This document shows, in pieces, positions 1 through 64,000 of a stretch of 64,000 nt of DNA. A model generated the notes under the pieces. It searched no databases and was not told the DNA's origin. It saw only the letters and a list, made by a program, of their open reading frames with translations. Location: NCBI GenBank assembly GCA_963281255.1, contig OY725488.1, positions 1,612,001 to 1,676,000 on the forward strand. The letters run 5' to 3'. Numbering within the stretch: position 1 is the first letter of the stretch; every line of letters starts with the position of its first letter. Made by a program: the position numbers and the translations under genes. Source of the DNA: Aphrocallistes beatrix. Its lineage: Eukaryota > Porifera > Hexactinellida > Sceptrulophora > Aphrocallistidae.

Positions 1-596
1 AGTAGCACGTTCTCCAGCTTGAGGTCCCTATATACTATTTCATTTCTGTGCAAGTAATCCAGAGTTGTTGCAATCTGAGCGAGATAGCGACGAACCGAAG
101 GGATAGGTAGCACCTTGCCCCGTCTCCACAGTGCGAAGAGGTCTCCTCCCTCAGCCAGCTCCAGAAGAATGAAGAAGTTGGAGCTCGTGTGCCACGAGTG
201 GAGGTACTTCGTGATGAATGCTGAGTCGAGGGAGCGGTGGATGGAAATTTCTTCGTTAAGTCTAGATAAGAGGTTGGAATTCTTCAGTTTCTTCTTGTCA
301 ATAATCTTCAGTGCGAATTTGTCGCCCGTACTACAATGTTCCACTTCATAAACTTCAGCGAATCCGCCACTGCCAATCCTCCTTAGGATTCGAACTGGAG
401 GGATGAACTGTTCAAAGGAAAGGCTGTCCAATTCTGAGTTTCGGTTGTGGGCCACGTCGCGTCTCCCATCTAAGCCGAAGAAATTAGACTTGGTAACGTG
501 TGCGTGTAAGAGACGGGTTACTTGAAGATTGTAAAGTTGATTTCTTGGAGATGATAGGAATTTCAAGAGATGGCGTCTCAGGTTGATTAATGCCAT
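1..596 (-). CDS. Ser/Thr protein kinase, N-terminal part (cut by window edge)
   Basis: Reading leftward from the ATG at 596, one uninterrupted frame of about 198 residues runs off the window edge. After a 60-residue leader rich in Arg and Leu it shows a kinase N-lobe: glycine loop IGSGGFAEV (residues 74-82), FALKIID with the ATP-anchoring Lys97, helix-C Glu near 116, and then YLHRNEIVYRDLKLENVL, a catalytic loop with Tyr in place of the usual His before RD. The stretch EISIHRSL and YLHRNxIxxRDLK recall polo-like kinases, while YRDLKxEN is common in AGC kinases; I do not assign a subfamily. The first residues (MALINLRRHLLKF) could be a mitochondrial leader, but this is a guess. The activation loop and C-lobe lie outside the window. 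It lies downstream of the TIMELESS exons on the same strand, so it may be nested in a TIMELESS intron. Confidence 0.85.
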   Translation of the reverse strand, partial: MALINLRRHLLKFLSSPRNQLYNLQVTRLLHAHVTKSNFFGLDGRRDVAHNRNSELDSLSFEQFIPPVRILRRIGSGGFAEVYEVEHCSTGDKFALKIIDKKKLKNSNLLSRLNEEISIHRSLDSAFITKYLHSWHTSSNFFILLELAEGGDLFALWRRGKVLPIPSVRRYLAQIATTLDYLHRNEIVYRDLKLENVL

Positions 597-2056
597 TGTA
601 GGAAAGAAATAAGATAATAATAATTATAATATATTGTATTGTATTATATTATATACTAATTCCCTGGTGCACAACTCCTGTATTTATACTAAAATAAGCT
701 ACAAATAACAACTAATCAATCGCAGAGTTGCTGGTATGGCTTCTTCGTGTTAGGCTCATGCCTTAATGAGTCAGCTTACATATGCTGAAACTTTGAAGTT
801 GTGAATAAACATTTTGTGGTACCAAATTTGAAACTATACATAATTATTCTTCTAGGATCATAAAAGGCTAAAATCCATTGAAGAGAAGGGAACAAAAGGA
901 ATCAAGGTAATGGTTAATATTCAAAGAACGTGAAATTATTTCTGATACGTAAGGAATACCTACATTGGAAACTATATATATAACTGAGAAAATTTCGGAA
1001 CAAGTATTTGAGTATATTTGAGAAATACTTTTAAGTTATCAATGTACTATGGATTTTGCTAACTCATTTCCGGTTAAGTCATTTTGGGCGGGAAACCTTA
1101 GAAATGTGGGGTCCATCTATAAATAGAATGGACCTTAGGTCATAGTGGGTTTTAATATCTGTATGTACAGTATTAGAAAAATGAGTCTTCAGATTCTACC
1201 CAGAATCACAAATGTATCTAGAAATCATGACGATTTTCACGTGAGCAAGCTAAATAAACAGTTAGGACATGTCATCTGCATCAGAAATTATAATCTTTTA
1301 TTCAAATATGCAGGATGTTGTGTAAGAACTGTTTTTGCATTGGTAATATCTATTTTAGAATACACAATCAAAAAGCTATATTCTAAGAGGATATTGGGTA
1401 ATGCGCGACTGATCGGTTATTTTAGGTGCTTAGTAGGTAAAAAGAGAGAATCAGCATTAATATTCCGTCATATTTAATAATTGTAAAAAAGAGCAACCAA
1501 GTTATGCAAACTTAAGTTGTAGAACACCACATGGTATCCATGAATGAAGAGGATTATTGCAGGAGAGCTATTGACGGACCGCATGCATGCATGGCATATG
1601 CATGTTACTTGTAGCCTGATGAGATCTAAAATTAATTCATTGGATTGGAATGCGTTCAAGAATTACATCAACAGAATTTGATCGAGAATGAATTCATTGG
1701 AATTCTATCTCAACATTCCTATTGAACAAGACAAAAAGAATCGCTTTGATAAAAAGAACTTTGGAATTTGATTGTAAAATAACTATTATTGGAATTCTAT
1801 TAAAATTTAATTAGAAATGCTAAAGTGATCGGAAAAGGATCACATTGTTATTTGAATCCAAAAAGTTTATTTTAAAACCTACATGTAGTACATATACATT
1901 TTATGAATCACTTAACTTTATCTACTTTTCCTTTACCAACATGCAACATTGAATGAGGGACACATCTGACAATACTCTGTGCGTTGATAAAATAAAGTAA
2001 CAATCTTTAGATAAATAAGAAGCTCAGAATAACATGACAATATAGTTAATACTAAC
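597..2056. other. Gap between kinase and TIMELESS exon 3
   Basis: AT-rich sequence without a coding exon that I can support. Short frames at 1145-1477 (+) and 1474-1659 (-) have no recognisable domain. In particular, the fourth TIMELESS exon expected downstream of 2057 is not visible here. Confidence 0.5.
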
Positions 2057-5000
2057 CTGGTGACAGGCATTCGAGTGCAGATTCCAGATCAGCTGATCGT
2101 GAAGATTACAGTCGTCATCAGTCCTCTTCTCTTCGCTAGGCGCTACCGGGGTGTGTAAGATGTTCCTGAGTATAACCAGCACCCTTTCCACTGCGATGCT
2201 ATCCTCTTCCTCCCTGGAATGCCACTCCTCCTTAAGGTGCTCTCCAAGGATGTTGACCAGCACCGCAATTGACTTCTCAGCACTAGCGAATGCCTCCTTA
2301 TACTCGCGAAGGTAGGACTCCACCTAAATGGAGGAAAACAGAATAAGAATAAGAATCGATATTAACCTAAACTCTCAATCACAAAGGAGAAATGGAAGAG
2401 GTGTTATGCTATGTGAATATAGAACAACTACATTTCCCATGCATAGATGACATCAAGTTCTGTGTTCATTCTACGTTTTAGTCAGTTCATGGCATGAATA
2501 TGAACCAAATAAGCACCACACAGGTCCAGGTCCAAAGAGTAACATTGCTCAATTCATACGTTAACCAAGTTTCTAAATATAGATAGAACTATCTTTTCCA
2601 TACTTTCTTGTGAAAAAATCACACATGTTGGATAACTAGGAGCATATTTATGAAATAGATAATGATATTTCTACTAAATTGATGATGCAAGATCATTACT
2701 TATGATGCAAATGTTTTAGAATATTTCACACAAGAATGACTTTTCTTAAATGATTGTACCTCTCCACTAGTTTAAACCTTTTCAGTCTGCGAGCCCCTCC
2801 GGTCTCAGCGTGAGGTATCAAGTGCCCTTCTCAGTGGCGTACCCCGAGGTACAAAGAGGGTATGAGTTCCCAGGGGAGAAAACCAGAAAGTAGATCTACT
2901 GATGGGAACACATCACCAAGCTGGGGATCTGGGGTGCGTTGTAAGCCCCCCAGTGGGGTCCAGAGGCTTTTCCTCTGGAAGTTGACAGTATTTAAGCAAT
3001 ATTTTTTTAAATGTAGTTTATTCGATCCTGATGGAGTACGAATATTAGAAACTAGAAACAAAGTTTTGCCATGAGGACATTGCCCCGCAGTAGCTAGAAA
3101 AATCGGGTTCACAAACTGGTGCGTGCCGCAATTTTACACAAGAATAAAAATTGGGGCGGAGGAGGAGGACTCACGTGGAACCTGTGAACAATGCGGGGTA
3201 TGCCCCTGCGGCTCTCAATAAACTGCCTAGGAGGCAGCCCAGGAGTCCACCCAGGTGTATGCGGCGCGCTTAAATTCAAGTCAACATGAATCTAGGCGCG
3301 AGAAACTAGTAATAGGGTTGTTTTAGGTATATAAATATATTCTAGAAATACTTTATGAAACCGTGAGAAGAGATATATGGAAATCTTGAAAGAAATGTAT
3401 CCCAGGTACCGTACATCACTACCCCAGTCCCCAGGTAAGAACCGCTGCTCTAGGCCGCAACGCAAAATAGAGTAGTCGGGAACAATTTAGAATATTATTA
3501 ACAATACAAGCGACAAGACAAAATAAAAATAGTAAAATGAAATATAAAAGTGTTTGGGGATGCAGTTTTCAATGCATCAAGTTGGCACATGATTAAGTAG
3601 TTAGCTTTACGACTGTAATCTATTCAGTCCAGAAGCGATATTTCACAATCAGTCGAAAGCTGCTTTAAGGCAGAAATCACACATTATCATGCAGAATAAT
3701 ACATACAGGTGACTCCGCTTAATCGGGACATTTTGGTCCCGGATATTTTTCCCCGATTAAGCGGAGTTCCCAATTAACCGATGAAATTTAGTATTAGCTT
3801 CTATGTGTGGGAACCATTCCGTTCCTGGAGACCTTTCCCGATTAAGCGGAGTTTATTGTATTATATTAAAAACATTATTTTATCCATAAATAAGTGATCC
3901 AAATTCCCAGGAAATGTGTGGAGAGATCTTCGGGATACGTTTCAATCACTGGTGTGATATTAGTTCGCATTCCACGCTTGGGGAGTTGCGAAATAATTTT
4001 TTTCGATATTATGACTCTCAAATACGAAGAATAAAACCTAAAAGTCTATGGACTTTCAATGGGTGAGGGCAGACTGAAATATATAAGGATAATTCTTCAA
4101 ACAACAGACTTCCTAAAATGGTAACTTCATTAGAAGGAGTATATGATGACGAGTTTATTTGTCTGAGTAATTATTTGGTTTTATTGAGGCTATAACTAAT
4201 GATTATTTTTCAGAGATAAATGAACTCACTAACTAAAAATTACAGTTTTTGGAGGTCAAACTCAGATCAGAAATAAATCAAAACAATTGACCAATTGAGA
4301 TTATAGATTTTTTCACCATTATAATGAATAATATTAGGCTATGGACTGCTGTGGCAACCCCAAACGAGAAGTGCAAGCTTTGTTTATGATCACGGCATTA
4401 CTTTGTATAAGAAATAGATGAATGAATGAAATAATGTAAATTCTAAAAGGAAATACAGCAAATACAAATTTATAATCGCATACTACACTGATAATAATGT
4501 ACAATTAACCAAACCTCTGAGTAGCATTTGAGTGCAGCGACGTCTCCCTTTCTATCTCTCAGCTCGTTCCCATATACAATGTGAGCAGGGAGAGTTAGGT
4601 TAAGCATCAGTTTCAAGACATCGTTCCTCAAGACCTAAGCACACTCATGATAAGACAAGTAAATAAATTTAGTTATCGTGGTATGCTGCAGACGAGACAC
4701 GAGGTGAGTTATACTAATAATTAGACTATCTGTATACAATAATATGTGGTATGACCAGACAGACAGTATTAATAACTTCCCACGACTCGTTTACTGCAAC
4801 ACACAACACGTTTATCAGCGAGGGAGGTTGACGCATCAAAGTATAATATAATCCCAAATTATATGCAGATTTACGCTGGCATAGCTCATTTCCCACCACA
4901 ACCCTGACTCCATTCTGTCTATCCAGTCTACTATTTAGATTAGACTGCATATATCAAAGCAAATCGTTCCAAATGATTGCAGGGATGAATCAATTAATAT

Positions 5001-5353
5001 TTCGGTAAAGCATACGAAATAGGTGTCGCATAAGGATACATGGGTCTTAGGCCACGTCGCGATGTTAACAAACGATAACACGAGGTAATCATATCTTATA
5101 AACTAATTAGGAAATAGCTGTACATGTATTTAACCTTTTCTTGGTGGAAGTGGATGAGAATGGGAAGAAGATCCCTTTGGAGGATCTTGGCTTGTCCTAG
5201 GTGCCGTCGGACACGGGAAGAGACCAACTCATCGTCTCGTAGGAACCGGATAAGATCTTTGACGCAGGCCAGGCACTCCTCCCCCTTGTAGTACTTGTCT
5301 CCATCCTTGGTACCCAGACCGCTGTAAGTAGCCAGCAGATCATCAACTGCCAT
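2057..5353 (-). CDS. TIMELESS: TIMELESS replication-fork protein, first three coding exons
   Basis: Three phase-0 exons were read: 5351-5353 ATG to 5135 (73 codons), 4634-4515 (40 codons) and 2323-2057 (89 codons), each with GT donor and AG acceptor. They encode the conserved TIMELESS N-terminal domain: CVKDLIRFLRDDE and KILQRDLLPILIHFHQ in exon 1, LKLMLNLTLPAHIVYGNE in exon 2, YLREYKEAFAS and ERVLVILRNILH followed by DDDCNLHDQLIW in exon 3. TIMELESS, with TIPIN, protects replication forks and supports checkpoint signalling in the nucleus. These exons give about 202 residues of a protein normally over 1000 long. The remaining exons must lie left of the window or have been lost; an intronless kinase starts 1.46 kb downstream. 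The start Met (MAVDDLLATYS) matches the family N-terminus in position. Confidence 0.87.
2324..4514. other. TIMELESS intron 2, transposon debris
   Basis: A 2.2 kb intron with no coding exon seen. It contains GC-richer repeat debris around 2785-3260 (including a piece beginning cagtggcgtacc near 2832) and a pogo-like MITE at 3706-3858. Confidence 0.55.
3706..3858. mobile_element. pogo/Tc1-like MITE, copy 1
   Basis: A 153 bp palindromic element flanked by TA on both sides. The ends carry gactccgcttaatcggg and its reverse complement cccgattaagcggag. Relatives lie at 46431-46601, 48651-48788 and 58285-58438. No transposase is encoded. Confidence 0.7.
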
Positions 5354-5546
5354 CAAAGCAATAATATTGGATTGAAAAATAGAACTAACTACAGATATCC
5401 AATTCAAATTTTAGAAAATGTAAATAGGAAACTCCAAGTTCGTTATGATATACAATTCAAAGAGAGAGCAGAGAACTTTCAGTTTTGCTATCTTAATTTT
5501 ACTCTAACAATTATCAATGTTGTTTATTGATTATGCAATATATTAC

Positions 5547-5942
5547 CAGGCCCGTAGCGTAGACATTTAGTCAGTTTGGTCATAGAGGGACAAAAGTGAG
5601 GGAGCAAGAGGTCAAATAGGGGTCTGGGGGGCAAGCCCGCAGATAAAAATTATCTTCGATGTTCAGAAATGTTTTTACTGATTTTGAAAACTATCCTATT
5701 AAGCCGACAATACCATTAATTAACTAAATAAATAAATAAAATCACAAATCAAAAATTGTAGTAGACGTAGGTCAAAGAAACATTAAATATAATTAATACT
5801 AAATTAACGAAAAACTGTAAAAAATTACGAAAAACCTGTTCAAGACGCTCACCCTCATGTGGAGTGAACAATACATTACAATGTGGAGGGTTCAAAACCG
5901 GTCCGTCTATGATCGATCGGCCGGACCCTTGCTACGGCCCTA
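5547..5942. mobile_element. Decayed hAT-like element
   Basis: Starts caggcccgtagc and ends gctacggccctac-like, giving imperfect inverted ends about 396 bp apart. I see no target duplication. It lies between the TIMELESS start and the sulfotransferase gene. Confidence 0.35.
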
Positions 5943-6114
5943 CATGATCATATTGATCTGATCTATGCTGGTAGCTCAGTACGACAGCCAAGATCAGCTT
6001 TCAGGACTAATCACATAACTACAAATATTGAGTACCCTAAAATACTAGAATTGTAAAACGAATGTCTCAAAGAAAAGTATCCAATACTATTTAGTACAAA
6101 ATCTCACTACCAGA

Positions 6115-7326
6115 ATGAAACCTAAGTATATTTTGTGGATTTATGTGATCGCAACTTTGCAAATTCTATTAGGAATATTTTTCTGCAAAAATTATGCATT
6201 TTCCAAAAGGAATATCGCAAGATCAACTTCACTAGCAAAGATAACAAACAAACAATCAAATGGTTATAATCCAGAAGGCAGAGTGGACAACTGGACGCGA
6301 TACAGGAATGAATGGAGCGGCGAAAGACTAGTCATGCACATAGGAAAGAAAAGACTTCAGTTCACAGATAATTATGTCAAGAGAATGGAGAATAAAGGGA
6401 ACCATCCTCTGCTAAAGATCCATCCATTCCTCGAAACAAGACGGAGAAGAATTCAGAAACTTTGCAAAGAATATCCTCCTGAAAATGATCTGCTTTCATT
6501 TTCCATTCCAGGTCGATACCTCTACAATCAGTTTTATGAAATAGCATCCTGCATGCCTCCTAAAACTAGTTCGACTCAGTGGGTAGAGGTGTTCACGCAG
6601 CTGGCAGAGTTCAAGGTCAACTTCTCGTGGGCGAGAACTGCAGTGCTCGAATATAGGAACTTGTCTTTGGCTTATCATCTCAGTGACGACCAGTTCATCG
6701 CAAAAGCTTTCCAAACCTACCTCAAATTCACGACAGTCCGACACCCGTGGGAGAGACTAGTATCAGCTTATTACGACAAACTAATCGACAGCAATTCCGT
6801 GTACACACAGAATTACGGCCCCGACATAATCCAATACAATTATCTAGAAGGCTACCCTACAGATGAATGGCAGCTGAGGATGAGATTGAAACAAGATAGC
6901 GCAAGCGAAAGTGAGATTGAATGGAAGGTAGGACAGTTGAATAGAATGAATGACAAAAATTTCAATTTCAATCTAACATTCATCGAATTCCTAACCTACA
7001 TTTCTAAGTTCAAAGATAGAAGTGAACTTGAACAACACTGGAGACCAATGGCACTCCTGTGTAACCCTTGTACGCTGCACTATGATCTAATTCTCAAATT
7101 TGAAACGATGCATCGGGATGCAAATGTCCTGTTAGAATACTTAACGAGAGAGAGACAAAACGGACCCAAAGTCAACTACCCTGAAAAACATGTGGCGATA
7201 ACGAAGAAAAAATGCAATCAAGAATTTTCCAGCATTCCTTCAGACATTCTAAAGAAATTATATGAAATCTACAAAGAAGATTTTGCGCTATACAATTACT
7301 CTACCTCGAATAATAATATTTGCTAG
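6115..7326 (+). CDS. Carbohydrate sulfotransferase (HNK1ST/chondroitin 4-O type)
   Basis: An uninterrupted 403-residue frame with the architecture of a Golgi type II sulfotransferase. A short cytoplasmic tail (MKPKY) is followed by a hydrophobic signal anchor at residues 6-25, a stem, and a lumenal domain. The 5'-phosphosulfate loop is PKTSSTQW (about 149-156), and the 3'-phosphate motif is VRHPWERLVSAYYDKL (about 208-223), both used to bind PAPS. Several N-glycosylation sequons are present (NFS, NLS, NLT). Later conserved elements include FIEFLTYI and HWRPMALLCNPC, the latter typical of this family. The family transfers sulfate to GalNAc, glucuronic acid or related sugars of proteoglycans and glycoproteins; the acceptor cannot be deduced here. 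The length agrees with CHST8-14 relatives. No intron is needed. Confidence 0.9.
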   Translation: MKPKYILWIYVIATLQILLGIFFCKNYAFSKRNIARSTSLAKITNKQSNGYNPEGRVDNWTRYRNEWSGERLVMHIGKKRLQFTDNYVKRMENKGNHPLLKIHPFLETRRRRIQKLCKEYPPENDLLSFSIPGRYLYNQFYEIASCMPPKTSSTQWVEVFTQLAEFKVNFSWARTAVLEYRNLSLAYHLSDDQFIAKAFQTYLKFTTVRHPWERLVSAYYDKLIDSNSVYTQNYGPDIIQYNYLEGYPTDEWQLRMRLKQDSASESEIEWKVGQLNRMNDKNFNFNLTFIEFLTYISKFKDRSELEQHWRPMALLCNPCTLHYDLILKFETMHRDANVLLEYLTRERQNGPKVNYPEKHVAITKKKCNQEFSSIPSDILKKLYEIYKEDFALYNYSTSNNNIC

Positions 7327-7690
7327 ATTAGAGAAGAGGAGTGTGACTATGAACTAAGTATGCATGCATTTCTCCACTGCTCCTCTAGCTTGGTGAGGAG
7401 GGAGGTTCTTTCTAAATTTGGATAATTCGAGTAGCATTGATATCTTACACAATTATATAAATCTAATGCTTAATTCCTCAGAAATTTATAATACTATGCC
7501 TATAAACTAAAAATTCGAATACTATAAACACCTGTGAATCTGTGTGAAAGAGGGATAGCATCTGATACAAAGTATACATTAATCAAATAGTGGCATAATT
7601 AAATAACGCATTGGTTTCCAACCATTTAAGAATGTTGTTTCGCATTTACTTAAATATAATAGGTGTTAGGACCTTTCGGTGTAATAGGGT
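7327..7690. other. Convergent intergenic gap
   Basis: About 360 bases between the stops of the sulfotransferase (+) and GID4 (-), presumably shared 3' UTR sequence. Nothing else seen. Confidence 0.5.
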
Positions 7691-8299
7691 TTACTTGAAC
7701 TGAAAGACTTGTGTCGCACGTTCTGTGACATGGTCGAGCGCGAGGGATTGGAACCACTCAGAAGTGCGATAGAAGTAGTAGCCTAGGATGGAAGCATTGC
7801 TTCGTTGGTAACAAATGTAGTAGAATCCAGCGAATGAAGCCCCCGCAATGTCCTTAATCTTATGGTCGTGCACCAGGAACTGTTCCTTCCAACGCATGTA
7901 CACATCCTCCGTTTTATCCAGTTTCGAGTAATCGAACTCGTCACTGTTGAAAGTCTTGGAGTAGCGAGAGAAGGAAGGGAACTTGGACCAGTGCTTGTTG
8001 TCCACCTCTTCATCAGCTTCCCACTTACGCGTGAGGAAAGGGAACTTCGGACTGATGATCTCGCCCTCAAAGAAAGTAGTCATGACAGGGTACTGGTTCG
8101 TGAGGTGATGGATCTTGAGATAGCCGTTGAGAGTGGAGTTGTTCAGATCAACGTGCTGCAGCACTACTTCCACATCGTAGCTGTTCCCTTTGCACTGTTG
8201 GTGACCCTCGAATTTGCTCCCACTATAGAGGAGAGTGCGTGGGTAACCAAGTAGAGGTAGTGAGGTGGTATTTTCCAGGGACGGAGAGCATCTGTACAT
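7691..8299 (-). CDS. GID4: GID4, substrate receptor of the GID/CTLH ubiquitin ligase
   Basis: A 202-residue frame that is conserved with GID4 (Vid24 family) from [20 protein letters not shown] to the end. The domain is an eight-strand beta-barrel that binds Pro/N-degrons and delivers substrates to the CTLH E3 ligase. Signature blocks visible are [68 protein letters not shown] and [13 protein letters not shown], ending in [17 protein letters not shown]. The first ATG (8299) gives a short N-terminus compared with vertebrate proteins; a possible acceptor (ttgcag) lies just upstream, so a further 5' exon is possible. The core domain itself is uninterrupted. Confidence 0.95.
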
Positions 8300-9678
8300 T
8301 CTTCAGCTGCAAACTGGAAATACTATACATAGAACAAACTAATAGTACACACATCTCATTGAAGGCAATATCTTAATATTAATAATCAATTGTTTTTCAT
8401 TTTTTGTCACTTGCATGCAGTGGATATAAATGCGAAAAGTTATGAAGCTTCAGAAATTTCTGGTAACAGACCGAGTAGAACTGTGTGGAAAATAGATAAA
8501 TTGCGTACAATAAGAATTCGCGCAAAGTAGAAATACGTTAACTCTTCGATGCGCCAATATTATACTGAACAGACAGACAAATGATTTTAAAATCCTTTGA
8601 CTGCTCAAATGCATTAAATTTGCATTATTACTCGATTTTCCTGCACTTTTTCTAGTAAATGAATAAATCACATACTAATCATGTGCCATATCATAAACAA
8701 AGTTCACGGATTTGACCAGTTTCATGAATTTTGACTTTAGCTTGAACTTGGCATGAACTTTACATTTTTGACATAAACATGACAAGAACTTTTTACTTTT
8801 GGCATGAACAAGGCAAAATACTTATTTGATTTGAAATGAACATTTGAGCTATGACAAGAACCTATCCCAAATTAATAAATTGCTCTGTTTCACAACAGCC
8901 AGAAAGTATCAGAAATTGAAAAGGTTTTAGAAGGAGACATCGGCCAGCAGGTATGATATGTGGATCTACAAATATGGTGAAAACCAGAAAAATATTCCAT
9001 CGACATTAATCCTGAAACAGGTGTCTCCCTTTTACTACAGTTGTCCCTCTGTGGACATGATTCAGTATAAGTGCAGATATCCCACAGGCGTAACTAGGGC
9101 TAATAACTATTTTAGGTAGGAACGTGCCCACCCAGAATTGTTCAGCCTATATACAAAGGTACATGGCACGCCCACCCTGCTAGCCAACATTAGCCAATAT
9201 GCATAGGCGTAGCCAGCCTCTAGTCCAGGGGGGAGAAACTGCCCAACCCATGGTCTCATTGTTTGAGAAATTAACAAATATTGTAGGAATGTTGGAGTGT
9301 AGGGGGGGGCAACTGCCCCCCCCCTCCCTACGCCCATTCCAATATGCTCACCCAGCGATCAGAACCTAGTTGCACCTTGAGACATCTCTCTAATTAGGAG
9401 CCAAGTGCAAGCGAACAGAAATAAAAGTATAATAAATGACGCGAGTTGAAAATCATATTTCTACAACCATCACAAAATAAAACTATTTTAAAAAATTGAA
9501 TATATATATATACGTATATATATATATATATAAAAAGAAAGAAAGAAAAAAATCACACTGTGTCTCGTATATCTACCAGATCCAAATATATATAGGGTAT
9601 GTATAAATGCAATAAAAGCATCTCGTGGGGTCTATATGGAGTCTATACAATATCCCAACTAAGCAGGAGAATGGGAAT
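8300..9678. other. Intergenic region with short repeats
   Basis: No gene supported. 8700-8860 repeats variations of catgaac/ttgaacttggcatgaact. 9085-9345 has G-tract and C-tract transposon-like ends (agggggggg and its complement). 9490-9535 is a TA microsatellite next to a short gaaa run. Confidence 0.5.
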
Positions 9679-10347
9679 TCACGAAGTCGTGGATGGAGGA
9701 GAGACATCGGCCGTAGGAGGATGTGAAGGAGGATAGTTGGCAGTCACAGGAGGATAGGGGGGAGGGTAGGTAGCAGTTACAGGAGGATAGGGGGAAGGGT
9801 AGGTGGCAGTCGTAGGAGGATACTGGGGAGGGTAGGTGGCAGTCGTAGGAGGATACTGGGGAGGGTAGGTGGCAGTCGTAGGAGGATAAGGGGGAGGGTA
9901 GGTACTAGTAGGGGCAGGAGGGTAAAGAGGGACTGTATGACCTGTGGGTGCTGGGTAGTAGGGAGGAGGTGGGCCATAAGAACCTGAGGCGATGGGCGGG
10001 TTTGGCACTGGCACTTCTCTAACCACAGTTTTCTCAATCACAACGACATCTCGGTGAGGGGGGAGATGATGATGGTGGTGGTGAAGATGGTTGGGGGGGA
10101 AGTGGTGATGGTTTCCATGGAGAATATCTCTCTCGGCATGCAGAATATCAGCTCGCAGCCCTGCTGCCTCTGCTCTATCATGGGTGTGATGGGCTTTAGC
10201 CTCTAAGTGTACTGCCTTGCCGAAGTTCCCGTGTAAGGCTGCCCCGATAGCACGGGAGTGAAGGCGGTCTTCTTTCCGTTCGAGTCTCTCTTCTTTCCTA
10301 ATAGCTCTATGCTCTTGATTAGCGAGATGTCTCCTATGGTGCGCCAT
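9679..10347 (-). CDS. His/Pro-rich repeat protein of unknown function
   Basis: Not recognised. The 222-residue frame from the ATG at 10347 has three parts. Residues 1-77 are highly charged and probably helical (RKEERLERKEDRLHSR, HLEAKAHHTHDRAEA). Residues 79-98 form a histidine cluster. A linker EKTVVREVPVP follows, then six 11-residue units of the pattern TATYPPxYPPT at about 147-212, encoded by 33 bp DNA repeats. There is no signal peptide or membrane segment. The alternation of Tyr and Pro resembles extended scaffold or adhesive proteins, and the His cluster could bind metal, but both are inferences. The preserved frame through a repeated region argues that it is translated. Length is likely polymorphic. 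Confidence 0.65.
   Translation of the reverse strand: MAHHRRHLANQEHRAIRKEERLERKEDRLHSRAIGAALHGNFGKAVHLEAKAHHTHDRAEAAGLRADILHAERDILHGNHHHFPPNHLHHHHHHLPPHRDVVVIEKTVVREVPVPNPPIASGSYGPPPPYYPAPTGHTVPLYPPAPTSTYPPPYPPTTATYPPQYPPTTATYPPQYPPTTATYPSPYPPVTATYPPPYPPVTANYPPSHPPTADVSPPSTTS
9690..9910. repeat. 33 bp tandem repeat coding for TATYPPxYPPT units
   Basis: Six head-to-tail 33 bp units within the His/Pro-rich gene, the middle ones nearly identical (ggaggatactggggagggta core). All keep the reading frame. Confidence 0.8.
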
Positions 10348-10461
10348 CACTACACAGAAAACAATGCCACACTTGTTGGAGTTGGTATTCTATTATTAGC
10401 ATAAATATGCGTAATACAACAGGGAAGTTCCAACATCATCGCTAGATCCGATGAGATAGAT

Positions 10462-10758
10462 CAGTGAGGGCAACCCGTGGCCCGCGACCTCTTTCCAAAC
10501 ACTCGATTAGGGCCTGCGTGTTAGTGATTGTAATACAAAATGTTATTATAGCTCCCAAATATCTCATTGATTAACAATTTATATTTGTTATGAAAATAGC
10601 TTTTAACATTTTATACAATTCGTATATTGTTTTGTAGTAAGTTCTGCGTTATACTTAATACCAACATCTGACAGCTCTTGCTACGGCCATAGTGATGTGG
10701 CCTTAGCAAGAACTGACAGATTTTGGCGCCCACTTAAGGATTAAGTTGCCCGCCACAG
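10462..10758. mobile_element. hAT MITE with 8 bp target duplication
   Basis: A 297 bp element starting cagtgagggcaacc and ending gttgcccgccacag, bounded on both sides by agatagat (10454-10461 and 10759-10766). Its right arm (aagaactgacagatttt, cccacttaaggattaag) is the reverse complement of the left end of the larger hAT element at 23400, so the two are one family. Confidence 0.85.
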
Positions 10759-11247
10759 AGATAGATGGTGGCTATTTCGTTACTTTTTTTGGAAGAGGGT
10801 AAGCATAGAAGTATGTCATACTTGAAATCTTTTAACAAAAAATCGCAAAATCATCTCATTCTTTTCTGTGCCTAGTTGAAATATTCGTATTTGGCTCAGA
10901 AAGGGTAACCAGATGTCTTTTTAAGCAACCTGTAGTTCTTATGGGTTTGTTCTTACTGTAATGTTTAACTAGCCCAGAACCAGCATTGCTGGTCCGGCCC
11001 GGACAGGTTATAGTTGCCATAACTGGGGTGGAATATGACCCGGTGTCGCTATGCCAACGATCCCACCGAACTGCTGAGTACTACCCTAGGCTACTGCTAC
11101 ATGTCCCTAGGATCTCTCGTCCTAGAGTTGCATATTTTCCAACCACCGTATTTCGTAGTGGTCAAATGCCATAGTACAGGTGAAGCAGCTTAGATGAATC
11201 CACCACCAGAATATTCCTGGGTGTAATCTGGGCTAGCCCATAAAATG
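10759..11247. other. Gene-free gap left of the foldback element
   Basis: No gene supported; a 62-codon frame at 10986-11174 shows no recognisable domain. Confidence 0.4.
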
Positions 11248-12601
11248 GGGCATGCCTAATTTACGGGACGGGACGGGTTAAGATGCCTAATTTTTTGGAC
11301 GGGACGGGACCATCCCGGAAAATCTAGGTACCTAATTTACGGGACGGGACGAGTAAAGAAGCCTAATTTACGGGACGGGACAGAAAAGGTACCTAATTTA
11401 CGGGACGGGACGGGTTAAGATGCCTAATTTACGGGACGGGACGAGTTAAGATGCCTAATTTACAGGACGGGACGGGACGGAACCATCCCGGAAAATCTAG
11501 GTACCCAATTTACGGGACGGGACAGAAAAGGTGCCTAATTTACGGGACGGGACAGGATCATTCCGGAAACTTTGGCAGTACATAATTTGCCGGACGGGAC
11601 AGAAAAATACCTAATTATACAGTCGAGTCGATTCAAGGTATTGTGACATCGATTAATCGCGAAAACTGCTTATTAAATCTCCAGGAATAGAATCAGGGGC
11701 GGTCACAATAATTTTCTAAACCGGGACAAGCGGAGAAACAAACTCGGGAAAATGACCCGGATGCTCCCCCCCTTGGGAACGCCCCTGAGTAGAATAGTTT
11801 TCATACATAGAATTTAGTATTAAATACTATTGGTTAATTGGGAATTCTGCTTAATCGGGACAAAGTATCACGACCCAATGTGTTCTGATTAAGCGGATTC
11901 ATTGTACCCGAATAATTATATACAGTGAAGATTGGATATAACGACGTACCATCGGGCAAGAGAAAAATGTCGTTATTTGCGATCTGTCACTATATCCGAT
12001 CTTCACTGTAGTACATAACTATATTGTGAATTGTAGAATAAATATTGATATAATGAATAACATACATAGTTAATAGAATATACGTAGTCTAGATAATGGG
12101 ATAACTAAGTGTCACAATACACTGAATCGACTCGACTGTATAGTGAGGTATTTTTGTCCCGTCTCGCAAATTAAGTACTGACAAAGTTTTCCGGAATGAT
12201 TCTGTCCCGTCCCGGATATTAGGCATCTTAACCTGGCCCGTCCCGGAAATTAGGCTTCTTGACCCGTCCCGTCCTGGAAATTAGGTAAATTTTCTGTCCC
12301 GTCCCGTCCCGTAAATTAGGCATCTTGACTCGTCCCGTCCCAGAAATTTGGTACCTAGATTTTCCGGGATGGTCCCGTCCCGTCCCGTAAATTAGGCATC
12401 TTAACTCGTCCCGTCCCGTAAATTAGGCATCTTGACCTGTCCCGTCCCGTAAATTAGGCATCTTAATCCGTCCCGTCCCGTAAATTGGGCACCTTTTCTG
12501 TCCCGTCCCGTAAATTAGGCATCTTGATTCGTCCCGCCCGTAAATTAGGTACCTAGATTTTCCGGGATGGTCCCGTCCCGTCCCGTAAATTAGGCATGCC
12601 C
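11248..12601. mobile_element. Foldback element with tandem-repeat arms
   Basis: A 1354 bp element bounded by an exact 9 bp duplication cataaaatg (11239-11247 and 12602-12610). It starts gggcatgcctaattt and ends with the reverse complement. Each arm (about 11248-11655 and 12105-12601) is built from variant units of about 30 bp containing cctaatttacgggacggg, pointing inward in opposite orientation. The middle carries an inner inverted pair (cagtcgagtcgatt near 11620 and its complement near 12135), a pogo-like relic, and a small palindrome at about 11929-12010 (cagtgaagattggatat). No coding capacity. The layout matches foldback (FB) elements; a 9 bp duplication is also typical of Mutator-like elements. 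Confidence 0.85.
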
Positions 12602-13930
12602 CATAAAATGAGGAATTAAAAAGTACAGCTACAGAAGATACATACGTATCAGAAAACGTATTGACTTGTTTGCGGTTATCATAATATTATTCTTATAAAC
12701 CTAGCCAAAAGTATTTGAACACTTCAATATTTACGTCATAAATAGCATAAAAATAGCCCTATGTACGACAGCAAGTAAATATCCGATATCAAATTCAAAA
12801 TGTTCATACTCGATTTGCCTAATTTAGAAGCGTTTAATAGAATAACTACTTCCAAACCAGCTGCCATTTTCCACTACTTATTAACTACGATATACTATGA
12901 TTATACCAAGTGGATCAAGGTGGCACAAGTGACATTAATTACCCTTTTGGAATAATTAATCGGAAACCTTCGAAATTGAGGGGTTCGAGTAAGTAGATTT
13001 CTATATAGTGATATCTGTCGCCGTAGTTTAATTTGTATTATGAGAATAGAAGATAATAGTTTCAATAAATTCTTGGTAGGATCATGGCACTACGAACCAA
13101 CCCTATCGAGCCTATGCATATGATATTTTCAGATTTTTTGTGTCTGCCTGGATCGTTCTCTTGCAAGGTTGGATTTTTGATATTAAACTCCATATTAGTA
13201 GTTAGTACTTTACGTTGATACAAAGATCACTTTCGGACACTGCGTTTTGGCCATCTCCATTTGCTCAAGTTTACTCCTATGGATGGTTTTGATTGCATTA
13301 CGAATTCTTTGAGTCTGTAATTTCCACCTTATTTTTAGAGCGCTTTCTATATAATTAGTTTTGTAGCGAAGCTACAATACTAATTGTATAGGTGCAGCGG
13401 ACTGTAAAGCAAGAAATTTATTTTATTGTGTAGTAGTACGAAGTAAATTTCTGGTATTACAGTCCGCTTTGAGCAGTAGTACATCAGGTGTAGTACAGTT
13501 TAATTGAGTTTAGAGGGTTCTAATTGGGTATTTGGTTATTATTGATAACAAATTGTAAGTTGTTAAAACTCATCTCTATACAGGGTAGGGATGAGGATTG
13601 GTAGGGCCTTTGCACAGATCGTATTATGGCTAATAGAAGATAATAAATAGCCTTCGACAAATTATACGCCTATGAGACTACACTACACAATACACATTCT
13701 GCATTCATCAAGGTGAGTGTGTTAGGAGCTGTAAACCCTATCAGTAAGTAGAATTAATTAAATGTGATAAGGATTGAAAATTCAATAATATACGTAATAT
13801 TGTGATGTTGTGAAGTTAGATAAATCTAAAACTACTTCAAAATTACTATACGTAGATAGAAGTTGATATAAATCCTTACTATTAAAACTCGATTAATGTA
13901 TACTGTATTTATTTTAATATTTATTTGAGG
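12602..13930. other. Gene-free region between two foldback elements
   Basis: No gene seen. A small inverted repeat lies at about 13390-13475 (gcggactgtaaagcaagaa and its complement). The segment tagcgaagctacaatacta near 13363 has a relative near 48828. Confidence 0.45.
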
Positions 13931-15469
13931 TATTAAAATTCCTTATTCGACAGTCGCTTAACTCTTATTCGACCGTCGCTTAACTCTTATTCGACAGTCG
14001 CTTAACTCTTATTCGACAGTCGCTTAACTCTTAATCGACAGTCGCTTAACTCTTATTCGACCGTCGCTTAACTCTTATTTGACAGTCGCTTAACTCTTAT
14101 TCGACAATTGATTAATTCCCTCTGGAAATTTAATAACTTCTTTACACAAAATGAAGCATTTTAAATTTTGAAATTCTGTCCAATTATCGGACTGTTGTAG
14201 TTCAAGAAATAAAAACATTACGTTTTGAGAATCTTGTTGTGTGCTTCAACTAAGTCATTACACAATTGACAATTGAAGTCGACAGACCATCCTATGTCTA
14301 ATAAATAGCTTTAAGGCTATAACACAAGTCATTAGAAAAATTGGAGTTCACTGTCCATCAATGGATAAGTATTATGACGAACGCCATTTAATGTGCGGTG
14401 ATATCTTCGAACGTATTTAGTTAGAGAATATAGTCCAGAATACATGGATACTTGGATCGTGAGATGCTGTAATGTAGAAGCTCTCATTGAGAAAGTCTAT
14501 AATTTCCTTTGTCTGCAAAATGAAAAGTGCACCTGAAACGAAACACAACTTGTCAGTTATACTTAAGGATGAACAGATTTACGCTTGTTAGAAGAATACC
14601 ATGTCTCTTTTACAGTCGACCTCAAAGCAGCTTCCTTGTGCTGAATCATGTCTGGCCTTGCATATGGTGTACCTGGGACGGTTAAGTAAAGCGGGTTAAG
14701 TAAAATTGATTGGCATCCGAGATCTTCGGCACACCATAGTAAAATGACGTTTATAATGGTGATTCGAAAACTAAGTTTATAAACGTTTATTCAAATCATA
14801 GAGGCGAATAAAATTATATTTTGGGTGTTCGGATTTTAAGAATGAAGTTTTCGGATTAGCGAGGGTTCGGATTGGCGAGGTTCGGACTAGCGAGGGTGTA
14901 CTATACTTACTAACCAACCCCTTGAGAAATAGAGTAGTCTTGAATCAGTGCTATATTGGTAGTATCAAGAGGTTGTCATAAAACCTCGTTTAGCTGAATA
15001 TTGTAGGCCATGTGAAATTTCAAATTATGTTGCCTCATAATAAAAATCGATCGATTCATTATAATTTGTCAACTGTGTGCATTGCTCTTTATTGGAAATG
15101 CCAACACTTTTGAATAATGAGAAAGTCTCCTTCCATCTCCATAGATTTTCTCCTTTTTAGTTGGTTTTAAAACCAGATTTTTTTTGTTGTCAGCCATGTA
15201 GTTACTAATATTTTTAGAAACCTAATACAGTAGTTCAATAGGAGTTCAACTGCGAATAAGAGTTAAGCGACTGTCGATTAAGAGTTAAGCGACTGTCGAA
15301 TAAGAGTTAAGCGACTGTCGAATAAGAGTTAAGCGACTGTCGAATAAGAGTTAAGCGACGGTCGAATACGAGTTAAGCGACGGTCGAATACGAGTTAAGC
15401 GACTGTCGAATAAGAGTTAAGCGACGGTCGAATAAGAGTTAAGCGACTGTCGAATAAGGAATTTTAATA
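13931..15469. mobile_element. Second foldback-type element, 22 bp units
   Basis: A 1539 bp element with ends tattaaaattcc and ggaattttaata. Inside the left end are seven 22 bp units (13943-14096, core ttattcgacagtcgcttaac) and a decayed eighth; inside the right end are nine inverted units (15255-15452). About 1.1 kb of non-coding DNA separates the arms, including ttcggattagcgagg repeats near 14850. No clear target duplication was found. Confidence 0.8.
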
Positions 15470-15489
15470 TATGATTTATTTATATATAT

Positions 15490-15990
15490 ATATATATATA
15501 TCTGTAACGAATTGATTGAAGAAACTGGCGGGCACAGAAAGCTAATTTTTGGCATGTGGGAGTATTTTGGCTATGGCTCCAGTAAGTTCTGAGCTCAGAG
15601 CAAAATGCCGACTCATCATGGAATTATGACGTAATTGTCACATTTTAAAAAGTTAAGCAACAGAGTTATTCGAGCATAACTCAGCCATTATAGGAGATAG
15701 AAGGCTGAAATTTTAATAGAATATGTATACTAACATATCTCACATATGATGCAACTATCATCAAAAAATGATGACTCATCACTTTTTTATAACGTCATCA
15801 TTACTCATCAAAATTTTAAAAATTGATATTTTTCGTGCCATATTGATTAGATCAGTGGGACAGACGTATTTAGAGATGTTATCTCCCTTATAATTAACCA
15901 GTGTGACCCCAGGCGACCGAAGGGAGCCTCCGGCGGACACAAAGTGTCCGCCAGCCGCGCAGCGCAAGCAAGCGAAGCGCGCTTGTCCCA
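15490..15990 (+). repeat. Dispersed repeat, copy A
   Basis: Begins at a TA microsatellite with tctgtaacgaattgattg and ends in a GC-rich tail (tgtccgccagccgcgcagcg, gcgaagcgcgctt). The same sequence is present in reverse at 46612-47077. No coding potential; class unknown. Confidence 0.75.
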
Positions 15991-16121
15991 ATAAAATTGT
16001 CAAAGAAACATTGGTTAAATAATTGTAAACACGATAAAGAAATGCAGATGCATCATACATCAATCGAATTTAGTATAAAGGGAATTGGAGAGTACTCGAA
16101 CTGAAGTTTATCAAGTTGAAC

Positions 16122-19100
16122 ATGGAAAATAATTTGAAAATCGACATTCCACTGAGTCGCGAACAGAGCAAGTCTGCTATTGTAAAGTCTAAACAGACCT
16201 CTCAAGATCATAAATTCAAAAAGACGGTCAATGTGCTAATTGACAATTTGAGATGGATGAACTCACTGATGAACAATGCAGAAGAACATTTGAAAGAATT
16301 AGTGGTTACACCTGACACGACGGAATGTAGTGATGTAGATATTTCTTCGAAAGTCCCAAACTTCAATCTCAACAAGTTCAAAGCTGACATAAGGTGTGGG
16401 AGAATAACAGAAACAGCTAAAGGAATTCTCAGGAAAGAACCCTGCAAAAGAACTGAAGAGGAAACCAGACAACTGTGCAATCTGGTAAGTCCTCGCAAAA
16501 TAGTTCATGTTGGACTTGTGGTATTACTTAATTAAATAAAATCCACAGGCACTAAGAGTATTAAGTTAACAATTCTATTTTGATCAAAAAGACGAATATA
16601 TAGTTTTAGAAATACTAATACTTAGTATAGCGATAAAGTACTATGTACTAGTATGTAGACATAATCTTCGAAAAATATTTTTCAAACTAAAAGGCTCTAC
16701 TCATTACGATGTTATTTACTAATAAAAAAGGCATATCTATTGTTACATTATATAAATACGTCGTAATAATACATAATTAAACTACTGCTAATATCGCTGG
16801 AAATTGTATCTATTCTCGAGGTGCTAACATTGAGTAATTACAAGTGATGGAAACTAATACCTTCCACGCCAAACCGAGTAACCCAACTCTTGAACCCTGA
16901 CCCAGAAAGCGATTCTCTGAACGCACCAACTCTATCTTCATTCTGTGGCGTTATTAGTGCTACCAAGCAACCACCACCCCCAGCTCCTGTTAGCTTGGCA
17001 CGAAACCCGTTCTCCTCCGCAATGGTGATTACTTTTTCTAGCTGAGGGTGGCTCACTCCGATTGCACATAGGAGCTGGTGGTTAACAAATATCAGTTCTT
17101 CTAACAGCTTGAAGTCAGGGAGAGATTTCTCTTTGATTATTCTATTGAACTCTTGACTACAGCACTCGCTTATGGAGTCAATGCTCGTAAAAATTGGCTC
17201 GATTACCTCAGGAATACGGTTCTTCCTTTCCTTAACTAGAGAAACCATCTTGGAAGTACTTTTAGGTATATGACTATCTATCACAACCAGTGAGAGAGAG
17301 GTGATTGAAGAGAATCCATTGATTGTACCAAACTCTCCGTCTCGGAAACGGATAGTGCCACCGTGTGTACACAGAGTATTGTCGATTCCTGATGCAGTGC
17401 CATGTATTATTGATTCACCAGCAAATGCCCATTTATTGATTAAAGCTAAACACTCACCTGAAAAAGGAGTAGACTTCAAAAGGTTACTAGACAGTGCATT
17501 GGATAGCTCTAAAAGATCCAGATTCAAGCTAGCCTGAGACGGAAAGGAGATTTTGCCAGAGAGAAGGAGAAACAAAGTAGATATGCAGACAGAGAGCGCG
17601 GCAGAAGATCCCAGCCCCGAACCGAGAGGCGCACCAGACTTTACTATGATGCGAGCGTCCTTCTTGAAACAGGTGTCAATGCATAATGTAGCAAACAGGT
17701 ATAAGAATACTAAAGAAGCAACGAATGCGTTCGAATTCGAATCAGGGTCTGTACGATATGCAAATTCTTTCAAGATCTCCAATATCTCATTTGAAGGTTG
17801 GTCGCAAACTTTGGCAGCAATCTCATCAATAGGCCAAGAAACATCTATACTCAACTGCGGCATTTGAAATGTGATAGTGACACACTTCAAATTGAGAGGG
17901 GAACTAGATGTGAGGGTTGCATTGGTACGGAGGTTGATGCTAGTCGCCAGAGCAGTCTTCCCATACACTACAGCATGTTCACCATGTAATATGATCTTAG
18001 CAGGGCAAGACACTACGAATGATGCCTCTCTATCTTCTGTCATTAAAATAATGTGCTGACTAGCTAATTGCATTATACATAGTATGGATTAAAATTAAAC
18101 AAGTACGTAAGTACGAAGATATAGCAAAATGTAATTCTGCTAGCATGTAGTGTATATTTCATGGACACAAATGTACGTAGTTGTAAATCGGCCAAGATTT
18201 TGGTCCATGACATATCCATTATCATAGTTAGAATACATATCCATTATCATAGTTAGAATACATATCCATTATCAGAGTAGTTAGAATACATATCCATTAT
18301 CAGAGTAGTTAGAATACATATCCATTATCAGAGTAGTTAGAATACATATCCATTATCAGAGTAGTTAGAATACATATCCATTATCAGAGTAGTTAGAATA
18401 CATATCCATTATGCACCAGTAAGCATTGTTATAATAAAATCGCAAGGACAGACTATGTGTACTATCTTTGATCTGGAAAATTCCAGAAAGTGATGAGATA
18501 TATACAGGGGTGTAGTGTAGGGGGAGCAGCGCTCCCCCACTACAAATTCAAGGGGGAGCAGCGCTCCCTCACTACAAATTTAAGGGGGAGCAGCGCTCCC
18601 TCACTACAAATTCAAGGGGGATCGGCGCTCCCTCACTTTAACTTGACGATTGTTATTACCTATAGAATCGTTTGGCAAGAATGGACTGCGGAGTCGACTG
18701 TTTTATAATGTACTGAAAGCATACATGCCAACCTCTGCATGCAAAATAACGGGACATAAGTAGTATCATAATTCTGCCTCGGTGTGTCGAAGTTTGAAAG
18801 ATAAAACATCTGCACCGAAGAAGGACAACATTATTTGGAAGTATTTTTAGTTTATGTTACTCGTAATGTGGATTACAACATGTTTCGGTGTTAGAAAAGT
18901 AACTTACTAGTAGTTTTATCAATTTTTGCTTAATATATTCTTTTATAAGCGCTCCCCCAAAAGAAATTTGAGCACTACACCCCTGGATATATACCTCATA
19001 ATTTCTGGTCATGACAAGCGCGCTTCATTAATTAAATTAAATCCCACTAGGTATGCACGTGTATATGGTTAGATCTATGTTTTCAACATATAGAATCCTA

Positions 19101-22100
19101 CATTGGGCAGACAGTAACAATATAAGGATTTAAAAAATTAAAATTATCTTATAGAAATTACTGTATACAGCCGCTGCCCACTTTCTCCTCTTCCAAGTTT
19201 TGTAAATGAACCTTCACTATAGGTAGGCCGCATAAAATTCTTTGAGAAATACTCTCCCTCAGTTCGCTATGAGTTGAGTAAAGTAATGGAGTTCCAAACA
19301 TTCAACAAGGATAAAGTCATTCTAAAACAAGGAGACCAGGCCTACAGTTTCTACTTCATTGTCTCAGGGTGTGTCCTAGTCGAGGTAACGGAAGAGGATC
19401 AGAGCGACCATAACTTGGAAACACGAATAATGACTGAACTTAGGGAGGGATCTTCGTTCGGCGAACTTGCTCTGATACATGAGTGTAAGAGAAGGGCGAC
19501 GATAGTTTCAAAGGAGAAATCAGAATTTCTTGTTATACACAAAGAAGATTATGAAGTGAGTTCAGTAGATATTGGATATAGTGATAATGCCGGGAGCAGG
19601 GAATGTTGGCCAAATTATCACTGTAACCAATATATCTCTATATCCAATAAAGTTTGTATGGAATATCATAGACGTGAGTATCTCAAACCGGACAAATTAT
19701 CACTACATCCAATATCAACTGTATATTGTAATGCTTATTAACTTCCCTATTTGAGCTGATATGTATCATTGTGGCAGTGGTTATTCGTATCTCTATATGG
19801 GAATCGAGTTTTCCATATATCAGGACTACAGATACCAGCAAGTGGTAGGTGTATACATAAATAATGTTGGATATGCAATTTTCGTAGCCAATTATTTTGA
19901 CAATTCTCAAAACAATATCAAATAAATTTTGTAGCCAAACAAATTTTGCAATTTTGAATGGTATCAATAAAATGACTGTAGCCAGTGATCTGAAGTTGAC
20001 AATTATACTTTCACATAGTTTAATCAAACCAAAATAAATTGTATTAAATTTACAGTAACATAGGTAATATTATATTGTAGGTTGTAATGAAAAATATGGC
20101 TGAGAGGGATTGGGCTGTCAGACACGACTTTTTCAAACAGTTTCGATATACAAACACATGGAGTGAGACAAAAGTAAATATTATCACTGAATCAAGTAGC
20201 ATTCAAGAGTTCTCTCCAAATTCCGTAATATTTAAGGATTTCACAAAGAAAGAGTACGTTTACTTTATCGTGGCAGGTCAATGTAAAGTTGTACAGATCA
20301 TCGATTTGTATGAAAAAAAGCTCACCAAGGGGTACAAGGAATATTATTTGAAATCATCTCACTCCAATCCAGATCTGTCTGGAAGTTGTGGAACAGATGG
20401 ATCTGATCAAGGCGTGTACCATGACAACGTACAAGTTGAAGCAAACTATGGAAATACGTAAGTTAGTGATATTATCATTGTAATTGCAAATGCTTCAATC
20501 TGGAGGTGATACACAATATATATAGTAATTACTTCTAATTGACAATATTACATACTTTTCATAGAAGATCAATCAATCAATCAATGAGATTATTCAAGTA
20601 GGCAATATTTAAGTCAATTAATTAGTATAAATAAAAATATCATTCCAACACAGTTCAAAGTATAAAATCGAACCTTCAACTAATGTTCGGAATCTTTATC
20701 CAATCTCCTAAATTTAATTGGGGTTAGAAACACAACAACCGTCGAGACTGCATATACTGCAGCCTGTAGCCAATTGATCCAGGCGGTACCCAGGAAAGAG
20801 AGACTTGCTAATGAGAAGAACAGGATCATGATTAAATCGAAAAGGAACGAGGCGACCAAAGTGCTGTTGAACTCGGCGATTGGAAAACCTACTTCTACAA
20901 TCAATTCTTTCAGGATTGGATCTACAGCCGAGAGGAAACTTCCACACACAATGCTGGTGATAGTCAGTAGTATGTAAATATTAGCACCTATCCTTATTAT
21001 GTCAAGGCAGAGTAACGAGAAGAATACGAGCATGACGCTAGCTAAGGAAAACAAAACAAGGAGGATGAGCTTCTTTCTGCGTGGAAAACAATCAGCTACT
21101 TTCGAATAAAAGATTGCAGAAACAGCTCCAGCTGTGGACATATAGAACCCCAGCCAACCGACATAATCCTGAGTCACGTGAACTGAGAGTCTACGGAGAT
21201 TAGGATACAGGAACCCGTACCAGCCAACGTTCACCCCCACAGGAATAGCGTAGCAGAGAGAGAGAAGAATGAGAGGGTAATTGCGGAAGTAACACTTCAC
21301 TGTAGCAATAAACTGGAGTCTCTCTACAGTAGAACTAGCACTAGGAGCAGACTTTGGTTTGCTAGGAAAGTAGAGTACAACGAGAACAAACACCAGAATG
21401 GCAGCTCCTGCTTCGATGTACATCAGGCGCAGAATGTATCGAGATAACTCGGCTCGAGTACTGCTTGAGATGTAAGAGGAGATATTGACGTCAGGTACCA
21501 AGAGAGGACCAAGGATAAAAGACAGTGATATACCAAGATTACTTGACTGTCCGCTAATAGCAGTAGCAATGTTTCTCTGGTTGAGAGGGAACCAGTTCGC
21601 TGATAATTGCGTTGTCGCACTAACAACAACAGGGCCAGCAATCCCATTGAAAAACTGAGCAATGACGAGCAAAGTTGTTCCAAATACATTTGGCACAGAA
21701 AAAATGAAGCAACGAATGACTCCACAAATACAAACGAAAAGTGTTGCAATCACGACCGAACTACGCAACCCCAACTTATTCATAATGAAGTAGAATATGA
21801 GAGTGCCAGGGATGAATGAAATAGAAGCAATATTGGAGAGCCAAGCTATGGTAGTCCCCTGATCTCCCCATTCCAAGGCTGCTTCTGCCGAATCAGCGAT
21901 TGGTGCCCATGTATTCACTGAAACATTTTGTAAAAAGCAAACAAGACTAAAAAGTATTAAAATGTAGAATCTAAGCACAGTCGACTTCACTGTGTCCATT
22001 CTTCGCATTTCTGAGCTCTTAGCACAAGGCGTTTCTGGCAATTTTTGTAAGTGAAGTAGAAACGCATCCTCGGCCTTATAGCCTACAGGCTCATCTTCAA

Positions 22101-25100
22101 TTGAATCATCTTCTGAATTCGAGGGACCGTGTTCTTTTTCAGCTGTACTAGTATCTGTCATCTAATGATGATATCGAGTTACGCATACATGAGGTTATAC
22201 AATTTTTAGTTTTAAAGTAAAATTGAATTGGCTTTAAAAAGAAATAGTGTGACTTCTGAATTGAGATATGGCAGACAAGACATAAGTAAACATCATGCTG
22301 TAACATATATTAAAAAGTACACAACACATGTGCCTACGGTACATGACACATGTGCCTACGGTACACAACACATGTGCCTACGGTACACGACACATGTGTC
22401 TATGGCATAGGCGAAACATTACACTTAGCCCGGGGGTCAAAAAAATCAATCAAACAATAATTAATACTGGTTTCAGAGCACAAACATCGATCATTCTGTC
22501 ACAGTCGTTATTGACTCACACATCGAAGATATTCATTATGGAAAATTCCTCAAATCACCATCAAGGGAGGGGAACCTCTGGTGAGAGCTGGTGTGCTAGA
22601 ATATTTGTACTCTATGGACTCTGAATCCGTCTTTCAAACGAGTGGGGAAGGGGTAGTTCGAACAGATGCGAGCTTCGACCAAAACTCCGATCTCACTGAA
22701 TTCCAAAAGGAAGAACTGACCACACTCCAAACGATGTTCATAGACGTATTTGCAGTCAATCCCAAAAGTCCCACTACTGCCAAGGGGCGAGACATCAGGA
22801 ACGCACAGCCTGTTAAGCAGAAAATTCACCACCGTGCTTTTAGTGACAAGGAGGGACGGAAATAAAGATTCTGTGTTGATTTCAAGGAATTAAATAAGGT
22901 AACACGTGCGAACTCTAGGGGATTGCCCCCCCCCCCCGGATTTTAGCCTATGGTCTATGGTACACAACACATGCGTCTATCTTTCTAAATATACATACTT
23001 TTAAGGGTTTGTAAAAGTGCCTAAACATTCTAAGTTTTTATACTATCGAAATCCATCCTTGAATGAATCCTTCACATCGTTTAATTAACATTAAAAACCG
23101 AAGCCTTTTTGTGATTTTTATCATTAAATTGCTTTCCGCCTTTGAACCATATAATCCTTTACATGTGTTGTGTACCGTAGACACATGTGTCATGTACCGT
23201 AGGCACATGTGTCATGTACTTTTTAATACCTCGCTGTAATTAAAATTTATCGAAAGTCACCATTATAAATTTTTGGTTAAAAAATAATACCATACCGAAT
23301 TTGAAAGAAATATTCTCAGAATCGCATGGACGGACGGACGTAGTACACCGTCCATCCAATAGGGAAATCTCCCCAAGAACGCACTAGATATGTATACAGC
23401 AGTGGCGGGCAACCTTAATCCTTAAGTGGGCCCCAAATCTGTCAGTTCTTGTTACGGTCACATCACCATGGCCATAGCAAGAACTGACATTATAACCTAT
23501 ATGTAGGGCATTAGGATCTTTCGATCCATGATCGAAAGATCCGGATCGCGATCCTTTTTTTGAGGATCGAGATCGGATCGATGATCCTTTTTAAAAGTAG
23601 GATCGGGATCGGATCGAAACTTTTACTAAATTCGATCCGATCCTTTTTCTTTTCAATCCCCAAGTTGGAGGTGAAAGTGTTGAAATTTATGTTGATTAAA
23701 TATATGTGTTTTATGGTTTGAATACTAACTTAAGCACTAAGTACGCCCCAGGCTGCTGCAGACGGACGGACATTGCACGCCGTCCATGCCATAAAGCATC
23801 TCCTTCCAGGAGCTCTACTAAAAATGAAGGTCTTCTGACTATTATTGAAAGGATCTTTTTGGGGATCGTGATCGGATCGAAGATCCTTTTATAAGTTAGG
23901 ATCGGGATATGGATCTAGATCCTCTTTTTGAGGATCGACTAATGCCCTACCTATATGGATGCAATGTTACAACTAAAATTATACTTATAAAAGCAAAAAT
24001 AAGTAAAATAAATTGAAACATCCTATAATGATTATAGAATACACTGCCTGGACGAAAGTATTCGTATACCCCAAATTATCCATACAAATAGTTATAATAC
24101 TGATTTATTTAGCGTTTCAAGAATATTTAATATGTGAGAGATACACTTAATTTGACTTCAAATTCGAATTCTCCACATTCAAATTACCCACTTTATAAGT
24201 TTTCAACTTAATTACTCTTCTTCAAGATTAAGTATTTTCGGCATTTGCTTTCCTATGCCACATGTCACGAGTGATCACAATTGTATATGATGCCATTGGT
24301 GGTATGAGGTGGCACAGTTTGAAGATTTTTAACCTTGTGGGGAACAAGTTGAATGATTCAAAAGTGAGTAATTCGAATATGGGAATACGAATTTAAATTG
24401 AAAGTTAAATTAAGCGTATCTCTTACCATTTAAATACCTTGACTCGCTAAATAAATCAGTATTATCACTATTTGTATGGGGAATTATGGGTTGTACGAAT
24501 ACTTTTGTTCAGGCAGTGTATATATTGATATTCAGCATCAATTCCATACCAAAATTAGGCGGGCCCATTTTGTATTACAATCACCCATAATAGAGTGTTC
24601 AAGAGTCGCGGGCCATCAAATTTAGTCTCGTGGGCCCCAAATGGCCCGCGGGCCCCAGGCTGCCCACCGCTGGTATACAGTATGAGGATGGCCTGTATAA
24701 TACACACTGATTTAATACAAATTGCTGAGAGGAGGGAGGCATCATGCTGAACCTTTCTTTACATTAACAATTCAAATTAATTTAAACTAAAAATAATGAC
24801 GATTTTTCTGCTCTGTTGACCTTTTCTAATGTTCACCTGAAGTTATGAATGCGACACGAATTGTTAATTCGACGTAATTACACCTGTGAGGAGTCAGACT
24901 GTTATGTGCATGTGTGATTGTTGACAATATTTGGAGTAACCTGTGTACCTGCATCGTTCTGATTAATGATGAGCAATTTGCATACTTGTATTTGCATCAA
25001 TATGAGACCATGGTCTATTAGTCATTCCTAGAATGAACTCGGAATTGGTATGATATGAAACAATGTATGTGTTTCAATTTACAAGTATATCAATAATATA

Positions 25101-28100
25101 TAGTATGCAGAAGTACAGGTAAACTCCGAGATGCGACACCATAGAGAGTAGGTGCTTGCGCTGGATCTCGGAGGTTCCCCCTTATAACCTTAAAGTATTG
25201 ACGAAATCACTCTATTTAACGTTACTTTATAAAAAATCTGATATACTTTCCTGAGTGAATTCAGAATTCTAAAATCAGCACACACACATATTAATTGTTG
25301 TGGTGATAGATGCAGCCTCTTGTGAATGGCCTCGGCTTCAAGAAACGATTGAACATTTTCTAAAGCCACCGTTGCTTTCTTATGACTATTCAGGTTTAGT
25401 TAGGAATTATAGGTCAAATATCAAATATCAATATCACTTAAATCGAATATTGTATTGCTATGTACTACGTCGGGGAATAATGTTTTCTAGAGTATGTCAC
25501 ATCTCGGAGGAAATTTTGCATTGAAAATCTCAATCGGAGTTCACTTAAATGCCGCATTTCGTATTTCGGTGGTGCCCCAAGGGTAGACAACAGGCCCCTC
25601 TCCCTTCTCTTTTTTATTTAGAGGAATGGTCGGATTTAGCTAACAAAAATAATTTCAACTTCCTTCGATCGGCATTCTGATTATAGACACAAAAAATAGA
25701 GCGCGTAAAGACTGTCCACTGCCTGGCAACAGGTGTAACGAACACTCATTTGTTGGCGGTTTAATCGTACGTTTTGATTGCGCGTGGATTGCCTACTGAT
25801 AGTGATGGTACAAAGTATTATCAAGAATTGTATAAAGTAATTTTAAAAGATGCAAATAATTTCAACAAATTTCATCGTGCCCACGAAATGCAGAGCCCTG
25901 AACTAAGTATCGAAGTAAACTATTTCAAATTGATTTTCTTGATGGGTTCTTTTCGTTTGTGTGTGTTTACTTGCACATATACAGTGGAATTATGATTTAC
26001 TGCTATTTGGTGTATGAATGTGACATTTGATTCCTCTTCCATTTGTCGAAATCCTCTTCCATTTGTCGAAAAATCCTCTTCCATTTGTCGAACCAATTCA
26101 ATTAATACAGGAAAATGTTGTTCTTCACATTTGGTTGTATTTACCCTACGACACTAGCTTTTTGAGCAGTAAAAGAATTCAAATTTTATCAGATCATTAC
26201 TAATCAGAACTAGTGTAGCTGTCACGCCTTATACGGTCCACCTGTGCCATCAGCGGCGCCGTAGGTGGTCCCGGGTGATCCCCGGGACCACCTACGGCGC
26301 CGCTGATGGTCCGGGAACACAGCGGGTAAGTTAAAGTGGTATTCCCGTCCCAGAACTATCCAGGGTGCCGCAGGTCATTTCTCCAGATAGTTTGTGTTGC
26401 TTATATTCGACATGACTATAACCATGCAAATAACTTGTGCCAGAGTTGAATGTGTTTCGTCACGAGTATAGGTATTGCCCCACTGCACTCTGTATTGAAA
26501 GAGCTCCTCTAGACCTAGAGCCAGATATAGCTGCTAACAGGAATCAGTAAAGTTGAATGTACTTCGCTATTTTCTGCTAAGCTAGTATGGCGGCACTGGT
26601 TGCACCGCCTTGATCTACACCTACATTTAAAAATTTGCTAGCACCAAAAGTTGAATGTAGTATTACAGGTTGTTCCAGAATATCCTACAACCCACCGCGC
26701 CGTCTCCTCAGGATTATTAGCGTCGAAAGCAATAAGAACACAAGGTGATTGTTATGCAAGTAGTGTCTGATGGAAAATTACACCACAAAATATTCCTAAG
26801 TACAAATTCAATAGAAATGTCTTGGAAAATGACTGACGTCTAATGTGGAGGAGTACGAGTGCAGACAGTTGGATTACGAATCTAGATTAATTATTTGTCA
26901 CAACTATTGTGCCATATCGAAAACAATTAAAATTAACTTTCAGGCTAATAGTATGAAGATCATTGATGATCTAATCGATATTTATCATTAATTTCAATAA
27001 ATAATCTTGACTCGATTCATACTGGAAAGTATAGCAAAGTAGCAGTCGGGGGCAAGTATATATAAAAAATAGAGACGATCATGATAGTAAGTGCACAGAT
27101 TCCTGGAATGAGTTCAAAGAAAGTTCAATGCAAATTCTGTGATACAAGGGTTAGCCTGACAAGTATGAAGTATCATGTAGGAGCAGTATGCCCGGATGCC
27201 ATCCAAAAGTGTAAATGGTGCAACGAAAAGGTAAAGAGGAAATTCGTCCCTCAACACTTAGAAGAAAGTCACTTGTCAATCATTAAGGAAATCACTCAAC
27301 CAAACGAAAGGAAATGCGATAAGAAGGATACCACCCAAGATATTGCGTCCACAGTTTGTGAATATTGTTCGCAAAAAGTCTGTTTAAACGACATCGGATA
27401 TCATGTGAAGATGCTGTGTCCTGAAAAGATGACAGATTGTGGTAGATGCGGGGTAAAGCTGAGGAAGAAAATACTCGCAAAACATCTGGAAGAAAAATGT
27501 CCTGGATCAAAACAAGTTGAATAGAATCAAGTGAGGTGTAGCGAAATCCCCCCAAGACTATAAGGAGTTAGTTCTGGTGGGATTTACACACACACGAACC
27601 AATGAAATCCTACGAAATAACATGTGATGTATGGAATGTTGATTGATTGTTTGTATACCTTCAGATTAATCAGAATATAAGTTTAGCGTCGCTTCTCATT
27701 CGATATTCAATTAATAAATAAAAAAAGTTAAAAGGACGGAGTGGGGTTGGCCCTCTATAGGGCATTAAAATTGTATATACATTTGTTAATCGTACGCTAA
27801 ATCTGATCGGTGACACACTATATGCTAGTACCCTTTTGGATAGGATAGAGAAGAGTACTGTATGCCATCGAACAGGGTTCCCTCTGACTTTCTGGGGGTA
27901 GGACTTCTGATGGGGACGCAAGAGAAAAACTGGCGGCGAAGTGAATTTAGGTTGAACTATCCGGGGAGAGTAGTGAAGTAAAAAATGAGTTGGATAAAAA
28001 AATGCTGCGGGTAAGGTAGTAAGATCTCAACGGCTAGCTAGGATGGGTATTTTACTATGGATAATTCGATTTTCCAACTTAGATATTGAGTCCAAAACGC

Positions 28101-31100
28101 CAAAGGAGAGATGATGTTACGTATATTACTTACTACACATGTGTATAGAAAGTAATAGCATGTACAGAGTATGTAAGGGATTCTAAAAGTAATAAAAAAA
28201 CTTTGAAAAAATAAATATTTCTATATTATTTTAATTTCGACAATAGTCAGCAGCCATGCAGCTAGTTTGGTATTGCATATTATGATCTACCATCATAATT
28301 ATTAGAGATTGGCTGAGATATAGAAAATAACATGTAGACATCAGTTTGTAATATTGGGAAGTCAGTGTGAGCTGATAATGAACTTAACTCCATGTACTTG
28401 AACTAAACATTTATATTAAAATAATGTGAGCTATTCTCATCAGTTTGTAAACACTAACATAGTTCAGAATAAGATAGACCGCTCTTATTGCTGCGTACAT
28501 CTCAGTAAGATCAGTAGAGGACTTTAGCAAACTAGAATAACCTTAGATACGTATTATGTGTACTGCTACTATTTCCTAGCTCTCTTATTACTACGGTTCC
28601 CCCCACTATTTCTTCGGTCGTAATATCCACCTCTATCGCCATACCCGCCGCCGCCGTAGCCTCCTTGTCCGTAGTAGCTCGACTGTCCGCCCCCGTAGCC
28701 GCCGCTCCCGGCGTAAGGGTTGTAGTACGGCTGGTACCCGCCCCTGCTGTAGCCCGGACTGCTGCCGTAGTAATTCCCGTACCCCCCTCCTTGCCGGTAC
28801 CCGCCATAGTGAGAGGGGCCTGAACGGTACCCCCCTCTGCGGTCACGAAAGTCTCGGTAGTAGTCTCTGCGGCCTCCTCTTGGCCCTCGAGGGGGGTAGC
28901 GATCTCGACGGCGGTTGTCTTTCCGTGGAGCCCATTGCGGTTCCCCTTGAAGAGACTTTATGACCTTGTCCTTAGGAAGTTCTGGAAATCGCACCTCTGA
29001 GAATATCTCCCCCTCTTCCGGAATGTAGAAAGCGGTCTTCATCTGCTTCAGGACGGCTGGCCTCGGGATTCTCTCTGCCACCTGTCTCTGTCGGAAGGAG
29101 AGGAAGTTGTCGAATGGATGCACTATCACTGCAATGCGCTTAAAGCCTTCAAACTGCTGCATACGCCTGCTCTGGGTGGTCTTGAAGATGGACTGGGTGT
29201 CTATTATGAAGTGCCTGTCCTTGGTGGCCGCCAGCTTGCAGAACCCATCGAATATGTTGAACTTGTAGGGCAGGGTCTTCACGGGCGCGGAGTGGTCTCC
29301 CTCGCAGTTGGGGCTGGGAAGCTCTGGAGCGAAGAGCGACTGGATCATCTCTGCACTCACGTGGGTGTATCTAAGACTCTCGTTGTTGGCCATGTACTTC
29401 TCGGCCCATCTAGTCTTGCCGCAGCCAGGCAGACCTATCAGACACAGCAGCTCCTTCTCTTCGCCGGTCCGCTTTCCTGGCTGTATCCGTTTCTCTCCCT
29501 CAGCACTGCTCAGAGGAGAAAAGCCCTCAGGAAGTTCGTGCTGGAAAGGAGTCGCGCCGAAGTTCACTTCGAGCTGGAACTGCCTGCTGGAGATGTGAGG
29601 GAAGAGAGCGTCCTTCATTCCCATATTGATCTGGTGCGCGGTGCCCAACTCTGTGCCATTCTTGGAGAACGAGGTCTCGGGGGGATCGTTCTCGAAATTA
29701 ATTAGAGCTGTGATCACGTCGCCTTCTGAAAAGCCCTCTCCATACGAAGTGAGGTTTCTGTCACGCACGATATGTCCCGAGTTGTCGTAGGCGTACGAGT
29801 CAGGACCAGTGCCGCCGAGAAAGGGAGATCTGTCAGTCGACCAGCCGACACGGATGCCAGGCACAGGAACCTCCTCGCACTCGACTGTCGCCTCTATCGA
29901 CTTCAGAACTCTGCACTCAAACCCGAACTTCCCCTCCTTCAAACCGAAGTTGGCCCTCCCCCCGGCCCAGAGCAGCTGCAGGGGTCCGTCCTGTCTGTTC
30001 TGTGCGGTCAATCCCTCCCCCATGATCTGAAAGTTGAGACTCGAGTTTATTGGGTCTAGCACGAACAGTTGGTCATCCTCCGGAGGGACGTAGGGGTCTG
30101 GTACCAGTTCCATGGTCTGGTCTGCGTCATCCTCGTCCACCGTGTCAGCTTCGAGCGGCGGGAGCACCTCCTCTGGCTCTTCTACGTGTTTGGGCTTAGG
30201 TTCATCTTCGTCCATCTTGTCTGTGGAGTCGGGGGGGACTTCCGAGTTATCCGGGTCCTCCACATTAGCGGAAGAATCCATCTCCGTGATTTGTGGGATA
30301 GGGGTACTCTCACTAGTGTTCAACTGCTCCGAGATATCTTCCTTTTGGGGAGACTCTAGGCTGAATTCTTTAGGGGAGGGTTTCTGTTCTGAATCTTTTT
30401 GATGCTCCGTTGTGCTGTGGACTGAATCGTCAGGGACGTCAATAGGGTCTATCTCCTCCTGATTCCGATTCTCAGGATCCATGCTAACCGTCTCCCCTTG
30501 AACCTGCTCGTCTACCATCGCGTCCTGGAGCCGCTTCACCAAGTCCGCCTTTTTTCCTGTCGTGTCTATGCCTCTACGCTTGAGCTCAGCCTTTAGCTTG
30601 TCCACTTTCAAGGGACTCACAAACTCTGCTACTTTATTCTCAACCTCCTCTTTAGAGGACATTTTTCAAATAAGGCTATTTACAGAAAAATGAGACAAGG
30701 AAACTAAGTATACGTATGTAGATAAGAAAACGAGTCGAATGATAGTAAATAAATTGATAACGTCTTCGTATTTGATAATTATGGTAAAAGGTTTATTTCA
30801 ATTTGAATAAAATGTAATGAGACGCTAATGGAAAAGAACAATAGGACGATGTGTCGAATTATAGGATAAATATGGTTCACTATTAACTGCTACCCCCAGG
30901 ACATGATTGACACTCGACAATAACGCTTTAAAATGTGTTTACTTAAATCTGTGAAAAACAGGTGTGAAAACCGCAGAACTCACATTCCACATTTCCACAC
31001 ATAGTTGGGGTAAGGTAACATGACCAATGGACTCCAAGAGATAGTCTGTGCCAATTAATGGAGACGGAAGCAGCTGTCAAGGGGTCAGGCCATCGCCTAA

Positions 31101-33352
31101 CTGGCCCCTGCGATTTGCACGAGTCAATTGACAAAAGATGGTCAATATAGAACATTAACCATAATTAACTAAAATCGACTAGCGCTTGCATGAAGTATTA
31201 TCCTAAGAGTTGTAGTGCTTTCCAGCACGAGTTGACCAGAGGTACTTGTAAATGCGGACTCAATTACTTAGGGTATTCCAAAAGTTCTCGCCTTACCTCT
31301 GTAACTCAGGAAATACCGAATATAATGCATTTTCTATTCATTTATTGAATTGTTTGGAGGATTAGCTTCTGCCTGGTATATTTGTTTGCTCTGAGAATAT
31401 TGTTGTCTTGATTTCGAAACTCTTTTATTTTATATTATATATTTCCCAGTTTTGCAGGGTTGCCGTGGGAATGGGAATCTGTGGGATTCTGTGAGTATCT
31501 GTGGGATTTCTTGTGGGTTTCTGTGGGATTTCCTGTAGGTTTCTGTGGGATTTCTCACAGAAATCCTGTGGGAATGGATGGGAATTGAAATTTCATTCCC
31601 ACGGCAACCCTGCAGTTTTGGGGTCAGTCTCTACAATAGTTTTTTGGTTACTGAGATGGATTGCTTAGTTGTAAAATATGAAAATGTTGACAAAATTTGT
31701 CAATACATATTCAAGCTAACATTCGTTTCATTTTATGCCCAATAATGCCTACGATTCATATACGTAATGCATATTGCTAAATTCAGTTGACTTTTGTTAA
31801 CTCTAAAAGTCTTCACTTTTGGTACTTGAATAGCCACAAAAAAACCGTATTAATTAAACATTGAAGAAAGCAATGAAACCAAACTCAGTTACTATCTACT
31901 GGGGACAAAAAAAGTAACGACAAATAATATCATTGCATATCATATATCAATAAATTATAGTCGATTATTTCCCGGGAAACGAGAAGTCAATTATATATGC
32001 GGGATCCCGGGACAGCAACACTACCCATAATCCCCGCTTTTTTACGCGGGCTGGCACGCGTTTTATAAATCTGCTTATGCTAATACTTTGGATTAAACTT
32101 TAGAATTGATTGAGTTTGCCTAAAAGCCTGCAACCCGCGATTTACCCAAATAGTCCGTGCGTGACCCTAGTCAGGGACGGATCTATGGAGGGTGTTGGTT
32201 TGGGGTTTGTAGGATTGTAAAGTCCTTCCCCTTCCAACCAAGAAACAAATTCTGCAAAAGTATGCGCCAGTGCTGCACTACCAATCAAACAACGTGGCGC
32301 CAGCGCGGCACTACACAGTGGCATAGGCTATGCAAGCATTGCGTAGTGTTGTGGTCAGTGGCGTGGCCAGGTGAAAAAATTGGGGGGGGCCTCAAGATCA
32401 TGTGACAAACTTTGAAAAAGTGTAGTAGGTTAAATTAGTAAATTGTAAAAATTTTGGGGGCCTAGGCCCCCCCATAGCCACGCCACTGGTTGTGGTTATG
32501 CTGGTCATCAACCACTTAGAATTAATAAACGAATCCGACACTGTTTGGAGGGTTAAATATCTGGAAGGATCGAGAAGAAAATAGGGGTACATACCCATCG
32601 GTCACTGGGGTTGTCAGTCTCCCACCGGAAGCCGTACACTTTAATTAATGTTAGTCACTCCCTAGGGCAGTGTTGGTGCACGTTTGCAGATTGTTTTAGG
32701 GGGGTTGCAACCCTCCCCCCCTGGATCCGCCACTGCTAGTCCATCAATGAACCCATGGTAATATCTTATCCTATCGTAGAGTGTTGTTCTGTCTGGTTGT
32801 GTTATACAAGCTACGTAGCTCTAAACTTGATTTCCGCGAATATTGGGATTTCTTAAACTCGCTCGTGCGTACTGGAGTTGCGGTATTGGAAAAACCTATG
32901 TATTCTGACTTGCACGCTGTAAATTGCAAATAGCATGCTAGGTCTTAAATTACGTTACAACTGTACAGTAACCTGTATTATCATTTAGATGCGAATTCAA
33001 TGCCGCTACGAAAAGAAGACAGAGTAAAATCCCGACTTACAGACCGAAATTGAAGGTACAGAAGCATACATGGGTGGTTGGTAAACTCAAGTGCGGAGAC
33101 TTCTTCGGAGTAGGTGAAAAGGTAAGCAATGCACAGGTAATCGCAGAAGGAAAGGTGATATGCATTGTGGTACCAACTTTCACCATTATTCATCATGACG
33201 ATGGAAAGACGCTGGAAGATATGAGGTTTGACATTAATGAGAGATACCCGAGCAGTAGAGATGCAATTAAAAGCTATAATGTCAACAAACGCTGGGATAC
33301 ATACAAGAAACAGCTCGTTCAAGAAGTACTGCAAAGGAAAGGAGATGTTTGA
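16122..33352 (+). CDS. Cyclic nucleotide-binding domain protein (CNBD2-like), host gene
   Basis: Four exons with matching phases: 16122-16484, 19223-19555, 20081-20457 and 32989-33352 (stop TGA), giving about 480 residues. Exon 2 begins RIKFFEKYSPSVRYELSKVM and encodes a cyclic-nucleotide-binding fold: VILKQGDQAYSFYFIVSGCV, then the phosphate-binding cassette FGELALIHECKRRATI with the conserved Glu and Arg. Exon 3 begins a second domain (VIFKDFTKKEYVYFIVAGQC) completed in exon 4 (GKLKCGDFFGVGEK). The C-terminus RWDTYKKQLVQEVLQRK resembles CNBD2 proteins, known from sperm. Phase 2 at the end of exon 3 (AC) plus the first base of exon 4 (A) restores a Thr codon. The 2.7 kb first intron contains mevalonate kinase and the 12.5 kb third intron contains three other genes. 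Naming as CNBD2 is moderately secure; the fold is certain. Confidence 0.8.
16838..18073 (-). CDS. MVK: Mevalonate kinase
   Basis: An uninterrupted frame of 411 residues that belongs to the GHMP kinase superfamily and phosphorylates mevalonate in the isoprenoid pathway (cytosol or peroxisome). Visible motifs are CPAKIILHGEHAVVYGK near the N-terminus (catalytic Lys), the ATP loop PLGSGLGSSAAL at about 149-160, GESIIHGTASGIDNTLCTHG at about 216-235 with the catalytic Glu and Asp, and the third GHMP motif KLTGAGGGGCLVALI near 360. The length fits the roughly 390-400 residue family if translation starts at the second Met (18043), which is followed directly by TEDREASFVVSCPAK; the first Met at 18073 adds ten residues. 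The gene is opposite to, and inside, intron 1 of the CNBD2-like gene. It has no introns, although animal orthologues usually have many. Confidence 0.97.
   Translation of the reverse strand: MQLASQHIILMTEDREASFVVSCPAKIILHGEHAVVYGKTALATSINLRTNATLTSSSPLNLKCVTITFQMPQLSIDVSWPIDEIAAKVCDQPSNEILEILKEFAYRTDPDSNSNAFVASLVFLYLFATLCIDTCFKKDARIIVKSGAPLGSGLGSSAALSVCISTLFLLLSGKISFPSQASLNLDLLELSNALSSNLLKSTPFSGECLALINKWAFAGESIIHGTASGIDNTLCTHGGTIRFRDGEFGTINGFSSITSLSLVVIDSHIPKSTSKMVSLVKERKNRIPEVIEPIFTSIDSISECCSQEFNRIIKEKSLPDFKLLEELIFVNHQLLCAIGVSHPQLEKVITIAEENGFRAKLTGAGGGGCLVALITPQNEDRVGAFRESLSGSGFKSWVTRFGVEGISFHHL
18210..18412. repeat. Minisatellite of 25 and 28 bp units
   Basis: Two 25 bp units (catatccattatcatagtta core) are followed by five 28 bp units with an extra gag insertion (ttatcagagtagttagaa) and a partial unit. 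It lies just upstream of the mevalonate kinase start. Confidence 0.9.
18505..18985. mobile_element. hAT MITE with internal 32 bp repeats
   Basis: Starts caggggtgtagtg, ends cactacacccctg, with the 8 bp duplication gatatata at 18497-18504 and 18986-18993. Inside the left end are four 32 bp units (18520-18647) each containing the palindrome ggagcagcgctcc. 481 bp, non-coding. Confidence 0.9.
20680..22161 (-). CDS. Major facilitator transporter, SLC49A4 (DIRC2)-like
   Basis: A 493-residue uninterrupted frame with about 12 membrane segments. The acidic cytosolic N-terminus (about 60 residues) is followed by FYILILFSLVCFLQNVSVNT, then the SLC49 pattern NTWAPIADSAEAA with WLSNIASISFIPGTLIFYFI, and a GLRSSVVIATL loop after TM2. 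FFNGIAGPVVVSATTQLSAN and WFPLNQRNIATAI form the TM5-6 region conserved in FLVCR/DIRC2 proteins. A central cytosolic loop (FPSKPKSAPSASSTVERL) separates the two halves. SLC49 members carry heme, choline or, for DIRC2, lysosomal substrates such as pyridoxine; the cargo here is unknown. It is antisense inside intron 3 of the CNBD2-like gene, ending 220 bp beyond its third exon. Confidence 0.85.
   Translation of the reverse strand: MTDTSTAEKEHGPSNSEDDSIEDEPVGYKAEDAFLLHLQKLPETPCAKSSEMRRMDTVKSTVLRFYILILFSLVCFLQNVSVNTWAPIADSAEAALEWGDQGTTIAWLSNIASISFIPGTLIFYFIMNKLGLRSSVVIATLFVCICGVIRCFIFSVPNVFGTTLLVIAQFFNGIAGPVVVSATTQLSANWFPLNQRNIATAISGQSSNLGISLSFILGPLLVPDVNISSYISSSTRAELSRYILRLMYIEAGAAILVFVLVVLYFPSKPKSAPSASSTVERLQFIATVKCYFRNYPLILLSLCYAIPVGVNVGWYGFLYPNLRRLSVHVTQDYVGWLGFYMSTAGAVSAIFYSKVADCFPRRKKLILLVLFSLASVMLVFFSLLCLDIIRIGANIYILLTITSIVCGSFLSAVDPILKELIVEVGFPIAEFNSTLVASFLFDLIMILFFSLASLSFLGTAWINWLQAAVYAVSTVVVFLTPIKFRRLDKDSEH
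22308..23228. mobile_element. Third foldback-type element, with a gypsy fragment inside
   Basis: A 921 bp element with ends tattaaaaagtac and gtactttttaata. The left arm contains four units of about 21 bp (cacatgtgcctacggtacac), and the right arm contains inverted units (gtgtaccgtagacacatgtg). The interior includes a broken gypsy-class pol piece. No target duplication recognised. Confidence 0.7.
22581..22935 (+). pseudogene. Ty3/gypsy-type pol fragment, degenerate
   Basis: The frame has the linker that precedes reverse transcriptase in gypsy-class polyproteins (FQKEELTTLQTMFIDVFA, then NAQPVKQKIHH). An in-frame TAA follows at about 22864, after which the RT-start motif RFCVDFKELNKVT continues for a few codons before C-tract debris. 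The catalytic part of RT, protease and integrase are absent. A dead remnant, captured inside the foldback-type element. Confidence 0.7.
23504..23949. mobile_element. Nested hAT MITE (tagggcatt family), copy 1
   Basis: Starts tagggcattaggatc and ends gatcgactaatgcccta, with the 8 bp duplication cctatatg at 23496-23503 and 23950-23957. The interior is rich in ggatcggatcg motifs and includes tgcacgccgtccatgcc. An inverted second copy is at 57473-57885. Confidence 0.92.
24042..24518. mobile_element. Nested Tc1/mariner-like MITE
   Basis: Starts cactgcctggacgaaagtat and ends with its near complement atacttttgttcaggcagtg, flanked by TA on both sides. 477 bp, no transposase. An older relative of 474 bp lies at 58674-59147. 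Confidence 0.88.
24673..27080. other. Gene-poor part of CNBD2-like intron 3
   Basis: No gene supported. Short frames at 25300-25524 and 25774-25995 (+) have no recognisable domain. A segment near 25127-25180 has complementary ends (ctccgagatgcga, gatctcggag). Three tandem copies of cctcttccatttgtcgaa lie at 26032-26093, and a GC-rich hairpin at 26247-26309. Confidence 0.45.
26247..26309. repeat. Perfect GC-rich inverted repeat (29 bp arms)
   Basis: Arms of 29 bases (ccatcagcggcgccgtaggt continuing to cccggg) are separated by a 5-base loop tgatc and are perfectly complementary. The local composition is far richer in GC than the surroundings. No transposon ends or coding frame are visible around it. 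Confidence 0.9.
27081..27524 (+). CDS. Small protein with two tandem pairs of C2HC zinc fingers
   Basis: A 147-residue uninterrupted frame. Two related halves of about 50 residues each contain two CxxC...H...C/H modules: VQCKFCDTRVSLTSMKYHV..C with CKWCNEKVKRKFVPQHLEES, and VCEYCSQKVCLNDIGYHV..C with CGRCGVKLRKKILAKHLEEK..C. The spacing is like TRAF-type or XAF1-type zinc fingers. There is no RING, membrane segment or signal peptide, so a role as a binding adaptor is likely but unproven. Start may be the first ATG (27081) or the Met at residue 10 (MSSKK); a TATA-like tatataaaaaa lies 20 bases upstream of the first. It lies inside intron 3 of the CNBD2-like gene on the same strand. Confidence 0.7.
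   Translation: MIVSAQIPGMSSKKVQCKFCDTRVSLTSMKYHVGAVCPDAIQKCKWCNEKVKRKFVPQHLEESHLSIIKEITQPNERKCDKKDTTQDIASTVCEYCSQKVCLNDIGYHVKMLCPEKMTDCGRCGVKLRKKILAKHLEEKCPGSKQVE
27525..28568. other. Convergent gap between zinc-finger and hnRNP U-like genes
   Basis: AT-rich, presumably two 3' UTRs; no feature supported. Confidence 0.5.
28569..30662 (-). CDS. hnRNP U-like RNA/DNA-binding protein (SAP-SPRY-P-loop-RGG)
   Basis: A 697-residue uninterrupted frame with the full hnRNP U family order. SAP domain at about 16-52 (VDKLKAELKRRGIDTTGKKA); an acidic, Pro/Ser-rich linker (about 60-200); SPRY at about 225-385 (IRVGWSTDRSPFLGGTGPDS, FSKNGTELGTA, LFPHISS); a P-loop kinase-like domain with GLPGCGKT near 410 and a downstream FIIDTQSIFKTTQSRRMQ; and a C-terminal Arg/Gly/Tyr tail from about 597 (PRGGRRDYYRDFRDRRGGY, GYGGGGYGDRGGYYDRR) for RNA binding. 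The family packages nuclear RNA, binds scaffold DNA and affects splicing. It is antisense within CNBD2-like intron 3. Vertebrate relatives have many introns; this one has none. Confidence 0.93.
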   Translation of the reverse strand: MSSKEEVENKVAEFVSPLKVDKLKAELKRRGIDTTGKKADLVKRLQDAMVDEQVQGETVSMDPENRNQEEIDPIDVPDDSVHSTTEHQKDSEQKPSPKEFSLESPQKEDISEQLNTSESTPIPQITEMDSSANVEDPDNSEVPPDSTDKMDEDEPKPKHVEEPEEVLPPLEADTVDEDDADQTMELVPDPYVPPEDDQLFVLDPINSSLNFQIMGEGLTAQNRQDGPLQLLWAGGRANFGLKEGKFGFECRVLKSIEATVECEEVPVPGIRVGWSTDRSPFLGGTGPDSYAYDNSGHIVRDRNLTSYGEGFSEGDVITALINFENDPPETSFSKNGTELGTAHQINMGMKDALFPHISSRQFQLEVNFGATPFQHELPEGFSPLSSAEGEKRIQPGKRTGEEKELLCLIGLPGCGKTRWAEKYMANNESLRYTHVSAEMIQSLFAPELPSPNCEGDHSAPVKTLPYKFNIFDGFCKLAATKDRHFIIDTQSIFKTTQSRRMQQFEGFKRIAVIVHPFDNFLSFRQRQVAERIPRPAVLKQMKTAFYIPEEGEIFSEVRFPELPKDKVIKSLQGEPQWAPRKDNRRRDRYPPRGPRGGRRDYYRDFRDRRGGYRSGPSHYGGYRQGGGYGNYYGSSPGYSRGGYQPYYNPYAGSGGYGGGQSSYYGQGGYGGGGYGDRGGYYDRRNSGGNRSNKRARK
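31455..31612. mobile_element. Short hAT MITE
   Basis: 158 bp, starts cagggttgccgtgggaatg and ends with its complement, duplication cagttttg at 31447-31454 and 31613-31620. The interior is built of tctgtgggattt repeats. Confidence 0.9.
32172..32735. mobile_element. Outer transposon-like element with a nested MITE
   Basis: Starts cagggacggatct and ends ggatccgccactg, bounded on each side by ctagt (5 bp). Inverted ends are imperfect. Encloses the MITE at 32356-32488. Confidence 0.6.
32356..32488. mobile_element. Nested hAT MITE
   Basis: 133 bp, starts cagtggcgtggccagg and ends ccatagccacgccactg, with the 8 bp duplication gttgtggt at 32348-32355 and 32489-32496. Confidence 0.9.
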
Positions 33353-34746
33353 AGGCTTCTATGCCATGTCTGTGTGTATACTATTCTGAACCTACTATAT
33401 ATAAGTACATGTATATAGGGTCTTTTTGTCGGAAGGAATATCTTTTTTCTTGTATTCACTTGTCACTTGAATAATTACACAGCAGTTATATACAATTTTC
33501 GTTATTTTAAAGGGAGATCCAACCTACATATAAATGATCCTAATGACAAATTACTCGTAATACCGCGGATTTATATTTAGCGGTAGTACTGTTTCCAATA
33601 GCGCAATATTGCAATTCATAGACGTTATACGTATGTATAATATGATATGATATCAAAATAAGTCTCACATACTCTCAATATACAAACCAACAAACAAAGT
33701 TATTACCACACTTGCTCTTCCAGCTTTAAGCGAGGGGGGCATAGCAAGTTCCTCAGGGGGAGAACTGCAAAGTAGATTTACTGGATGGACAGGCCATAGT
33801 ATAATAAAAAGGTACACCTTTTTAAAAATATGGCAACAAATTGCTGTCCAAAGTGGTTAATTTTATGTATAAAGTAATCGTGTATTAGATTGAACGAATA
33901 CACTCAAGTTAATATCGAGAAAAATAATTTTGAATTTTATGGACCATGCTGGTTTGGACTGAAAATGTTGGTCAGACCAGCGTTTGGCTGGTCACTTGGA
34001 TGTATGTACACCTCTCGGGCTTATTTATTAATCAATTACAGATTTTTTTCTTTATCATACAAAATTTATTTTATAAACAATATTTGCAAATATTGCCAAC
34101 AGGATAATTTATATAACTATTTTATGAAGCCAGTGATGGATTACTCAGAGTAAACTACCCGGGTGAGTAGCACTGGTTTTCTAAAAAACACTGTTTGAAT
34201 TATCACCATTGTAGATACGCGGCTACAATCATTTAAAATTAATCTTTGTTAGAATCATTATACCCGCTACTCGCTATACCATAAATTGAAGATGTTTTTT
34301 TTGTGCAACGCAGATGGGATACCTTTGTTCACAATGTTTACATATATCAGAAACTAATATATTTGTGAAAAAGAATCTTTACTTCATCATCGAAATATAT
34401 TTCCTTATTAGAAATCAATTTCTGAGTAAGGAGTATTCGAGATTTGATTTGGTTAATTAATAAACATTTCTGTTGCAAATTTAGTTACCATGGAATCAAC
34501 AATCATGCATTGATTTGAAGTAATTTCTATGGAAACCATAGGATTTGCGTGGTTGAAAGAGTAATATGCATAGCTATTCACATTTGCTCATAAATATCTT
34601 GTAAAGCACCCGTAAAGTATAATTGAGAAAAGAGAAAGAAACTGTTCGGAATTTTTGTCATCTCGATCAATCAGACAACCTTAGGGACACCCGACCAATA
34701 ACATCTCAGCCATCCGAGCAAAGAAAAACATCCCAGTCCATTTGAG
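33353..34746. other. Intergenic region before the Y-box gene
   Basis: No gene supported. The last 130 bases hold a likely promoter and 5' UTR of the Y-box gene: a CCAAT-type motif (gaccaataa) lies about 50 bases before the ATG, but no start site can be placed. Confidence 0.4.
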
Positions 34747-36126
34747 ATGGCATCAGATTCAGTGGACACACCGAAACCAGACGAGACTCCTACTCAACCA
34801 GAGGCTACTAACCCACCCTCACTTCGGAGTGATTCCACTTCGGATGTAGAGGCAAAACCTGAAACAAAAGACCAGCCTCCCAGCGAAGAAAATACGGAGG
34901 GTAGCGAAACAAAGAACACACTGTCTACAGATGACATGTCCAAACTGCCAAGAGAGCTTGGGACTGTGAAATGGTTCAATGTGAAAGCCGGTTACGGATT
35001 CATTATGCGCGGCAGCGGGGAAGACATCTTCATCCACCAGACCGCTATCATCAACAACAACCCTTCCAAGTCCGAGCGCAGCGTCCGCGAGGGAGAAGAG
35101 GTAGAGTACATCGTCATCCGCGGTGTGAAGGGACCGGAAGTAGCAGAAGTCACCGGTCCAGGACTGGTCGCGGTTTTAGGCAGCGATTACGCGCGCAATA
35201 AAGGAGATTACAAAGGAAGAGCGATGGGGCGCCAATCCCGTGTGCGCAGCTACCAGAATCGTGGGAGGAACCCCGTGCCCTCCTATCGAGCCCCACCCCG
35301 CAGTGTTCAGCGCCAGATGGCCCCGCGTGAGCCATACCACTACCAGCAGTTCAGCTCGTACCCTCCCCGCAACGGCTTCCGCGACTACCCGGAGCCCGTG
35401 TACCGGGACAGGCCGTACGTGGAGCACTATCAGTACAGAGACAGGGAGCGGGATAATGTGAATTACCGCGAGAGGGACGGGCATTACAGAGACCCGGGAT
35501 ACGACCCGACGGGACCCAGGCCTGCTAGGAACTTCTACTCACGCCGAATTACCAGGCCGATTGAAGGAGACCGAGATAGGGAGAGAGAACCCGGAAGGGA
35601 GAGAGACGCCGAGAGGGACAGAGACCCCGAGAGGGACAGAGACCCTCGTAGACGTAGAATGCCGCGTTTTGATAGCGATAGAGAGTATCGGGAAAGGCCA
35701 TTTGATGGGAACACAAGAAGAGAGGGTATGGAACGGGAAAGAACAAGAGGGGAGGGTGTAGAACGGGAAAGGACAAGAGGGGAGGGTGTTGAACGGGAAA
35801 GGACAAGAGGGGAGGGTGTCGAACGGGAAAGGACAAGAGGGGCTAGGGAGAATCGCACGCGAGGAACACGTAGTGGTAAGCAATACCCACGCAGGAGACC
35901 GAAGAGAGAGAGGGAGGACAGAGAAGAAAAGGAAGCTGGCGAGATTTCGCCCGTTTCTTCAGATCATAATGTGAACAGTCTAAATGATGAAATGGCAGAT
36001 CTGCAAATCAACGGGGAGCCAGACTCGAGTGAGCAGGTTAATGGAGAGAGTGCGCCGATTGTGGACGTCAAAAGGGTCGAGCCCCTTGCATCAGACGCTC
36101 CTGAGAGTGGCTCTGTGGAAGCTTAG
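34747..36126 (+). CDS. Y-box / cold-shock domain RNA-binding protein
   Basis: A 459-residue uninterrupted frame. An acidic, Pro/Ser-rich N-terminus (1-68) precedes one cold-shock domain at about 71-142: GTVKWFNVKAGYGFI contains RNP1, and DIFIHQTAI contains RNP2; VKGPEVAEVTGP closes the fold. The remainder is the basic tail of metazoan Y-box proteins, rich in Arg, Tyr, Asp and Glu (RDRERD, REPGRERDAERDRDPERDRD), including four 10-residue repeats ERERTRGEGV. The C-terminal 60 residues are acidic. Y-box proteins package mRNA in the cytoplasm and control its translation and stability. The family normally has introns in vertebrates; none here. The first ATG is used; its context is acceptable. Confidence 0.92.
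   Translation: MASDSVDTPKPDETPTQPEATNPPSLRSDSTSDVEAKPETKDQPPSEENTEGSETKNTLSTDDMSKLPRELGTVKWFNVKAGYGFIMRGSGEDIFIHQTAIINNNPSKSERSVREGEEVEYIVIRGVKGPEVAEVTGPGLVAVLGSDYARNKGDYKGRAMGRQSRVRSYQNRGRNPVPSYRAPPRSVQRQMAPREPYHYQQFSSYPPRNGFRDYPEPVYRDRPYVEHYQYRDRERDNVNYRERDGHYRDPGYDPTGPRPARNFYSRRITRPIEGDRDREREPGRERDAERDRDPERDRDPRRRRMPRFDSDREYRERPFDGNTRREGMERERTRGEGVERERTRGEGVERERTRGEGVERERTRGARENRTRGTRSGKQYPRRRPKREREDREEKEAGEISPVSSDHNVNSLNDEMADLQINGEPDSSEQVNGESAPIVDVKRVEPLASDAPESGSVEA
35731..35850. repeat. 30 bp coding minisatellite in the Y-box gene
   Basis: Four units of 30 bp beginning gaacgggaaa at 35731, 35761, 35791 and 35821, nearly identical and in frame. They create spurious long antisense frames on the minus strand. 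Confidence 0.9.
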
Positions 36127-38347
36127 ACAGTCCCATCCTCCGCTTTCATTGCCTTTGTAGCGCCTTTAGATCTAGTAGCATCCCGATCTCAATTTAGTTC
36201 CATTTGTCTTACTACTTACTACAGCTAATCTCAACTCGTGATAGATGTGATCTTGGAAATTATCATCATCTCTAGTCTAAATCTATTCTTTCATGTTCTA
36301 CTTATCTATCTACTTTCTACCTTCGCGACATCTACTCCATCTCTATCAACTAGTTCTTTTCGCAAACTTAGACAGCTATCATTAATCGTACATCAGGTTT
36401 TCACTGTTAGTTAGACTATTCAGTCGACATTCATGTATACCTAGTTGCATGGGATGCTTTGAGGCAATGAGATTATAATTAAAATATTTGTTTACATATT
36501 GTGTTGTTGCAAGGCAGGTTGCTACTGGAATACTGTATTAGTATACAAATGAATGGGAATCAAAGGTGATTTTTTTCCGGAGTCATGAGCATTAACAGAG
36601 ACTGCTTAGAGGAATGCAAACAGAGATAGAGTCAGGGGCAGTGGCAGGAATTTAAGTTCAGGGCGAGGCGAGGCCAAAGAAAAAAATCTGGGTTATTTAC
36701 TATGATTTAGCTTAGGTCGGTCCAATGAAATCCCTGCCGCAGAATCAAACCGGGACAAATGCCCCCCTGAATACAGTTAAAAATTTGGTCCAGTCAGGCT
36801 GAGTCAGGTTTTCAGACAACTCCCTGGGTCAGGGAAGCGGGAAATAGTTCACGATACTTTTTTTCACAAAATAAAATTCGAGTTAGTTCTTAATAATATA
36901 CGAACGTTGCTGCTTGCTTCAAGCGTAAGTAGAATTGCGTGTATTATACTTGCAAGACAGGAGAATGATGGTGACTTAATTGTTAGGGCGTCCCACTCAA
37001 TATAGAGATTTGGCATCTCCGATAATGGCCTTTGAGTATATGGCAAGGATAGCAAAACAAAAATTGGACTACAACATTAAAATGTGGTAAGGCAACTCCA
37101 GACCTGCCATGCCAGCGGCTATGCCAATGGATGTCTCTGTAGGTAACGCTTATAGTATAATATAATATAATATAGGGTAAGATTCGGTAAAATGGACAGA
37201 ATCTAAAATGTTCAAAAAAGCCTCGTTTTCGGCGTAGAACTTGTTAAACCATGTTATTATCCACCAAAAACAAAACAAAATCCCCTTTGGTGCCACTTTT
37301 GTTTAATCCTTGGATGCACTTTTTTTTTTTAATAGTAGTAACTGATTTTCTAGTGATTTTCTATTTATAGTAGTAACCCCAAACTTATATGGCTTCCCCA
37401 TTGGAAATGGCTTAAACCGGAAATGACGCAACACATTCCTGTGGCAATGAAGGGAATATTATTAATAACAAGGTTTAACAAGTTCTATACCGAAAACGAG
37501 GCTATTTTGAATTTAGATATTTTGTCCATTTTACCGAATGTGAACCTTATTCATTAATATTATTAATTAAACTAGTGTATACATACCGTATGGGGATGCT
37601 GATAAAGCAGGTGTACATGCGGACGTTAGCACCGTCCATGTCATGACGCAGCTCCTTTAATAGTAGCTGCACGGGACAGATATACAACTGATATGGCAAT
37701 TGGAAATCAAAAATCAGTTCGTTTTAGCTTTATTCTGACAAATATCGGTTCTAAATTTAAATAATCTTGAAAGAACTGGAAGAGCCCTGTGTTAATGTGT
37801 GCATGTAGCTACATCATGTACAAGTATAATTGAACTGAGGTAATCACGTTGAAAAAGAAGTCACAATATTAGTCATACAAGTACGTCCTACATATGCAAC
37901 ACATTAAAATGAGAAAATGGTGAACCTGAAAAGATAGGACATCTGTTTTCAACTCTACCATCACCGACGTTGTATCTACGAGTATATGTGTAGATTCACT
38001 CATGTGGTGATAACTGATAAGTCTTGGGAGAAAAGAGAGCTCATTCAGTATAGGGATATGTATTCTAAAATTCAGATGTTTCGGTATGACTAAATAAATT
38101 CACCAATTACTACTCAAAGAAAAAGTGTGTTTATCCGTTCGTAAGCAGGAATTTTCTAAAATAGAATGACTTCCGAGAATAGTTTATTACAATTTATTTA
38201 CACCTACCTAGACATAAATATATAGATGATCATTGAACATAAAAATATTGTAACTTGACGAATCATTATAATCCCAACCGTACTGTAATAAAACCGTATA
38301 AACGAACAATGATGCATGGAATTTATCAACTAGGTGAATCGAATCCT
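36127..38347. other. Convergent gap between Y-box and Rubicon-like genes
   Basis: The first 400 bases are pyrimidine-rich and probably 3' UTR of the Y-box gene. A palindromic MITE lies at about 37177-37545. No further gene seen. Confidence 0.5.
37177..37545. mobile_element. Palindromic MITE with about 65 bp arms
   Basis: The left arm (attcggtaaaatggacagaa, then gcctcgttttcgg, aacttgttaaacc) is repeated in complement at 37475-37540. No coding frame; exact ends and target duplication not fixed. Confidence 0.65.
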
Positions 38348-40243
38348 TCAAGTGAGGGCAGATGACCTGGAGGAGCGATGTGATTGCCTAATACATTTGG
38401 GACACTTGTTAGGATTGTAGCAGCGCGAGTGGTAGCAAGCCTTGCACATCTTGCAGCGGGTCACCGTGTAGAGGTCGAAAGGGAAGATCGGCTCCTGGTG
38501 TTTGCAGTACTCGCAGATGAATCCCTTCCCGCGGCAAGAGAAACAGTGGATGATGTGTGAGCGGAGGTCCAATGATAACTTGTCGAGGAGGGGCATTAAG
38601 GTGGCTTCGCGGACCTGATTCAGATCTGAGAGTGAGTAGAGATGGATGTCTGTAGCCCAGTGTGTGTGTCCATTGAAGAGTGCTACGAACTTGGATGCAA
38701 ACTTACAGGAGCGAATATAGGTGAAAAGGTGACACAGCTGGAACCGCTTGATATACACTTTGTGTAAGGCTTTCACTCGTTTGTAGAGTCCCTGGTTGAT
38801 AACCATCACGCTAAAGAGAGGATCGTTCGAGATTTTGTTGATCAGATTGTATGCAATGCCAGAGACGGAGTATTTCTTGAAGTCCCAGGCATTCAGTATG
38901 TAGGCGGGCACATTGACAGGTCTTGGCGCCATGCACGTCTGGCAGAAGTACTTGTTGTAGTAGTAGCAGAGGTTGAGGTTCTTGTAGAAAGAGCGCTCGA
39001 TGTGCATTCCACATCCCGCGCATAGGAAGCTCTGCTGCACCATGGCCTGCTCCAAGGGAGGAGCAGGGTGCAGACTGAAGAGGATCTGAGGGCGGGGCGG
39101 CGCCCACTGGTAGTTCCCTCTCAGCCGAGTAGAGCCCGGGTTGAGGTGCACAGGGGCGCACGATGAGGGAGCGGGCCTGGTGGAGACAATCTCCGAGAGG
39201 AGACGGGGAGGGAGGGGCAGGAGGTTCTGAGGCGCCTCTGTCCGGTCTACCATCCACTCGAGGGAGGCGAGCACGTGGCTGAGGACGGCGCGCTTGAGCA
39301 CGGCCTGCGCGAGGATGTCAGTCGAGCTGGCGGGGAACTGGAAGGACAGGCTCTCCCAGGTCTGCCGGGGACCGGCGGGAAAGGGAGAGTCACTCGGAGG
39401 AGGCGTGCCGGCCGGGGAGGCGAGAGGGAGGGGAGTCTCGCTGGTTGGTGTGAGGTCCGGAAGAAGGGGGTTGGCGGTGGTGATGGAGAGCAGCGGCATC
39501 CGTTTGTAGAGGGAGAGCCTGCTCTTCATGTCTTGGATCACTTCGTCGTCCTCCAGGGCCAGTTCTTCGCCCTCGTCCTCGCAGTCCTGGTACCGACCCG
39601 AGAACATCTCCTCCACGGACACCAGCACCGCCTCCGAGAGGGAGAAGTGCAGGTTCTCCTCGTCCAGGGAGCTGAACCCGCTGAAGCAGCCGCCCCCTCC
39701 CGCCCCCTCCTCCCCTTGCGGGGCCCCGGACGAGGCGCTGGACTTCAGATTCTTGGCGAAGGAAGGAACCTCGCTGGGAGGAGGAGAGGGGTAGCCCGCA
39801 GGAAGCTCGGGGTCGAGTAGGGTCACTCTGCTGGCGGAGGGGCGTGTCACCTGGTAGGACTCCGAGAGAGAGGGGGAGAGGGCAGCGACCGGGTGGGAGG
39901 CGGGCCTGGGACTCGAGAAGAGATTCGGTCTCAAGAACATCTTGAAATCCGCTGACATGCTGGAAGAGAGCTCGTTGCAGCGCGGGAGCAGAGTGTGCCC
40001 CGTGGAGCGAATGCGGCTGTGAATTCGCTTGACACTGAACTGTTTGTCTTTAGAGCCGTCGGGATTGGTGGCGGCACACTGACTCTCAGGGTTGCTGCTG
40101 TAGCCGGACTCCTTGCCCTCCGACTCGGAGTGAGGTCTGACAGACAGTCGCAGCATGGTAGGGTCCGGGGTGGAGTAGCGGAGTTCTGGTCCCCCTCTTT
40201 CTGGTTTTATGCTTTTATGAAGTTCTCGAGCTACCCCGGACAT
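38348..40243 (-). CDS. Rubicon-family protein (C-terminal RH zinc domain)
   Basis: A 631-residue uninterrupted frame. Residues 1-390 are Ser/Pro-rich and apparently disordered, with an acidic patch (YQDCEDEGEELALEDDEVI). The C-terminal 230 residues form a Rubicon homology domain: FLCAGCGMHIERSF near 403, YFCQTC, NAWDFKKYSVSGIAYNLI, LFSVMVINQGLYKRVK, then the zinc cluster FSCRGKGFICEYC, CKMCKACYHSRCY and CPKC. The family binds RAB7 and the PI3KC3 complex and regulates autophagosome and endosome maturation. No RUN domain is seen, so it resembles Pacer/RUBCNL in layout more than full Rubicon; an upstream exon with RUN cannot be excluded. Located 367 bp downstream of the SF3A3 stop on the same strand. 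Confidence 0.9.
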   Translation of the reverse strand: MSGVARELHKSIKPERGGPELRYSTPDPTMLRLSVRPHSESEGKESGYSSNPESQCAATNPDGSKDKQFSVKRIHSRIRSTGHTLLPRCNELSSSMSADFKMFLRPNLFSSPRPASHPVAALSPSLSESYQVTRPSASRVTLLDPELPAGYPSPPPSEVPSFAKNLKSSASSGAPQGEEGAGGGGCFSGFSSLDEENLHFSLSEAVLVSVEEMFSGRYQDCEDEGEELALEDDEVIQDMKSRLSLYKRMPLLSITTANPLLPDLTPTSETPLPLASPAGTPPPSDSPFPAGPRQTWESLSFQFPASSTDILAQAVLKRAVLSHVLASLEWMVDRTEAPQNLLPLPPRLLSEIVSTRPAPSSCAPVHLNPGSTRLRGNYQWAPPRPQILFSLHPAPPLEQAMVQQSFLCAGCGMHIERSFYKNLNLCYYYNKYFCQTCMAPRPVNVPAYILNAWDFKKYSVSGIAYNLINKISNDPLFSVMVINQGLYKRVKALHKVYIKRFQLCHLFTYIRSCKFASKFVALFNGHTHWATDIHLYSLSDLNQVREATLMPLLDKLSLDLRSHIIHCFSCRGKGFICEYCKHQEPIFPFDLYTVTRCKMCKACYHSRCYNPNKCPKCIRQSHRSSRSSALT

Positions 40244-40609
40244 GAGGTTGCTAAATATAACGAGATAAACAAGGATGATAAAGGAATAAATCTATCTTCA
40301 CTTCTGAAAAGTCCCCCATAATACTGGCCTGCTTATTCCTTCCTTGAGGAATAGGAACTTACGGGTCCTGAGAGGGGGCCTGCCCCCTCCTAGTTTCGCC
40401 CCTGATTCACTTTAAAATATGCATTCCAACGGTAAATTTCCAGTAGACAGATTCTACAGAAACAAAGCATTTGTTTACGTAAATATGTGTCTGATACTGC
40501 TTCTGCTTCCTTTGCAATGTGACATGCCATAAGAGAGCAAATTCATTGGTAAACTAGCTAATCAGAGAATCAACACTAATTCAATCTCAAATCATAATGA
40601 GTGCAGATG

Positions 40610-42109
40610 TCAGAGCAGACCTTGACGTCGGAGATCGTCATATGTCTTGCGCGTGATAACATTCCCGAGAGAGTCCTCGTACTCCACATCACGATTCGAG
40701 TCGAACCTACTGTCCTCCCCCACCGACTTGACCTTGTCCCAGAGCGCCAGTGCGTCTTCGATGTGAGTGACGTTGGCGAAATGGGCTGTGTTCGGAATTC
40801 CAAGTTTCCGCATGCCGTAAGCGTGTCGGTATTCAGAGAAATGTCTCTGGAACGCTTTAGGCCCCTTGTAGACGGCCTGTCCGCAGATCTCGCAGGTGTA
40901 GTTGATGTTGAGTCCGTGCAGCTTGTAGAGCCAGTATGGAATCGGCTTCCCGTCCCAACCCAGCTGGATGTTCTTCGGGTTGTAGATGATGTCCTCCTCC
41001 TCGGACGCGCTGCTCTCGGCGCCGCTCGAGTCGTCATCCTGCTCCCCCACTGTCCGCGAGAGCTTCCTCTCCGCATTCTCCTTGCTGGCTTCTCGCTGCT
41101 CCCTCAGCTGCTCTCCCTGCCAGTACACGGCAGCCTCCAAGGAAGCTACTTCTTTCTGGAGAGAAGAGTACTCCTTCGCCCCGCGAGCTCGGGACAGCAC
41201 TCGCTCATCCCATTCTTCTCGCGGCAATGCTCGAATGGTGAAAAGTCTCTCAGCTCTCTCCTCCAGCGTCCCTCCGCACTTCAGCCCCCTGGCTTGCAGG
41301 AGCGTTTTCAGAGTCCCCATTCCGAGTCGGGAGAGCTCTTGTGCAGAGGAGTATTGGGAGAGATCTAAGTTGGAGGTGAAGGGTCTTATCATGGCACTGC
41401 CTGGGAGGGTTTCTTTCTCCCAGCCCATGAACTGTCCTACCTTCCATTTATCTTCAAAATTCTCTAACACCGTCGCAATTTCCTTCTGAATGTCGAGCAA
41501 AGGATGAACTCTCCCGAGCAGATCACTGAGGTAGTCAGAGAGGTCCGTGAGGTATTGCAGGTAGAAAGATGTCTTCAACTCCCGCTTTATATCAGCCAGG
41601 CGGTCAAAGGTAGAGAGGTAGTTGATGTAATCCACTCGAGGCATTGACTTGAGGCTGCAGAATTCTCTGTGACACCTGTGCAGGTCTAGACAGCGGCCAT
41701 AGCACTCTTCGTCTGAGAAGGTCACCAGTGGGACCACCAGCTCAGGGTCCAGTCTCTCCTCTGCCAGGCGGGAGAACTCCATAGACATCGGTTCCTCGAT
41801 GTTTTCGGGGAAAGTTTTGTGAAAATCTTTAATCTGTTTGAGTCTTCTGTAAAATTCAGGAAATTCTTCATGTCCCGAAAACCTACTGATCTCCTCCCTC
41901 TTCATCCCGTCCTTGTCCTCGTAGAGGGCGTACAGCGTCTGAGACATGTTGCAGAAGCGCTCGGACAGCATCTTGCTGCGGTGTTCAGAGTTTATTTGCT
42001 CTCGGAGCATCGGACACCCGCCTCGGTACTCCTTCTCATCGGTCAGTGCTTGTTCTATGCGTTCGAGTTCCTCGTGCGTTCGTCTCTGTCTCTCGACTAC
42101 GGTCTCCAT
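40610..42109 (-). CDS. SF3A3: Splicing factor 3A subunit 3 (SF3a60)
   Basis: Starting at [10 protein letters not shown] (42109) the frame gives 499 residues, very close to the length of animal SF3A3; an earlier in-frame Met at 42148 is less likely because the family begins with MET. Visible blocks: EINSEHR-like region [43 protein letters not shown], a SAP-like segment [19 protein letters not shown], the strongly conserved [20 protein letters not shown], and the C2H2-type zinc finger [22 protein letters not shown] near 403-427, followed by [18 protein letters not shown] and the terminal [10 protein letters not shown]. The protein is part of U2 snRNP and is needed for branch-site recognition in the nucleus. 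It is a single exon here. Confidence 0.98.
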
Positions 42110-43094
42110 CCCACTGCTGCAATTGAGTAGGATCAGCAATGAATTCAAAATAATTTCTGCTCTGGAAGACGTACACTAATCGACGGGAATATATTTCAAG
42201 AAATTAGAACACAGAAATTCTAGTAGATAAGTCTATGTAAGAAGATAAATGCATATTTGCATAAACTAGGGATTATTATTATCCTGTGAGTTCACACAAT
42301 CCGTGATATAACGTAATGAAATTTGGGCCTCATTGGGGAAGTGCACATACATCCAGACTTCTCTACATACTGAAATGCAGATACGAATACAGATCTAGAA
42401 TAATACAAATAAGCGCGATCGATCCGCCGATATGCAAAACTGCCAGGATAATATTTGAATGTAAACTATTCTATTAGATACCACCTACTAGTAACTAAAT
42501 TTTCAAACATTGTGTTGTTTCCCTCAACCTGTAATGTAACTAAATCGTGTGATGGCAAGTGACAAATCGTGAGATATGGAAAAATAGTATTACATAGTGG
42601 TTATAAATCGTGAGATTTGAGAGGCCTGTAGTTTGCAAGTTAAAAAAATGTGGGTAGACAGATCGATAGTGCAGCCCCATTAAAAAGCCAACGGGGGTGT
42701 TAAAATTATGCATACATACAGCCACATATATACGTAAATATATTCACATTATGGCCATCTAAGTGCAAAAATCAGATTCTACATAGTGAAAGACCCTAAA
42801 TCAAAAAATTCAATTTAAGCAGGAGAGTCAAAAGCTGTTCCGTGACAAAGCGACACAAACCATACAGCACGGCACGGGTCTAAAAGAAACTCGAAACCCA
42901 TAAAAAAGTGAAGACAAGCATGATAAGTGGGATAATTTATTATGATTATTCTAGACAGCTAACACAACATATAATAGTTAAGCAGGGAGATATAATGTAA
43001 TGGAAATAAGTGAGATGTACAGTGGCATTAATTAGGTTTTAAGAGATAGAGACAATCAAGCTGTATTTAAGGATCGTTATCTTTCAGTGCCGAT
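42110..43094. other. Gap between SF3A3 and RA-PH adaptor genes
   Basis: No gene supported; a 61-codon frame at 42540-42725 (-) has no domain. Contains the SF3A3 promoter on the right-hand side of its start, not resolved. Confidence 0.4.
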
Positions 43095-45275
43095 TCAAAC
43101 TAGAGTGAACTTAGAAGCTAGGAGGTTTCCCTGAGTGTAGGAGAAGGGCTGGAATTTGTCAATGGGAGACTGTTCTACATGGTTACCATCAGCAGCCTGT
43201 GGAATGAATACGGAGTCCCCGGCTGCCCAAGCATTACTAAAGCTCGCAGCGATCTTAGAGCTCTTCTTGATTGATTCTCTGGAATCAAGATCTGAAGTCG
43301 AACTAAACTTAATTTTCTTCTCTTCGAGCACGTCAAGAGAATCGATGAGAGGATTCGCCAAACTGTTCATTTGCAGCTCATTGTGCAGCATCTGCTTCTC
43401 CTCAGTGGTGAGGGCTGACTCCTGAGATCTGGGCGTGACCTCAGACATGGGGTTAGACAAATCCCCTTCATTCTCCAGCCAAGGATACAACTCAAAGTTC
43501 TCTTGGTAATTAAGGACTAGCTGAGTGGAGTATTTGGCTAGAGAGATACAAGCCATCCAAACTTCCAACATTCTCTTGCTAGGGAAACACATGTGTACGA
43601 TCAATTTCTCAACTTGGTCCAGGCGCCCGGCAGGGACCAGCGAGCAGCAGAACTTATCCGGAGACTTGTACATCTCCACGTAGCGCTGGCCTCGGTACAG
43701 CTCCACCTTCTTCCAGGTGACTAGGTTCACCAAGTCCTTGGTAGAGCTCCTCCTCGACTTGGAATAGTATAAACCGGAAGTTCGCAGGACGCAGAATATT
43801 TTCCTCCAGGCCCCCTTCTTCCCGATCTTGATATTGAGGACGTTGGAGATGGGCGGAAGTGTTTTATCATAGAACAGTTCCTTGATCAGGATACGCCTGC
43901 GGGTAGCATCGTCGAAATTTGAATCGTTATTAGTCGCGAGTGGGTGGATGGCGGGCATGAACAGTTGAGGCTTTTTCAACAACAAATACTTCTCCGAGAT
44001 ATTTTTAAATATAATGACATTCGTATGCTGCCTCGGCCAATGAGCAATCACGTCCAGGAGAGGTTCGTGGTCCTCAATGGTTCTCTCCAGTCCAAGCGCA
44101 GTCAGGAACTCCACCAAGCACCAGTTGGGCCCGGGAGTCTGGTGGTTCTTTTCTGCCATGGTGTTGCAGACACTTCTCGCAGACATATTCTCAACGATCT
44201 TCACCATCTTGTAGGACATGTTGATGTCGTAGATCTTGAGCACTAAGCGCCTCTGGTTAGCTAGACGTAGCTTGGAGAGGGCCAACGATATCTTAGCTTC
44301 CTTCGAGTCATTCGGACTTAAATGAGTTTCAAAAACGTCATCTTGACTGCTGATAGAATGCTGGGGGACATGGATAGGGTCTGGTTTGTGGTTAGTTTGA
44401 AATGAGTTCTTAACTTCAAAAGTGTCGACTGACTGGGGCGTAGAATTACTCTCAGGCGATGCAAGATCGGAATGCGAACTCTTCTCAGGAGATTCTATCC
44501 CCAGCGCCATTTCATCCAGGTCTGCGATCAGAGCATCCAGGTCGTCTAGCGCAGAGAAGGAGTCACATCTGACAGATGCGGTAAATGAATCGGTGGACTC
44601 TACTTCCGGGAAAGAAGGAGCTCTGAGATGAGATAGCTCCTGTAAGCTGAAGTTGCTGCCGATGGAGTCGGTTTCTGAGATCTTTTGAGAGGAAAGGAAG
44701 CCCTTCATGTCAGACAGCTCATTCAAACAGGAAGCTAATAAGTCATTGGGAGGAGAGCAGATATTGAATTCGTCAAGCATCCGCATTTCCGAACCGGTCA
44801 GGCCCGGGATTGAATTTTTGAACAGCTGATTCTCATTTGAATCGGGTATAAGCGGACGCAAGCGATCAAGATCTGGAAGAGTTACCTTCTTAGGTGGGGC
44901 ATTCTTTTCAAATGAATATGTGACATGCTCATCCCCGAACAGTATTTCAACCTCGTTGCTGCAAGAGAGATTGGGAGAGATCTGAGGGCTATTCTTCTCC
45001 TTTTTATGCCGACCGATTTTAATCATTGTCCCGCTGTTAGTAGGCGATACAGGATTGCTCTTGCTATTCGACTTCAGAGATTGTCTCTTGTGGTGGAGGG
45101 CAATTTCGAGTTCTGTCATTGGGGAGGGGGGTTTGGGAGGCCGCTCAATTCTTTTGCTTAGACCTGGGGGCAGTAGGGAGGTTAGAGATATTATTTCGGG
45201 AATCAGGCACGGTGGAGTGCCGTGTGTTAGTTTGGTCTTTGAGTTCCTAGAAGGAATGGGTGGAGGGGGGTCCAT
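43095..45275 (-). CDS. RA-PH adaptor of the MRL family (RIAM/lamellipodin-like)
   Basis: A 726-residue uninterrupted frame. The N-terminus is proline-rich (MDPPPPIPSR, RPPKPPSPM) and followed by about 300 residues with short acidic motifs (ALDDLDALIADLDEMALG). A Ras-association domain spans about 337-425 (RRLVLKIYDINMSYKMVKIV, CLVEFLTALGLERTIEDHE), followed directly by a PH domain at about 478-590 (KIGKKGAWRKIFCVLRTSGL, LYRGQRYVEMYKSPDKFCCS). This RA-PH tandem defines the MRL and Grb7/10/14 proteins; absence of an SH2 domain favours MRL. RIAM links Rap1 to talin and integrins, lamellipodin links Ras signals to Ena/VASP. The C-terminal 130 residues are Ser-rich without a strong profilin-type proline tract. 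Confidence 0.88.
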   Translation of the reverse strand: MDPPPPIPSRNSKTKLTHGTPPCLIPEIISLTSLLPPGLSKRIERPPKPPSPMTELEIALHHKRQSLKSNSKSNPVSPTNSGTMIKIGRHKKEKNSPQISPNLSCSNEVEILFGDEHVTYSFEKNAPPKKVTLPDLDRLRPLIPDSNENQLFKNSIPGLTGSEMRMLDEFNICSPPNDLLASCLNELSDMKGFLSSQKISETDSIGSNFSLQELSHLRAPSFPEVESTDSFTASVRCDSFSALDDLDALIADLDEMALGIESPEKSSHSDLASPESNSTPQSVDTFEVKNSFQTNHKPDPIHVPQHSISSQDDVFETHLSPNDSKEAKISLALSKLRLANQRRLVLKIYDINMSYKMVKIVENMSARSVCNTMAEKNHQTPGPNWCLVEFLTALGLERTIEDHEPLLDVIAHWPRQHTNVIIFKNISEKYLLLKKPQLFMPAIHPLATNNDSNFDDATRRRILIKELFYDKTLPPISNVLNIKIGKKGAWRKIFCVLRTSGLYYSKSRRSSTKDLVNLVTWKKVELYRGQRYVEMYKSPDKFCCSLVPAGRLDQVEKLIVHMCFPSKRMLEVWMACISLAKYSTQLVLNYQENFELYPWLENEGDLSNPMSEVTPRSQESALTTEEKQMLHNELQMNSLANPLIDSLDVLEEKKIKFSSTSDLDSRESIKKSSKIAASFSNAWAAGDSVFIPQAADGNHVEQSPIDKFQPFSYTQGNLLASKFTLV

Positions 45276-46430
45276 TCGCTAATTTAGTGAATATAACCAT
45301 AGTAATATAGACATTGGACACTATTTTAGTCCTGAAAACACCTTCCTGATTACACCGCCTCTATTCATGAAGATTAATTGGTTTGAACCAGTGTTTTCAA
45401 GAACTGTATAAAACTGGATTACTTCGCACAATGATACAATATCATTTAGATTTATTTACACATATAATCATGAATAGCGAATATACAATGAAATAGTACG
45501 CGCTTATTGTAGAAATTAAATTCATTCAATCTCACTCATCGTCCTCTATAAAGCACTGTACAGATCTAATCGCTTAGCCCCCCGCTCATGTTAAAACTTT
45601 TGAAAGCCACTTTGTTAAATAATGAGTTCATCGCTCTGTTAACGCTGCCGTTTACTATTCTATTATTTGTGTAGCACAATAAATTTTCTTTTTTCGTCAT
45701 AAATTGATTAGAAAAGAGATGGTAAAGAGCAGGTGCGACGAACTTTTCGAAATCTAAGGACAATTTCGGGGTTCCAGGGGGGGCTCAGCCCTAAATTAGT
45801 ATTGCGTCTATGGGCCATCTTCGAATCCAGGGGGGGCTCGAGCCCCCCCAGCCCCCCCGGGTTCGGCGCCTATGGTAAAGAGTTTACTATAAACTTGGAA
45901 CTTAATCTTTATCAGATTTATATTTAGGATGAATCAAATGATTTAATAGACTCGAGTCAGCATTACATAATATCTCTATACCTACCTACAGTCAAACAGG
46001 AATTCTGCGCTTCTACGCAATATGGTCTTTCAAATGGTAGTTGACGTAATAACTCGAAGTTATTGTCAACCATTATCTTTTATCTGTAGGTCAAGACAAG
46101 TTCGAAACTAGGAAAAGAACTCCATGTAACTAATACCATTTAGTATGAGAATAGTCTACGGCTTCAAAGGTATTCGGATGTCACAGAATAATTCAACTAA
46201 GAGAAGTTAAAAAGTGCAAAAGAATTAAAAATTCTCCTTATCCAATTAATTACAGCATGTTGTCCGTATAGATCCTGTGGGAGGGAAATATTTGAATCGA
46301 TCTATTTTTGAGGAAATATAAGTACTGTATATACTCAAACATCGACCGTTGATCAAATTCATACCATTTACAGTTGTTATATTTGTAGGTAAAGATGCGT
46401 CGATTTTCCAGATAAAGTATATAGGAAATA

Positions 46431-46601
46431 CAGTCGACTCCGCTTAATAGGGCCACATCGGTCAGAGGACATTTTGGCCCGATTAACCGAAAATATTTTG
46501 TATTAGCTTCTATGTGTGAGAGCTATTCTGGTCCTACCAAAAGTGGCCCGATTAAGCGGCTGACCCGATTAAACAGTGGCCCTATTAAGCGGAGTCGACT
46601 G
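46431..46601. mobile_element. pogo/Tc1-like MITE, copy 2
   Basis: 171 bp flanked by TA. Ends cagtcgactccgcttaatag and the exact complement. Best-preserved copy of the family. Confidence 0.85.
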
Positions 46602-46611
46602 TATATACGTA

Positions 46612-47077
46612 CAAGCGCGCTTCGCTTGATTGCGCTGCGCGGCTGGCGGACACTTTGTGTCCACCGGAGGAGGATAACATCTCTAAATATGTGTGTCTTA
46701 CTATTATAATCGATATCACTAGAAAAATCATCATATTTGTCAGTTTTCAAATTTTTTGATGCGTAATAATGACGTCATAACAGAGGATGAGTCATCATTT
46801 TTTATGATAGTTGCATCATATTTGAGATATATTAATATACACATTCTATTAAATTTGCAGCCTTCTATCACCTAAACTGTTATGAGTTATAGTCGAAAAC
46901 TGAAATTTCTAATTATTAAAAAAAAGAGACAATGACGTCATAATTCCATGATGAGTAGACGTCTGAACTCAGAACTTAGTGGAGCCATAGCCCAAAGACT
47001 CCCACATGCCCAAAATCAGCTTCCTGTGCCTGGCAGTTTCTCCAATCAATTCATTACAGATATATATATATATATAT
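46612..47077 (-). repeat. Dispersed repeat, copy B
   Basis: Reverse-orientation copy of 15490-15990, from a GC-rich end (caagcgcgcttcgcttg) to ctccaatcaattcattacag and a TA microsatellite. Moderate divergence from copy A. Confidence 0.75.
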
Positions 47078-47203
47078 ACACACTAATCGAGTTTTAATAG
47101 TAAGGATGAGATAATGTGGTAATTTATCGTTTGGTCGTTGACTCAGATAACAGCAATACTTACACATAACAGCAGAAATGCATTTGTAGTATATGAAGAT
47201 GAT

Positions 47204-47572
47204 TCAAAACAATTTTTCCCTACGCCTCAACCCCTCTTGAATGAATAGAACAATATCGCCAGTAATCCGATTGGTCTCCTCCAGAGTGCGCATGTGCTGG
47301 CGAATGCTTTCCAGCTGCGCTGGTTGTTTGTTCACAGTCTCGAAAGAGTTGGCAATATCGGATTCTGCTTTCTCTAGATAGCTCTCTCGCGACATCAATT
47401 TTTTCGCAGCTCGAGTAATTGCCTCGGAACTTCCGGAATCATTTACAATTCCTTTCGCTAACTTTCCAAACTCATCAACTTCTCCCGCCACCTGCAGTAC
47501 TATCTTCTCCCGTGCATATTCACAATGTAATAACTTGCTTTCAGCTGCACTGGAGTCGTTTTGTAGAGTCAT
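47204..47572 (-). CDS. Small coiled-coil protein, BORCS7-like
   Basis: From the ATG at 47572 the frame codes 122 residues (an upstream in-frame extension exists but reads as non-coding). It is predicted to be largely helical. The segment GSSEAITRAAKKLMSRESYL followed by about 50 residues of heptad-like sequence (QLESIRQHMRTLEETNRI) resembles BORCS7, a subunit of the BORC complex that couples lysosomes to kinesin through ARL8. The similarity covers the SSE...AA+..M..E motif and length, but is too short for certainty. No membrane segment or zinc motif. Confidence 0.5.
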   Translation of the reverse strand: MTLQNDSSAAESKLLHCEYAREKIVLQVAGEVDEFGKLAKGIVNDSGSSEAITRAAKKLMSRESYLEKAESDIANSFETVNKQPAQLESIRQHMRTLEETNRITGDIVLFIQEGLRRREKLF

Positions 47573-49311
47573 GGCAAGGCTAGAGGGAGCAGAACGGAAA
47601 CAAATAAAATTCAACCCAAAAGCAACAGTATGGCGCACTCAATTAGCACCTCTAGTTTTACGTGTATGGAATTAATCTTACGAAATTGGAGTACGGCGCC
47701 ATTTATGGGAACTCTTGATTTACCCCAACTCTATAATTATGGTGAATTAACGAGAGTAGACCAATCATCAGGATGGAAACAGCAATCCGAAAATGTGTCC
47801 TGTTAACAGCAACTTTCATAGTTTGTTTGGAGTCTAATTTTAGATATAAAACTAGTAATACGTATTTAAATTTAAGTTGATGCAAATTGTCTAATATTAA
47901 ATTTTGAAGGGATTTCCATAACACTAACTAGCTGTTGACAGCTGTTGACAGCTGTGAACAGCAACTATTTATTTTTAACAACATTGAAAGCATCAATTTG
48001 CTATTATAAAGAACAGTACAGTAAGCAGGAACTATTTAGCTATAATTTGAATCTTGCGGGGAAGAAGCCTTACTGTTAACAACATTTCTACAATTCCTGC
48101 AAATCATGAACGAACAATAATATTCGTTGGATATCAAATTGAAAATTAAAAACAGTTACTTTGATTTTTAAGTTGATGTTTTAAGTAATTTCATAGGACC
48201 ACTCAATTGGACTTTTTCATATATGTCTGTTCAATTAAAACACTTCAAATAAAAAAAACCGAAAAGAGGAAAAATGTTAAAAAACAGACCGTGGTAATTC
48301 AATATCTTAAATAGTAGTTTTAAATGCTTCTGCCGCAGTGTTAAAATCGAGAGATCAAACTTGAAAAGAAACCGCGGAATTCACCCACAAATTGTCTACG
48401 CACTACTACAGTAGTACCTTCTATCTTAGCTAACCTTATACGTATAAAGTTTCGGAAATGCGAAGTATTTAGAGAAAGGAAGCGATTTGGGCAGAGAAAA
48501 CTAAGACTATATAGACACAGATCTAGATGCTGCATTCGACAGCCATAGTAGTATAGCTCCAGAAGAATGGGAACACAAAGTGGAAATGTGTACATATGTT
48601 AATACAGATGTCGAACAAACAAGTCAATCGCCTGACTCGCTCTGAATGAGATGACTCTGCTTAATCGGGAGATATGGGGTCCTGATTAAGCGGAGTTCCC
48701 AATTAATCGATGAAATTTAGCATTAGCTTCTATGTATGGGAACTATTTCGTTCCTGGAGATTTGTCTCAATTAAGCGGAGCCACATTGTAATGAGGTTTA
48801 TTTTGAGTGTGCTTCTTATATAATTGAATAGCAAAGCTACAATCTAATCGTATAGGATGGCCACTTTGAAACAAGTGTGGATGATCCCCTGGTTTGTGAC
48901 CTCTTCTAGAGTTCAAGAAATGGCTTGGATTTCTGGTGAAGCTGGGGTGTATATGTGCCACCTCGGTATACGATTTTGATATGATGATAAATCAACATTC
49001 AGGGATTTGTGAATTTTTAGCTTATAGCTAACATTATCATGATGCAACAAATCTAATACCTCGTTTTCTTTTTTTAAAAGCATGAAAGGGAAATTTAAGG
49101 TACGTTTATCTGTCTAATACTAAATCGGATCCAAAATCTAACTCTGGCAAAATTGTGGCAACTGAAAGAAACACGCAAAGTCAAATTGCAAAAGAATATC
49201 TTAATGCACAAATATTACAACGCACACAACAAACAAGTACGTATACATCTAAACAATCCTAAACATAATTATGCATCAACTTGAAGGACTAATCGCAATG
49301 CTAGCGAGAGC
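47573..49311. other. Intergenic gap upstream of the BORCS7-like gene
   Basis: No gene supported. 47934-47965 has three copies of the motif agctgttgac. Decayed pogo-like MITE at 48651-48788. Near 48810-48860 a relative of 13345-13390. Confidence 0.45.
48651..48788. mobile_element. pogo-like MITE, decayed copy 3
   Basis: About 138 bp with gactctgcttaatcggga at the left and ttaagcggagccacattg at the right; right flank TA. Same family as 3706-3858. Confidence 0.6.
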
Positions 49312-52300
49312 TCATTTATTAAGATAGTAATTTTGTGCTCGGATAATATCTTCTTTTTCACAGAGGACGTGGAAGTAAAGAGAGGAGGGAGACAAGAAGC
49401 GATCCTCTATGATGCGAGCTGTAAGAAGCGAAGTGAGCATTATGTCGCTGGGCTCCCTCAAAATGTGCTCTTCCAAGCTGAGGAGGCTTAGTATAGTTTT
49501 AGCAGCTGTGAGGGGTGCCAGTCTGCTCTGAGGAGAACTTGAAATAAGACTTAAAAGGATGTACTTCAAGAAATTACGCAGCGGCAGAGAGGCAGATGAA
49601 TGGAATGTGAATGCATCTTCACAGTTGTATTTCTGTAGAAATGCAATATAAAATATGGCCAATAGTAGTGCCCCTTTTATTTAGATACAATCATGCCACA
49701 TCATACTGAATTTAATATGTATAGTATAACAAAAGAAGTTCTATGAATCAAAAGATACACGTAATCAAAATGATCGGAATCGAGACTGCGCTACTTTTTC
49801 ACGCTGTCCCAAATGGAACTGAATTATATTTTTAACTTCATCATGCTATGTGAGGATAAATTTGAGCCCTCACCTCCTGAAAATCTCAACCATAGATTCT
49901 CTTTCTTCCTCCCCTTTCTTTTAGAATCAAGTATTGAATATTGAGTAAGTGATGGAGTGGAGCTTAGGTCCGTGGGATAATTTACTATAAATTTCAGAGA
50001 TAGTTTCTAGAAGTCATTATCTCTTAAACCTTGACCAGGACAGTAATCACGACCGACACCAAAATTTATCGTAAAACAATGCATCTTCCAACCTGGATAT
50101 TAAATTATATTGGAACATAGATCCACACATATCAGTTTAATTAGAATAATTATGAATTGATTCAATTGAGTCAAGAAAAATCTTCTCAAACTTAAATTGG
50201 GATAATCTTTGCCTCGTTTTAAAACTTTTTTCAAACTAATATAGTCTTGCCTGACTCTGCAGTGTAGATTGTATGATGACACAGTGATTGTATTCTCGAT
50301 ATTAATAAGTAGACAATACTAAACGATTGCGATCGTTATGAATGGCGGACACTCCGTCGCACGGACATTTCGTCGCGGACATTTCGTCCTCTGAACATTA
50401 GTTACCGGACACGGGTAGCGGATCTTTCGGAATTTTCGTCCCCTGAAATACCCCTTTCGCACCTACTTATTTCTCAATCAAAGCCCTCATTTTCACCTTT
50501 TTTTTCAAACATACTTCACTCCAAAAGCCCCAAATTCCGTTCCTTATAAATTAGTACCCGTTTATTTTAGTCTCTAATGAGGCGAAATTCCCGTGAAACA
50601 GAGACGAAAATTCCGCTACACATTGTCCTGTAACTGGTGTTCAGAGGACGAAATGTCCGTTTACCGATCGTTATACCACATATTCGGAAACTACGTCTTG
50701 TGATAAGAAGAATCCTTGCTTGTAGAATAAGATGGACAATGTAAATCTTATCCGAGTTTAAACCTTTGAATCTATCCACACGTCATGAGTAGCAGATTAA
50801 CAGGTGAAGTACTATTACTATTTTTTGACATAGCCTGTCACTCACCTGCATAGGCCACAGATCCGCTTCTTTCATGAAAATATTCTGATAAAAAGAACGA
50901 CCAATTGAATATATATCTACGTGCTGGTATGGGAGGGCGACTTCCACCTCTGAGAGCTGATCAACCGGAAGTGAAGAGAAGTGGGAGAGTTCGGGTGCGA
51001 AGGATTCATTGCAGTAGTATGGGATCGTGTTGTTGAGGCTCTTCATGGTATAAGGCTGCGATTGAGAATTACTTAGGTAGATACAACAGGTGAAGTTGGA
51101 GAGAAGAGCCTTCTTGTGTTTCCTAGTAGGGATACATCACAATAGTTTATATGTAGATATACAATCAATCTTATAAGGCTAATAGCAGGGTACATACACG
51201 TCTACAATGATATTCTGAGGGTTTAGGTTCCTGTGTACAATACCGTACTGTCTGAGATGCTCTAGAGCCAGCAGACAGTTAGAAAGTATAGAGAGAACAG
51301 TCAACTCTTTGGTAGGATCAAACCCTTCCCCGAAATCCTCTGATTTGATATGTAGAAATTGATCGAGGGATATTTCTAAAATCGGTGTCATCAAGAAGAA
51401 GGCAGAAGAGCTGAGCTGCTGACGAATAATTTCTTGCACGTTTAAGTGCGTAGAGTATTCCTCGGCAGAGGCGCAGTAGATGTGGGACGGCTAGTGAAGG
51501 GATCCATGGTTAAAGAAGGAACATAATCCTTAAGCCACGCGAACAGAGAATCTACCTGTAGGATGAATGGGTGATACATGATCTGGTAGGCGGGATCATA
51601 CTTCCCGAGATATTTGAGCAGTTTCTCGTTGTTAACTCTCCCCGTAGTCGAGTTGTAGAAGAGTCCGTGCTCCGAGGTGAGAAGAGCGATCTGAAATTAA
51701 AAAGTGGAAAAAATAAATCCATAATTTTAAACCAGTGGAATAACTTAGTTAAAATTACTGTATGCATTACAAAGGATGGCAGCTACTAATCGTAAACTGT
51801 ATCTAGAAGATCCAGAATCGTAATAAGGATTTGGATGATAACTTTCTTAAACAGAAACCATGCTTATTGTGATAGAAATATTTAACAATTATTAAGGTTT
51901 TCTGGATTTAGGGTTGGCGTCGGTTGATTAGAACTTCGAAGGCTATTATCTTCTATTAGCCATAATACGATCTGCCCAAAATGGGCTACCAATCTTGAGT
52001 CCTAGCACAAAGGCCCTACGAATCCTCATCACGAGTCAATGCCCCTGAAGAAGTACTGCACCTTTAGATTGAATGCTCCCATCTTTTCGCCTTTTGCGTC
52101 CATAGAAATAAGTTCAACCTTGTTGGAGTTAGGGTCCTTTATCAATAGACATTCCTTAGTTATGTCTATTATAAAGTCTATGCCTAGTCGCATCCCATTG
52201 CCAACATTGAAGTTGGTGTAGAGGTCATATATGTCGACAATTCTGGATTCAGAGTAGATCTTGCTAATCAGGTCAGAAATCTCGAGACAAGCATTTTCTA

Positions 52301-55300
52301 TAAACAAATTTGAATATGCATCATACATTTAATAAGTATAAATCATCCTAATCTCACAGATTTCGAATCTATTCTTATTCATAAAGTATTTCAGTAAAAT
52401 CATATTACAGTCAATAACATTTAAATCTCGACATTATTTTTTTTGCCAGGAAGCCTCATTTTTTAAAGAGGGCTATCAGATTGTACATATTTTATACAAT
52501 CTATCTTTACAATAGAGTATAACAAATTTCTCATTGAATCATGACTTCATTGTCACTGTGATTTTTGTTAATATTGTACCTGTCACACTATAGATAACCT
52601 TAAGGCGAAATAGTTAAAATTGTCGCTTATTTCGGATATTGGAGTGCAAGATCAACAAATAGTATTAATAACGTGTCGAGCGAAATTTTCACAATGAAAC
52701 GTACGCTTTAAGGTATGTAGGATTGAAAAAAAATGTTTGGCGATGTTGTTTTGACTCGCTTGTCTTTGCACCAGCTCCTTCACCATGCACAGCCTGAAGC
52801 AGAGAAGAGCTTGCTGGGAAGGCTGGAAGCAATCAAGCATGTGCTTGATGATGTCCTCCGACAGGGTGCTCTTCTCCAGCATACGGTTCACCTCAAAAGC
52901 AGAATCAGTTGATTGTCTGGAGAGGCCAGCTTCATACCTCACTAGAGGAAGGGTTGTGTAGGAAGGTAGCTCTGAAAACTTACGAGAGCAGTTAATGCGC
53001 AAGCTAAGGAGTGTGTCAAATGAAAAGAATAGATAAAATGTCAACAAATGTAATATAAAATTATTAAGAGATTTTAGTCAAGATTGTTTATATTCACCTA
53101 GAAAAATCATGGTAGCCTTGCTCGGAAGCGGATCTGTTAGGAGTTATCATTAAGTCAGGAGGACAAGGAGAGAGCAATTCAGGCAGACTCCCAATCATTG
53201 GTTCTAAACAAAGAATGAAATGAATATAAGAAGGGGATATCCTTGGTGAAATATAGTCACAACTATTTAAAGTCGAGTTCTTTTAGAAAGAGATTTTCTA
53301 GTTAGATTTAATAGTATGTCATAATGCAGAACCTCTAAGGAGATGGCCCTATGGGAAGCACTCCGTCCATCCATATGATTCTGCGAAATATTACAGGTGT
53401 ATGTATTTCTTTTATGGTGTAGATGACATCAACAATATATTCCCGTAAATTAACACTATATTCCCGTAGTTGCCCTAAGTACAGTATATCCTCATATTTT
53501 CACACAATTTAGTGTGCTTCCCATGCTATAATTTTGGAGTTTGGATCATAGATCCAATATAACACTAGCATAGTTGAACAGTTATAAAGTGAGTGCTGGT
53601 GTCCGACAACCGTAATTCCTCCCTTAGCAAGAGTTCAAAGATAATGGATCGAATTTTTTACCCAACCTTTCGATTTTAAAAATCTCGAAAATCTAGAGGC
53701 TGAGTCAGTCTATTACCGGTGTCCAGATTATATATAAGTATGATATATTTAATATACTAGTATATTGGTGCAATTTACGAAGACAGATAGGTACACAGAT
53801 TAACATAAAAAGAAAAGAATAACCGAAGTAGAAAAACTACTGACATTTTAATTATGATGTGTCATTGGGTCCGAAAATATTATTTTCTCTATGGCAAGGG
53901 CTCCCAACCTTAGTTACCCCCTTGAGATCGTAAACCTATTCCCGTACCCTGTGAAGTAATTTAGTTCGTGGAAATCATACGCCGCAAGTAGCCTTCGACA
54001 GACAATCAATTTGTTTTAATTAATGTAAAATTGTGTTGAAAAGTCAACACTCACGTTATCATTTGTTAATTAAACACTTCGCGTACCTCTAAAAAGACTC
54101 AAGCACACATAGGCGTCGATGATGGGGATCTGGGGCGCTTGTAACTGTAATAGTAATTAGGTATAGTTGAACCCAACCCTGACAGGCAGCGACACATAAG
54201 TCATCAAAATATTAGACACTGATATTGAGGTTTTTAAATCCATGACTTACAAATTACTTTTAGAATATAAAGATCCCAATTTCAAGTCGAGTATGTTTAT
54301 TATTTGTTAATAAATCATTAGCTTTGGATATTCACAGCGATCTTTTGAAAATATGAAAACATATTTTATCCAAAAATATAGGAAACGAAAACCCATCATC
54401 TGGTTAAAGAGGCATATAGGCATTTCAACAAAAATGTCCATTATTATAAGCTATTTTATAATAAGACTGCTACAGAGTTACGATCGTAACAAATATCTCT
54501 GACCACCAGGCCAAATTATGGAAAAATTATGAGAATATATGCTTAATTTATACCTAAAATATTTCTTAAAAATAGCCGACAATGTTCAGTTTTAAGGCCC
54601 AATGAGCACGAGCATTATACTTCAGAAGACCAGTTTTAAATAAGAAAATTTGGGGGAGGGGGACAAGCCCCCCCGAACTTTCCGCCCATGCAACGCAGTA
54701 ATTCCATATTCATACCAAACGTAGATAGTAACCTCATCTAAAACCCATTCCACTCTCAATCCAATCAGACTTTCCAATGCTAACTTATTCGCGGTTAATA
54801 TGTTAATGTGCCATCGTCTCCTGATTCAATATTTTGTATTTAAAGGTATTAAACACACATCCTGATGGCTTTTTAGTTTTAAAAGTAACTAGGAATTAAC
54901 CGATTACTTTTTTTCCTCATTACCTGAATCACAAGGAGAGAGATGAACATAGTTGTTTAAGAACTTGGGGGCTGTGTCGTGAGGAGGAAAATCACTCTCT
55001 AGCAATACATCCTTGTGGCGAGGTTGAGCACTAAAGATAAGTGTAATATATAACAGTATCGAAGTGTTAGGATATTCTTTACAACAAATTGACTTATTTT
55101 CGATGTGTAGTAAGTACTTACATTGAGCTGGGACTAAACAGGGGGAGAGAGATAATAGGAGCATTTTGGCTGTTCGTCTCCAGAGGAATGCTGAGTGATC
55201 TGCAGTTTGGATCTAAATCTAAATGGTTGGAGATAAAACTATATCATAATTTCAAGAGCATAGATAGGTACATCTATTTCACCTTTTGCCTGATCAAAAT

Positions 55301-56162
55301 CTTTCAACAGCTGCATAATGTTGAAGTGTGAATTACTGGCTGCCTCCATTGCTGGGGTCTTGCCCATATTGTTCTTCACGTCGATAGCAGCTCCAGCCTC
55401 CAACAGTATATTCACACACTCCTCGTTCCCTCGACAGCAAGCTAGATGCAGGGCTGTGTCTCCGTTCGAGTCCTGGCTGTTGATTCCAGTGGTGTGTTGC
55501 AGAAGGAGACTGAGGATGGTCTCATGGCCCCGGGAGGATGCCCCATGCAATGGGTAGAAGTCCTGCCCTGTCTTCTGGTTAGCATCTGCATTAGACTAGG
55601 AGGGAGTGGGTCAGTTAGTAGCGGCACAACAATAAATAATACATTTGGTGCAAAGCTGAATTTAGACATACGTAGTACAGTCTAGAGTGGAAAGTAACTA
55701 TAATACTTTATGAATAGAGGCAGTGGCATTAGCTATTGGAACAAGACTGTATATTTTGATCAGAAAATATGTAGAATTTGATCAGAAATGTGGAATTTGT
55801 ATTAATTAGTTTTGAAATTCCACATTTCTGATCAAAATTTTACATATTTTCTGATCAAAATATAGTCTTGTTCTCATCATAACTGGACACACTTATTGCA
55901 ATACAGTTTCCAGGGAAAAAGTAGGGACAGAGGTTCAACAAAGGAAATTGCTACTTACGGATATCAGAAACTGGCACAGTTCAATATTCCCTGAGCATGC
56001 GGCCGAATAGAGCGGAGTCTGTCCTTCGTTGTCAACACAGTTTACAATGCTCGAGTTGGAATTTAGATAAGAACGAACTAAGTCCAGGTTCCCCTCAGAG
56101 CAGTAGTGAAGTAGCTCATTGACAACTCGAGGTTTTTCTGAATCTGCATTAGGATCATCCAT
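49312..56162 (-). CDS. Ankyrin-repeat protein fused to a PINK1-like pseudokinase domain
   Basis: Eleven exons on the minus strand whose phases all agree: 56162-55959, 55595-55283, 55212-55122, 55030-54924, 53203-53098, 53003-52705, 52297-52062, 51690-51556, 51490-51198, 51122-50846, 49632-49312; about 793 residues. Residues 10-170 are about four ankyrin repeats (GQTPLYSAACSGNIELCQFL, GDTALHLACCRGNEECVNIL). Residues 175-370 are a Ser/Pro-rich linker and a helical segment. From about 375 a kinase-like fold follows: NACLEISDLISKI, FNVGNGMRLG in place of the glycine loop, GAFNLK (Lys452), IVHRNLNPQNIIVD (HRD changed to HRN, 583-585), ALLSNFTCCIYL (DFG changed to NFT, 604-606), ESFAPEL (APE). The Cys-Cys after the DFG position and the C-terminal AAKTILSLLSLEEHIL resemble PINK1. 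The split between exons 6 and 7 is the weakest join; alternatively two genes. Confidence 0.7.
50370..50669. mobile_element. MITE with long inverted ends, in the pseudokinase intron 10
   Basis: The left side has ggacatttcgtcctctgaac, and near 50638-50668 its complement gttcagaggacgaaatgtcc. About 300 bp, non-coding. Ends not exactly fixed. Confidence 0.6.
53204..54923. other. Intron 4 of the ankyrin-pseudokinase gene
   Basis: 1.7 kb, AT-rich, no coding exon recognised. Transposon-like C-tract near 54650-54680. Confidence 0.45.
55739..55872. repeat. Palindromic MITE-like repeat in intron 1
   Basis: Arms of about 58 bases (gaacaagact, atattttgatcagaaaatat, gatcagaaatgtggaattt) face each other around a short AT centre. 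Almost completely self-complementary. Confidence 0.75.
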
Positions 56163-57093
56163 TTAAATAACAATGAAGAAAAGTAAAGCGAAAATGATAC
56201 TGAAAGTCAGATTCTCCAGGAAAACTCCGAATGAGACGCATATATATATGATATGGCATTCTAGCATAAACAATGAACTCATAACAAGTAAATTGATGAA
56301 AGTGAAAGCGAATCCAGTTCTAATACTGTGTTGTTTCAGCCGTCTTGCGTGATTAAAAGCAAATAACGCTGATAGTGTAACTAGTTTTAAGTTTCAATAT
56401 GAAGCTTGCATAAATAACATTTCAGAGAAATTCGTTCTGGATGATATAATGGATTATATCATCTAGAATATCAGCGATTTGGCTTATTCATTATAATAAT
56501 GAATTTAGTACAAAAGGTAAGGAGAGACATGAAACAACAGAATTAATATTAGTAATACCCTTAGCATGTGACCATTTTAAACTAGCTTTAATTTTCAATT
56601 AAATATACGTATGTGCTTACGACAACAAATTAAAATTATAGATACAAGTAAGCCTTAACCATTATTGATGAATAGAGTATGGGGTCAAGACTCAAGACGA
56701 TAATGAACCATTATCGTCTTGAACCCACCACATTCACACGATTCGGCTGGCACGAAGAGATTCTAAATCAAGGACAGAGTCTATGTAGCATTGTATGCCA
56801 AATTTTAACTCCCCGATCGTCGGAAGAAGTAGAGAGTTCCGCTCCTAAACCCTCAAAAAATGATCGGGAAGAGCGCGGTTCTGATACAAAGTCAGTACTC
56901 GAAATTAAATTTCTAAAATCCATTTTTAAAGCTTTAATTCAAATATGAAATAAATTTGAAATGAGAATTGATACCAGTATACTGTGCAGTCAGCATTCTC
57001 TAACGGACAAGTGTTTTAATACTCTCGGTATTTTCTACCATATTAGTCAATAGCTGGTGGATCTATTTGTAAAAGACGATGCACTTGAATTAT

Positions 57094-57139
57094 AATATAC
57101 GGTATTTTATTCCAAATTCGGAATAAAATACCGTATATT
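57094..57139. repeat. Perfect inverted repeat, 20 bp arms
   Basis: aatatacggtattttattcc, a 6-base loop aaattc, then the exact complement. Could be a short MITE or a transcript hairpin. Confidence 0.85.
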
Positions 57140-57472
57140 AGACTGCATTAGAAACTTTATACACAAATCTTCAACTCCAAGATAAAATACTCTTGTTCAT
57201 GAAAGTGGCGGAAAAAGTGAACTCTTTGATATTGAGTGTTCTAGTCTAGACTCGAGAATCATTTGATGTTGAGTGATTCTCTGGACTAAACTTTCTGGTG
57301 TTAATTACAGTGGAAAATATTGAGGTGTAACCGAAATACCTTCGCTGCGATCATCCATTAACTCGGTTTTTCAAGGAAATTTAAACATCAACCTTCATAG
57401 ACTAGGCTGCCGGTTCTATTGAATGCAAATGATTTTATTCGATTCGATGAATAATTCGGATTAACTAATAAG

Positions 57473-57885
57473 TAGGGCATTAGTCGATCCTCAAAAAAGG
57501 ATCTAAATCCAGATCCCGATCCTAACTTATAAAAGGATCTTCGATCCGATCACGATCCCCAAAAAGATCCTTTCAATAATAGTCAGAGGAAATCATTTTT
57601 CTCCTGGAAGGAGATGCCTTATGGCATGGACGGCGTGCAATGTCCATCCGTCTGCGGCAGCCTGGGGCGTACTTAGTGCTTAAGTTAGTATTCAAACCAT
57701 AAAACACATAAAAAAATATATTTAATCAACATAAATTTCAACACTTTCACCTCCAACTTGGGGATTGAAAAGAAAAAGGATCGGATCGAATTCAGTAAAA
57801 GTTTCGATCCGATCCCGATCCTACTTTTAAAAAGGATCGTCGATTCGGATTTTTCGATCATGGATCGAAAGATCCTAATGCCCTA
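57473..57885. mobile_element. hAT MITE (tagggcatt family), copy 2
   Basis: Starts tagggcattagtcgatcc and ends gatcctaatgcccta, with the 8 bp duplication ctaataag at 57465-57472 and 57886-57893. Inverted relative to the copy at 23504-23949; 413 versus 446 bp. Confidence 0.93.
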
Positions 57886-58284
57886 CTAATAAGTTATCAA
57901 ACTAACTGAAGCATCACGAAAAGTCTACGCATAACCTTTAAAAAATGTGTCTATACTCAATTAAAAATATAACATGAAAAATTAGTTATAAAAATATACA
58001 CGTATACGTATATATATCCTTACCTTTACAAGCGACCAGATAATTTGTCACCAGTCAAAGATTTGCTAACTTCACAGGCCTTCAGAAGAACCTTCCATAT
58101 CTTGAGATAAAGATTATTGCTAGTTACGTAAATCGCAAAGGAATTGAATATAATAAGCGCTACACTGTCAGCTTAGCGATGACTGGCTTTATCCTCGATT
58201 AGCTGCTGTGTGTACGAGGGGTACAATGCTGGATTCTGCTTATTGTACTGATTTTTCCTTAGCGCCATGCAGCAAATTAATATA

Positions 58285-58438
58285 CAGTCGACTCCGCTTA
58301 ATAGGGTCACATCGGTCAGAGGACATTTTGCCCCGATTAAGCGGAGAACCCTAATAACCGAAAATATTTGTATTAGCTTCAATGTATGAGAGCTATTCTG
58401 ATCCTGCCAAAAGTGACCCAATTAAGCGGAGTCGACTG
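58285..58438. mobile_element. pogo/Tc1-like MITE, copy 4
   Basis: 154 bp, ends cagtcgactccgcttaatag and its complement; flanks TA on the left, CA on the right. Confidence 0.8.
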
Positions 58439-58673
58439 CACTTGTAGAATGATGAACAAAAGGCCACTGTTAATAATACACTTGTTTCGGCGTTCAAAAA
58501 AGGGCCTCCATCGGATGAGTGCGTGCGGTATTTCAAAATAATTATCTCATTATATTACGACATAATCAAAGCTGATAATTTGACGTACTGTCAAGAAGTA
58601 TCTGCCTGTGTACAATTTGGTCTGCCCATTTCACCACAGATTAAACCATTTTTAGTCCGAGTTACTTAGTATA

Positions 58674-59147
58674 CACTAATTATCCCGACAAAAGTATTTG
58701 TACACTACATTATTTCCCATACAAATAGTTGAAAATAGGATTTTGATGAAGGAAAAAGTATTCCAGCTCTAAGAGATACTAAAAGTCTGATTTAAGATTC
58801 GAAATCTCCACATTCGAATTAGTAATAGTTGAAGATTTCTAAAAAATTGTTCAACCCAATAAGTCAAATTATCAACCTGTGGCACAAGAGGTAATTCATC
58901 ACCATCATGTATAGTGGTAAGTAGCGACATATGTGGCACAAGGTGGCAGTGATTTATAATTTGAAAACATTGAGAATTAATAATTGAATATTATACAATA
59001 ACTAATTGGAATGCGCAGTTTTCGAATCTGAAATCTGATTAGTTGCACCACTACCGTTTAGGAGTTCTGATCTTCATGAATAGACCCATTTTAGTATTAA
59101 ATGCGCATAAAATAATGAAGTGTACAAATACTTTAGTCCGGGTAGTG
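58674..59147. mobile_element. Tc1-like MITE, decayed relative
   Basis: 474 bp flanked by TA; left end contains gacaaaagtatttgtacac, right end gtgtacaaatactttagtc. Same layout and length as 24042-24518, more diverged. Confidence 0.7.
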
Positions 59148-59509
59148 TATGGTCAGTTCGGACCAAATATATCAGACGTTTTGTCCAGCTGTTCTGCACT
59201 ATACCTTCATTAATCTGTCTTTTCAATCTTCGCTCGATCACATTGATTTGTTTAAACATTGGAATGGAATCAACAATTTTTTTCTTCAGTGATAGGAAGT
59301 GTGATCGTTTTGTACAGGATTTTCGTGAAAATCGTTTGGATTGTTGGTGAATGGAGTTTTATGTCTCTTCTCAAGGTAACACATCTTTCCTTTCAGCCCC
59401 ATCAATATTATTTGACTGGTTGCAAAGTAATTCTTTTGGTACCTCGTGCCTCGAAAACTCAACCATTCTTAAATTCACTAACGATGGAGCCCGCCTTTTG
59501 ATCCTTTAA

Positions 59510-60130
59510 TTAATATGGGACAGCTGCTATGTACTTTTTCTGCGCTATGATTTTCACGGATCTGTTTTCTTCGTTCGAGACGCATACTCCATAGCCCCTT
59601 CTGGAAAAGCGTATCTTGCAGTCGAATGAACCTTCTTGCTTCCTGTCTATCACCTCTGCATCTTCTTTGCTAATAATCCATCTCTTTGTCGCTGGCTCAA
59701 CTTCTGAGGGTAACTGCGAAACGACTGCGACACATAACTGTTTCGTTGTGTGATGCAATCGCCCTGTCACTGTCCATAAGTTAGTAAAGAAGTAATGGAT
59801 TCTCTTATATTCCATTGCGTTGCCCGATATCGGTCAGTAGCCTCATAAATGTCTATCGAGGGGTCTGTCACGCCAAAATTGATCTGGGCTGAATTTGGTC
59901 CACTAGACCAATTTTGACCGCGGAACAATTTGTGACATGTCCAGGTATAATGATGGAACCGCAAGGCTTCCTTTAGCGTCTCTTCTTTTATGGCTTCTAA
60001 CACTATTGCTTTTCGTAGTGGTCAGATAAGAAGGGAGTATCTGAATTGCAGCTTCATACATGCCAACTTGAGCCATGATAAAATCGGGACGAGGCGCTGA
60101 AATCCGCCCAACGGTTGGACATGCTTGCAA
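59510..60130 (-). pseudogene. Unidentified coding region broken into three frames
   Basis: Three minus-strand frames follow each other with small overlaps: 60130-59903 (APRPDFIMAQVGMYEAAIQI), 60003-59767 (EAIKEETLKEALRFHHYTWT; FRGQNWSSGPNSAQINFGVT) and 59815-59510 (TKQLCVAVVSQLPSEVEPAT; FSRRGYGVCVSNEENRS). Each has protein-like composition and the order is collinear, so one gene with two frame changes, or with very short introns, is plausible. I do not recognise the family. No start or promoter is assigned. Confidence 0.45.
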
Positions 60131-60469
60131 CCTTTTCTCCCCGCTGACGAACGAGAGTACTTATGGAGGCAAATAAAGTTGCTTTCAATCTCGATTCGCT
60201 AACCCTATGTGAGAAGGGGAACATATATTTCCCTTGAAGCGTCCATTGTTCAGATAACTAATTGTTATGCGAACGTGAAGAGTAAATATAGAGCATAACG
60301 GGTTATACGGACAGTTTGCTACAACAGGGACATAGGTCCCAAGTTTGAGTGAGCCCAATGCGGGTCACCTTAGTCACTAGGTACCATAGTCACCGTTTAT
60401 GATTCTGGGAGCCGGAACTGCCCTACTACGGATATAGTACTTGCTATTACTACCATTTATTTTTTTGGA

Positions 60470-60625
60470 GGAAAAAAGTAAGTAAATTTCTGGATGGCGG
60501 GCAAAAGAAAAGTAGCAAGTAAATTTTCCGGGCACCTTGAGCAACTGGACATGGTAAACATTAAGAAAATTCTGATTCTGAAATTACTCAAATATTTCTA
60601 CAAATCGCTAGATGCCAGGGTTGGG
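60470..60625 (+). repeat. Direct repeat, uninterrupted copy
   Basis: Contains ctggatggcgggcaaaa, caccttgagcaactggacat and aattctgattctgaaattac. Repeated at 61755-62030, where an extra 121 bp is inserted. A 62-codon frame at 60494-60682 falls within it and is not considered a gene. Confidence 0.8.
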
Positions 60626-60751
60626 TTCAAGTACTTTTATTACCAAGTTCAATTTTATTATATTTTATGTAAATTTAGATAAATATACTAAGTACGTACC
60701 ATGATTCAATTATTTAGATGAACACAACTGTAAAGATAGAAGGACTATACT

Positions 60752-61040
60752 ATTGCATGTTTCCCTAATGAACATCAGTGTTTCAAAGCTTTTGTCAGAT
60801 AGGTTACATCTATCGGGGCGATAAATCATTCCAGCGACACTGAAAAATCGTTCCACTGGTGCTGATGATGCTGGAATTGCTAAATATTTTTGAGCTAACA
60901 GTGAAAGTTTGTGGTAAGTGTTTTCATGAATTTTCCAGAAGGTGAGTGGATTAGAATCGACAGGAACACAGGCTTGCTGAGATAACCGTCCAGTTCTGTT
61001 TCATCAGTATATAAACATACTTCTTCATCATCGGATTCCA
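60752..61040 (-). pseudogene. hAT transposase C-terminal dimerisation domain fragment
   Basis: On the minus strand the frame includes NPLTFWKIHENTYHKLSLLA and KYLAIPASSAPVERFFSVAG, the hallmark of the hAT C-terminal dimerisation domain, followed by LSDKSFETLMFIRE. The segment just before (ELDGYLSKPV) is in another frame, so there is at least one frameshift. No N-terminal BED finger or catalytic region is near. A relic of a possible autonomous source for the hAT MITEs in this window, though from which subfamily is unknown. Confidence 0.85.
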
Positions 61041-61134
61041 TAAATGAAAATACCGTAGTTCATCTTGACATTCTAATATCACGTATATTTTGTTTGTTCA
61101 ATTGAACTTCAACCATCTTAGACAGAATATAACT

Positions 61135-61255
61135 CGGGGGGCTCGAGTTCCCACTGGATTCGAAGGTGGGCCATAGACTCAATACTAAATTTAGTGCTGA
61201 GCCCCCCCTCTAAAACTCCGAAATAGTCCTCAGATTTCGGAAAGTTCGGCGCCCC
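61135..61255. repeat. Dispersed repeat fragment, inverted relative of 45735-45870
   Basis: Shares ggctcgagttccc..ggattcgaa, gggccatag and ctgagccccccctc with the complement of the segment at 45735-45870. Confidence 0.6.
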
Positions 61256-61574
61256 TAACCCACCCACCCCAACTAAATGCTAGTAAAAAAAAGTAAGTAA
61301 ACAAAACTAAAATGGAGAAAAAAATGAAGTAGCAAGTAGAAGGTTGGCAAAAAAAATTTGTCAGTCCTGGAATCCTTGTGCCCTACCCCAGTTTTGTATT
61401 AGTATTTTCCAAATCCTGGCTTCTATATTAATAATTATTTGCGTTTGAGATGTGAGATACTAGGGGATCCTGGCCATGTTCCAAGGAAATGTTTTAAAAT
61501 TATTCCCACTAAAGCTGTAGTTCTTGAATTCTGAAAGTATTTCAAGTGGATTGGTTCTTACAAATGGCATTTCA

Positions 61575-61690
61575 TAAGGGCATGCCTAATTTCCAGGACG
61601 GGACGGGACCGTCCCGGAAAATCTAGATACCTAATTTCCGGGACGGGACGGCATCCCGTCCCGGAAATTAGGCATCTTAACCAGCGGTGT
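61575..61690. mobile_element. Small relative of the first foldback element
   Basis: Contains gggcatgcctaatttccagg, gacgggac repeats, gaaaatctagatacc and the complementary ggaaattaggcatctt, all diagnostic of the arms of the element at 11248-12601. Short, arms nearly touching. Confidence 0.75.
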
Positions 61691-61754
61691 TTTGCCAAAA
61701 ATAGAAGTGGGGGGGGGGGGCGCTTCCTAAGTACTTATTACCTTTTTATTATTT

Positions 61755-62030
61755 GAGAAAAAAAGGTAGTAAGTAAATGTTCTGGATGGCGGGCAAAAAA
61801 AAGTAGCAAGTAAATTTTCCCGACACCTTGAGAAACTGGACATGGTTAACATTAATTAACCCCAACTTGACGAGGAATGTTGAATTGAAAGTGAAAGTTA
61901 ATTGAAAGTGAATTGAAATTGAAAATGAAAGTGGGGTCATTTCTATTTATACCTTTGACCCCACGTCAAATTAGGGTTAAGAAAATTCTGATTCTGAAAT
62001 TACTCACATATTTCTACAAATCGCTAGATG
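61755..62030 (+). repeat. Direct repeat, interrupted copy
   Basis: Second copy of 60470-60625, interrupted after ggacatggttaacattaa by an insertion at 61856-61976. Confidence 0.8.
61856..61976. mobile_element. Small insertion at a TTAA site
   Basis: 121 bp (ttaaccccaacttgacg to cgtcaaattaggg) absent from the parallel copy at 60470-60625; bounded by TTAA on both sides. Ends are mutually complementary (ccccaacttgacg / cgtcaaattaggg). Possibly a piggyBac-like or Harbinger-like MITE. Confidence 0.65.
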
Positions 62031-62280
62031 CCCAAATATCGAAAATATTCAAGCTAGACCCTTGTATTTATATAGTATCGAAAAGTATGTAGCGGATAAA
62101 ATGGGATTAATATTTTAATTTATTAGTTTTATTGACAAGTTTTGAATGTATTATTAGTATGACAGAAGGTCAATATGAACTTGTATTTAACTTAAGTCGT
62201 TGATTAATTAATTTGGTCCTGGAAAAATAAAATTGAATTCACATCATCAATACAAACACAATACTTATCGAATAATTATA

Positions 62281-62558
62281 TGGCACTGAGCGACAATGTC
62301 GCTGACTCTTGCGATAATAACGCAACGTTTTCAGTGGAGAATGCTACCCATTTCAGACCGATTTAGCAGCATTTTGGGTAGGAGATATGGCTCTCAGGTT
62401 GTCGAACGGGGCATTTACTAAGGTGGATGTCGGTTTTTAGGTGAGGAAATAGAGCCTAAAGACCACGGATCGCAGGAATTTTTAAGTTAGTCCCATTGTT
62501 GCTAGAGTAACTCTAGCGATACTATCGCTAGAGTCAGCGACATTGTCGCTCAGCGCCA
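62281..62558. mobile_element. MITE with about 30 bp inverted ends, TA flanks
   Basis: Starts tggcactgagcgacaatgtc and ends with its near complement gacattgtcgctcagcgcca; TA on each side. 278 bp, non-coding. Confidence 0.85.
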
Positions 62559-63319
62559 TACAAGTATTCTGATTACAAATGTAGAAAATCTTACTGTAAA
62601 GGTTAAGCCGGATCGGTCATAAATATTGGTACGGCCATTGCCGGACCAATATATTCGGCCGATTAGGCCAAATATTTTAGTTTAGCCATGACCGGACCAA
62701 GTTGACTAGTCAAACATTGGTCCGGCCAAAGCAGGACCAATTTTTAAATATTCTTTCGCTTTTAAATATCTGATAGCTTGGTTTTGTTCAATCAAACATA
62801 CGTAGTATCTAATTGACAAAGTACCAATTGGAATTGAAATTTTAAGTCTAAATTTATGTTTATCTAACAGGTTTCGTTGCTACAATACTAATTTCAATTC
62901 AGTTCATATTTTCAATATTGTCTAGCTAGGCACTAGTTCTAATATTAGATTCATAGTCTTAGATACCATATTCGCGCATTGGTATTTCTTTATCTGTATA
63001 CTAATTTTAATCCATAGATACCATATTCAAACAATGGCATTTCTTGAAATTTCGGCTTCGCAATAGCTCTCGTAACATTCTATAAGTAGCTCTAGTATCT
63101 AAGAAGCGAGAATCAGTATAAAATATGCAATTATCAATCATTCAATTATATTTTTCTTCAGTTTGAGTGATCTTAACCAAATTATACTAAATTTCAATCT
63201 ACCCTTAGCACCTGTGTTGAGGTATATTATCTTAGTTATCTTTTCACAGGCCTAATGACTTGTCCTAATTCAACTTTATTACTAATATAATATTCTCATG
63301 TTTTATCTTCGCTAGCGTT
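62559..63319. other. Region upstream of the RFX gene
   Basis: Includes a GGTCCGGCC-type repeat at about 62605-62745 and AT-rich sequence. Probably holds the 5' UTR or an intron end (cttcgctag at 63308-63316 could be an acceptor). No exon supported. Confidence 0.4.
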
Positions 63320-64000
63320 ATGGATCTCTCTCAGCACTTCATGCTCTACGACAACATTCCCGCAAGTCTGCAGGCAACCGACGAGAACTCTGAAAATGAA
63401 GTTCCCAGCAAGCCCTCAATTCTGCAGATTTCAATGGAAAATCAACTAACTTCGAATCCTCCTTACCTGAGCAAGCATTTACTCTCTCCTAACTCGAAAC
63501 AAATCGCCAAGAAGCAACGTCGGTCCAATAACCAAGCAGTGTTCGCCTGGCTGGACGACAACTATGAGTTGAAGGAGGATGAGTGCTTGGCTCGTAGTGT
63601 AATGTATAACCATTACCTTGACTACTGCAAACGCAATGCGATATTTCCTGTCAGTCCGGCTTCTTTCGGGAAGATTATCAAACAGAAGTTTCCAGAACTG
63701 AAGACACGGCGGCTTGGTACGAGAGGACAGTCTAAATACCATTACTATGGCGTCTCTATAAAGTCTGGGTCTCTCTACTACAGATCCTCTGAGCACAAGA
63801 ACGGCCTGTCTCGCTTCTCCACTTCAATAGGCAATGGCATCGGCACTCCACTTACTCCCAAGAGTAAAAAGGACAATTCTTCTGTTTGCTTTCCTAACGT
63901 CAAACTGAGAACGCCTCTCCCAGACTTCCCAGACACTTCTTACCTCGACCTTTCCCCGCCCTCTTACAAGACCAAGCTGGAAACCTTCATGATCATGTAC
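63320..64000 (+). CDS. RFX4/6-type winged-helix transcription factor, 5' part (cut by window edge)
   Basis: An open frame of 227 codons from the ATG at 63320 runs off the right edge. Residues 1-68 are a variable N-terminus. The RFX DNA-binding domain covers about 70-155: FAWLDDNYELKEDECLARSV, YNHYLDYCKRNAIFPVSPAS, FGKIIKQKFPELKTRRLGTR and GQSKYHYYGVSIKSGSLYY. Residues RRLGTRGQSKYHYYG make the X-box contacts. The following HKNGLSRFS and, near the edge, LPDFPD and KLETFMIMY are characteristic of the RFX4/6 branch, whose proteins have dimerisation domains further C-terminal. RFX4/6 factors regulate ciliary, neural and endoderm genes in animals. A possible splice acceptor just before the ATG means an additional upstream exon cannot be excluded. 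Confidence 0.93.
   Translation, partial: MDLSQHFMLYDNIPASLQATDENSENEVPSKPSILQISMENQLTSNPPYLSKHLLSPNSKQIAKKQRRSNNQAVFAWLDDNYELKEDECLARSVMYNHYLDYCKRNAIFPVSPASFGKIIKQKFPELKTRRLGTRGQSKYHYYGVSIKSGSLYYRSSEHKNGLSRFSTSIGNGIGTPLTPKSKKDNSSVCFPNVKLRTPLPDFPDTSYLDLSPPSYKTKLETFMIMY

Follow-up and report, generated by a model that had tools for sequence, protein, structure and literature searches.

Ankyrin repeats are joined to a kinase or pseudokinase domain in TEX14, ANKK1/RIPK4, and TNNI3K, and in ILK, ankyrin repeats are followed by a pseudokinase within one protein. The N-terminus of PINK1 has a mitochondrial targeting sequence and a transmembrane segment. The PEAK pseudokinases (PEAK1, PRAG1, and PEAK3) have no ankyrin repeats, to our knowledge. 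Structural accounts of PINK1 and of the PEAKs (PMC8767193, PMC8828467, PMC10279700) describe a helix before the kinase fold and helices after it, which pack together. As these accounts present it, the packed helices make a dimer in the PEAKs, while PINK1 with its N-helix is a monomer in solution.

Here we describe a gene from the glass sponge Aphrocallistes beatrix that joins ankyrin repeats to a kinase-like half whose catalytic aspartates are replaced. Our best explanation is that it is a glass-sponge gene, found here in one copy, for an ankyrin–pseudokinase scaffold whose kinase part may descend from the PINK1/PEAK branch; for this statement as a whole, we would put the chances slightly short of even. 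The gene is on the minus strand (56162..49312) of the window, which is the 64,000-nucleotide stretch of DNA that we analyzed. We rebuilt it from the genomic sequence as 11 exons in one frame (Table 1), with GT-AG at every junction and cumulative intron phases of 0,1,2,1,2,1,0,0,2,0, as given in a preliminary description of this DNA. The coding sequence is 2388 nt and has a GC content of 45%, versus 34% for the introns. The predicted product has 795 residues plus a stop; the preliminary description had a single protein of about that size (793 residues). On the plus strand, the longest open frame within 49312..56162 has 90 residues.

Table 1. Exons of the ankyrin–kinase-like gene, with positions in the window
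Feature	Position	Strand	Content
exon 1	55959..56162	-	start codon and first ankyrin repeats (residues 1-68); Ank_4 at residues 18-67
exon 2	55283..55595	-	ankyrin repeats from residue 69; 80% identity to residues 69-173 of P0001 (Oopsacas minuta)
exon 3	55122..55218	-	linker, low conservation; the linker (168-315) is 34% identical to Oopsacas
exon 4	54924..55030	-	linker
exon 5	53098..53203	-	linker; short block IGSLPELLSP identical in Oopsacas
exon 6	52705..53003	-	end of linker and conserved pre-kinase block; residues 316-420 are 60% identical to Oopsacas
exon 7	52062..52297	-	NVGNGMR (possible glycine-loop remnant) up to FNLK
exon 8	51556..51690	-	remainder of presumed N-lobe (VNNEKLL, HPFIL)
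exon 9	51198..51490	-	hinge region; HRN in the catalytic loop (Asp replaced by Asn), later Asn kept
exon 10	50846..51122	-	NFT replacing DFG; APE; HVDIYSIG (alpha-F)
exon 11	49312..49632	-	end of C-lobe, C-terminal tail of about 70 residues, stop codon

Pfam agrees that the N-terminus is ankyrin and the C-terminus is kinase-like. Five ankyrin families match above their cut-offs (the top one is Ank_2, 2e-28), and these matches span residues 18-166. The Pkinase match, over residues 528-675, is borderline (32.5 bits, versus a cut-off of 31.7). The motif starts are residue 585 for HRN, 606 for NFT-Cys-Cys, 639 for APE, and 744 for EHIL.

The ankyrin–kinase-like gene is real, since it is also present in a second glass sponge, Oopsacas minuta. 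Its 771-residue ortholog (P0001) aligns over nearly the full length, with 441 of 796 columns identical (55%; 832 bits). The identity is 76% in the ankyrin region, 34% in the linker, 60% in the block before the kinase-like fold, 57% in the kinase-like region, and 56% in the tail. Thus both halves have been kept while the linker drifts. P0001 is named "Ankyrin repeat containing protein," which reflects the ankyrin part only, and its Pkinase score of 16.2 bits is under the Pfam cut-off.

We also considered that neighboring ankyrin and kinase-like genes were falsely joined at exons 6-7, where there is a 407-base intron, with an open frame that ends at 52652 and another that begins with ATG at 52328. 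However, the Oopsacas gene set, which is described as built from Braker, Augustus, and mapped RNA reads (PMC10280926), contains the same joined protein. Furthermore, there is strong sequence conservation around the join: the block VKELVQRQASQNNIAK.FF..LHTLK is common to both species and reaches up to and beyond the join. We reject the two-gene reading because P0001 aligns across both halves and the join; an annotation artefact seems extremely improbable, and the single gene of the preliminary description stands.

In a search of protein databases, P0001 was the sole match to the kinase half (7997 candidates scored), and it was again the sole match to a profile of the two sequences (7998 candidates scored). 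Because each search covered a set number of candidates, more distant relatives may have escaped it. The same kind of search with a 424-residue region of L009, a single-frame PINK1/PEAK-like gene in A. beatrix, gave 7 matches; P0002 was 100% identical to that query region. This difference may arise because intron-split genes are perhaps not predicted in the ENA records. Within the protein searches that we ran, the putative ankyrin–pseudokinase scaffold has been seen so far only in glass sponges. The kinase and ankyrin passages of the Oopsacas genome paper are silent on such a gene, and mitophagy is absent from the paper's text (PMC10280926). When we searched the A. beatrix genome with P0001, we scored 299 candidates, of which 58 yielded a total of 66 matches. 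Eight of the matches are in this gene, and the 58 matches elsewhere are all confined to residues 9-248 (the ankyrin half and the linker), so among these candidates we found the kinase half nowhere else.

Replacement of both the HRD and DFG aspartates, conserved in orthologs, marks a pseudokinase, and it is found in both of the available sequences. HRD is HRN in both species, and DFG is NFT in A. beatrix and NFS in Oopsacas. The preliminary description had reported HRN, NFT, and APE in A. beatrix and proposed a pseudokinase from the loss of the catalytic aspartates; the catalytic-loop and metal-binding aspartates are indeed replaced in both species. Because HRN and NFT/NFS are common to both, the kinase-like half has very probably been a pseudokinase for a long time. 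Both species keep APE, the alpha-F Asp, the alpha-I Arg, and the second Asn of the catalytic loop. Two species that lack the same pair of aspartates but otherwise conserve the fold show the pattern of a constrained pseudokinase.

The glycine loop had been described as degenerate. This is partly so, but the presumed loop, NVGNGMR, is identical in both species and has an intact GxG, and the Lys that follows it, in FN(L/I)K, is kept as well. By-eye alignment of the N-lobe suggests that these motifs may be what is left of the glycine loop and the beta-3 lysine. Their conservation would fit an active kinase with unusual chemistry, despite HRN and NFT. Since neither catalytic aspartate remains in either species, and since the assignment of the Lys and the Glu depends on an unverified N-lobe alignment, we consider activity very unlikely. 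Judging from its sequence, we are confident, if short of certain, that the kinase-like half is catalytically dead. AlphaFold2 did not give a usable model of this half, either from P0001 alone (mean pLDDT 34.6) or from a 16-row alignment of exon translations and the L009 family (pLDDT 41.3); in the 16-row run, pLDDT was as high as 70-80 in just part of the ankyrin region.

The author of the preliminary description knew of no described protein with this combination of domains. As a kind, however, it is not without precedent: ankyrin repeats plus a pseudokinase is an architecture already known from ILK, and the glass-sponge gene is a variant of it. But P0001 has no meaningful similarity to the kinase part of ILK, and an ILK ortholog is elsewhere in the A. 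beatrix genome (C6:3860370-3861710; 42% identity over residues 2-450, 348 bits, intronless). So we reject the idea that our gene is the ILK ortholog. Among the literature matches listed, we found no description of a PINK1-like ankyrin–pseudokinase.

The kinase-like half had also been proposed to be a PINK1 paralog, and PINK1 does head two of three PDB searches, weakly. With the A. beatrix protein, PINK1 is at the top (8.7e-5) and CK2 is near (1.3e-4; best 60 of 423 matches). With P0001 alone, PINK1 takes the first five rows (9.8e-4 to 2.2e-3), followed by STK38 (2.5e-3; best 60 of 227 matches). But with the two-sequence profile, CBK1 is first (7.5e-5), STK38 is third (2.8e-4), and PINK1 is fourth (3.8e-4; best 60 of 112 matches). 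The CBK1, STK38, and CK2 matches would fit another reading, in which the kinase-like half is a far-diverged dead kinase of another family (NDR- or CK2-like, or a local kinase) with an unrelated tail. We give this alternative serious weight while doubting it.

Profile comparisons bear on both readings. A three-sequence PINK1 profile scored 80.2; the 11 loci used as controls, each represented by one sequence (two are the same gene and one was in the wrong frame), reached 62.5 at most. With hhalign, Tribolium PINK1, as a single sequence, ranked 1, 3, and 1 of 30 targets for the pair, A. beatrix, and Oopsacas queries, and human PINK1 ranked 3, 4, and 4. With the A. beatrix query alone, the ordinary kinases L039 (66.1) and L005 (61.8) exceeded Tribolium PINK1 (59.5) and human PINK1 (59.3), as expected if the half comes from another family, although the L039 and L005 scores rest on 97 and 45 aligned columns versus 148 and 168 for PINK1. 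L033, which is clearly PINK1-like, was last of the 30 targets in all three runs. When the pair profile was compared to local frames of the A. beatrix genome, L005 was in front, at 17.6 bits, and neither L009 nor L033 was among the matches listed. The PINK1 profile, compared to local frames, gave 18.9 bits for the exon-9 frame of our gene, lower than for most local kinases. Also, PINK1 is not alone in aligning broadly: Eph receptors do so with Oopsacas (over 153-310), and L007 does so over 183 columns. Because of these broad alignments and the local profile search, we put descent of the kinase part from the PINK1/PEAK branch at somewhat below an even chance.

Several features do resemble PINK1 (from Tribolium, Pediculus, and human; PDB 5oat, 7mp8, 6eqi, and 9kmr). 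Like PINK1, the glass-sponge protein has HPxI ahead of the hinge region, 70-85 residues after the C-lobe, and a long activation segment (its length is 35, versus 33 in PINK1 and a median of 27 in local kinases, range 24-43, n = 22). Unlike PINK1, it has lost both catalytic aspartates, and it has ankyrin repeats at the N-terminus, where PINK1 has its mitochondrial targeting and membrane segments. Two motifs that had been taken as marks of PINK1 are present in A. beatrix but are not kept in Oopsacas: the Cys-Cys after the DFG position is Thr-Cys there, and EHIL is EYLL. We reject EHIL as evidence for PINK1, as it is short and not conserved.

The tail itself has no significant similarity to that of PINK1, which is another point for a kinase of another family. 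Compared as profiles, 62 of 150 column shuffles were as good, and against human PINK1, so were 230 of 1000 shuffles (A. beatrix) and 221 of 1000 (Oopsacas). For the C-lobe beyond APE, just 1 of 150 column shuffles was as good as the match to PINK1, but the hhalign probability was only 1.8%.

The tail raises another alternative, that the protein belongs to the PEAK side (PEAK1, PRAG1, or PEAK3) and is a dimerizing pseudokinase scaffold in which ankyrin repeats replace the disordered N-terminus. A pseudokinase flanked by helices is the PEAK plan, as outlined in PMC10279700, and the glass-sponge protein is like the PEAKs in its scaffold role, if that is correct, and in having conserved sequence on both flanks of a pseudokinase; it is unlike them in having ankyrin repeats. 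The A. beatrix tail also aligns with the tail of L009 (1 of 1000 and 2 of 1000 shuffles were as good). However, the Oopsacas tail does not (873 of 1000 and 977 of 1000), and in profile comparisons to L009, 29 of 150 shuffles were as good for the tail and 18 of 150 for the C-lobe. Furthermore, no PEAK chain is among the best 60 matches of any of the three PDB searches (A. beatrix, Oopsacas, and the pair), and the L009 profile ranks just 20-25 of 30 targets. A placement on the PEAK side seems unlikely.

A tree of 31 catalytic regions (4 of the 26 control kinases were dropped because the motif pattern had no match in them) leaves the A. beatrix–Oopsacas pair unplaced; the stem that leads to the pair has 2.82 changes per column. 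Constraining the pair to group with PINK1 and L009 costs 0.35 in log-likelihood. Grouping it with three ordinary kinases (L001, L004, and L005) costs 11.9 (p = 0.042), which argues against those relatives, although this group was chosen after seeing the results. The tree does not reject any of three other kinships: p is 0.154 for PINK1, 0.226 for L009, and 0.383 for a pair of ordinary kinases (L039). The PINK1 paralog proposed earlier is thus favored by two PDB searches and not by the pair profile, the tree, the tail, or some of the profile comparisons; a link to PINK1 is suggested by these results but not proven.

The kinase-like half probably does not transfer phosphate, and a scaffold would be the simplest mechanism, with the ankyrin repeats as a partner-binding arm. 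One partner would be held by the repeats, while the kinase-like domain would bind a second one or offer a platform for docking. The conserved block ahead of the fold and the tail of about 70 residues may pack like the N-helix and C-terminal region of PINK1 and the PEAKs, which would give a surface for self-association. Because there are conserved blocks at both of these places, a similar helical module is suggested, not demonstrated. If descent from the PINK1/PEAK branch is correct, then this is an ankyrin-linked pseudokinase of that branch, found only in glass sponges within the protein searches run, and a natural test of the fold's role once catalysis is gone.

The preliminary description proposed a search for a canonical PINK1 elsewhere in the genome (100.5 Mb in 28 contigs). 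Using 110- and 335-residue pieces of Tribolium PINK1 and human PINK1 as queries, we found no PINK1-level match (the searches were six-frame and exon by exon over a set number of candidates, and some of the lower matches were inspected). As a yardstick, a search with human ILK picked up the ILK ortholog at 348 bits, but that match is intronless. The best match in each PINK1 search was L009/L018/L047 (45.7, 74, and 50.9 bits), which keeps VHRDL and has ISGF for DFG. L030/L033, with LRS for HRD and IGF for DFG, was third against human PINK1 (39.4 bits). When compared to the PDB, L009 matched PINK1 or PEAK in its first 15 rows (81 to 48 bits, with the next at 32; best 60 of 903 matches), and the first 12 rows for L033 were PINK1 (best 6.6e-11, with the next family at 3.8e-6; best 60 of 294). 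A pattern coding for DFGCC occurs at three places in the genome, and by eye, none has a kinase context.

Failure to find catalytic PINK1 in a single assembly does not prove that it was lost. It is conceivable, though improbable, that glass sponges lost catalytic PINK1, kept Parkin, and placed the PINK1/PEAK branch on new scaffolds as several pseudokinases: with ankyrin repeats (this gene), with a long PEAK-like N-terminus (L009), and in a coiled-coil protein (L033). PARK2 and PINK1 are both listed as metazoan-specific genes in a 2013 survey (PMC3789837). With no catalytic PINK1 found and Parkin domains present, evolution has perhaps broken this pairing apart. If the loss is true, Parkin would be controlled without the PINK1 kinase, perhaps with its dead relatives as docking or activating platforms. 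The Parkin domains zf-RING_12 and zf-RING_14 match together with a ubiquitin-like frame and IBR at C8:4145-4148 kb. At this locus, what we take to be the position of Parkin's Ser65, going by the human sequence, seems to be kept.

No catalytic PINK1 was found in the whole genome, either by three PINK1 protein searches or by one search for the pattern DFGCC. A Parkin-like locus is present: L027 contains a ubiquitin-like frame and matches to zf-RING_12, zf-RING_14, and IBR. (A kinase frame immediately precedes these domains.)

Two other genes encode PINK1-like frames with altered catalytic motifs. The gene represented by L009, L018, L032, and L047 is, judging from its sequence, a predicted PINK1/PEAK-like pseudokinase on a long N-terminus. 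Its kinase part has ISGF in place of DFG, and the alignment of its tail to human PINK1 beat at least 998 of 1,000 shuffles. A protein database search with the L009 query region returned seven proteins (70–100% identity); one carries the name Oopsacas minuta, and another is 100% identical across the query region. In the frame at L033, the HRD and DFG motifs of the kinase part read LRS and IGF, respectively. Among the PDB matches listed for this part, PINK1 was the nearest. Outside the kinase families, the frame's sole Pfam match was weak and below threshold.

Locations of the features discussed
Feature	Location	Strand	Details
L033, PINK1-like frame	contig C11, 3696-5846 of L033	minus	716-residue frame
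L009/L018/L032/L047	contig C3:1879621-1880193	minus	open frame, 1144 aa
L027, Parkin-like domains	contig C8:4142000-4151000		domain matches
Kinase gene, truncated by window start	window 1-623	minus	motifs GSGGFAEVYEVE, YRDLKLEN
Sulfotransferase	window 6049-7323	plus	Pfam
GHMP kinase	window 16841-18088	minus	Pfam
SAP-SPRY protein	window 28572-30665	minus	Pfam
Cold-shock	window 34702-36123	plus	Pfam
Rubicon-like protein	window 38351-40291	minus	Pfam RH_dom, 1.1e-54
SF3A3	window 40613-42175	minus	Pfam
RA-PH protein	window 43098-45278	minus	Pfam
Inverted repeats	window 50376-50659 and 55750-55882		inside introns 10 and 1 of the ankyrin-pseudokinase gene
RFX	window 63269-64000	plus	Pfam

The inverted repeats, which are possibly small mobile elements, have arms of 36 nt (92%), 30 nt (97%), and 22 nt (100%). 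The Rubicon-like frame lies about 9 kb from the ankyrin-pseudokinase gene; the Rubicon family are autophagy regulators.
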